Source: an uncultured Candidatus Saccharibacteria bacterium (GTDB lineage: Bacteria; Patescibacteriota; Saccharimonadia; Saccharimonadales; Saccharimonadaceae). From it: 46,170 nt of DNA. The notes beneath the pieces were generated by a model that worked only from the letters and a program-made list of their open reading frames with translations, did no database searches and was not told the origin of the DNA. The stretch covers positions 1 through 46,170 of the forward strand of contig CANBEI010000004.1 in assembly GCA_947367565.1 (NCBI GenBank), read 5' to 3'. This document shows positions 1 through 46,170 of this stretch, in pieces (the first letter of the stretch is position 1; each line of letters begins with the position of its first letter). A program made the translations under genes and the position numbers.

Positions 1-206
1 GAGCCAGCACTAATAATACCGATACCCAAGCTATAGGCGCTGGTAGCCGAAGCGGCAGTACACGCCCAGAAATAGCCGTTGTTGCCAATATTATTTATAG
101 ATTGATCATTGATATTAATGTTACCGCTACGGACAAAAGCCAATGGTAACTGTACTATGGTGGTGGCGCCGGAGGTACCACTGCGCGAGAAAAGACCTCG
201 AAACAT
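1..206 (-). pseudogene. Partial C-type-lectin/FISUMP-like domain cassette (runs off the window edge; 5' end fused into the MFS terminator)
   Basis: Minus-strand frame reads ...GLFSRSGTSGATTIVQLPLAFVRSGNININDQSINNIGNNGYFWACTAASATSAYSLGIGIISAG. It shares LAFVRSGN(I/V)NIND with 45561-45600. The only in-frame ATG (204-206) lies in the terminator loop; no SD or -10 box seen. Confidence 0.5.
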
Positions 207-220
207 CCGAGGTCTTTAGA
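190..220 (-). terminator. Intrinsic terminator of the MFS gene
   Basis: Inverted repeat aagacctcg-aaacat-cgaggtctt with T-run on the minus strand. Confidence 0.7.
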
Positions 221-221
221 A

Positions 222-1397
222 TTACTCTCTTTGGAGGTGGCGCAGAATAATCAGGCCGAGCGGGAGAAAAATTACCACCGTCATAAAGGCGGCATAACGT
301 ACCGCAAAATCTGCCGCCCAGCCAATCGCTAACGACGCTGGGACATAGAGAATCTGCCCCATGACTTTAGCGAGCGAAACTACCGTCGTTTGTTCATCGG
401 GTGGTGTTTCCTCTTGAACGAGCGGCATTAATGTTGCTCCAGTCCATCCGCAAACGACCCCCATAAGCAAGTAGATGCCTATGGTCCAGAGATTGAGTTT
501 AAACGATAAAACCAACATACTGGCCGTCATTAGCAAAAGTGGAATAGCGAAAACCCGGTCGCCTCTAAGTCGCGTAGCATAACGCAGGGCAAGTCGCGAT
601 CCGACGATACGAGCAACGCTGTCGATTGCCCAGGCCACCGAAATTATTGTGAGAGGCACGCCAGCAAGCAGCAACATTGGAGTCAAGACCCAAATAGTGC
701 CATGTGTCATTTCTCGGCCAACGGCATAAGCAAATAGGCGCCAACGCAGGCGCGGTTTACTAAGTGCCGAGCAGATAATGCGAAGCATATCTCGAATAGG
801 ATTGTCGTGAGTTGGACAAAGTTTAGCGCTGTCATCCCTGACCAGCAGGCTAGCAATGCCGCCGATAAAGTATGGAATACTCGACGCAGCGATTGCGAGA
901 CGAAAGTTAATTGCACCAAGCGGACCGCCAAGTAGAATAAGCACAAGCGAGCAGAGATGGTGCCAAAAAGCAAGTTGGGCGCTCTGACGACGAAAATATT
1001 GTTCTTCAGAGTTAATTTGTCCGGAAAAATGCTTTAGCAGAGTAAAATCAACACCTTGACTCAGTGAAAGAAATATTCCCAGCCAGCACTCACATATGAC
1101 TGTACCCGTAAAACCGTGAATGGTAGCGTACAGTAGATGGCCGCAGGCGCAACCAAAATCTCCGATCACATTCGCCCATTTGCGACTTAGGTGGTCAGCG
1201 AGCCACCCCATCGGAAGATTGAGCAGTGAAACAATAATCGTGAAAAATGCCTGCGAGAGAGCGATTTCGGCATTGCTCAGACCAATAGAGTAGAAAAACG
1301 GTGTCATAATCGACATGGAAATTAATCCAGAAGTGATAGCTGACTCGAAGATCACGAGCCGAAGACTACGAGCGGCAATAGAAGCTTTAGATTTCAT
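222..1397 (-). CDS. MFS transporter
   Basis: 391 aa multi-TM protein with MFS-type loop 'GWLADHLSRKW'; SD-like aaagggg upstream. Confidence 0.8.
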   Translation of the reverse strand: MKSKASIAARSLRLVIFESAITSGLISMSIMTPFFYSIGLSNAEIALSQAFFTIIVSLLNLPMGWLADHLSRKWANVIGDFGCACGHLLYATIHGFTGTVICECWLGIFLSLSQGVDFTLLKHFSGQINSEEQYFRRQSAQLAFWHHLCSLVLILLGGPLGAINFRLAIAASSIPYFIGGIASLLVRDDSAKLCPTHDNPIRDMLRIICSALSKPRLRWRLFAYAVGREMTHGTIWVLTPMLLLAGVPLTIISVAWAIDSVARIVGSRLALRYATRLRGDRVFAIPLLLMTASMLVLSFKLNLWTIGIYLLMGVVCGWTGATLMPLVQEETPPDEQTTVVSLAKVMGQILYVPASLAIGWAADFAVRYAAFMTVVIFLPLGLIILRHLQRE

Positions 1398-1538
1398 AGT
1401 AATTCCCCTTTCTGTTTGAGAGTATATTAAAGTACGTAAAATACCGTCAGTTTACCTCTGACCAAGGTAGCCATCTGCGGCTAGAAAAAGCCCGAAAGTT
1501 GAGTGCCTTCGGGATTTATCCAGAATCAAATTAAAAGA

Positions 1539-1664
1539 TTAAGACATAATTCCCGCACATAGTTTTGAGAAATTGGCGACTGCCAAACCAAGGCCATAGC
1601 CATTGGTATGACCTGTCGACCAAATGGTCATCAAAAACTGGTGTGCGAAATTATTCCTACACAT
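1539..1664 (-). CDS. Putative 41-aa leaderless ORF, lectin-domain-like tail (MCRNNFAHQFLMTIWSTGHTNGYGLGLAVANFSKLCAGIMS)
   Basis: TTGACA (1694-1699) -17 nt- TACAAT (1671-1676) -6 nt- ATG (1662-1664); terminator-like hairpin cccgaaggcactcaactttcggg downstream. Confidence 0.4.
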   Translation of the reverse strand: MCRNNFAHQFLMTIWSTGHTNGYGLGLAVANFSKLCAGIMS

Positions 1665-1670
1665 ATTTCT

Positions 1671-1699
1671 ATTGTAGCACAGGTTAGCTAAAATGTCAA
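1671..1699 (-). promoter_or_regulatory. Consensus sigma70-type promoter with extended -10
   Basis: TTGACA-N17-TACAAT with CTGTGC immediately before the -10. Confidence 0.75.
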
Positions 1700-1748
1700 G
1701 AGGAGAGGTGGGTTCTAGGTGTTTTTGTCAAAAAATACTAAAAACGAC

Positions 1749-1783
1749 ATACCCCACCAGCAGAAACTCTGCTAATGGGGTAT
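1749..1783. terminator. Hairpin, possible terminator
   Basis: ataccccaccagcagaaactctgctaatggggtat inverted repeat. Confidence 0.5.
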
Positions 1784-1864
1784 TACTGTACCTAAAAATG
1801 TCTATTTTGCCAAACGCAAGAAAATCGCTTGGGTTTGATGAGCTTTGAACTAGCTCCGCTACAA

Positions 1865-1891
1865 AGAACTGACTTCGGGTGAAGTCAGTTC
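1865..1891 (-). terminator. Terminator of the small conserved protein gene
   Basis: gaactgacttcgggtgaagtcagttc inverted repeat just after the stop codon at 1898. Confidence 0.65.
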
Positions 1892-1897
1892 GAGTAA

Positions 1898-2104
1898 TTA
1901 AGCTTTCTTTTTCAAAGTCAAGAAACCGTTGCGTGGGTTCTCGTTCACAACACGATCGGCTGGCAAGTCGCATGGAGTACCTTTGCCACCTTCGGCAGTC
2001 TTAGTGAAGAAATAAATCGTCTGTGGTTTGCCACCACGCAAAGTAACTTCAGACTTGTGCAAATAGTAGGTAACGCCTTTACTGTTGGTATGTTCGTAGG
2101 CCAT
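1898..2104 (-). CDS. Small conserved hypothetical protein (68 aa)
   Basis: Strong SD (aaggaggga) and promoter TTGACA-N17-TAAGAT upstream. Confidence 0.75.
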   Translation of the reverse strand: MAYEHTNSKGVTYYLHKSEVTLRGGKPQTIYFFTKTAEGGKGTPCDLPADRVVNENPRNGFLTLKKKA

Positions 2105-2211
2105 GAGGTCCCTCCTTAAGTTATTATATCTCTATCTTATGCCGAGTCTTCACCGGTGTCAAGCATTTTCTATCATAAACGGTTTAGTAAACTGAGGTAA
2201 CAGGGGTAAAC

Positions 2212-2919
2212 TTAGGATTTGCCAACGAAGAGGAGCGAAACCTTGAGTACGCACCAGATAAAGAGACGCACGATGACGATAGCGATGATAATCAAGCAAG
2301 CAAGGATGGCGAGGCCAGCCCAGCTGGGTGCCCAGAGAGGCGAAGCGTAGTTAATACGAAAAAGCTCGGTCGAGGGGAGATCGGCGACGAGGAGATTGCT
2401 ACTAAGTTCGTCACTTGTAGGGTATTTGTCGAGCTCAGAGGTCCAGCAATCGAGGTAGCCGGGGCTATTCCAAGCCCAACCGTTTTCGATGGCAAGCGGC
2501 TTGCAGATGGCCGAGACGGCAGCATAGATATTGCCGTTTAGGTTCTGATCGTTAGCAAGATTCGCTTCGGCGGCCTCAATCGCGGCATTGGCGGCGCGAA
2601 GGTATTGGTTTTCGAGATAGAACGGCCCAGTGCCAAAGACGATGGATTGAGTACCATTACTCTCGGCGACATTAATGACGACGTGCGAAAAAACGAAGTC
2701 CTGGAGCTTGATAAGACTCTCCTGAATCGCGGTATCATCATTCGCAGCATCAGCATCGAGCACGGCATGGCGCAGATCGGACATTTTCAGATGGTCGAGA
2801 CGAAGAAGCGTAGCGGTCACGAAGGTTAGTGGAATTAGGATTAGCAAGAGTTGCCAGCTACGAACGCCACCAAATTTGCGGAGCGCCTGACGGAGATGAT
2901 TAGATTTCTTGCCACCCAT
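2212..2919 (-). CDS. Hypothetical membrane protein, N- and C-terminal TM segments
   Basis: 235 aa ORF; N-terminal LLLILIPLTFVTA and C-terminal LAILACLIIIAIVIVRLF hydrophobic stretches. Confidence 0.6.
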   Translation of the reverse strand: MGGKKSNHLRQALRKFGGVRSWQLLLILIPLTFVTATLLRLDHLKMSDLRHAVLDADAANDDTAIQESLIKLQDFVFSHVVINVAESNGTQSIVFGTGPFYLENQYLRAANAAIEAAEANLANDQNLNGNIYAAVSAICKPLAIENGWAWNSPGYLDCWTSELDKYPTSDELSSNLLVADLPSTELFRINYASPLWAPSWAGLAILACLIIIAIVIVRLFIWCVLKVSLLFVGKS

Positions 2920-2964
2920 AATTAGTCTAATTATAACACGTTTCCGATATGCTATAATAGTCCC

Positions 2965-4284
2965 ATGAAGATTTATATTTCGGGAATTTCTGGTACGGGG
3001 ATGGGGCCGCTGGCGCTGATGGCGCAGGATGCGGGGATGACAGTATTTGGCTCAGATTTGGCGGCAGGCGCAGTGACGAATGACCTCGTGGCGCATGACA
3101 TGAAACTCTGCTTGGGAGTGCAAGATGGCAACTTTTTGAAGACTTGCGTAAAGAATGAGGGAGTGGACTGGTTTGTCTATACTTCAGCGCTGCCAGAAGA
3201 CCATCCGGAGCTGGTGATGGCGAAGAAGCTGAAACTAAAAATCTCGAAACGAGATGAGTTTTTGAATTATTTACTGAAAAAGTTAAAGCTGAAGCTGATT
3301 GCGGTCGCGGGAACACACGGGAAGACTACGACAACAGCAATGATTGTCTGGATGGCGCAGCAGCTGGGGATTCCGATGTCGTATCTGATTGGGACGACAC
3401 TGCCGTTCGCGTCGGCGGGACATTATGATCCTAAGTCAGAATATTTTGTTTATGAGGCGGATGAATATGACCGAAATTTTCTAGCGTTCAAACCGTGGCT
3501 CGCAGTAATTCCGACCGTGTCGTATGACCACCCGGATATTTATCCGACAGAGGAGAATTACCGAGAAGCATTCCAGCAATTTGAGCAGCAGAGTAAAGAA
3601 GTGATTCATGGCGATGAGATTGCGGCAGGGATCACGCTGGCTGGCGAGGCTAGGCGGTATGATGCGACGCTGGCGTTGGACGTGGTGGAGCGGATTATGC
3701 CGAAACCGAAGGAGTTATTGAAGATTCCGGCACTACAACGACGCAAGTTGCTCGCGGCGATTAATAGCTTCCCTGGCGTAGGACGAAGATTTGAGCAGGT
3801 ATCAGAGGGGTATTATTCGGATTATGCGCATCATCCAGAAGAGGTGGAAGCTACGGTCGGAATTGCGCTAGAAGAAGCGGACCGGAGAGGACTAAAGGGT
3901 GTCGTGGCGGTATATGAGCCACATCAGAATACACGACAGGCGGAGCTGATGGATTTGTATAGCAATGCGTTTGTCGGTGTGATGAAACTATACTGGACGC
4001 CAACGTACTTGACACGCGAGAACCCAAAAATCAAGGTAGTGAAGCCGGAGCAATTTATCGATAAATTGGAGAATAAGAAGGTAGCTGAAGCGGCAGAGCT
4101 GGACGATGAATTGGCGGAGAAAGTCAAAGAATGGCATAAAAAGGGATATCTCGTGCTGTTAATGTCGGCGGGGCCGGCGGATGCGTGGATCCGAAAACTG
4201 GTATATGCCGGGAACCAAGAGTCGGCGGCCACGCAGCTAGTGCATGCGCCACGCAGCGCGGACGAGGGTAGCGAACGGCTATAG
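2965..4284 (+). CDS. Mur ligase family protein (MurC/Mpl-like)
   Basis: N-terminal ISGTGMGPLA, ATP motif AGTHGKTTTT, central YEADEYDRNF and SYDHPD, C-terminal YAHHPEEV. Confidence 0.85.
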   Translation: MKIYISGISGTGMGPLALMAQDAGMTVFGSDLAAGAVTNDLVAHDMKLCLGVQDGNFLKTCVKNEGVDWFVYTSALPEDHPELVMAKKLKLKISKRDEFLNYLLKKLKLKLIAVAGTHGKTTTTAMIVWMAQQLGIPMSYLIGTTLPFASAGHYDPKSEYFVYEADEYDRNFLAFKPWLAVIPTVSYDHPDIYPTEENYREAFQQFEQQSKEVIHGDEIAAGITLAGEARRYDATLALDVVERIMPKPKELLKIPALQRRKLLAAINSFPGVGRRFEQVSEGYYSDYAHHPEEVEATVGIALEEADRRGLKGVVAVYEPHQNTRQAELMDLYSNAFVGVMKLYWTPTYLTRENPKIKVVKPEQFIDKLENKKVAEAAELDDELAEKVKEWHKKGYLVLLMSAGPADAWIRKLVYAGNQESAATQLVHAPRSADEGSERL

Positions 4285-4331
4285 GGTGTGCCGGGGGTAT
4301 ACGGGCTACAGAGTCTGTGTGAGAGCTAGAA

Positions 4332-4385
4332 ATGTAAGACATTGTATGCACATTGTACATACAATGTGCATACAATGTCTTACAT
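4332..4385. repeat. 26-bp perfect inverted repeat with 2-nt loop between convergent genes
   Basis: ATGTAAGACATTGTATGCACATTGTA-ca-TACAATGTGCATACAATGTCTTACAT. Confidence 0.9.
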
Positions 4386-4389
4386 AGCG

Positions 4390-4749
4390 TTACTCCGTAA
4401 GCTCGGTATCGGTTTTCGTTCCCTTGATACCTAATGATTCATCTGACAGGGGTTTGCTCGAGAAAGCATCCGGTAAGTTTTTCAGGCGTTCTTCGATTTT
4501 TTCGAGTTCTTCAAGATATTGATCTAGCTCTTCCTCGTCAAGTGCGCCCGAGTCGCCATAAGTAAAATTCGTCGTAACCTCAGTCTCCGCTTCGACTTCT
4601 TCCTTATCAGGCAAAAACCCTGGGCGTGAACGATCCAGATAGATATCACCGGTATTGCGATAAATCGCCAGACTAACGGACGTCGTGCCGCCAGCAATCA
4701 GAATCGACCCAAGACCGAGGATTAACAAATTGCGGCTACCACGCGTCAT
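4390..4749 (-). CDS. Hypothetical membrane-anchored acidic protein
   Basis: 119 aa ORF with one N-terminal TM; overlaps the next gene by 4 nt. Confidence 0.6.
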   Translation of the reverse strand: MTRGSRNLLILGLGSILIAGGTTSVSLAIYRNTGDIYLDRSRPGFLPDKEEVEAETEVTTNFTYGDSGALDEEELDQYLEELEKIEERLKNLPDAFSSKPLSDESLGIKGTKTDTELTE

Positions 4750-5300
4750 TTTTTAATCTCCTTGCGTAATTTTACAACGGCTTGGTATTGCTCGGCAGTG
4801 AGTTTTTTCAACTCTTCGGTAGCAAGCCGGACTTTCTCGCGACGTTCACGTACGACTTTGAGCTGATCATAAAATTTCTCAGGCTCAACCCGACAATCAA
4901 TGCCGATTAAATTCTCCATCTCACGCATATAGTTCGTGTAATCATCTCGAAAAGCAATCTGGGCATCCGAGAATTCGGACTGAATACTAGAAAGCGTGGG
5001 CCGATTATTGCGTACGAGGCGCAGATTAAGGGGAGTAATAAACCTACTTGCGATAGTTTCATAAGTCGTTCCGAGATAAGTACGCGTCTTAGAATCGGCT
5101 TTTTGCAACTGGCTGAGGGATTGCTTGATAGTCGAACAATTGCTCGAAATAGCATTTGCCTCTTCTTTCGATAACGCCGATACCGACACTGGCGAGACAA
5201 TACCTACGGTCGCTGCTGCTGCCGCGCACACTACCAGACCCGCAACCACGGTGCGCATAACCCTACGGACGATACAAACCATTGTGCTTTTTTCCGTCAT
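4746..5300 (-). CDS. Hypothetical secreted/coiled-coil protein
   Basis: 184 aa; signal-peptide-like N-terminus VVAGLVVCAAAAATVGIVSPVSVSA. Confidence 0.6.
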   Translation of the reverse strand: MTEKSTMVCIVRRVMRTVVAGLVVCAAAAATVGIVSPVSVSALSKEEANAISSNCSTIKQSLSQLQKADSKTRTYLGTTYETIASRFITPLNLRLVRNNRPTLSSIQSEFSDAQIAFRDDYTNYMREMENLIGIDCRVEPEKFYDQLKVVRERREKVRLATEELKKLTAEQYQAVVKLRKEIKK

Positions 5301-6309
5301 AAATTAAAGTTGGGATGCCTTTGACATGGATGGTGGATTCGACCATAGTTTTCACCTGTGCCATAATTTCGGTAACTTCGTCACCTAATGCGGCCCGCTG
5401 AATCTGCTCAATTTCCTTTTTGCTGGCGCCAAAATCCTGTAGCCATTCCTGTAAGAGCTGCTCAGCCTTCTCGCGACTGGCGCCCAAGAAAACCGCCTGA
5501 TAGTTAACTCCATTGTCGTCAGATTCAGTAAACAGACGGTCAACAATTTGCATCGTATAGTCTGTATCGAGTAGGTCTGAAGCATGGATATAGCGCGCAA
5601 TTAGATCGGAATTGGCGAACTTGTAACCACCATCGGGTAATTCGATTGGATAAACCATGAGTACGGTATTATTCTGCTCAAAGAAGCCAGAGTCTTTTTG
5701 ATTACGATAAGACTGCATGCAAATCGTGCAGCCGGGGTCGAAAATGTCAACCGCTAACGGCTTATTGTCCTGGTACTGCGTTGCAAAGCTATAGGGCTCA
5801 ACTAGATAGTCCTCAGCGTTCCAGCTATGAAAACGGTCGGGGATATTAGTAAAGATTTCTCCCCATTCGGAAAACCAGCGTCCAGTCCACTCAATCGGAT
5901 TTGTCGGTTCAGCTGCTTCGATACCGCAAACTTCAGCACCCAAAGCGCAGCTTTCGGGCTGAGAGACATTACAAGTGCCAAATACCCAAATCGCGAGCAA
6001 AGCCTTAATCGACTCAACTAGAGACCAAATCGTAATAAAGACAATCAAAACCGATCCAACTTCGATCGCCGTACCGAGCGGTTTGACCCATTTCGGGTGC
6101 TTCAAAACGACTTTGCTGAGCAGACTATTTTTAACATCATCTTTGAAGTTCGTCTCGCATTTTTGAAGGGTAACTTTCTTGCCGACGCAGCCCCAGGATT
6201 TTTTAAAAACCGCCCAATATTTGCGACCAATGTCGCGCCGGAAAATGCTCAAAATAGCGACAAACACCCCAACAAGACATAGGATAATAAACGCAGCAAT
6301 ACAGACCAT
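5263..6309 (-). CDS. Membrane protein with thioredoxin/DsbA-like domain
   Basis: TM segments plus 'VDIFDPGCTICMQSYRNQK' (CxxC) and 'HVKGIPTLIYDGKKHNGLY'; TATAAT 6 nt before ATG. Confidence 0.65.
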   Translation of the reverse strand: MVCIAAFIILCLVGVFVAILSIFRRDIGRKYWAVFKKSWGCVGKKVTLQKCETNFKDDVKNSLLSKVVLKHPKWVKPLGTAIEVGSVLIVFITIWSLVESIKALLAIWVFGTCNVSQPESCALGAEVCGIEAAEPTNPIEWTGRWFSEWGEIFTNIPDRFHSWNAEDYLVEPYSFATQYQDNKPLAVDIFDPGCTICMQSYRNQKDSGFFEQNNTVLMVYPIELPDGGYKFANSDLIARYIHASDLLDTDYTMQIVDRLFTESDDNGVNYQAVFLGASREKAEQLLQEWLQDFGASKKEIEQIQRAALGDEVTEIMAQVKTMVESTIHVKGIPTLIYDGKKHNGLYRP

Positions 6310-6335
6310 GAGTTAATTATAGCACACTTCGAGAA

Positions 6336-8087
6336 CTATTCGTCTTCGACCACTTCGAGATGTAGCTCATCCAACTGACTACCATCAACGCCGGATGGTG
6401 ATTCCATCATTAAGTCAATCCCGGATCCATTCTTTGGGAACGCGACGACGTCACGGATACTCTTCGCGTCAAGCAGCTCCATCAGCATGCGGTCAATGCC
6501 GAAAGCGCAGCCAGCATGCGGAGGGGCGCCAAACTTAAAGGCATTGAGCATGCCGCCAAATTTCTCTGCGACATATTCCTTATCGTAACCAAGCACGCCA
6601 AAAACTTCATACATAATCTCTGGGTTATAATTGCGTACTGCGCCAGAACATGACTCAAGCCCATTCATGACCATATCGTACTGATCAGCGACAATATCTA
6701 GCTTGTTCTCGGTCTCGCGAATTGCCTTCAAGCCGCCCTTCGGCATCGAGAAGGGATTGTGTCCAAAATCAAGCTTATTGTTCTTCTCATCCCATTCATA
6801 GAACGGAAAATCAACGATCCAGCAAAGCGCAACCTTCTGACTATCTTTCAAACCAAGGGCATCAGCAAAGGCAATGCGCATAACGCCCAAAACCTTATTC
6901 ACCTTGTCACGCTCGTCAGCACCAAAGAACACTGCGTCGCCATCCTGTGCGCCGGTCTTCTCTCGAATCGCCTTCAATTCCTCATCTTTTAAAAACTTCG
7001 CAATCGGACTGCGTACACCATCATTTTCGTACAATATGTAAGCCAGACCGCCGGCGCCATTTTTGCGTGCTAGCTCTGTGAATTCGTCAATTTGTTTGCG
7101 AGTGAACTTACTACCGCCGGGTACGCGAATCGCTTTTACGCATGGCGTCTGGAAAACCTTAAACTCGCAATCTTTCAGATCATCAGACAAGTCAATCAGC
7201 TCAAGACCATACCGCAAATCTGGCTTGTCCGTGCCGTACTTCTCCATCGCTTCGCGATACGGAATGCGCGGAACATCCTCGCTAACCAATTCTTTGCCAG
7301 CGAATTCAGTGACTAGTTTCTTAATCAGCGGCTCTAAAGCCAGCCGCACAACCTCACCATCATCAACGAAAGCCATTTCGCAGTCAAGTTGATAGAAGTC
7401 GCCATAAAGCCGATCGGCACGCGGATCTTCGTCGCGGAAGCAGGGTGCAATCTGGTAGTAACGCGGTACGCCGCCGACCATCAGGAGTTGCTTGAACTGC
7501 TGCGGAGCTTGCGGCAAAGCATAGAATTTACCAGGATGAATTCGGCTCGGTACTAAGAAATCTCGGGCCCCCTCAGGGCTAGAGTTAGCCAAAATCGGAG
7601 TAGTAATTTCAATGAAACCATTTTCATCCATATACTGACGCATGAAACGATAATATTCGGCACGGCGCTTTAACATCTGTTGCATACTTGGGCGACGCAG
7701 GTCGAGATAACGATACTTCAAGCGCAATTCTTCGCCCGACATATCGCCCTCATCGTGAGTATTGACCGGAAGTGGCTCGGATTTATTAATCAGTTCCAGC
7801 TCATCAACAACAATCTCAATCTCGCCAGTCTCGATATTCGGATTTTTGAGCTCAGGAGCGCGCTCACGCACCATACCGGTTGCACGCACGACGAACTCGT
7901 CACGTAAACCCTCGGCGGTCTGAAAAGCTTCTGGCGTATCTGGCGTAATGACAAGCTGAATAATCCCCTCGTGGTCACGCAAATCAATAAAAATCAAACC
8001 ACCATGGTCACGGCGCGAATTCACCCAGCCAGCTACTTCTACGGTTTTGCCAATTTCTGTTTTTAATTTCGTCGATAAACTTCTCAT
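6336..8087 (-). CDS. aspS: Aspartate--tRNA ligase
   Basis: Class II aaRS; VAGWVNSRRDHGGLIFIDLRDHEG, PQAPQQFKQLLMVGG, GCAFGIDRMLMEL. Confidence 0.95.
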   Translation of the reverse strand: MRSLSTKLKTEIGKTVEVAGWVNSRRDHGGLIFIDLRDHEGIIQLVITPDTPEAFQTAEGLRDEFVVRATGMVRERAPELKNPNIETGEIEIVVDELELINKSEPLPVNTHDEGDMSGEELRLKYRYLDLRRPSMQQMLKRRAEYYRFMRQYMDENGFIEITTPILANSSPEGARDFLVPSRIHPGKFYALPQAPQQFKQLLMVGGVPRYYQIAPCFRDEDPRADRLYGDFYQLDCEMAFVDDGEVVRLALEPLIKKLVTEFAGKELVSEDVPRIPYREAMEKYGTDKPDLRYGLELIDLSDDLKDCEFKVFQTPCVKAIRVPGGSKFTRKQIDEFTELARKNGAGGLAYILYENDGVRSPIAKFLKDEELKAIREKTGAQDGDAVFFGADERDKVNKVLGVMRIAFADALGLKDSQKVALCWIVDFPFYEWDEKNNKLDFGHNPFSMPKGGLKAIRETENKLDIVADQYDMVMNGLESCSGAVRNYNPEIMYEVFGVLGYDKEYVAEKFGGMLNAFKFGAPPHAGCAFGIDRMLMELLDAKSIRDVVAFPKNGSGIDLMMESPSGVDGSQLDELHLEVVEDE

Positions 8088-8123
8088 AAGATATATTATA
8101 CCATACTCCGGACATAAGATAAA

Positions 8124-9854
8124 CTACGGAGTGCGGTTCTTGGTCGCTTTGTTTACAGCCCAGTACTCAACATCAGAGAAACGGTCCGTCGCATAAACAA
8201 GGCGATCGTCTTCGGAGAAGGTTCGGGCGTTTTTATTGAAATAATACGTTAGACTTGCCTGGTAAATACCAATCGCCGGAACATCATTCACCCAATAGCG
8301 TAGGAAGGTTTCGTACTTTGCCGTGCGCAAGGTTTCGTTCATAGTACTACGGGCGGCGAGAATTGAGTCATCGACGAGCGCATTGCGGTAGTTTGAAAGA
8401 TTGAGGCCGGAGGCAGTAGCTTGTGATGAATGATAATATGGAAACAAATCCGGATTAGCACCAAGCTCAATTTCATAGATCAGGATATCATAGTTGCGCT
8501 GGCGGATAACGTTCATCAAGAAATCTTGTCCGGGATTATAAATCGAAAGCTCAACGGCGAAGCCGAGCTTTTCCAGTTGTTCTTCGAGATTATTCGCAAG
8601 CTCAGGATAATACCCCGTACTAATCGTGGCGAGACGAATCGTCTGGCCCGAGATGCCTGCATCGCGCAATGCGGTCTGCGCAGCACTCAAATCGTAGCCC
8701 GGAATCTCTGGATAGGCGTCGAGATTAAGTTCGGATTTCAAAATTGGATAGTCCAATGGCTCTTCGCCGTCAAGCACAGAGCGAAGCTCATTCATATTGA
8801 TGCCCTGGCGGACCGCCTGACGCACGCCTTGATTTGAGAGAACCGAACTTGCTGTATTCAAAAAGGCGTAAATACCACTGGCGATCGTAGTTTGCTTCTC
8901 ATAAACGAGCGCCGAGGTTAAAGTTTCACTATCAAGCGGAGAGAGATCGGCAGTAGCCGTCACTTCCCCGGTCAACAAAGCATCGGCAATTCCAGTAGAA
9001 GTCGTATAGGTGCGAATCGCAAAGTTATTGAGCATTGGCATGCCCTTGTAATAATTTTGATTTGCGACGAGATAAACAATTTTATCTCCGCTGTTGTCGA
9101 CGCTCTGCGTAGCGTTAAAAGTAAAGGCACCCGACGTCACGGGATTGGTACTAAAATTATGTTCTAGGACCTTACTAGGCTGCACCTCACCGAGGATATG
9201 CTCAGGCAAAATTGGAATATTCAGAGTTGACGCGAAATCCGCGTAAGGTGACGGCAAAGTAAAGATGATTGACTCGCCGGAAAGCTCGACTGAAACCCCG
9301 GAGAAGTTGGAAGAATACGAAGTATTAATCTCAGTACTCTTCATGAGACTAACCGTAAATAAAACATCGTCAAGCGTAATCGGCTCTCCGTCCGACCAGC
9401 GCAAATCAGGCTTCAGAGTTACGGTCCAGACTTTACCAGTCTCATCTGGTACAATCGAGTCAGCAAGACCAAGCCCAACATGGCCTGAATAGTCAATCGT
9501 CGACAACGTCGAAAACATAAGCTTTGAAAGGACTTTTTCACTGCCGGTCGTAGCAAAAAGTGGATTCATAGTCGATATGCTCCCTACAGTGGCCTCGATA
9601 TATGTGCCACCATCGACGTAGGCCTGGGCGGTATAGGATTGGTTGTACCAAAAAAGCTGAGTCAGAGCAAGCGAGATTACCACAATCACGAGAAGCCCCC
9701 ACTCTAGAATCAATAGACGTACTTGGCGCGCGTTTGGCAGACGGCTAATCAGATTTTCTTGGAGGTGCTCTCGGCTACTCTCTTTCGCCTGTGTTGAAAA
9801 CCTCTCCCACTTTTTGCTAAATTTTTGCCCACGCTTTTTGAAAGTTTGTTTCAT
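8124..9854 (-). CDS. ABC transporter substrate-binding protein, family 5 (SBP_bac_5), membrane anchored
   Basis: GSISTMNPLFATTGSEKVLSKLMFSTL, LKPDLRWSDGEPITLDDVLFTV, VRQAVRQGINMNEL; N-terminal TM. Confidence 0.8.
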   Translation of the reverse strand: MKQTFKKRGQKFSKKWERFSTQAKESSREHLQENLISRLPNARQVRLLILEWGLLVIVVISLALTQLFWYNQSYTAQAYVDGGTYIEATVGSISTMNPLFATTGSEKVLSKLMFSTLSTIDYSGHVGLGLADSIVPDETGKVWTVTLKPDLRWSDGEPITLDDVLFTVSLMKSTEINTSYSSNFSGVSVELSGESIIFTLPSPYADFASTLNIPILPEHILGEVQPSKVLEHNFSTNPVTSGAFTFNATQSVDNSGDKIVYLVANQNYYKGMPMLNNFAIRTYTTSTGIADALLTGEVTATADLSPLDSETLTSALVYEKQTTIASGIYAFLNTASSVLSNQGVRQAVRQGINMNELRSVLDGEEPLDYPILKSELNLDAYPEIPGYDLSAAQTALRDAGISGQTIRLATISTGYYPELANNLEEQLEKLGFAVELSIYNPGQDFLMNVIRQRNYDILIYEIELGANPDLFPYYHSSQATASGLNLSNYRNALVDDSILAARSTMNETLRTAKYETFLRYWVNDVPAIGIYQASLTYYFNKNARTFSEDDRLVYATDRFSDVEYWAVNKATKNRTP

Positions 9855-9872
9855 AATCGATATACGCTAATC

Positions 9873-10100
9873 CTATGCGGGAATGAATAACAGACACAAA
9901 ATCGACAAGACAAAGACTAAAACGCAGATAATCGTCGCATTAAATAGCGATTTCTCGAGACCACGCCGAGTGGTATACAACTCGCCAGAACTACCAAAGC
10001 CAGCTCCGAGCGAAGCACCACGTTGCTGTAACAAAATCAATAAAACTGACAAAATCGCTGATACAAAAGTCAAGCTCTGAAAAAATGTTCCCAATTCCAT
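9873..10100 (-). CDS. secG: SecG preprotein translocase subunit
   Basis: LLILLQQRGASLGAGFGSSGELYTTRRGLEK. Start placed at ATG 10100, with TATAAT (10107-10112) exactly 6 nt upstream; the listed ORF start at 10118 would overlap the promoter. Confidence 0.85.
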   Translation of the reverse strand: MELGTFFQSLTFVSAILSVLLILLQQRGASLGAGFGSSGELYTTRRGLEKSLFNATIICVLVFVLSILCLLFIPA

Positions 10101-10136
10101 ACTATTATTATACTCCAACGGCGCGCAAAAGCAAGC

Positions 10137-10502
10137 CTAGCGGACAAGAAGATTAAGTACGGCATTGATAACACTCAGGATGATACTTGAAAATGCGGCA
10201 CCAAGTAAATCCATTTCGACGCCAGGAAGAAGCCAGATCGTCACGACGACCATTAGAGTATTAATAATCACAGTCGAAATCCCCATGGTCAAGATTGCGA
10301 GCGGTAAGGCCATAGTCTTAATCAGAGGCTTAACGAAAGAATTAACAAGCGAAAAAATTAGCCCCGCAACAGCGTAGAGAATCCAGGGTGCCGCAAAAGC
10401 TTCAGGTGAGTTGATCGTTCCAAACCAAGAAATGCAGAGAAACATGCCAAAACTTGACGCCAGCCAACGAAGGAGAAAAACAAAAAACTGCTGCTTAATC
10501 AT
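10137..10502 (-). CDS. Phage holin family 4 / YvlD-like membrane protein
   Basis: 121 aa, four TMs, NSFVKPLIKTMALPLAILTMG. Confidence 0.7.
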   Translation of the reverse strand: MIKQQFFVFLLRWLASSFGMFLCISWFGTINSPEAFAAPWILYAVAGLIFSLVNSFVKPLIKTMALPLAILTMGISTVIINTLMVVVTIWLLPGVEMDLLGAAFSSIILSVINAVLNLLVR

Positions 10503-10521
10503 ACTGTCTTATTATAACATG

Positions 10522-11826
10522 CTATTTTAACATTTGTTTGCGCTTTAATAAGGTGTGATATGTGATAGCAAAACGATGAGCTTCATCGTCGATACGCGCG
10601 ATTAGCTTCGCAATATGCGAATCTCCAGGCAGAGTAAGAGTATCATAGCTTCCTGCACGGGGAACGATAATACGCACTGCAGCATTACGAGTATGATCGC
10701 CGGATTTATCACGACCGATCACGGCGATTTGTTGTTCGGTTAGTAAATCCTGCACGGCATTAACCTGCCCCAGCCCACCATCAAGAATTACTAGATTCGG
10801 GAATTCCCATTCTTGGTGTTTTAACCGGCGTTCGATAACTTCACGAAGGTTCGCCGTATCATCATTTCTTTGGTTACGAAGCTTGAACTTACGATATTCG
10901 GCACGATCGGATACCCCGTTCACGAAAACTACCATCGACCCGACAACGTTGGTGCCGGATTGGTGTGAAATATCATAGCCCTCGATACGACGCGGGGGTT
11001 CAGAAAGATGTAATAACATCTGGAGATCGACGAGAGCCTGGTCGGAAGAAATATCAAGAAATTCCTTATCGGAAAAGACGATTTTTTTCTGAAGCTCGCG
11101 TAATCCAAAAAGTTGCTTCTTTAGCTCGGCTGCTTCCTCGAAGTTTTGATTCTTGGCGGCATCTGCCATTTGCTTCTCGAGATCTTTGATAAGTTTATGT
11201 CGTCCGCCTTCGAGATAAAGTCGTAATTTGCGCAAATTTTTCTTGTATTCCGTGGGGGTCGTCTTGCCGATTTCAATGCCTGGGGTTAGGCCAAGGTCAG
11301 TATTTAACGTCTTTTTGCCGTCATAAGGCTTGTCGTAATACGGAAAAACCTTACGCAAAATCCTAAGAGCTTTCTCAACAGCGCTTTTGCCGTAAAAAGG
11401 GCCAATATAAGTCGCTTTATCGTCTTGCGGAGTGCGTGTAAAACTAACATATGGCACCTCAGATTTCATGTCAATACGAACATAACTCACGGTCTTATCA
11501 TCGCGCAGTAGAATATTCCATTTTGGCTTGTAGCGCTTAATCATTTCGGATTCAAGAAACAACGCGTCCATCTCGGTATCAACTACAATCCAGTCGGTAT
11601 CGGCAATTTCGCGCACTAGAGCAATAGTTTTAGCATCTTTTTGAGTTTTATGAAAATATTGGCGGACGCGATTTTTAAGCACAGCCGCCTTGCCAACATA
11701 AATTACCTGACCATCGGCGTCTTTATGAAAATAGACGCCAGGAGAAGCAGGCAAAGTTTTAAGCTTCTGAAGCAATGCGTCGCGCATTTCTGACGTAACG
11801 CTCGAGTCGAGGTCATAATCATGCAT
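10522..11826 (-). CDS. uvrC: UvrC excinuclease subunit, short form
   Basis: GIY-YIG (PASPGVYFHKDADGQVIYVGKA), UVR motif, RNase H-like EGYDISHQSGTNVVGSMVVF and LVILDGGLGQV; 434 aa. Confidence 0.9.
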   Translation of the reverse strand: MHDYDLDSSVTSEMRDALLQKLKTLPASPGVYFHKDADGQVIYVGKAAVLKNRVRQYFHKTQKDAKTIALVREIADTDWIVVDTEMDALFLESEMIKRYKPKWNILLRDDKTVSYVRIDMKSEVPYVSFTRTPQDDKATYIGPFYGKSAVEKALRILRKVFPYYDKPYDGKKTLNTDLGLTPGIEIGKTTPTEYKKNLRKLRLYLEGGRHKLIKDLEKQMADAAKNQNFEEAAELKKQLFGLRELQKKIVFSDKEFLDISSDQALVDLQMLLHLSEPPRRIEGYDISHQSGTNVVGSMVVFVNGVSDRAEYRKFKLRNQRNDDTANLREVIERRLKHQEWEFPNLVILDGGLGQVNAVQDLLTEQQIAVIGRDKSGDHTRNAAVRIIVPRAGSYDTLTLPGDSHIAKLIARIDDEAHRFAITYHTLLKRKQMLK

Positions 11827-11859
11827 ATTATATATTATAACAGATATCCTAGAGATACG

Positions 11860-12273
11860 CTATAGGGAGAGGTTGGTCGAATGGTAATCTTGATAATAGC
11901 GCGCCGCCTCGGCAGTAAACTTTAGAACGCAATAATCCGGGTCGGTGTTATTCTCGTAGAAAATTGTGTCCATGTCGCGCCAAACCTCGTTTTTAATACT
12001 TTGGTCACTCATCACTTCGACCGTACCGGTAAAAGCAACTCCGCGATATAGTGGTCGGTCGTAAAAGTATAATCCGGCCTTTGGATCCTGGAGCAGAGAC
12101 TGAACTTTTTGTGACTTTGTATTCGTCGTTAGATAAAATTCTTTGATTCCCTGGCGCTTGCGCGGATTAAGCATAGTACGAGTCGTCGGAAACCCGTCAG
12201 CATTAATAAAACTCAAGAAGCAGACGTCTTGGTGGTCAATCATTTTGGCAATAGTCGCAGGTAAATCTTCCAT
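11860..12273 (-). CDS. Pyridoxamine 5'-phosphate oxidase family protein
   Basis: FLSFINADGFPTTRTMLNPRK..., split-barrel flavin-binding-like pattern. Confidence 0.75.
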   Translation of the reverse strand: MEDLPATIAKMIDHQDVCFLSFINADGFPTTRTMLNPRKRQGIKEFYLTTNTKSQKVQSLLQDPKAGLYFYDRPLYRGVAFTGTVEVMSDQSIKNEVWRDMDTIFYENNTDPDYCVLKFTAEAARYYQDYHSTNLSL

Positions 12274-12306
12274 AAGTTTATTATAGCAGAATTAGGTGCC
12301 ATTATT

Positions 12307-12996
12307 TTAATTTGATGAGGGATAAGAATACTTCCTTGGCTTTATCGGATGACGGATAACAGTCCTCAACTTATCGGCTTGACAGCGACGAGGATCGCTG
12401 AGGTAAATTTCATGATGATAACGCGGATTTTTAATATCAAGTTCATAGCCTTGCTCGGTGGCATAGCTTAACGTCGCAGCGACCGTACCCGGCTCGTCGT
12501 CATAAGACCCAATGTGCATGCATTGAACGCAATCTCCCTCATCGTAGAATAAGAACTCAACCCGGGAAAAGTCGCGCTTCTTCTTCTGGGCAGCAGTCTG
12601 AATCGCCCAATCAAAATCGGCTTTGGTGACGAAATCAGGCAGACGAATTACAGAGATAAAGTTGAACTGGTCTTTTTTATTATGGTCGATAATAGCGGCT
12701 TCCCGACCGTCTTGTTGCTCGGCGAGCGCGTCTTGCCACCAGAAGCCTTCAAGCGGTGGGACGACATAATCGAAATAGCCTTCAATCCGGTAATCCGTCT
12801 TCTTGCTCATCTTAATCGTAAAAGCAATGGCGTAAAGTAGCTCGATAGATTGTTTATATTCTCCGTTTTCCGTATTCGGATCGCCGTGTCCGCGGACAGC
12901 AAGATAATTCATTGGCGGGATAGTGATAATATGCGGGTGTTTCGCCGGTAGATAAAACTCTTTGTATTCTTTTTTATAATCAAACGTCATGTTCAC
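12307..12996 (-). CDS. GyrI-like small-molecule-binding domain protein
   Basis: YLAVRGHGDPN and C-terminal HEIYLSDPRR; SD aaggaggtg. Confidence 0.75.
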   Translation of the reverse strand: MNMTFDYKKEYKEFYLPAKHPHIITIPPMNYLAVRGHGDPNTENGEYKQSIELLYAIAFTIKMSKKTDYRIEGYFDYVVPPLEGFWWQDALAEQQDGREAAIIDHNKKDQFNFISVIRLPDFVTKADFDWAIQTAAQKKKRDFSRVEFLFYDEGDCVQCMHIGSYDDEPGTVAATLSYATEQGYELDIKNPRYHHEIYLSDPRRCQADKLRTVIRHPIKPRKYSYPSSN

Positions 12997-13054
12997 ACCT
13001 CCTTGGAACTAGTTCTCAGAAAATAAACTGAGCCCAGAAATGTTAATAACATAA

Positions 13055-13579
13055 TCATGGTGCTATTAAACTAATAGCATAAGCATAGATCGACTCTTCA
13101 GGCGACTGATACCTAGTCGTATGATAATGGTCGTTACGAAATATAAACAATATGAGCGTCAAAGATAGTATTATAGTGAGCGGAGCTACTAGGATGCCCA
13201 CTATTAACTGCGACATATGCTGTATCCATTTAATTGTAATACTGGGGATGGCATACTTATATAATACAAAAATTACGCCAACCAGCAGAACAATCGCCAA
13301 CACAATCCCCATACCGATAATTAAATTAGAGTCCAGTCGCATGTTCCTAGCTCGCTCCGCTTTCCGTTCAAGCTCTTGCCAATTATTCGGCATACAGCAA
13401 AACCCCTCGTAGCCGATTAATGCCACTTGAAGGGCTTCGCTCCAAAGTGGTAGAAAGAATATGATGGGTAATAGCAATATAGTACACCAGGCCCACCATG
13501 GACGTTTTGTTAGCTTGCTAGCATGAGGCTCATCATTTTGCCTCCGAATGTGGTCTTTTTCTTTGACATCCTTCATCAT
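13055..13579 (-). CDS. Hypothetical multi-TM membrane protein
   Basis: 174 aa, about three TMs. Confidence 0.55.
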   Translation of the reverse strand: MMKDVKEKDHIRRQNDEPHASKLTKRPWWAWCTILLLPIIFFLPLWSEALQVALIGYEGFCCMPNNWQELERKAERARNMRLDSNLIIGMGIVLAIVLLVGVIFVLYKYAIPSITIKWIQHMSQLIVGILVAPLTIILSLTLILFIFRNDHYHTTRYQSPEESIYAYAISLIAP

Positions 13580-13611
13580 AATACCTTAGTAGTATAGCAT
13601 ACCAAAAGACG

Positions 13612-13635
13612 AAAAGCCACCCGTTGGGGTGGCTT
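13612..13635 (-). terminator. Terminator of the 23S-5S transcript
   Basis: gccacccgttggggtggc hairpin followed by TTTT on the minus strand. Confidence 0.75.
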
Positions 13636-13646
13636 ACTCGTATAAT

Positions 13647-13754
13647 TTGGCACCTTGCTAGTTTCCCGCTTTCGGCAGTATAATCGCCGCTACTGGGCTT
13701 GACTTCTGTGTTCGGAATGGGAACAGGTATTTCCCCAGCGCTATGGGCACCAAG
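13647..13754 (-). rRNA. rrf: 5S ribosomal RNA
   Basis: Reverse complement ttggtgcccatagcgctggggaaatacctgttcccattccgaacacagaagtcaagccc...ggtgccaa. Confidence 0.9.
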
Positions 13755-13933
13755 AAAGAGTTTCGGCTTCACGCAAAACCTTTGTTCTTGATGTCCATAC
13801 AACTAGCTAGTACGATGAAATGTAAAACTTCTTGCGGTGTTCCCGTGCTTTCGCACTGGTGTCGAACACCGGTTGTTAGTTAAGTATACCAAGTCACCAC
13901 GGTTTTTGCAATAGCCAAAACCCGATGACTTGA

Positions 13934-17044
<3,111 letters not shown>

Positions 17045-17386
17045 ATTGACTTAACTAACAATCGAGGTTCGATCGTCAATTCCGTCTACATTTTCATCGT
17101 TGTCTTCAAATTGTTAAACTGAAATTTTGGTATGATAATCTGGAGTCTTTTTAGAAGAATCCGATAGATTACCTCGCATGATTTCTATCGTAATACAGAG
17201 GTTGCTCTTCGCAACTTGCTTAACTGTTACTCAGTATATCGCACCAGTTCGACAAAGTCAACACCTTTTTTGAAGATTTTTGGACTTTTTCGGGTTTTCG
17301 GCCGACTTTTTGCCCGCAGCCGAAAGTTGTGCGGTATTTTTACGATTCAAAGGGTTAAATTTTGTATTTTTCGCCCCTATAATTCT

Positions 17387-17415
17387 ATATTAGCACAGAT
17401 AGCCTAAATTGTCAA
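17387..17415 (-). promoter_or_regulatory. rRNA (23S-5S) promoter
   Basis: TTGACA-N17-TAATAT with CTGTGC before the -10, about 340 nt upstream of the 23S. Confidence 0.75.
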
Positions 17416-17488
17416 TAGTTTTTATGGTTTATTTTAGGGGGTTTGTCAATTTATGGTCGGGCTGGGGATATATCATAGTGAGGATATG

Positions 17489-17532
17489 AAAAATCCCACA
17501 CCGCGTACCCGGAGGTAGTTGGCGTGGGAGTA
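17489..17532 (-). terminator. Terminator of the helicase gene
   Basis: ctcccacgcc...ggtgtgggattttt on the minus strand. Confidence 0.7.
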
Positions 17533-17540
17533 GTTAGTTG

Positions 17541-19760
17541 TTAGTTGCTTTTTACTTCTTTTGTAAAATCACCGTGAGCTTCAATAGCAAGCTGGCGAAT
17601 CTGTGCGAGGCTTTTAAATCGTCTGTAATATGTATGCGGGCTAGCGAGACTAGCATCGTGCTCAATTTCTCTTGTACTCAACCAATGACCGGCAGCCTTA
17701 CTTTCTCCCCAATACTCTTCAATAAGCCTTTCACTTGGTCTTGGCATAGCAGTATATCTTGGTTGCTGTGCCATCTCTTCGGGCAAATCTCCACAAAAAT
17801 CACGAGTGAAGTTTATTATATCGTATATGCTAGAACCAATCTCCGTACGAAAATGAGTCATAGATGGCAACTGGCTATCTCGTTGAACTTCCATAATCGT
17901 TAGCCAGTGACCTCTTCTCAGGCTCGCCTCGTAGTAGAGTTTTGCTAAACGTTCCGCCTCGTCAATTTCTGTATTAATAGGACCGTATCGCTCTTTAATT
18001 TCATTAATAAGATCTTTTCTACTACTGAATGTTTTATTGTACTTATCATTACTTGCAAGGTTTGCATTTTGGGCAATTTCAATGTTACTCAACCAGTGGC
18101 CAGCTCGTTTACTTTCCAACCAATATCCCTCCAAGAGACTGTCGCGTGAATATGTTTTTGTCTCTTGACCGCACAATGCTGCAAATTTAACAACCGTACC
18201 AAACTGAGCCTGTATCGTACTAACCATGGGTAATTTGGGATTACTATCAACAGAGCGAGTCGTGATCCTTTCTCCTCTACCGATCATTGCTCTTCCTTCG
18301 ATAAGCATCTCCTCCCGACTTATACAAACGCTCCTGGCTTTGTTCAGCGGAATTTTCGCAATTTCTAGCACATCATTCAAAGTAGCTACTTTGAAAATTC
18401 GGCAAACCGCTCTCGTACTTGGCATGTCTGGTTCCGCGTCAATGCTTTGATATGTTACCTTCTTGTCTCGTCGATACATGGTCTGAAGTTGCGCTATGAT
18501 TTCTTCCTTGGTCCATTTATTTCCTTTTTCAAATATACTGACGATATCAATCAGCTCAATACTGAACCGAGTGTCAATGTTGAGTGCAAACTTTTCACGA
18601 GAACTAGCATCACCATCCCCATGTGTACCTTCGTCGCCATGCGGTGGCCGGACTCTGAAATCATCAATTTCCTGTTTTAACTCGAGTATCATCTTAATCC
18701 GTTCACAGTTATTCACGAAATCCAGCACTAAGACCTTGTCTTTACCCTCAGAGAGGCGCGTGCCGCGTCCAAGCTGCTGGTAGAAAACCGCTGGCGAGAC
18801 CGTATTGCGCAGGAAGACGATGACATTTGCATCGGGAACGTCAATACCCTCATTCAACATATCGACGGAGATAATTGTATTAATCTCTCCTTCCTTAAAA
18901 GACTTTAGAGCACAATCGTTTGCCGAATCACCGTTTTTCTTGTAAACCAATGCCGCTTTATTACCTATAAGTTTAGCAATCTTGCGCGCGTGTTCAATGG
19001 TTCGACAAAAAATCATCTTTTTCGGGTTTTCTACTTCGGCAGAATATTCACCGATGAGCCGGACAATCTCTTCATCGCGCTTATCAATGAAAAGTGTACG
19101 GTTGAGTTGTTTAATGGATACTTTTTCGTCGCTGGCGAGATATTCATCTAGCCGTTCTTGCGATAAATCGTCCAGAACCAGCCGATAATCACACTCCGCG
19201 ATCAAGCCGCGCTTCGTCGCCTCGACAAAGCCGAGTTCATAGACCGGCTCACCATAAATCTCTTCAATCTTCTGGCCGTCGAGACGGTCGGGTGTCGCCG
19301 TTAGACCAAGTAAAAACTCTGGTCGAAAATAGCGAATTGTCGGAAAATAAGTACGCGCGTGGCTATGATGCGCTTCATCAACAATGACATAGGAAAACTC
19401 GTCCTTCGGGAAATCCTTACGATTGTCTTTCATAGTCTGAAAGGTCGCGAAAAGAAAATTCGTCGGACGCGTCGCCTTGTCATAGTTGACATACATACCA
19501 TAGCTAAACTCTTCGCCAAAATACTCCTGGAATTTTTCCTTCGTCTGGCGAAGGATTTTCTCAGAATGACAAAGCACAAGCACGCGGGCGAACCGCTTAT
19601 CGGCAAGATACTTCTCGACCGCGAAGGCCGAAGTATAGGTCTTACCGAGTCCGCTCGCCATGACGACGAGGGCGTGTTTTTCGCCATTCGCAATTGCATT
19701 GTCAATCGCTACTAAACATTCCCGCTGATATTCTCTGGGTTTAATCTTCGGATTTTTCAT
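17541..19760 (-). CDS. DEAD/DEAH helicase (type III Res/UvrB-like) with repeated C-terminal HNH-associated-like repeats
   Basis: Walker A MASGLGKTYTSAF, DEAHHSHA, LTATPDRLDG, QQLGRGTRLSEGKDKVLVLDFV; C-terminal repeats with GHWLSNIEI/GHWLTIMEV/GHWLSTREI. Confidence 0.85.
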   Translation of the reverse strand: MKNPKIKPREYQRECLVAIDNAIANGEKHALVVMASGLGKTYTSAFAVEKYLADKRFARVLVLCHSEKILRQTKEKFQEYFGEEFSYGMYVNYDKATRPTNFLFATFQTMKDNRKDFPKDEFSYVIVDEAHHSHARTYFPTIRYFRPEFLLGLTATPDRLDGQKIEEIYGEPVYELGFVEATKRGLIAECDYRLVLDDLSQERLDEYLASDEKVSIKQLNRTLFIDKRDEEIVRLIGEYSAEVENPKKMIFCRTIEHARKIAKLIGNKAALVYKKNGDSANDCALKSFKEGEINTIISVDMLNEGIDVPDANVIVFLRNTVSPAVFYQQLGRGTRLSEGKDKVLVLDFVNNCERIKMILELKQEIDDFRVRPPHGDEGTHGDGDASSREKFALNIDTRFSIELIDIVSIFEKGNKWTKEEIIAQLQTMYRRDKKVTYQSIDAEPDMPSTRAVCRIFKVATLNDVLEIAKIPLNKARSVCISREEMLIEGRAMIGRGERITTRSVDSNPKLPMVSTIQAQFGTVVKFAALCGQETKTYSRDSLLEGYWLESKRAGHWLSNIEIAQNANLASNDKYNKTFSSRKDLINEIKERYGPINTEIDEAERLAKLYYEASLRRGHWLTIMEVQRDSQLPSMTHFRTEIGSSIYDIINFTRDFCGDLPEEMAQQPRYTAMPRPSERLIEEYWGESKAAGHWLSTREIEHDASLASPHTYYRRFKSLAQIRQLAIEAHGDFTKEVKSN

Positions 19761-19820
19761 AGAAAATCCCCTCCTTTTCTATTTTTGAATCTAGATAATA
19801 CAGACTATAACAACTAACTT

Positions 19821-19934
19821 TTAAGGTACAGATGCCTCGCAAGATTTGCGAGGCCGGTATTTAATAGATATACAAAATACCGGCGCTTTAGCGTAATTCA
19901 CCAAAGCTACAGGGGTAAGATAAAACCACCCCAT
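19821..19934 (-). ncRNA. Structured leader / 37-codon leaderless ORF upstream of the helicase
   Basis: TTGACA (19964-19969) -17- TACAAT (19941-19946) -6- ATG; two hairpins: gccggtattt...aaataccggc (19853-19884) and gcctcgcaagatttgcgaggc (19834-19854). Confidence 0.45.
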
Positions 19935-19979
19935 ACTCTCATTGTAGCACAGAATAGTATTTTTGTCAAGAGGGCGTGA

Positions 19980-20558
19980 CTATAGCCACCGGGCGACACC
20001 GTCGTGGTGTGAGCAAGTACCGCTGCGGTTCTTGCTATAACTATAGGAACCGTCGCCACAGATAGCGGTCGCGCCGCCGGTGTTGTTGGAGCTAGGGCGA
20101 CAAACAGCCTGTCCAGCGGAATTAATATAGGTACCGTTTTGGCAAGATGATTGAGGTGTGGTCTGCGGAGCGACATAGGTGCCATTCGCAATAACCTTGT
20201 TAACCGGCTGCTTCGTAATTTCAGTGCTAATAGTCTCGCGCGCGGTCTCGACTCCATCGGTGTAGGTAACGCGGTAGGTAGTAGTCTGAATGCCGTTAGC
20301 GCCTTCAGTGACGACTCTATTCTTCCCCTTTTCTAGGCTGGGGTCGGTGGTAGTCGTAGTCTCAAATGGAATTTCAGTATCGCGAGTCTCGGTCTTGACT
20401 TCGACCTGAGGTGCCTGCTGGACGTAAGCAGGAGTAGTGTCGGCGTTAGAGTCAGCATTGTTGATTGCGCCGCCAACAACGCCGGCTGCGCCGCAGCCAC
20501 CAAGTAGACTAATGATACCAACTGCAGCAGTGATATTTTGCTTTAATTTCAAAATCAT
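19980..20558 (-). CDS. Secreted protein/lipoprotein with DUF3761-like C-terminus
   Basis: Lipobox-like LLGGCG; C-terminal CGDGSYSYSKNRSGTCSHHDGVARWL. Confidence 0.75.
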   Translation of the reverse strand: MILKLKQNITAAVGIISLLGGCGAAGVVGGAINNADSNADTTPAYVQQAPQVEVKTETRDTEIPFETTTTTDPSLEKGKNRVVTEGANGIQTTTYRVTYTDGVETARETISTEITKQPVNKVIANGTYVAPQTTPQSSCQNGTYINSAGQAVCRPSSNNTGGATAICGDGSYSYSKNRSGTCSHHDGVARWL

Positions 20559-20624
20559 GTTTCTATTTTAACATGATATGCACATAACATCAATTAACAA
20601 ACATCGAATCGCGCTTTTTTGGAG

Positions 20625-21065
20625 TTACTTTACTTCGGTTTCACTAAACCTTACAAGATCAAGCGGAGCGGCGCCACGTCGAGCGAAATCAATCGCAGAA
20701 ATAATCCAGTCAGCTCGGCGGAGTTGGTCGCTCATGGCGACAATTTCCTCATAAGTAAACCATTTAGCCTCAAGGATTTCACCAGCTTGAGGCTTGACGG
20801 TGTCCGTCAACAATTTGGTCGTAAAAACAATTGCGACAAAAGTATCATTCGGGACGATATGATTGCCGATATTACAGACCCCCGTGAGCTCAACATCGCA
20901 ATTCGTCTCTTCTTTAATCTCGCGCTTCGCACCATCAAAAATCGATTCGCCCGGGTCGAGCTGACCAGCCGGGATATTCCACTTACCGTAGCACTTAGGC
21001 TTAGACTCCTGAACTAGAAGATATTTATTATCTTTTTCGACGATTCCACCGACGATAATTGGCAT
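20625..21065 (-). CDS. NUDIX hydrolase
   Basis: Nudix box GQLDPGESIFDGAKREIKEETNCD. Confidence 0.9.
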   Translation of the reverse strand: MPIIVGGIVEKDNKYLLVQESKPKCYGKWNIPAGQLDPGESIFDGAKREIKEETNCDVELTGVCNIGNHIVPNDTFVAIVFTTKLLTDTVKPQAGEILEAKWFTYEEIVAMSDQLRRADWIISAIDFARRGAAPLDLVRFSETEVK

Positions 21066-21066
21066 T

Positions 21067-23589
21067 TTATGTTCCTTTCGTTAATTCTTTTAACTTTGCT
21101 TCGACTTCCGCGCGATTAGTTTCGATGAGCCTCAAGCGAGCGTCAATCTCAACATGGGCGATTTTCAATGTACGAGACAAAATCGGATCATCGGATTTCT
21201 GGTCAAAGAAGCTATAAAAAGTCTGCGCTTCGGCCGGAGTCCGAATCAGATTAGCAGCATAGCGGGCGTAATCCTCGACGGATTTATCGCCGGTGAGCTG
21301 GACGACAAAATCCCAATGCTCGGTCAGCCATTTAATCGTGCGTTCGCACGTACGGTAATTGCGCAGGAGATAAATATATAGGAAAATGTGATCTTGCGGA
21401 CGCACAACGTCGGTTCGGTCAAGCAGGCTAAGGAGCTCATTCAGATGCTCGTCCTGTTCGGCGCAGGTAGTCAACGCCGCAAGTAATGCGCGCTTAATAT
21501 AAGGATCCGCTTCGGTCTGATATTTTGTAAGCCAAGGCGCAAAAACTTCAGTCTCATCGTTTTTCAACTTTGCACCAAGGACGCGGCCAAGTAATTCGGA
21601 ATCAATACTCGCAAAATCGTCGCGGTAAAGTTTAAGCAGCTCATCAGTGGTACTTTCATCTTCACTATAACGCGCAATGCTAAGTAAAATATCACGCGCA
21701 CAAGCCTGATCAGCATCCAAAATCGGTGTAAAATCAATCTCTGCAAAACGCGCACTATATATATTATGGAGGAATTTCTTGTAATTCCCCGCTGCTTCGC
21801 TTTCGGGCGGGCAGAAAAGCTTCAGATCATCAAGAATACTTGCGACAACGTCAAGTACGGCCGCCGAGTCCTCGGTCTGGAACTTCGGTATCAAGTCGAG
21901 GAGCGAAGCTGAGGAAGCATGCCCGGCCTTCGCGAGGAGCATGCGGTCGATCAAGAGACGGAGCTTTTGCTCGGTAGATAGCTGGCTAAAATTATCCAGT
22001 TTCTTCTTAAATTCTTCATCGCCAAGGTCGAGCAAATAATGCCCAGACATATCATCCTTAACTTCGGGGAGCGGCCACTTAGAACCGTCGGTCGTTCCGT
22101 CGATTAAGAAACGCTGCTGCTCCCACCAAGCCTGATCGTCATTATGTGCTTCCTGGAGGGCAGGATAGCCGGGTTGAGAAATCCAAGCGTCCATGAAACG
22201 TTTGACATCGAAATCGGCATACGACTGGAGAGCAGTCCATAAATCATCGCCGACCGTATTTTTGTAGGCATATTTTTCGAAATAATAACGCATGCCTTGA
22301 TAAAAATTATCCTCACCCATCAGACGCATGAGCATAAGGACGAGACGGGCGCCCTTCGCGTAAACAATCGCGGCGTCAAAAAGCGTAGCAATTTCGGCGG
22401 GACTATGAACTTCCTGTTTCACGGCCTGAACGCCAGGCAAAGCGTCACGTTTCAAAGCAGCAAGGCAGTCGCCGGTGAAGAAATCTTGCCAAACTTTTAG
22501 TTCCGGATATAAAGCGTCGGCGGCAAAATACTCGATCACGGTCGCAAAGGATTCATTAAGCCACAGATCATCCCACCATTGCATCGTCACGAGGTCGCCG
22601 AACCATTGATGAGAAAGTTCGTGGGTAACCGTCGTCGCAACAGTACGCTTCACATCAACACTTGCGTCGCGATTCGCCAGCATCATGGATTCACGATAAG
22701 TTACCAGCCCCCAGTTCTCCATCGCGCCAGATTCAAAATCCGGCAAAGCGACTTGGTCGAGTTTTGGCAGGGGGTATTTTGTGCCGAACTTTTCGTCATA
22801 ATATTCGAGAGCTCGCGCGGCGGTGTCGTTGGCAAAAAGCAGACTTTCGAGCGGCTGATTGAGCGCGCAATAGGACGAAACGCGGACGCCGTTTTTGTTT
22901 ACGGTCGAGACACTCTGGAGCGGACCAACAACCCAAGCCAGGAGGTAAGTCGACATGCGAGGAGTCGACGCAAATTCGAAGCGCCCGTTAACATGCGTAA
23001 TGGACGGCATATTAGCAAGCACCACATCGCAAGATGGGTCATAATCTGGCACAATAATCGTCAAGTCGAAAATTGCTTTTGCAGCCGGCTCATCAATGCA
23101 CGGAAAAGCATTCCGAGCATAATGAGACTCAAATTGCGTAGCAACGAGTTTTTGGACTTGATGATTCCATTCGTAGGTCGAAAGATAGCACCCCTCCATA
23201 TTGCGGCTAAGTTTTGAAGAAAAAACGATCTCCAGGTCAATATCTTGATCAGGGGAAGATGAATCTATCGGATAATCGACAGGATCCTCGCTACACTTCT
23301 GGATAATATCATACATTTCATCCGTAACAGTAATCTCAATAACTTCGCCATCATAATGGAAATTGCATTCAGCGGAACCATAATTGCTAGATTCAGTCTC
23401 ATAGCCTCGCCAATATGGCTGCCAGGAAATACGTTGAATATCGAGATTAACTGCATGGAGTTTAATCACGCGTGAATCTCGGAGTTCACCTGTAATCTTA
23501 ACCTTACCCTTAAAAGTCTCTTCTTGCCGAAAGATGCATTCTTCCAATTGGTATCTACAGGGTTTGAAATAGTCTAAGAATCTCTCCAT
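21067..23589 (-). CDS. pepN: M1 family aminopeptidase
   Basis: GAMENWG and HELSHQWFGDLVTMQWWDDLWLNESFA (HExxH...E). Confidence 0.93.
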   Translation of the reverse strand: MERFLDYFKPCRYQLEECIFRQEETFKGKVKITGELRDSRVIKLHAVNLDIQRISWQPYWRGYETESSNYGSAECNFHYDGEVIEITVTDEMYDIIQKCSEDPVDYPIDSSSPDQDIDLEIVFSSKLSRNMEGCYLSTYEWNHQVQKLVATQFESHYARNAFPCIDEPAAKAIFDLTIIVPDYDPSCDVVLANMPSITHVNGRFEFASTPRMSTYLLAWVVGPLQSVSTVNKNGVRVSSYCALNQPLESLLFANDTAARALEYYDEKFGTKYPLPKLDQVALPDFESGAMENWGLVTYRESMMLANRDASVDVKRTVATTVTHELSHQWFGDLVTMQWWDDLWLNESFATVIEYFAADALYPELKVWQDFFTGDCLAALKRDALPGVQAVKQEVHSPAEIATLFDAAIVYAKGARLVLMLMRLMGEDNFYQGMRYYFEKYAYKNTVGDDLWTALQSYADFDVKRFMDAWISQPGYPALQEAHNDDQAWWEQQRFLIDGTTDGSKWPLPEVKDDMSGHYLLDLGDEEFKKKLDNFSQLSTEQKLRLLIDRMLLAKAGHASSASLLDLIPKFQTEDSAAVLDVVASILDDLKLFCPPESEAAGNYKKFLHNIYSARFAEIDFTPILDADQACARDILLSIARYSEDESTTDELLKLYRDDFASIDSELLGRVLGAKLKNDETEVFAPWLTKYQTEADPYIKRALLAALTTCAEQDEHLNELLSLLDRTDVVRPQDHIFLYIYLLRNYRTCERTIKWLTEHWDFVVQLTGDKSVEDYARYAANLIRTPAEAQTFYSFFDQKSDDPILSRTLKIAHVEIDARLRLIETNRAEVEAKLKELTKGT

Positions 23590-23669
23590 ATTAATATTAT
23601 ATCATGGAAAAACTGACCTCCAGGAGGCTATAATTCCATTATAGCATAAGTGTAATAAAAAGTCAATAT

Positions 23670-25283
23670 CTAAATCACGCGCGAGACTTCTTCGAGCGTA
23701 GTTTCGCCCCGCAAAGCCGCGAGAACGCCTTTTTGCTCGAGAGTGAGCATGCCGTGTGCGCGGGCTGAATCCTCAATCATATTAGTATTAACGTCCTTGA
23801 TATCGCCCCGTAGATACGCCTGGATATCCTCGGAAACAACCATCTGCTCCATTAATACAGTGCGGCCCTTATAGCCGAATGGCGCGTCATCGGATGGTAC
23901 TGGACGATACAACGTAATGTCGCCGCTCAAATCAACATCGAGGCCATAAAGTACGCGGCGGATATAACCTACCGTCGCTTCATCCGCGCGATAAGGCTCT
24001 TTGCTGTCGGAAAGCTTACGCACCAAGCGCTGAGCAATCAACATACGAATCGAGCTGGCAAAAATCGGGTTCGTGCCGATCAAATCAATCATACGCGCAA
24101 ACGCAGCGGCGGTGGAATTAGCGTGGAAAGATGAAAGCACGAGATGCCCGGTAATCGAAGCCTGGATTGCGGTCTTTGCAGTATCAGCATCGCGAATCTC
24201 ACCAACCATAACAACATCCGGATCGAGACGCAAAACCGAGCGCAAGCCCTCGGCGAACGAACCGCCGTCATTAGTATGAATCGGAATTTGCGTAATCCCC
24301 GTAATGCCATATTCAATTGGATCTTCCAAGGTAATAATCTTGCGGTCACTATTGTTGAGCGCGTTCAAAATCGAATATAGCGTTGTGCTTTTACCAGAAC
24401 CAGTCGGACCGACCATGAGGACGAGACCGCGTGGATGAGAAATGATCTCCCGAATAGTATCAAGTTCAGCTTCAGAGAGTCCAAGCAAATCCAGATTAAG
24501 CAAGCTCTCGTCAAAGTTAAACAAGCGCAAAACGGCATCTTGACCATACATCGTCGGAACGGTCTCGACGCGAATATTCAATAAGTGCGACGAACCGTTA
24601 TCGTAAATATCTTTCTGCATGTGCCCGGACTGCGGCTTAGTCGAAGCAGTTGAAAGATTGGCGCGCGCCGAAAGCTCACCCATAAGAATGCGATAACGAT
24701 CGCGACTGATTTCAGCGACCGGATGAAGGATGCCGTCGACACGCATACGGATGCGGATTTTGTCACGTAAATTTTCGATATGAATATCGGAGGCTTGGAG
24801 TTTATCGGCCTGGTCAATCAAAAAGTTAAAGACTTTTTCAGTCGAAACGGAGTTTAGAGTCTTACTAACTTCAGCAATTGTTTCAGAATCGCCTTCTTTG
24901 GCAATTTTAATGTCGTCATAATGTACTTGCTGCGGCGGGTCGTACCGCAACATAAAAGTCTGATAGGCGGAGTTTGAAATTAAGAAGAAATTCACATGGA
25001 GACCGTCTTCGGAATATTCTTTGCGCATTTTGCTCAGCAGACTATTTGGGGTCTGGCTGGTAATCATAAAGCGGTACGGTTCTTCACTATTTCCCTGCTC
25101 AAGCGGAATAATGAAGTCGCTGTGCATCTGGGAAATCGGAATAGTGTCGGATTTATTGATGAGAGGAACGACTTGCTCGAACTCGCGCGTGTCGAGATAT
25201 GGTAAGCCCAAAATTTTCGCCCGCTCGCGAGTAGCGCGCTCTTCATTATCTCGTCGTTTACGCTGTACTTCCTGTTCGTCCAT
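23670..25283 (-). CDS. pilB: Type IV pilus assembly / type II secretion ATPase
   Basis: VGPTGSGKSTTLYSIL, ITLEDPIEY, LRLDPDVVMVGEIRDADTAKTAIQASITGHLVLSSFHANS. Confidence 0.92.
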   Translation of the reverse strand: MDEQEVQRKRRDNEERATRERAKILGLPYLDTREFEQVVPLINKSDTIPISQMHSDFIIPLEQGNSEEPYRFMITSQTPNSLLSKMRKEYSEDGLHVNFFLISNSAYQTFMLRYDPPQQVHYDDIKIAKEGDSETIAEVSKTLNSVSTEKVFNFLIDQADKLQASDIHIENLRDKIRIRMRVDGILHPVAEISRDRYRILMGELSARANLSTASTKPQSGHMQKDIYDNGSSHLLNIRVETVPTMYGQDAVLRLFNFDESLLNLDLLGLSEAELDTIREIISHPRGLVLMVGPTGSGKSTTLYSILNALNNSDRKIITLEDPIEYGITGITQIPIHTNDGGSFAEGLRSVLRLDPDVVMVGEIRDADTAKTAIQASITGHLVLSSFHANSTAAAFARMIDLIGTNPIFASSIRMLIAQRLVRKLSDSKEPYRADEATVGYIRRVLYGLDVDLSGDITLYRPVPSDDAPFGYKGRTVLMEQMVVSEDIQAYLRGDIKDVNTNMIEDSARAHGMLTLEQKGVLAALRGETTLEEVSRVI

Positions 25284-25353
25284 ATGCCCACTTAATACTT
25301 ATGGAATAATTATAGCATACTATCGCCGTCATCGTCTATGTTAAAATAGAGAG

Positions 25354-27834
25354 GTGAAACCGTATCAATTCTTCATGCGCGCACTGAATGAGATGTACGC
25401 GAGCGCAGAAAAGCGAGGGATAAAAACCCCAGAACAAATTAGTCAGGGGCGGTTTGCTGATTTCGGTTATCAGATCGATGCGGTTAAGCAAGGCTTAGAT
25501 TGTTTAGAAAAATATGACGGAGTGATTATTGCGGACGTGGTCGGATTAGGAAAGTCGATAATTGCAGCAACAATTGCATATAATCTTACAATGTCAAGAA
25601 TAGTAGTCATCACACCGCCGCATCTTAAAAAGCAATGGGGAGGATACGTTGAGAAATTTCAGTTACAAAACGTACAGGTCGTCAGTTGCGGGAAGCTAGA
25701 AGAGCTGCATCATATGGCACCGGCGACCGAGCCGACGTTATATATTATCGACGAAGCGCACCGATTTCGAAACGAAAACACCACGCAATACCGGATATTG
25801 CACCAAATAGTACGCGCAAAATCGGAGAATAAGGTTATATTATTGACGGCGACGCCGTACAATAATCACCCGAAGGATATTTATGCGCTGATAAAATTAT
25901 TCCAAATCCCAGGTCGAGCGACTTTGAACACCGTAGACAATCTCGGATTGAGATTTGGACAGCTAATTGCAGAATATAATCAATTAGAAAAGCTAGGTAA
26001 ACGCAAAATGGCTCCAGAAGTCAAGGCACAGCTTAGCGAAGTGTCGCAGCGAATGCGAACGATAATCGAACCGGTTGTAATTCGCCGGTCACGAGTCGAT
26101 CTAGCGGAGGTGAAAAAATATGCGGAGGACTTGGAGAAGCAAAAGATTAGTTTCGCAAGAGTGCAAGACCCAGAGTTAGTTAATTATGATCTAGGCGAGT
26201 TGACGGAGAAATATTGCAAAGTATTGGAAGAATTAAATAATGGAGAGTTCCGCGGAACAAAATATAAACCGCTAACTTATCTACGAGATGAGGAAGAATT
26301 TAGTATAGAATATGCACCAATTTTTCGTTTCAATCGTACACAACAACTTAATATGGCGAAGTTGGCGCGACGACTTTTCGTATTGCGCTTTGAAAGTTCG
26401 CAAGATGCATTTCGAAAAACTCTGGAGAATATGATTGCGGCGCATCGCGCAAGCGTTGAACTTTGGCGGCAGGAAAAATTAGTAGCCATTTCTAAAAACA
26501 AAACTCTAAAAAACTTAGATGGTGTGGAGGATGAGAGGTTTACAATACCAAGTAAACTATTAAGGGCGGAATTCTTGGAAGACGTAACGGCGGATTTGGA
26601 ATGGCTAGAAAAGACGCATCAAAAATGGTTTGGTCAAGATAGGACAAAAAGCGACCCAAAACAGGAACGTGTCGAAACGATAATTGAAGAATTATTGCGC
26701 GAAAACCCGGAGCGAAAAATCGTAATTTTTACAAGTTTTGCGGACACGGCGCAATATATAGTTCAAAAACTGCGCGCAAGCGGCTTCACAAAAGTATTAT
26801 CGTACACGAGTAATAGTAGTCAAATAGTGAAAGATGTTGTGACGCGGAATTTTGATGCAGCGGTAGACTGGGGTGAGCGCGAAGATGATTATAGTATCAT
26901 AGTAGCGACAGATGCCTTGTCAGAAGGTTTTAACTTGCATCGTGCGGGCGTGATAATTAATTATGATATACCTTATAATCCGACACGAGTAGTGCAAAGA
27001 GTTGGACGGATTAATCGAATAGATCAACGCGTATTTGATGAGTTAAAAATATATAATCTATTTCCAACGGCAATCGGGGAGAATATAGTTAACGTCAAAG
27101 GAATTTCTAGCCTGAAAATATTACTGATGAATCAAGTTATTGGAAATGATACAAAAGTACTGACGAGAGATGAAGATGTTGAGGAGTTTTTGCAACAGCA
27201 ATATCAAACGGTTGATGTGGATAGAGAGGCAGCATGGGATAATAAATATCGAAATATTTATAATGCAGGATTAGAAACGAGAGATTTGGCGCGTAAAATA
27301 CCGCTAGGCGCGACAATCACAAGACAACGTCATGAATTGAAGGATACGAGCATTGCCTTAGTGCGACGTGGCAGGAATGTTGTGTTTCTGAGATCAACTA
27401 AGGGCGACGACATAGATGTCTTGGCGCCGGAAAAAGCGTTGGAAATTTTGCGAGCCGATAAAGATGAAGAGGAGATAAAAAGCGACCAGTCCGATAGCTT
27501 ACAGAAATTTGAGCGTGAACTCAAGAAGCCATATGAGCTACCAAAAATGCTCGGCAATCATGGTTATGCACTTGACATAATTGAAGTGCTGAGTGAGGCA
27601 TGTACGGATGAAAAGGAGTATTTAGACAAATTGTACGATGGGATACGAAGATATGATGATTTATGTGAGGCGGAACTGCAAATAATTGCACGACTCGAAC
27701 TAGACAACCTAAGACAGGCGTTACAAAAATTGCGAGTACAAATTCCAGAATGGTATTTGGATGCAAGTCAAGCGAAAGCCGAGACGATTGAGTCCGCGAA
27801 GGCAGAGATTGTATTGGTGGAGAACTTTCAATGA
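25354..27834 (+). CDS. SNF2-like helicase of a helicase-methyltransferase module
   Basis: Motif I ADVVGLGKSIIAA, II IIDEAHRF, III LLTATPYNN, V/VI ATDALSEGFNLHRAGVIINYDIPYNPTRVVQRVGRINRID. GTG start exactly 6 nt after TAAAAT. Confidence 0.85.
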   Translation: MKPYQFFMRALNEMYASAEKRGIKTPEQISQGRFADFGYQIDAVKQGLDCLEKYDGVIIADVVGLGKSIIAATIAYNLTMSRIVVITPPHLKKQWGGYVEKFQLQNVQVVSCGKLEELHHMAPATEPTLYIIDEAHRFRNENTTQYRILHQIVRAKSENKVILLTATPYNNHPKDIYALIKLFQIPGRATLNTVDNLGLRFGQLIAEYNQLEKLGKRKMAPEVKAQLSEVSQRMRTIIEPVVIRRSRVDLAEVKKYAEDLEKQKISFARVQDPELVNYDLGELTEKYCKVLEELNNGEFRGTKYKPLTYLRDEEEFSIEYAPIFRFNRTQQLNMAKLARRLFVLRFESSQDAFRKTLENMIAAHRASVELWRQEKLVAISKNKTLKNLDGVEDERFTIPSKLLRAEFLEDVTADLEWLEKTHQKWFGQDRTKSDPKQERVETIIEELLRENPERKIVIFTSFADTAQYIVQKLRASGFTKVLSYTSNSSQIVKDVVTRNFDAAVDWGEREDDYSIIVATDALSEGFNLHRAGVIINYDIPYNPTRVVQRVGRINRIDQRVFDELKIYNLFPTAIGENIVNVKGISSLKILLMNQVIGNDTKVLTRDEDVEEFLQQQYQTVDVDREAAWDNKYRNIYNAGLETRDLARKIPLGATITRQRHELKDTSIALVRRGRNVVFLRSTKGDDIDVLAPEKALEILRADKDEEEIKSDQSDSLQKFERELKKPYELPKMLGNHGYALDIIEVLSEACTDEKEYLDKLYDGIRRYDDLCEAELQIIARLELDNLRQALQKLRVQIPEWYLDASQAKAETIESAKAEIVLVENFQ

Positions 27835-30782
27835 CGCAAAGAGATTTGTTTGATAGTAAATTTGATGAGCGAAAATTTCGGGATTTCGTCGTAAGGTTAT
27901 TACCGGATTTCGAGAAAGAGCGGCGACCAATTGTAACGAATGGAATTTTGAAAAATGTAAAAATACTAGGTTCAAGTGAAGCTTGTAAATTAGCGGTGAT
28001 TGTCGTACGAGTGGACGAAACACAAAGCAAAAAACGAATAATGATTACACAAGAGGCGTTTCGAATACTAAAACAACATCGAATCCGAAACGCGCTAGTT
28101 GCGTTTTATACCGATTCGGAAAACTGGCGACTTTCGCTATTAACCTCTACACTAGAAGTCAGAGACGGAAAGGTGATTAGTAAGACTGGCGACCCGCATA
28201 GATATTCGTATTTGCTCGGACCGAAGGCAAAAGTTAAAACACCAAGAAAGTTTCTGCTGAAGCAAGGACCAGTCGCAAATCTAAAAGAACTGAAAGAAAG
28301 ATTTTCGGTCGAAGTCGTCAACAAACAATTTTATAGTTTAATTGCGACACAATTTATAAAATTAATCGGTGGTGAACGCGGTGAGGGGCGAACACATAAA
28401 GTTTATCCAGCGCAGCTAAAAATGCCGGTGGGTGAAGAAAAGGGCACCGTAGAATTCGCAGTGCGATTAATTGGACGAGTTATCTTCTGCTGGTTTCTAA
28501 AGGAAAAACGAAGCGCTGCGGGCTTGAATTTAATACCGGAAAATTTGGTATCAGTGAACGCGGTGCGACGGCATCCGGATTATTACCATAACGTATTGGA
28601 GTCCGTATTCTTTGGTTGTTTGAACACGAAGTTCGAGGAGCGCGATGAGTTTTTAAGACAGGCGCCGTTTAGCCAAATTCCCTATTTGAACGGCGGGATG
28701 TTTAACCCGCAAGTGAGCGATTTTTATAAAAAGACAGAACGAGTTGAGATTCCTGATGAGTGGTTTGCGGAATTATTTGAGATTTTAAGCCAGTATAATT
28801 TTACAGTTGATGAGAATACGGAATTGGACGTTGATTTGTCGATTGACCCGGAAATGTTGGGGAGAATATTTGAAAACTTGCTCGCAGAAATCAATCCGGA
28901 AACAGGCGAATCGGCGCGCAAGGCAACAGGAAGCTATTATACGCCGAGAGAAGTTGTTGCATATATGGTGGATGAATCTCTGAGTGATTTTTTGAGACGA
29001 GAGACGGGGCTTACGACCGATAAGGTTACGAGTTTAATGGGGTATGACGATATAAGCAGTGCAGAGCTGACGACTAAAGAACGAAAGTCGGTTGTTGAGG
29101 CGTTGGCGAGATTAAAAATCTTAGATCCAGCGTGCGGGTCGGGCGCGTTTCCGATGGGAATTTTGCAGAAAGTATTTTATATCCTACAACGGGTCGATCC
29201 AAGCGGAGCGCTGTGGTACGAGAAACAGAAGACAACGGAAAATTTGCGCGAGAAATTTGCGAACGGAAATTATGATTATATTCGTAAACTTGGAATTATC
29301 CAACAAAGTATTTTTGGTGTGGATATTCAGCCGATTGCAACGGAAATTGCAAAATTGAGATGCTTTTTGGCCTTAATGATTGAAGAGAAAGTTGATGACA
29401 CGAAACCAAATCGCGGGATTCATCCGCTACCAAATTTAGATTTTAAATTTGTAACGGCGAATACGTTAAAGTTCTTGCCGGAAAATCCAAACGACCCATT
29501 CAATATGTTTGAAAAAGGCGAGGAGGTGGAGTTAGTTAGGAAAGTCCGCAGCGATTATTTTATGGCGAATAAGGCGGGGCGCGCATTTTTGAAAGCGGAA
29601 TTTGATGAAGCGCAAAGTGGAATTTCGGAGACGAAGCAAGAGCTAGCAGCAGCGCGATATCGAAGCCTAGTGAAGTGGAAACCATTTGTAAATCAACAGA
29701 CAGATTGGTTTGATAGTGAATGGATGTTCGGCGTCAAAGAATTCGATATTATAATCGGCAACCCACCGTATGGCGCTACGCTCACAGAGGGCGAGCAAAA
29801 ATACTACTTGGAACATTATAAGGCAGCAAAGTCGCAAGGAGGGGTAAAAGGATCGCTAGATACTTTTGCTTTGTTCGTAGAACGAGGTCTAGGGATGCTA
29901 AAAACGGGCGGGAGGTTAGCATATATCGTACCGATGGCGATTACGTCGAATGACGCGATGACGGCACTGCAAAACGAGATAGAACAAACGTGCGAGACGA
30001 TACGAATTGCTTCATTCATGGATCGACCACGACAAATTTTTGAGCATGCCGGAGTGCGCACATCGATTGTGTTTCTAGAAAAAACAAACACGCCAACAAA
30101 AAAGCTATATATGACACGACCGATGCGGCGCGGAAGTGAGATGTCGATACGAGAAGTGCTTGAACGGCTAGAATATGTTGAAGCATACAAGTACAAAATA
30201 TATGGGCGGTACCCAAAAGTCGGAAATCGATGTGAAGTTGAGATATTGGAGAAAATTTTTCAAACCGGGCGATGCGTAGAAAATTATGCTGATACGGATT
30301 CGGATGAGATGTTTTATTACCGGGCGGCAGGAGGGCGATATTTTAATGTTGTCACCTTGTCGGCGGTTGAGACTTCGGCGGAGCGAGAGTATCGCGCAAG
30401 ACACGCGGCATTAATCGCAGCATGCCTATCGACATCGTTGTTTTGGTTTTACCAACAAATTTATACAGACGGACTAAATTTGAAGGGATATGAAATCGAT
30501 AAATTTCCTTTGCCGAATTTTGAAGAAGTCGATATGAAAACGTTAGAAAAAATTGAAGCAGCGTATTTGCGATATTTGAATGAGATTGAAGCGAACGTAA
30601 ACCTAAAGAACGCAGCAGAAGAATCGCGGTATAGCGTTCGGCAGTTCAAAGAGTATAAAATTGCAAAATCGAAAAAGCTAATCGATGAGATGGATGATTT
30701 GGTGGGGCCGTTGTATGGACTAAATATGAAAGAAGTGGAATATATTAAGCGATACGAAGAGAAGTTTCGGCAAAACGATTAA
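27831..30782 (+). CDS. Eco57I-like class I N6-adenine DNA methyltransferase
   Basis: Motif I ILDPACGSGAFPMGIL, motif IV IIIGNPPYGA, SYYTPREVVAYMVDESL; ATGA overlap with the helicase. Confidence 0.88.
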   Translation: MTQRDLFDSKFDERKFRDFVVRLLPDFEKERRPIVTNGILKNVKILGSSEACKLAVIVVRVDETQSKKRIMITQEAFRILKQHRIRNALVAFYTDSENWRLSLLTSTLEVRDGKVISKTGDPHRYSYLLGPKAKVKTPRKFLLKQGPVANLKELKERFSVEVVNKQFYSLIATQFIKLIGGERGEGRTHKVYPAQLKMPVGEEKGTVEFAVRLIGRVIFCWFLKEKRSAAGLNLIPENLVSVNAVRRHPDYYHNVLESVFFGCLNTKFEERDEFLRQAPFSQIPYLNGGMFNPQVSDFYKKTERVEIPDEWFAELFEILSQYNFTVDENTELDVDLSIDPEMLGRIFENLLAEINPETGESARKATGSYYTPREVVAYMVDESLSDFLRRETGLTTDKVTSLMGYDDISSAELTTKERKSVVEALARLKILDPACGSGAFPMGILQKVFYILQRVDPSGALWYEKQKTTENLREKFANGNYDYIRKLGIIQQSIFGVDIQPIATEIAKLRCFLALMIEEKVDDTKPNRGIHPLPNLDFKFVTANTLKFLPENPNDPFNMFEKGEEVELVRKVRSDYFMANKAGRAFLKAEFDEAQSGISETKQELAAARYRSLVKWKPFVNQQTDWFDSEWMFGVKEFDIIIGNPPYGATLTEGEQKYYLEHYKAAKSQGGVKGSLDTFALFVERGLGMLKTGGRLAYIVPMAITSNDAMTALQNEIEQTCETIRIASFMDRPRQIFEHAGVRTSIVFLEKTNTPTKKLYMTRPMRRGSEMSIREVLERLEYVEAYKYKIYGRYPKVGNRCEVEILEKIFQTGRCVENYADTDSDEMFYYRAAGGRYFNVVTLSAVETSAEREYRARHAALIAACLSTSLFWFYQQIYTDGLNLKGYEIDKFPLPNFEEVDMKTLEKIEAAYLRYLNEIEANVNLKNAAEESRYSVRQFKEYKIAKSKKLIDEMDDLVGPLYGLNMKEVEYIKRYEEKFRQND

Positions 30783-31792
30783 TAGTCACTGTGGCCTTCG
30801 TCGTAAGCGTCTTCGAGAATATCTCGGCAAGTCTGGTCACAATTGTCGCTCTCATAATAGCTGTCGCCATAGTAGCCATAGAGCTTGTCATATTGACCCT
30901 GACTATATGCCTCCATTTCTAAATCATCCCAGCAGCGACCAGCCTCGTAATGTTGACAAGTACGTGATGCGCTACCCGACGTATTGGTGCTCGTGCTGCT
31001 GGGGCTATCCTGATGGTATTTATTGTAATTTTCTTCAGCTTTGCGTTTTTCTTCAGCTTTTTTGTCGAGATATTCGGCACGTTCACGACAGAGATTAACC
31101 TCGTCGCGAGCACTATGGCCTGGATGATTAGTATCATAAAGTTCACAAGCACGATACACTGGCAGTCGTGTTATAATAAGCGTCTTAGTCGCTTCGCCGC
31201 GTTTATTCTGAACTTTAATGCGGTACTTAGTTGGCTCAGTATCAGCAGATTCATTAAACCGCAAACCTCCGCCATCAATGATATAAGTAAATTTATCATC
31301 TAGGGTCGTAGTCTGATCTTTTAAATCGGGATTATTCACGCTACGCCAAGAAGCACTGTCTGGTTTATTTTCGAGGGCAAGCTTGGTAATTGAGAGCGTG
31401 GCCTTGGCTTTTTTGTAAGTAGCAGCTTCCGGGGTAACCTCGATCACGATATTTGGTGTATTGTCGCAATTATATTCATAGTGGAGGCAGTGGTCTGTTA
31501 GTGTGACGTAATAGTTTCCGTTTTCTTCGGTGATTACTTCGCCAAGGAGCGGTTCAAGATCGGCATTAGCGCTGATATAATCCGGTTTTAACTCAAGTGA
31601 GATTTCAGGAGCAACCACTGGACTGCCATACCAAGAGACATTTGCGCAGAGAAAAGCATGAATGAGACCTAGGAGGGATGCGCCGCAAAGAATTGAACCT
31701 AGGATAGTTCCTTCGCGCCCGAATTGCGAAAAGAAATTCCAAAGTTTCAGCAGGATGGCGAGAAGAATAATAACGAGAATAAAAGTAAACAT
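30779..31792 (-). CDS. Hypothetical membrane protein with extracellular domain and cysteine-containing C-terminus
   Basis: Two N-terminal TMs; stop codon overlaps the methyltransferase stop convergently. Confidence 0.6.
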   Translation of the reverse strand: MFTFILVIILLAILLKLWNFFSQFGREGTILGSILCGASLLGLIHAFLCANVSWYGSPVVAPEISLELKPDYISANADLEPLLGEVITEENGNYYVTLTDHCLHYEYNCDNTPNIVIEVTPEAATYKKAKATLSITKLALENKPDSASWRSVNNPDLKDQTTTLDDKFTYIIDGGGLRFNESADTEPTKYRIKVQNKRGEATKTLIITRLPVYRACELYDTNHPGHSARDEVNLCRERAEYLDKKAEEKRKAEENYNKYHQDSPSSTSTNTSGSASRTCQHYEAGRCWDDLEMEAYSQGQYDKLYGYYGDSYYESDNCDQTCRDILEDAYDEGHSDY

Positions 31793-31810
31793 GTCAAAAA
31801 TTTCGATTAT

Positions 31811-31849
31811 CAAATCTGATTTCTGAAACTCCAGCTTCAGGAATCAGAT
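31811..31849. terminator. Hairpin immediately 3' of tRNA-Arg
   Basis: aatctgattcctgaagctggagtttcagaaatcagatt. Confidence 0.6.
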
Positions 31850-31926
31850 TGGTACACCGGATAGGACTCGAACCTACGACCCTCTGTTCCGAAGACAGAT
31901 GCTCTAATCCACTGAGCTACCGGTGC
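31850..31926 (-). tRNA. tRNA-Arg(TCG), CCA encoded
   Basis: Reverse complement gcaccggtagctcagtggattagagcatctgtcttcggaacaga...gttcgagtcctatccggtgtacca. Confidence 0.93.
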
Positions 31927-32219
31927 GTAAAGCTATTATAACACAATTACTCGAAACAGGGGTAGATTCAAAAATACAAAAACCTATTGACTTTTTATAA
32001 TGCTTATGCTATAATTAGAAGAGTGGTATATGGAATTCACAAATCAGATGAGTGTTACCACTCCACTATTTTGTTATATATGATTATATTGTTATTTATT
32101 TTATCTCTTGTGATGTACTAAGTCGACGTCCTTTTCGTTGCAACCTATAGAATTATGATAGTATCGTTGTTGTAGCAAATTTAGGTATTATTTTGTAACT
32201 AAAAGGAGAAAAGCCGATT

Positions 32220-32804
32220 ATGAATCACTCCGCTACTAGTTCCCCGGTGAAAAATATAGGAGCTCACAGGAGCAAGCTGAGCCTAGGACCGAAAAACCCA
32301 CAACATAAAACATATCGTCGAAATGAAAACGCAATCAATCGCGCGTTGTGTTCGCAAATTTCTCAGAGACGAATCGATATCAAAGCCAAAGAACTATATG
32401 AAGCGGCTGGCGTGACATCGCCGACGTTTTACCTTCATTATCATAACCCTCGAGATGCTTTGGCGAATTATGAGCAGAAAATAGCGCAAGATTTTCAAGC
32501 CAGAGCTTCGCTCATTTCCAACAAGCAAACTTTTTATATCATTCTGACACAACTGATTAGTAACAACTACAGCTATTTCACTGCTGTGGCGCGAGGTAAC
32601 GACCATCACCTGCTTAAACAAGTTTTATCATCTTATCGCGACGTTCTAGGGGGTCGCGGCATCAGCGATCATAATTTTGAAGCTTACATCGGAGTTTCGA
32701 TTTTTCTAATTAACTATTGGATAACTCAAGGTAATACCAAGGCTTCGTTGACGGATTTCTGTGCGGAACGGTTGGCAAGCGTTAGGCCGATTCGGTGGTG
32801 GTAA
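32220..32804 (+). CDS. TetR/AcrR-like transcriptional regulator
   Basis: HTH IKAKELYEAAGVTSPTFYLHYHNPRDAL; SD aaaggag. Confidence 0.65.
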   Translation: MNHSATSSPVKNIGAHRSKLSLGPKNPQHKTYRRNENAINRALCSQISQRRIDIKAKELYEAAGVTSPTFYLHYHNPRDALANYEQKIAQDFQARASLISNKQTFYIILTQLISNNYSYFTAVARGNDHHLLKQVLSSYRDVLGGRGISDHNFEAYIGVSIFLINYWITQGNTKASLTDFCAERLASVRPIRWW

Positions 32805-32821
32805 AACCTCCCGTACCGCCT

Positions 32822-34120
32822 TTAGCGATACCGCACATCCACATCTACGAAGCCGTTAATCCCGGATACAGTGCCAGTATCGGTCAGCTGCCACACATGA
32901 AATGGTTGACTATAAGTCGGGCGGTCGTAGTACTGAGCAAGCCAAACGGCACGCGTATTGTTTTGCCAGAATTTGTCGAGATAGTTCTTACTTCCATACA
33001 ACATACCGCTATAGCCGGCAGACTCGACCGTGCTAAGAAAAGTATCAGCCGCTTTCTGCAAAGTATAGAAGCTCATGCCGGCACGGTTAAAGTCATTCCA
33101 TTCTTCCCAGTCAAACGTTATGCCGAGCTCCAGCGGGCGATTGTCGACTTGTGCGAGCACCCATTCGGCTTGGCGGCGAGCCTCGTCAACACTATCGGCA
33201 CACGAATAATAATATACTCCGATTGGTAATCCAGCCGCGAGTGCGCCCGTGATATTATCCTCAAAAATCTGATCAAGCGTATATTCCCCGCCATATTCAG
33301 CTTGATAACCAACACGAATTATGGCAAATTCCACGCCAGCAGCTCGCACCCTTTCCCAGTCAATCTTTCCCTGCCAAGACGAGACGTCAACGCCGATCTC
33401 AGTGTTTCCGTTTTTGTACAAATCAATTACTGTAGAAAATGGCGTTCCTGCATCAGTACCGCTACTAGTGCTAGACCCACCACCGGAACTCGCGCTAGGC
33501 TTCACAACGTGCAGAGTGAAATTTTGCTTGGTGCTATTACCGCTAGCGTCTGTAATAATATATTCCAGAGCATAGTCGCCAGCCTTATTCAAATCGTACT
33601 TTCCATTAATTTCGCGCGCTGGATGGTCGTCGGCATTATCGCCACTCAGCATCAAATCGGTTAAGTCGCCATCGTAACCGACGTTCACGGTATATGAGTT
33701 CTGTCCGTAGATCACAGGCTTCGTCGTATCAACGACATCAAAAGTGAACTTATAAGAGCGTTTCTTGTTTTTGGCGTTATAATACTGAAATTCAACTTCC
33801 TGAGGGCCAAGCGAGCTAGTGTCAACCGCAATATCGTCAACCAATGTTCCGTCTAGGCTAACGAGAAAATCAGAAACATGAAAATCGGAACCGAACTCAA
33901 CCGTCGCACGATCGGCGCGCAGAACGACTGACGTAGCATCGAGACGACGAGTTTCGATAATATCATGTACCAACCAAGTTGCAGGCCCAATAACAAGTAG
34001 TACACCGATAAAAATAATTCCAATCGCAAATTTACGGCGTCCGAGGGTAGTTTTAACTTGGTCGGCAAAAGTTGGACTTGCTTTAGTTTTTTCTGGGCCT
34101 TGTGTGTCCGTTCCTTCCAT
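32822..34120 (-). CDS. Membrane-anchored GH25 lysozyme with Ig-like (DUF5011-type) domain
   Basis: IGVDVSSWQGKIDWERVRAAGVEFAIIRVGY, IGVYYYSCA, GITFDWEEW, NGFVDVDVRY. Confidence 0.87.
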   Translation of the reverse strand: MEGTDTQGPEKTKASPTFADQVKTTLGRRKFAIGIIFIGVLLVIGPATWLVHDIIETRRLDATSVVLRADRATVEFGSDFHVSDFLVSLDGTLVDDIAVDTSSLGPQEVEFQYYNAKNKKRSYKFTFDVVDTTKPVIYGQNSYTVNVGYDGDLTDLMLSGDNADDHPAREINGKYDLNKAGDYALEYIITDASGNSTKQNFTLHVVKPSASSGGGSSTSSGTDAGTPFSTVIDLYKNGNTEIGVDVSSWQGKIDWERVRAAGVEFAIIRVGYQAEYGGEYTLDQIFEDNITGALAAGLPIGVYYYSCADSVDEARRQAEWVLAQVDNRPLELGITFDWEEWNDFNRAGMSFYTLQKAADTFLSTVESAGYSGMLYGSKNYLDKFWQNNTRAVWLAQYYDRPTYSQPFHVWQLTDTGTVSGINGFVDVDVRYR

Positions 34121-34132
34121 AGACTTCCTACT

Positions 34133-36577
34133 TTAGCCTAGCTGGTCCTCAAGCATCGCGCGTGTCACATGCACAGTTGCGCCATCATCGACTGCGCCCG
34201 CAAGCATGAGTTTTGCGAGAAGATTCTCGACAGTTTGCTGAACGATACGACGCATCGGACGAGCACCCATTTGCGGATCGTAGCCACGCTCAACTAGCAA
34301 GACTTTTGCATCTTCGTCAAGAACAACGGTGATTTTACGCGAGGCAAGAGTTTTATTAACCGACGCCAACATGAGATCAACAACTTTGAGTAAATCGGAT
34401 TTCGAGAGTGGCTGGAAGAAGCAGATTTCATCGAAACGATTAAGAAATTCCGGTTTAAATTCGCCAGCGCCAATCAACGCATTAATAAATTCCTGTTTCA
34501 TACCGGCGAGATCCATACCGCTAGTGACATATTCGCGAATCCGATCAGCGCCAGCGTTAGAAGTTGCAATAATAATCGCGTCACGGAACGAAACTTCGTT
34601 ATTATTAATATCGCGCAAGATGCCCTCATCGAGCATTTGGAGTAAAGTGGTCAAAACTTGAGGATGAGCCTTCTCGATTTCGTCGAGCAAGACAACACAA
34701 AAAGGCTGTTTCAGGACACGCGCGGTCAAACTCTCGGAATTCTCCGCGCCATCCGCGATGAGACGCGCGACGTCGCCAGCAGTCACGTATTCGTTGAGAT
34801 CGACTCGAACAATATGATTTTCGCCATTGAAATAGACTTCCGAAATCGCTTTTGCAAGTTCGGTCTTACCAACGCCAGTTGGCCCAAGAAAGAGAAAAGT
34901 TCCGATTGGTTTTTTATCATCCCGCACACCAACGGCGGCGCGACGCAAGGCGTCGGAAACCGTCTTCACGGCAGCGGTTTGGTCAATCATGCGTTGATGG
35001 ATTAACTCTTCCATATGTAGTAATTGAGTGCGCTCGGCTGCGCCAGTCTGCATTTTGACACCCTGGGTCTTTTCGATAGCCTGCTGGACGGACTCAGCAG
35101 TGATGAAGCCTTGGTCAGGATAATGGCAGGCAGTCTCGAGGAGTTTGAGAGCACGACCAGGCATCGCAATGTCATGGATATAGCGTTCGCCGAGACGGTA
35201 AGATTCGGTTAGTGACCAAAAGGTGCAGATGACACCATATTTTGATTCGAGTAGTGGAGCTTGGTCTTGGAGGATTTTTAGAGTTTCATTGCGGTCAGCA
35301 GCGGGAACTTTGATTTTGTTCATGGCGTTCGCTAGGGTACTGTTGCTGGCGGAAATTTCCAAGAACTTTTGTTCATTCATAATTAAAATCATGCGTAAAC
35401 GACCGGCTTCTAAGATTGGCAGAAGAAGGTTCGAGATGTCAACCGAGCCAATTCCAGATTCAAAGAATAGCTGCGCATTATCGAGACAAATAATGATATT
35501 TTTCGCAGCATAAGCCTCATTCAAAATATGCATCATGAGAGTTTCCATCGCGCCGGGTCCGCTGGCGGCAGAAATGAGCGAGGCGGCATTCAGCATAAAA
35601 ACTTGCTGATACTTTAAGCTCGACGGGATAGGCGCGTCAGCATCCATGAGCGTGCTAGCAACAGCGTCAACAATCGTGCTACGACCAGAGCCATTCGGAC
35701 CGATCAGGACTACGTTTTGACGACCGCGGCTCGAAAAAATCGAAATCACTTTATCAACGATTTCGTGATGAGCAGCGAGACGGATTTGCGATTCAGCCGC
35801 ACTGGCACATTGCTCGGAAATATTAGTGCCGAAACGCTGTAAAGTCGGGATATAACCAAAATTCAAGTCGCGAGCGATGCCGCCAGTGCGACGATGACGA
35901 CGAGCGCTCTTAACGAGACCGTGGAGATGATTGTACCAAGTAATACCGGTATAAAGATCGGCGAGTTCAAGTTTCATGCGACGCAAAATCATCTCGTGCT
36001 GTGGATGACTCTCGATCAAAGCAATCATCAACATTCCACCGGAAACGGTCTCACCATCAACTTTGCGCCAAATTTCTCGCGCCTTGGAAAAAATCGGAGC
36101 AACATCAGAATTGAGTTCGCGTGCGATATGAGCTAGACGCTCCGGGGAAATCCCAAAACGCAGTGCTAGAAAGCGGCCACTGCGAGTCTGATACAGGCCG
36201 TTTACGATACTTTGGGGCGTGGGTTGGCGGTCGAGCGTGCGCAGAACATTCGCCGACAATAAGTCATTAATATTCTCAGTCGATCCGGCGGGTACGCGAG
36301 CAATTTCGCAAGTGTTCCAAACAAAAATCATTACTAGAAAAATTGCGAGCGCAGCGACTAGCCATCCGAGCGGGTTGTGCTGGAAGAATAATAAATATAT
36401 CGCACCAACAACACTTAATACGATGCCTAGGCCCAGCAAAAACTTCACGGCACCAAGCTGCAGAACTTTGGCGGCACGAGCCTCACGTGCCCGTAGGCTA
36501 TTATAATCAAAAGTATTATCCCGAGACGCACTATGTTCGGAGTGCTCAGCAGGAGTTTTTATGAAGTTAGTGTCCAT
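34133..36577 (-). CDS. Membrane-anchored Clp-family (ClpA/B/C-like) AAA+ ATPase
   Basis: Two TMs, ClpN-like region, D1 Walker A GPNGSGRST, D2 GPTGVGKTELAKA, VVLLDEIEKAHPQV. Start at MDTNF (TAATG overlap), not the longer listed ORF. Confidence 0.83.
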   Translation of the reverse strand: MDTNFIKTPAEHSEHSASRDNTFDYNSLRAREARAAKVLQLGAVKFLLGLGIVLSVVGAIYLLFFQHNPLGWLVAALAIFLVMIFVWNTCEIARVPAGSTENINDLLSANVLRTLDRQPTPQSIVNGLYQTRSGRFLALRFGISPERLAHIARELNSDVAPIFSKAREIWRKVDGETVSGGMLMIALIESHPQHEMILRRMKLELADLYTGITWYNHLHGLVKSARRHRRTGGIARDLNFGYIPTLQRFGTNISEQCASAAESQIRLAAHHEIVDKVISIFSSRGRQNVVLIGPNGSGRSTIVDAVASTLMDADAPIPSSLKYQQVFMLNAASLISAASGPGAMETLMMHILNEAYAAKNIIICLDNAQLFFESGIGSVDISNLLLPILEAGRLRMILIMNEQKFLEISASNSTLANAMNKIKVPAADRNETLKILQDQAPLLESKYGVICTFWSLTESYRLGERYIHDIAMPGRALKLLETACHYPDQGFITAESVQQAIEKTQGVKMQTGAAERTQLLHMEELIHQRMIDQTAAVKTVSDALRRAAVGVRDDKKPIGTFLFLGPTGVGKTELAKAISEVYFNGENHIVRVDLNEYVTAGDVARLIADGAENSESLTARVLKQPFCVVLLDEIEKAHPQVLTTLLQMLDEGILRDINNNEVSFRDAIIIATSNAGADRIREYVTSGMDLAGMKQEFINALIGAGEFKPEFLNRFDEICFFQPLSKSDLLKVVDLMLASVNKTLASRKITVVLDEDAKVLLVERGYDPQMGARPMRRIVQQTVENLLAKLMLAGAVDDGATVHVTRAMLEDQLG

Positions 36578-36954
36578 TAAAACCTCACTTGGATTAATGC
36601 GCAGAACAAACAAATGACAATCAAAAGCGGAGCGAGTGGCCAAAGTACGGCGACGAGTGCGCCGAAAATCGCGCGCAGGATAATCACAACTGTACCGATA
36701 ACAAGGAGAAACAGACGGACAATCGTACCGATCACACGAGAAAAAAGTCGATCGAGAAAAGCAGAAAACTTAACACTCAGATCAGAGCTGACGACTTGGC
36801 CAGCGGAAATTTGGCGAAAGGGTGCAAATAGATGTCGCACGAGAAGTCCGACCGAGAAGAAATCGACGGCGTTTTTCAACTGGTCAACAAAATGTTGCAG
36901 ATAAAGCCGCCAACCGCGAGTATACCACCACTGAAACATTCCAAGTATGAACAT
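36577..36954 (-). CDS. Conserved hypothetical membrane protein
   Basis: 125 aa, TMs; translationally coupled to the Clp gene. Confidence 0.6.
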   Translation of the reverse strand: MFILGMFQWWYTRGWRLYLQHFVDQLKNAVDFFSVGLLVRHLFAPFRQISAGQVVSSDLSVKFSAFLDRLFSRVIGTIVRLFLLVIGTVVIILRAIFGALVAVLWPLAPLLIVICLFCALIQVRF

Positions 36955-36989
36955 ATACAGTATATTATACAGGAAAAGGCGCGGCGCGA

Positions 36990-37610
36990 CTAGTCAATCG
37001 TCTGTGAACGGACAAGTTGGCGAATCGCATCGAAAAGATAAGGCTTGTAGACGGCAAGCTCAAAAGGCTCAGAATTCATAATACAAGAAAAGCAGGTCGC
37101 GCTGGTCAATTCTACGACCATATATAATAGGACTTTGGGATTTTTGAGGCGAATGCCACTGCGCTCGGCGCCTTGGGTTAAGATTTGGATGATGTTTGCA
37201 TTGGGCTCGGTGAAAATTTCGCCGATTTTTTGATTAAACACTCCAAGCGAAAGATCTTTTTCGATAAGTTTTAAAGCTTCTCGATTTTGCGCAAGTACGT
37301 CCGTTACGTAATCAATGACAAAAATAATTTGGTCTTCAAATTCTAAGATGTCGGTCTGGTAAAGCGCGTTTAAGGCGCGCTGGAAAAGTTCATTGGATTT
37401 TTGAGTAATGATACAGCGGCGTAAATCGTCTTTGTCACGAAAGTAAAGATAGAACGTTCCTTTCGCAACATCGGCACGGTCGACAATTTCCTGAATCGAA
37501 ACCGCATCGAAACCTTGTTCAAGAAAAAGTTGGTAGGCCGCCTCGATCAGACGGTTATTTTTAGAAATCTGTTTGTTGAGGCGTTTCCCTACCTGTTGAA
37601 CTAAAGTCAT
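36990..37610 (-). CDS. TetR/AcrR family regulator
   Basis: HTH IQEIVDRADVAKGTFYLYFRDKDDL; divergent from the MMPL exporter. Confidence 0.88.
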   Translation of the reverse strand: MTLVQQVGKRLNKQISKNNRLIEAAYQLFLEQGFDAVSIQEIVDRADVAKGTFYLYFRDKDDLRRCIITQKSNELFQRALNALYQTDILEFEDQIIFVIDYVTDVLAQNREALKLIEKDLSLGVFNQKIGEIFTEPNANIIQILTQGAERSGIRLKNPKVLLYMVVELTSATCFSCIMNSEPFELAVYKPYLFDAIRQLVRSQTID

Positions 37611-37665
37611 ATTTATATTATAACTTTGCGAGCTGGAAAAGTAAAGTGTTTTTTGTGACGGGAAA

Positions 37666-37680
37666 ATGACTATTGGTCAG
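37666..37680. promoter_or_regulatory. Imperfect TetR-type operator
   Basis: atgactattggtcag. Confidence 0.65.
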
Positions 37681-37688
37681 AAAATGTC

Positions 37689-37717
37689 TTGACAGAAAGG
37701 TTTTATAGATATAAAAT
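37689..37717 (+). promoter_or_regulatory. Promoter of the MMPL operon
   Basis: TTGACA-N17-TAAAAT between the two operators. Confidence 0.7.
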
Positions 37718-37730
37718 GATGTACAGAAAA

Positions 37731-37745
37731 CTGACCATTGGTCAG
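37731..37745. promoter_or_regulatory. Perfect palindromic TetR-type operator
   Basis: CTGACCA-t-TGGTCAG. Confidence 0.75.
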
Positions 37746-37779
37746 AAAATAAGCGTAAAAGTTAAGAAAAGGAGAAAAA

Positions 37780-39843
37780 ATGCGCAAAATAAGCGATTTT
37801 ATTTGTCGACATCGCTGGGCGATTGTGCTTGGATCGTTACTCTTGATGATTCCGGCGTTGTTTGGCTATATCGCGACGAAGGTAAATTATGATCTTTTGG
37901 TCTATCTGCCGTCCGACATTGAGACGATCAAAGGCCAGGAGATTATGACCGAAGAATTCGGGACGGGGGCGTTTTCGATCGCAGTACTAGAAAATATGCC
38001 AGCGAAAGAAACGCTGGAGCTGGAAGACAAAATTCGCGGCGTCGAAAGCGTGAATCAGGTACTCAGTCTAGCGGATTTAACTGGAACGGCAATTCCGATG
38101 GACTTCTTGCCGAGCGAGATACGTGAAAAAGCAACACATGACAATACTCAGCTGATGATTATTACGTTCGCAAACGGAACGAGCGACGAGGCAACGTTAG
38201 CGGCAGTTGAAGAGATTCGTGAGATTACGGGTGAGAGTTGTTTAATCGGCGGGATGAGCGCGATGGTGCTGGATACGAAGATTCTGTTCAATAGTGAGAC
38301 GATTCTGTATGTCGGGATTGCAGTAGTATTGTCGCTCATCGTATTGTTACTATGTTTGGATTCATTCGTCGTGCCATTCTTGTTGCTGGGTAGCATCGGT
38401 ATCGCGTTACTATTTAACATGGGGACAAATATTTTCCTGGGCGAGATTTCCTACATTACGCAAGCGATTAGTGCGGTGCTACAACTTGGCGTGACGATGG
38501 ACTTTTCAATCTTCTTGTATCACAAATACGAAGCGGCGAAGAAAAATGAAAAAGATAAACTCAAAGCCATGAGTATGGCAATTCGCGAGACAGCAAGTTC
38601 GGTCGTCGGGTCGGCGTTGACGACTTTTGCGGGATTCTTAGCGCTCTGTACGATGAGCTTGACGTTAGGTACGGATATTGGAATTGTGATGGCAAAGGGC
38701 GTGGTGCTGGGCGTAGTATGCGCGATTACAACTTTCCCAGCCCTACTACTAGTCTGCGATAAGTGGATCGAGAAGACGCGACATAAAGTCTTGATTCCAG
38801 AGTTTAAGAAGGTGACGGAGTTTATTGTCGAAAAGCGAAAAATCATTCTGGTAATTTTCCTGGTCTTGCTAATTCCAGCATATATTATTCAGGGCAAGAC
38901 GGAAGTGTATTATAAACTCGATTCGTCGATTCCGGAAAGTTATGGATATACGCAGGCGATGACTAAACTCCGCGAAGATTATGGGATGGAATCGCAAATG
39001 ATGATTTTGACGCGTAGCGAGACGAGTAATGCAAACGTCAATGCGATGGCACACGAAATCGAAGGCTTAGACGGCGTAGACGCAGTAGTTGGTTCAAGTC
39101 TACTTTCCGACTACGGGATTTCAACGGAAATTTTGGGCGACGAGCTGCGAGACGTAATGGAGACGGAAAATTATTCGATGATGTTAGTTCTGTCGAATTA
39201 TGGAATTGCGACGGACGAATTAAACGAGCAGATTGCGCGAATTAACGGGATCGTCGATAGTTATGATGATGGCGCGATAGTGGCAGGCGAAGGACCGCTG
39301 ATGAAAGACTTGGTTGAAACTTCGGATCGGGATTTCACGAATGTGAATTTTGTGTCGATTGGCGTGATTTTCGTTATCATGGCGTTAGTCCTAAAGTCCA
39401 TTTCCCTGCCGGTACTTTTGATGGCGGCGATTGAGTTTGCGATTTTCCTGAATCTCGGAACGGCATTCCTGACCGACACGGAGATTCCATTCATTGCGTC
39501 AATTGTAATCGGGACGATTCAGCTTGGGGCGACGATTGACTATGCGATTCTGCTAACGACGAAGTATCTCGAGGAGCGACAAAACGGCAAAGCAAAAATC
39601 CAAGCAGCAAAAACGGCACTAGGAAGTTCGATTCAGTCGATTTTCGTCAGTGCGATGTGCTTCTTCGGAGCGACGATTGGCGTGGGATTGTTTTCGCAGA
39701 TTGATATGATCGGGTCACTATGTACACTGATTGCGCGCGGAGCGATTATAAGTATGGCGATCGTTGTAACGGTCGTACCGGCACTGCTCGTGTCGTGCGA
39801 CGGGTTGATTCGAAAAACAACGTTAGGTTTTAATAAACGATAG
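37780..39843 (+). CDS. MMPL/RND-family transporter
   Basis: 687 aa, two repeated multi-TM blocks with MMPL-like segments TMDFSIFLYHKYE and ATIDYAILLTTKYLEE. Confidence 0.88.
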   Translation: MRKISDFICRHRWAIVLGSLLLMIPALFGYIATKVNYDLLVYLPSDIETIKGQEIMTEEFGTGAFSIAVLENMPAKETLELEDKIRGVESVNQVLSLADLTGTAIPMDFLPSEIREKATHDNTQLMIITFANGTSDEATLAAVEEIREITGESCLIGGMSAMVLDTKILFNSETILYVGIAVVLSLIVLLLCLDSFVVPFLLLGSIGIALLFNMGTNIFLGEISYITQAISAVLQLGVTMDFSIFLYHKYEAAKKNEKDKLKAMSMAIRETASSVVGSALTTFAGFLALCTMSLTLGTDIGIVMAKGVVLGVVCAITTFPALLLVCDKWIEKTRHKVLIPEFKKVTEFIVEKRKIILVIFLVLLIPAYIIQGKTEVYYKLDSSIPESYGYTQAMTKLREDYGMESQMMILTRSETSNANVNAMAHEIEGLDGVDAVVGSSLLSDYGISTEILGDELRDVMETENYSMMLVLSNYGIATDELNEQIARINGIVDSYDDGAIVAGEGPLMKDLVETSDRDFTNVNFVSIGVIFVIMALVLKSISLPVLLMAAIEFAIFLNLGTAFLTDTEIPFIASIVIGTIQLGATIDYAILLTTKYLEERQNGKAKIQAAKTALGSSIQSIFVSAMCFFGATIGVGLFSQIDMIGSLCTLIARGAIISMAIVVTVVPALLVSCDGLIRKTTLGFNKR

Positions 39844-39852
39844 GAGAGATTT

Positions 39853-41349
39853 ATGAAAAAATATCAGAAAAATATTATGGGGGTAGCGATTATGGGGATG
39901 ATGGCGCTAGTACCGACTGGAGCGACTTATGCGCTATCGCAAGATGAAACGGTTTACGCGAAACTTGGCAGCGATGGTGCAGCTTACGAAACATCAGTCG
40001 TTGAGCATTTAAAAAATGACAAGAAGGACTACCAGTTGTTCGACCGGACAAGTTTGCGCGACATCGAGAACCTAAACGGCTTCGAGAGTTTCATGGTCGA
40101 GGGTGGGAAAGTAATCTGGAACGCAGACGGAAAAGATATTTATTATAGCGGAAAATCACAAAAAGAGTTGCCCGTGCAAATGTCCGTGACTTACAAAATG
40201 GATGGCGAAGCAAAAACACTGGATGAAATCATTGGCAAGTCAGGGAGTTTTGAAATTAGCTATAAGTTCAAAAACTTGTCGAAAGTTGGCGATATGTACA
40301 CTCCATTTGTCGCGGCGCTCGCTACGACCTTCAAAGAAGGCGCAGTGTCGGGACTTGAAGTTTCAAATGGCAAGGTTGAAAGTAATGGACGGACGCTTGC
40401 GGTGGCAGCAGTAGCGGCTCCGGGGCTATATGAAAGTTTGGGAATTGAGGAGTTAAAAGGTTCAGACGAAATTGTCTTAAGATTTGAGACGGAAAAGTTT
40501 GAAATGAGCGACGTCTATACGGTCGTGACACCAAAATTACTCGACAGCGAAGATCTGAAGGTTTTTGCGGAGCTTGATACTTTGTCGGAGAGTGCAAATG
40601 TACTCGCGAATAGTAGCAAACAATTAGTAAACGGAAGCGCGAGCTTGAATGCCGGACTGAGCGAACTGCGCGCCGGAATCGTAGCAGCAAAACAGCAAAT
40701 GGGGGCGTTCGCGACAAATATTGATAACGCTACAATGGCGCAGATTAAAAGTGCGGCTGCAGTGGGAGCGGAACAGGCCGTCGAAGCGAAGCGCGCGGAG
40801 ATCGAAGCGGGAGTTAATGCGCAATTAGCTGGAAGTCCGGAGCTGCTGAATGCGTTACATTTGCAAGCCGAGGTGATGTGTAGCACACAGATTGGCGGAG
40901 TAACATGCCCAGACGCGCAGATACAAGCGGTTGAAGCGCAGCTAGTTGCCGGAATTAAAAATCAATTGGTCGAAAGTTCAATGTTGATTGCAAAACAAAC
41001 CGCCCGTGAGACTGCGAGCGCAACAGCGGAGCAGGTCGCAACACAAGTCGCGAGCACGATTCAAGCGAAGGTTGCACCGGCGGTAACGGGAGCAATTGAT
41101 ACGATTCTCGGCGGAGTGGATAGGCTCGTACAGGGTGCCGGGGAGCTGAACGCCGGGATGACGAAGTTCGACCAAGAAGGTATTCAGCCGTTAGCGAATT
41201 TTGTAAATGGCAAGATAAAAGTAACGGCAAACAAAGTTGAGCGGCTGTTGAAATTGTCGGAGGATTATCAGAGTTATGCTGGTATCGCCGATGATGCGGA
41301 AGGCGAGACGAAATTTATCTTGATGATCGAAGGAAAGAAGGCAGAGTAA
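39853..41349 (+). CDS. Secreted YhgE/heptad-repeat-like protein partnering MMPL
   Basis: Signal peptide, LVNGSASLNAGLSELRAGI and LVQGAGELNAGMTKF repeats. Confidence 0.65.
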   Translation: MKKYQKNIMGVAIMGMMALVPTGATYALSQDETVYAKLGSDGAAYETSVVEHLKNDKKDYQLFDRTSLRDIENLNGFESFMVEGGKVIWNADGKDIYYSGKSQKELPVQMSVTYKMDGEAKTLDEIIGKSGSFEISYKFKNLSKVGDMYTPFVAALATTFKEGAVSGLEVSNGKVESNGRTLAVAAVAAPGLYESLGIEELKGSDEIVLRFETEKFEMSDVYTVVTPKLLDSEDLKVFAELDTLSESANVLANSSKQLVNGSASLNAGLSELRAGIVAAKQQMGAFATNIDNATMAQIKSAAAVGAEQAVEAKRAEIEAGVNAQLAGSPELLNALHLQAEVMCSTQIGGVTCPDAQIQAVEAQLVAGIKNQLVESSMLIAKQTARETASATAEQVATQVASTIQAKVAPAVTGAIDTILGGVDRLVQGAGELNAGMTKFDQEGIQPLANFVNGKIKVTANKVERLLKLSEDYQSYAGIADDAEGETKFILMIEGKKAE

Positions 41350-41364
41350 TTTTACTAGTCGAGG

Positions 41365-41397
41365 AAATCTCCGTCATAGCGGTGGCGGAGATTTTTT
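41365..41397. terminator. Bidirectional terminator
   Basis: aaatctccg...cggagatttttt. Confidence 0.75.
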
Positions 41398-43054
41398 AAA
41401 CTAAGTCGGAGTTGAGATAGTAATAGTACTCAAGAAGTTCCGGTGAATAGTTTTTGACCACAGCGAGGGCTGGGCGCTTGGTTTTCTCGTCAATTTCGCT
41501 ATGCGACGGGACAATCAACATACGCGTAATGCCGATTTGCTCGACGAAAGCTGGATTGTGGCTTACCATAATAATCGTACCGGTGTAATCTTTGAGGTTT
41601 TCGCCGATGATTTTCTGAGTTTCGGGATCAAAGTGATTCGTCGGCTCATCAAGGATAATAAGATTGGCGCGCTGGAGCAAGATCTTGCAAAGTGCGACCC
41701 GAGCTTTCTCGCCGGGCGATAGGACGGCGACTTTTTTATACGCGTCGTCATCATAAAAGAGAAAATTGCTAAGCATGCCACGGAGCTCCGTATCGGTAAA
41801 ATCGTAACTCTGGACGTTCTCAAGAATCGTGCGGCGCTCATCAAGAATTTCAAGCTCCTGTGCGTAGTAGGCGATAGTAGTATTTTGATTCAGGATTACC
41901 GAACCCTCACTAGGCGTCAACTCGCCAACAATGAGCTTCAATAGGGTCGACTTACCAACACCGTTTTCGCCGACGATGAGAAACTTCTCGCCACGCGTGA
42001 GCGAAAAATTAAGATGATCGTAAAGTAAATGATCAGGTTTGTAGCCGAAAGATAAGTTTTGAACTTCGAGCGGTACTTTGCCGCCGACTTGAGCGGGGGT
42101 AATGCGCATAGCGACACGAGCATATTCCTGTTCGCGCGTACCAAGCTGCTCAAGTTTCTTCGCGAGGACTTTTTCGCGTTGGTGACCCATGCCGATGAGT
42201 GCAGTATTAGAGCGTTTAGCAGCGCGGGCGCGAGCAACGAATTCGCTAAGACGTTTAATTTCTCGTTCCTGCTCCGTAATCCGAGCATCCTCGGCAGCCT
42301 TTTCTTCGGCGTATTGTCGACGAAAGTCAGCATAGTTCCCTTTGTAGACTTTCATTTTGTGGGTAGTTTTATTCACGAAAAGAGTTTTGTTAGTAACAGT
42401 ATTTAGGAAGTCGATGTCGTGTGAAATTACCAATACCATACCACGATAATTGCGCAGGTAATTTGCCACGAAACGCTTAGTCTCGACGTCGAGGTGATTA
42501 GTCGGTTCGTCGAGCAACAAAAGTCCGGCGTTTTCGAAAAGCACGCGGGCGAAAGCGACTTTTGATTTCTGGCCACCGGAAAGTTCGCGCATTTTTTGAT
42601 CAACGAGGTCAGAAAGATGCATTTTGTCGAGAATTTTTAGTAGCTCATAATCAAAATTCGCGAGGTCATAAGAGTCGATCAAGTCTTGTAGCTCGGTAAT
42701 GCGATCGAGAATCTTCACGCTATCAGGATATTTGGCAAGTTTTTCGTATTCGTCGTTAAGTTGCGCTTGGAGTTCATCGACTGGACGGCCGGCAGCAACA
42801 TACTCCCAGACCATAATATCGTCATGTTCGGGCGGAATAATAATTTCCTGTGGAAGGTAGCCAAGACGGAGACTGGGAAGTTCGATTTCGCCGGAATCAA
42901 GTTCTTGCTCGCCAAGAATAATTCGGAAAAGGGTTGTCTTTCCGGCGCCGTTAACGCCGACAATGCCCGCCTTATCTTGCGGATCGAGACGAAAATTACA
43001 GTCATCATAGATGACTTTCGTACCATAAGCAAGATGGAGGTGGGAGGCGTTCAT
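41396..43054 (-). CDS. ABC-F family ATP-binding protein
   Basis: Two NBDs: GVNGAGKTTLF/ELSGGQKSKVAFAR and GENGVGKSTLL/VLSPGEKARVALCK; no TM domain. Confidence 0.9.
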   Translation of the reverse strand: MNASHLHLAYGTKVIYDDCNFRLDPQDKAGIVGVNGAGKTTLFRIILGEQELDSGEIELPSLRLGYLPQEIIIPPEHDDIMVWEYVAAGRPVDELQAQLNDEYEKLAKYPDSVKILDRITELQDLIDSYDLANFDYELLKILDKMHLSDLVDQKMRELSGGQKSKVAFARVLFENAGLLLLDEPTNHLDVETKRFVANYLRNYRGMVLVISHDIDFLNTVTNKTLFVNKTTHKMKVYKGNYADFRRQYAEEKAAEDARITEQEREIKRLSEFVARARAAKRSNTALIGMGHQREKVLAKKLEQLGTREQEYARVAMRITPAQVGGKVPLEVQNLSFGYKPDHLLYDHLNFSLTRGEKFLIVGENGVGKSTLLKLIVGELTPSEGSVILNQNTTIAYYAQELEILDERRTILENVQSYDFTDTELRGMLSNFLFYDDDAYKKVAVLSPGEKARVALCKILLQRANLIILDEPTNHFDPETQKIIGENLKDYTGTIIMVSHNPAFVEQIGITRMLIVPSHSEIDEKTKRPALAVVKNYSPELLEYYYYLNSDLV

Positions 43055-43055
43055 A

Positions 43056-43691
43056 TTAATCCTTTTTTATCCGGTGAGTCTTTAGATAGTCTATCACCGC
43101 GATGAAGTTTTGGTCATATTCATAGTGTTTCTTATCATGCTCAATCCAGCAATCCGACCAACTTTTTTGAAAATCTACCGATGCTTGGACTTGATGATAC
43201 TTTAGCAATTCGTTATCATCTTGGCTTTGCCAGTCGACACAATTCTCCTCATCATATAACTTGCATTGGATATCGGCTTCAAGCTTATCGCAAAGATGCG
43301 CAAACTTCGCTTCGGGAGTTTTGCGCTCGTCAAATTCATAAATGAGAGATTTTAGATCCATTTTATTGGAAATGCTGTCAAGGATTTTACCAACAGCCTC
43401 ATGGCCAATCTTTTCCTTTTCGGACTTGGCAATCTCAAACGGCACCAAATCGCCAATCATGGTCTCTTCTAGCTCGTGGATAGCGAGCATCAGAATAACT
43501 TTTTCAATATCAAGTTCGTAATCATATTCAGAATACATTGCTATGGCTAACATTTGGACACCGTAAACATGCTCAGCAACACTTTCTAGACGCTCGCGCT
43601 GGACGTGCCACTTTTTCCAGCCAGTGCGAATAATATCTTTTAATTTATTGCAGAGGACGTAATATGAGATAACGTTAGCGGGTTTTGACAT
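43056..43691 (-). CDS. HD-domain hydrolase (YfbR-like)
   Basis: ESVAEHVYGVQMLAIAM, LAIHELEETMIGDLVPF. Confidence 0.8.
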   Translation of the reverse strand: MSKPANVISYYVLCNKLKDIIRTGWKKWHVQRERLESVAEHVYGVQMLAIAMYSEYDYELDIEKVILMLAIHELEETMIGDLVPFEIAKSEKEKIGHEAVGKILDSISNKMDLKSLIYEFDERKTPEAKFAHLCDKLEADIQCKLYDEENCVDWQSQDDNELLKYHQVQASVDFQKSWSDCWIEHDKKHYEYDQNFIAVIDYLKTHRIKKD

Positions 43692-43709
43692 AATAAAACA
43701 AAATTGTGA

Positions 43710-43786
43710 TGGTACGCCCGATAGGATTCGAACCTACGACCTTTGGTTCCGGAAACCAACGCTCTATCCAGCTGAGCTACGGGCGC
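43710..43786 (-). tRNA. tRNA-Arg(CCG), CCA encoded
   Basis: Reverse complement gcgcccgtagctcagctggatagagcgttggtttccggaaccaa...gttcgaatcctatcgggcgtacca. Confidence 0.93.
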
Positions 43787-43826
43787 ATATAACGTATATT
43801 ATTATACCACACTCCCTTGAGACTTG

Positions 43827-44147
43827 CTATGCGGCTTTCTTTTTCTTCTTTGGTAAAGGCGTAACGGCCTCGACTTGACGAATGATTTCGCGCGCGAAGT
43901 CAGCGTTGTCGATATCGAGGATGTAATGCGGCTTCGCACCTTTATATGGAGCGCCGACTTTGGCGTCTTGCATCTGCTCTGCAATACAATCCAGCTGCTT
44001 AATAAATACCGTATTATCGCAAACCGTAATCACTGGCTTATCGTTGACATAGACCATGTATTCGCCGAACATTTTGCGATAGCGAATGTCGCCAACGCCT
44101 TGTAGTTGTTCACAAACATATTCAATAAAACTTAAATCAGTTGCCAT
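43827..44147 (-). CDS. TfoX N-terminal domain protein
   Basis: VRYRKMFGEY-like block: DIRYRKMFGEYMVYVNDKPVI. Confidence 0.8.
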   Translation of the reverse strand: MATDLSFIEYVCEQLQGVGDIRYRKMFGEYMVYVNDKPVITVCDNTVFIKQLDCIAEQMQDAKVGAPYKGAKPHYILDIDNADFAREIIRQVEAVTPLPKKKKKAA

Positions 44148-44155
44148 ACTATATA

Positions 44156-44626
44156 TTATATACTAAGTTCAACATATCCAGAGAACCAATCTTCAAAACC
44201 ATCAACCGAAGTATAAGCCGCGGCATCTTCGTCGCTATCGGCTTCGAGAAAATCAACAACTCGCCCGTTATAAAAAATTGCGAAGCTGGGGTAGAATTTC
44301 AGATCCGGGATAATATTACTATCTTTGATAGTCGAAAAACTAATTTCATAAAGCTTGAGTGGATATGTCTCAAGGAAAACGTCGAGATTCTTTTCGAGAT
44401 CAGCGGAAGCCTGACAGGCGGGTTGCGAGATAAAAAGTCCAAAGGATTTTTGTCCGTCGATAAGCGATTGTAATTCATCAATATTGATATCCTGAACCTC
44501 GGCAGAACCGTAATATTCGGAGCTAAGGGCAAATTTATAGCTACGGGTTAACATAATAATTGCGAATGCCACCAAAATAACGACGAAGCTGACCACGATG
44601 ATAATCAGGCTGCGGCGGTTTTTCAT
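44156..44626 (-). CDS. Thioredoxin-like membrane-anchored protein
   Basis: N-terminal TM; FGLFISQPACQASADLEKNLD, PSFAIFYNGRVVDFLE. Confidence 0.65.
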   Translation of the reverse strand: MKNRRSLIIIVVSFVVILVAFAIIMLTRSYKFALSSEYYGSAEVQDINIDELQSLIDGQKSFGLFISQPACQASADLEKNLDVFLETYPLKLYEISFSTIKDSNIIPDLKFYPSFAIFYNGRVVDFLEADSDEDAAAYTSVDGFEDWFSGYVELSI

Positions 44627-45345
44627 TCAGCCTCGATTGCAGTGAGTGTCAAAAAATCAATATCGTGATATGGGACTTTCCAAAAATCATAGACCGTCTC
44701 ACCGTTACGTTCGGCTTTCACTGCGACATTATGCTCGCCATCATAGTACCAGTAGCCACCGACATTATAAATCTTGTCCGCATCCCAACCGAGGGATACG
44801 AGAAGATTCTTCATCGCACCCGCATAGCCGCCACCACCGCACATCAGGAAAATATATTTATCTTTCGGGAAAAGGTCTTCGAGAATTTGGAGTGACTCAG
44901 CATAATTTGGCCGATAATTCCCCGCTCCGTCATCTGTAAAAAGCGTCACACCTGTATAACTTTCACCAACTTCATCAGGAAGACCAGTAGGATTAGTAAT
45001 ATATGGATAAGGAATAATCTCAAAGCCATTGACAAAACCGGAAAGGTAAGAATCGCCGCCAATAGCTTCATAGTTCCCCGGGTCCTTAAGCATACGCAGG
45101 TCGCGATAAACTGCGTCGTCACGTCCGAGATAGCGGTCAATCGTCGATTCGTTGATATTTTTATCAATACCAAATTGGCTACCGCGGATACCCTCAGCAA
45201 GTTCAGGGGCAGGAAGCCCACCGTCAGAAACGGTTTCAGTTTTTCGTCGCGTAGTCAGTAATGACAAGACGATTGTGACGCAAATCATTACGATAATAAT
45301 AGTAGCGATGATAATTTTGCTAATTTTAGAGCGTGGTTTGTCCAT
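44623..45345 (-). CDS. Rhodanese-like membrane-anchored protein
   Basis: YIFLMCGGGGYAGAMKNLLVSLGWDADKIYNVGGYW; 4-nt overlap with the next gene. Confidence 0.75.
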   Translation of the reverse strand: MDKPRSKISKIIIATIIIVMICVTIVLSLLTTRRKTETVSDGGLPAPELAEGIRGSQFGIDKNINESTIDRYLGRDDAVYRDLRMLKDPGNYEAIGGDSYLSGFVNGFEIIPYPYITNPTGLPDEVGESYTGVTLFTDDGAGNYRPNYAESLQILEDLFPKDKYIFLMCGGGGYAGAMKNLLVSLGWDADKIYNVGGYWYYDGEHNVAVKAERNGETVYDFWKVPYHDIDFLTLTAIEAE

Positions 45346-45540
45346 GGTTATATTATACTATAAACTCATGCTAAAATTAAAGCGTGGATGATTCCATGGG
45401 ATCTGGCGGAAATCAATGAGGTCAAGCTCCGGTTGCTGGCGGCTCTCGAGAAAAAGATCGCGGAGTTTCTCTTTCATAAGTTCCAAAGGAGAACGAGAAA
45501 GACTTGAAATTTAGTGTGATTACGATTGCGCCGAAGATGA

Positions 45541-45783
45541 GTAAGCTCCTCTACCTATGGATGTAGTTTTTTGGCTTTTGTCCGTAGCGGGAACGTAAAT
45601 ATCAATGACGGTAGGCTCTATATCGGTGGTTGGAGTACTGGTGATGGTCAGGTTGCACCAGCTCACGGCTACGGTTGGTCGCGTACAGCTAAATCGTCCA
45701 CCAACGCCTACAACTTGAACTTTAATACTACGGGCGTCAATCCGTCAAACAACAACCGTTGGAACGGTTTCCCCCTCCGCTGA
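45541..45783 (+). pseudogene. Orphan C-terminal cassette of a C-type-lectin/FISUMP-like protein
   Basis: VSSSTYGCSFLAFVRSGNVNINDGRLYIGG...GYGWSRTAKSSTNAYNLNFNTTGVNPSNNNRWNGFPLR*; no in-frame SD or leaderless start. Confidence 0.6.
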
Positions 45784-45813
45784 GGGTTTGGCCGGTTGCG
45801 GTGCCGATCTTTA

Positions 45814-45851
45814 ATAGAAAATACTCCACGTCATAGTGGAGTATTTTCTAT
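45814..45851. terminator. Terminator hairpin between the cassette and tRNA-Lys
   Basis: atagaaaatactccac-gtcata-gtggagtattttctat. Confidence 0.85.
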
Positions 45852-45927
45852 GGTGAGTCGGGTGGGGCTCGAACCCACGACACCCTGCTTAAGAGGCAGG
45901 TGCTCTAACCAGCTGAGCTACCGACCC
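45851..45927 (-). tRNA. tRNA-Lys(CTT), CCA encoded
   Basis: Reverse complement gggtcggtagctcagctggttagagcacctgcctcttaagcagg...gttcgagccccacccgactcacca. Confidence 0.93.
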
Positions 45928-46003
45928 ACAACTGGTAGTATTATATCACGTTAAAGGCGAAAATGAAAGCCCTAAAATAGCTGTTTTGTGCTAGAATAGT
46001 AAG

Positions 46004-46170
46004 ATGAAGATACGCGAGAATGTGCCGATTTCTGAGCTAACGACGATGCGACTAGGAGGTGCGGCACGATATGTGCTGGAGGTGGAGCAGCCAGAAGACG
46101 TAGAGGCCGCGTATGAATTTGCTGCAGAACGAGAGTTACCGACTTGGGTAATGGGGGGCGGGGCGAATAC
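46004..46170 (+). CDS. murB: UDP-N-acetylenolpyruvoylglucosamine reductase, N-terminal part (runs off window)
   Basis: MKIRENVPISELTTMRLGGAARYVLEVEQPEDVEAAYEFAAERELPTWVMGGGAN; TAGAAT 6 nt before ATG. Confidence 0.85.
   Translation, partial: MKIRENVPISELTTMRLGGAARYVLEVEQPEDVEAAYEFAAERELPTWVMGGGAN

What the first reader, a model, noticed from the sequence alone, without database searches (positions are those of the whole stretch)
25342..30782. Two-gene helicase-methyltransferase module with no recognisable nuclease
A SNF2-like helicase (25354-27834) is translationally coupled (ATGA overlap) to an Eco57I-like N6-adenine methyltransferase (27831-30782). This resembles helicase/methylase pairs in DISARM, BREX and type ISP-like systems, but no other component is adjacent. 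From memory, related helicases often carry an N-terminal phospholipase-D-like nuclease; here the protein begins directly with PYQFFMRALNEMYASAEKRGIKTPEQI just before the helicase core. The TAAAAT-6-GTG promoter and the divergent pilB leave no room for a missing domain. It may be a nuclease-less (non-degradative) defence module or a system acting with a distant nuclease.
Basis: partly seen in the sequence, partly recalled or inferred. Interest (0 to 1): 0.65.

Follow-up and report, generated by a model that had tools for sequence, protein, structure and literature searches.

The report
Nuclease-less SNF2 helicase–methyltransferase gene pair
In a small-genome Saccharibacteria-type bacterium, a common two-gene restriction-modification-like unit has lost its whole DNA-cutting domain but kept an intact motor, an intact methylating enzyme and a proper promoter, so it probably now marks DNA rather than destroys it; an unusual but modest variant of a known kind.

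Summary
A SNF2-family helicase (25354-27834, 826 aa) overlaps by ATGA an Eco57I-type N6-adenine methyltransferase (27831-30782, 983 aa); no nuclease was found in either protein or in the neighbouring genes. Comparison shows why. This two-gene module is widespread: in every intact relative recovered (79 of 80 genome-collection loci, the other cut by a contig end; all readable relatives in Patescibacteria, including the same genus, family and order) the helicase is about 1,100 aa and begins with a 215-250 aa PLD/HKD nuclease domain. Only the window protein lacks it, starting at the conserved '-PY-' just after that domain; the tree nests it among PLD-bearing relatives, so the loss is secondary. 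No PLD domain occurs elsewhere in the 93%-complete genome (five positive controls ring). The truncated ORF is not obvious debris: TATGTTAAAAT lies exactly 6 nt before its GTG, this genome's leaderless-start signature, and helicase and methylase motifs are intact. Best reading: a restriction-disabled derivative whose methyltransferase acts as a solitary modification enzyme, with the motor kept or decaying. Non-degradative defence is possible but unsupported. It is not DISARM, BREX or a DUF499/Hma system. New variant of a known kind; moderate-to-low interest.

The parts
25309..25319 (-). extended -10 (TATGCTATAAT) of the divergent pilB gene
   Evidence: sequence and motif scan
25337..25347 (+). 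extended -10 TATGTTAAAAT of the helicase-methylase operon, 6 nt before the GTG: leaderless-type start
   Evidence: motif and genome-wide spacing peak at 6
25354..27834 (+). SNF2/SF2 helicase, 826 aa, GTG start, lacking the N-terminal PLD nuclease domain of all relatives; motifs GLGKS (64-68), DEAH (133-136), TATP (165-168), DALSEG (520-525), QRVGRINR (548-555) intact
   Evidence: Pfam; alignments; table
27831..30782 (+). Eco57I-family N6-adenine DNA methyltransferase, 983 aa; motif I DPACGSGAF (432-440) and NPPY (644-647) intact; start overlaps helicase stop (ATGA)
   Evidence: Pfam; alignment
27831..28310 (+). methyltransferase N-terminal domain (about residues 1-160), alpha/beta; the glutamate of 'VFE' kept in 25 of 35 family rows is Val here; no conserved E-x-K lysine in the family (6 of 35)
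30108..30779 (+). methyltransferase C-terminal module (residues about 760-983): short variant replacing the TaqI_C-like specificity region of the relatives; resembles the C-terminus of a 557-aa methyltransferase in L052 (26% identity, E=2.5e-13)

Best explanation
The pair is a derivative of a widespread two-gene, restriction-modification-like module. In the complete module the first gene is a fusion of a PLD/HKD nuclease to a SNF2 translocase (restriction effector) and the second an Eco57I-type N6-adenine methyltransferase with its own target-recognition region (protection). In this lineage the PLD domain was removed exactly at the domain boundary and the promoter now stands at the leaderless distance from a GTG at the start of the helicase part. 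Shown: architecture, uniqueness, secondary loss, intact motifs, promoter. Inferred: transcription starts at the GTG; the methyltransferase, translationally coupled to the helicase gene, still methylates adenines at a target set by its C-terminal module; no DNA is cut. The unit then behaves as a solitary (orphan) modification system, with the helicase either carried along for coupled translation, kept as a non-cleaving DNA motor, or slowly decaying.
For: All readable relatives have the PLD domain: 79 of 80 genome-contig loci (L063 is cut at a contig end; L064 checked by eye), all readable Patescibacteria hits including G567 (same genus), G855 (same family), G666, G524 and G088 (same order), and a frameshifted gene in G132. 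Their PLD motif is invariant (HxK...GSxN) and is called by Pfam PLDc_2 at 8e-12 to 5e-8. The window branches inside a 100%-supported clade of PLD-bearing helicases. No PLD elsewhere in the genome, five positive controls ring. Promoter at leaderless spacing. Methylase keeps 129 of 135 family-invariant residues, helicase 131 of 146, with none of the 15 helicase changes in a helicase motif. The genome holds no other N6_Mtase-family protein. Orphan methylases are common in prokaryotes (review PMC12707154).
Against: A helicase kept open over 826 codons with intact ATPase motifs is more than an orphan methylase needs; if the domain loss is old, the motor must still be useful. Methylation activity and transcription are not shown. 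The age of the loss cannot be dated because no close relative shares it.
Confidence: 0.5

Rival explanations
1. Nuclease-independent defence: the helicase translocates on unmodified incoming DNA and blocks its replication or transcription, or recruits an unrelated host nuclease, while the methylase marks self.
For: Helicase motifs intact; operon with a species-typical promoter; sits upstream of pilB, a variable site which in another species of the genus (G050) holds cas9-cas1-cas2 and a CRISPR array. Published precedent for the related DUF499 systems: 17% lack the fused HKD nuclease and carry other nucleases nearby (PMC12839542).
Against: No nearby or recognisable partner nuclease in the window or PLD in the genome; unique among over 100 relatives, so no sign of a conserved nuclease-free lineage; helicase has lost more family-invariant residues (15 of 146) than any relative tested (next 10 of 156).
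Confidence: 0.2
2. Decaying remnant without function: the domain loss is a step in the erosion of a captured defence module in a reduced genome.
For: Longest helicase end branch of 25 rows (1.11 against a median of 0.28; methylase 1.36 against 0.62) and most lost invariant residues.
Against: Both ORFs fully open, catalytic motifs intact, promoter spacing exactly canonical. L041, which has its PLD domain, shows similar acceleration (0.95 and 1.49), so the long branch is not specific to the loss.
Confidence: 0.2
3. Assembly artefact: the junction between pilB and the truncated helicase is a mis-join or collapsed deletion in the MAG.
For: MAG of 70 contigs; truncated form seen in one genome only.
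Against: pilB is complete with its own promoter, the helicase has its own promoter at the canonical distance, and both share one clean 70-bp intergenic region; a mis-join would not be expected to make this.
Confidence: 0.06

Closest known systems
Two-gene PLD/HKD-SNF2 helicase + Eco57I methyltransferase modules (e.g. L064, L061, L060 in Saccharibacteria; Lactiplantibacillus plantarum plasmid NZ_CP113421)
   Same: Same gene order and overlap, helicase 43-46% and methylase 43-50% identical to the nearest, stand-alone two-gene unit
   Different: Window lacks the 215-250 aa N-terminal PLD domain; methylase has a different, shorter C-terminal module
DUF499-centred BREX-related systems, type 2 (Hma-like; PMC12839542)
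   Same: HKD nuclease + Swi2/Snf2 helicase effector and N6-methyltransferase; a minority lack the fused nuclease
   Different: Those need DUF499 and DUF3780 genes; DUF499 is absent from this genome
DISARM (DrmD, DrmMI)
   Same: SNF2-like helicase and adenine methylase with weak similarity
   Different: DrmD model 146.6 bits against a cut-off of 610; no drmA, drmB or drmC neighbours
SauUSI (PLD-helicase-SRA type IV enzyme; PMC12707154)
   Same: PLD nuclease fused before an ATPase in the complete relatives
   Different: SauUSI is a single protein with an SRA reader and no methylase

Membership tests
Two-gene PLD-SNF2 helicase / Eco57I methylase module | SNF2 helicase homologous over its full core and C-terminus | tested here: met
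   37-46% identity over residues 1-826
Two-gene PLD-SNF2 helicase / Eco57I methylase module | Overlapping or adjacent downstream Eco57I-type methyltransferase | tested here: met
   ATGA overlap; Eco57I E=6.2e-25; same arrangement in relatives
Two-gene PLD-SNF2 helicase / Eco57I methylase module | N-terminal PLD/HKD nuclease domain | tested here: not met
   Absent; begins at the helicase linker; not elsewhere in the genome (controls)
DISARM | DrmD above the curated cut-off | tested here: not met
   146.6 bits against 610
DISARM | drmA, drmB, drmC in the locus | tested here: not met
   None among the window ORFs scanned with Pfam
BREX | PglX/BrxX above the curated cut-off | tested here: not met
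   BREX-1 56.1 bits against 500
BREX | PglZ and BrxC in the genome | not tested
   Not seen among window ORFs scanned; not searched genome-wide
DUF499-centred BREX-related (Hma) | DUF499 ATPase | tested here: not met
   No PF04465 match in the genome at E<=0.1; the control genomes rang only in T. maritima
Type ISP restriction enzyme (LlaGI-like) | Nuclease, helicase, methylase and specificity region in one polypeptide | tested here: not met
   Two genes and no nuclease domain
Solitary (orphan) DNA methyltransferase | Methylase motifs intact with no cognate nuclease | tested here: met
   Motifs I and IV present; no PLD found
Solitary (orphan) DNA methyltransferase | Methylates DNA in vivo | not testable with these tools
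   Needs native long-read or SMRT data

The most novel reading that the evidence does not exclude
A SNF2 translocase and an adenine methylase that form a working, nuclease-free unit: the motor reads methylation state and blocks or remodels unmodified DNA (or acts as an epigenetic regulator) without cutting, after excision of its ancestral PLD nuclease.
Probability: 0.18. Interest if true: 0.6.

Novelty: new variant of a known kind. Interest (0 to 1): 0.33.

Why it matters
If the truncated unit still works, it is a natural domain-deletion experiment: it would show what the SNF2 motor of a widespread, mostly unstudied restriction-modification-like family does without its nuclease, and whether 'restriction' in this family needs cutting. 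If it is only an orphan methylase with a fading motor, it documents, with the promoter re-set at the right spacing, how a reduced genome disarms a restriction system and keeps the modification. The comparison also shows that the complete two-gene family is common across Bacteria, including Patescibacteria.

Tried and rejected
Hidden nuclease in the helicase C-terminus: AlphaFold model of residues 575-826 (pLDDT 78.9, pTM 0.55), Foldseek against PDB gave nothing at E<=0.001; the top match is RapA, weak at E=0.28. Hidden nuclease in the methylase N-terminus: model of residues 1-190 (pLDDT 84.4, pTM 0.77) has an alpha-beta3-alpha-beta order that recalls PD-(D/E)XK, but Foldseek gave no nuclease and no match at E<=0.001, and the E-x-K lysine is present in only 6 of 35 rows; in the window both positions are changed. 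So an inactive PD-(D/E)XK-like domain is a possibility, not a result. PLD remnant upstream: the 70-bp intergenic stretch is taken up by two promoters; no in-frame remnant. PLD supplied in trans: none found. Frames that looked PLD-less in other genomes: L064 (motif variant GSNN, present), G132/L152 (frameshift, PLD present upstream), L063, G168, G505 (contig ends). Phage origin: the only viral-contig relative is 25% identical over part of the helicase; phage records give at best 25-27%. Relaxed selection specific to the helicase: suggestive only, since L041, which keeps its PLD, shows like acceleration.

Full report
Observation. The helicase ORF runs 25354-27834 (GTG, 826 aa) and the methyltransferase 27831-30782 (ATG, 983 aa) with an ATGA overlap. 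Pfam calls SNF2-rel_dom and Helicase_C in the first and Eco57I and N6_Mtase in the second, and no nuclease in either. Upstream, an in-frame TAA (25342) and the start of the divergent pilB (25283) exclude a longer reading. A tail-to-tail ORF of 344 aa without a Pfam family (30779-31813, minus) and a tRNA-Arg follow.

What the relatives look like. Searches of the window's relatives, of 380 genomes spread over the phylum, of 393 genomes of the order and 295 of the family and a scan of the GTDB genome collection gave over 100 relatives. They are two-gene units: a helicase of about 1,050-1,130 aa followed, usually overlapping or within a few bases, by an Eco57I-type methylase of about 1,000-1,200 aa. 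The alignment shows that the window protein matches from its second or third residue to its end, while the others carry a further 208-263 residues in front. Pfam names that extension PLDc_2, and the PLD motif HxK ... GSxN plus a following Glu is invariant in 15 aligned rows, with one GSNN variant. Of the 80 collection loci, 79 have it; the other is cut by its contig end. In the phylum set the apparent exceptions are contig or locus ends or a frameshift. The nearest organisms with the module, G567 (same genus; record title Candidatus Saccharibacteria, L060), G855 (same family, L061) and G666 (same order, L064), all have the PLD domain. The window protein is therefore the sole nuclease-less member found.

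Direction of change. In trees of 25 rows the window helicase sits within a 100%-supported (SH-aLRT) group of seven with PLD-bearing helicases, and the methylase groups with L061 and L064. Loss of the nuclease in this lineage is thus far simpler than an ancestral absence. The gene pair lies in a variable site: in G040, which shares nudix-M1 peptidase-pilB, pilB is preceded by a DUF2130 gene; in G050 the same site holds Cas9, Cas1, Cas2 and an eight-repeat array of 66-bp period. Capture of defence genes upstream of pilB therefore recurs in this genus.

Is the truncated gene real? In the 21 stretches of this genome that were read, hexamers TA[TAC][AG]AT stand exactly 6 nt before a candidate start 44 times in 705, against 1-3 at spacings 3-5, 14 at spacing 7 and 1-10 at longer spacings. 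This is the mark of leaderless transcripts (inference from spacing; not measured). The helicase gene has TATGTTAAAAT at spacing 6. Such an extended -10 occurs 59 times in 814 kb of both strands, so its presence at exactly that distance from a random deletion end is of the order of 1 in 14,000. The most economical view is that the original promoter was kept or re-set so that the motor part is expressed; coupling by ATGA then carries ribosomes into the methylase.

State of the proteins. GLGKS, DEAH, TATP, DALSEG and QRVGRINR are intact in the helicase; DPACGSGAF and NPPY in the methylase. Against 22 near relatives the helicase has lost 15 of 146 otherwise invariant residues (next worst 10 of 156 in L041), none in a motif, with a cluster at 342-383; the methylase 6 of 135 (L041: 6 of 141). 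The helicase end branch is the longest (1.11, median 0.28), the methylase branch also long (1.36, median 0.62), but L041 is close in both while keeping its PLD. The methylase C-terminus differs from the TaqI_C-type region of its relatives and resembles that of another methylase (L052 1080-2753): probably a change of target site (inference).

No hidden nuclease. Models of the methylase N-terminus (190 aa) and of the helicase C-terminus (252 aa) gave no PDB match at E<=0.001, and none of the listed matches is a nuclease. The methylase domain has a secondary-structure order that could be a PD-(D/E)XK relic, but without a conserved catalytic lysine in the family. Neither PLDc_2 nor a 15-row profile of the relatives' PLD domain finds a match in the genome, while the latter finds all five control genomes at 1e-76 or better. 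About 7% of the genome may be missing, so a partner cannot be wholly excluded.

Mechanism. For complete members the arrangement (nuclease-translocase plus self-sufficient methylase, alone on an 11.8-kb Lactiplantibacillus plasmid with a replication gene) points to an ATP-dependent restriction-modification unit; the related DUF499 systems are described in the same way (PMC12839542). For the window the cutting step is gone. What remains most likely is adenine methylation by the second gene (confidence 0.5 for the whole reading), with the motor idle, helpful or fading. A non-cutting defence is possible (0.2), as is plain decay (0.2).

Membership. It is not DISARM or BREX: helicase and methylase fall far below the curated cut-offs and partners are missing. 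It is not a DUF499/Hma system. It descends from the two-gene PLD-SNF2/Eco57I family but fails one of its defining features, so it is filed as a variant. No paper in the held library that was found names the two-gene family as such; subscription literature and REBASE could not be searched.

Noticed in passing
L184 (G050:C2:14000-27000) 912-6024: Next to pilB in another species of the same genus: Cas9 (1101 aa), Cas1, Cas2 and an array of 8 repeats with 66-bp period. The pilB-upstream site seems to collect defence genes; CRISPR is reported to be rare in this group of bacteria (PMC4742961).
   Followed up: partly
window genome-wide (G000); e.g. 2947-2964, 25337-25356: Strong leaderless-start signature: TA[TAC][AG]AT exactly 6 nt before start codons, 44 of 705 candidate starts.
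   Followed up: partly
17541-19760 (-): ResIII-type helicase with a weak homing-endonuclease-associated repeat (HNH_repeat, E=0.008) in a repetitive C-terminus; a 41% relative lies near pilB in G050.
   Followed up: no
L033, L035, L036, L037, L044 flanks: Genes whose N-termini look like Cas4-like nucleases (e.g. 'LSRSKIELLFDCPRCFWF') lie within a few kb of the module in several Patescibacteria; none in the window. Not tested by profile.
   Followed up: no
L222 (G524:C18) 4546-8502: A relative helicase of 1318 aa with about 215 further residues in front of the PLD domain.
   Followed up: no
30779-31813 (-): 344-aa ORF without a Pfam family, overlapping the methylase stop tail to tail, next to tRNA-Arg (31850-31926).
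   Followed up: no
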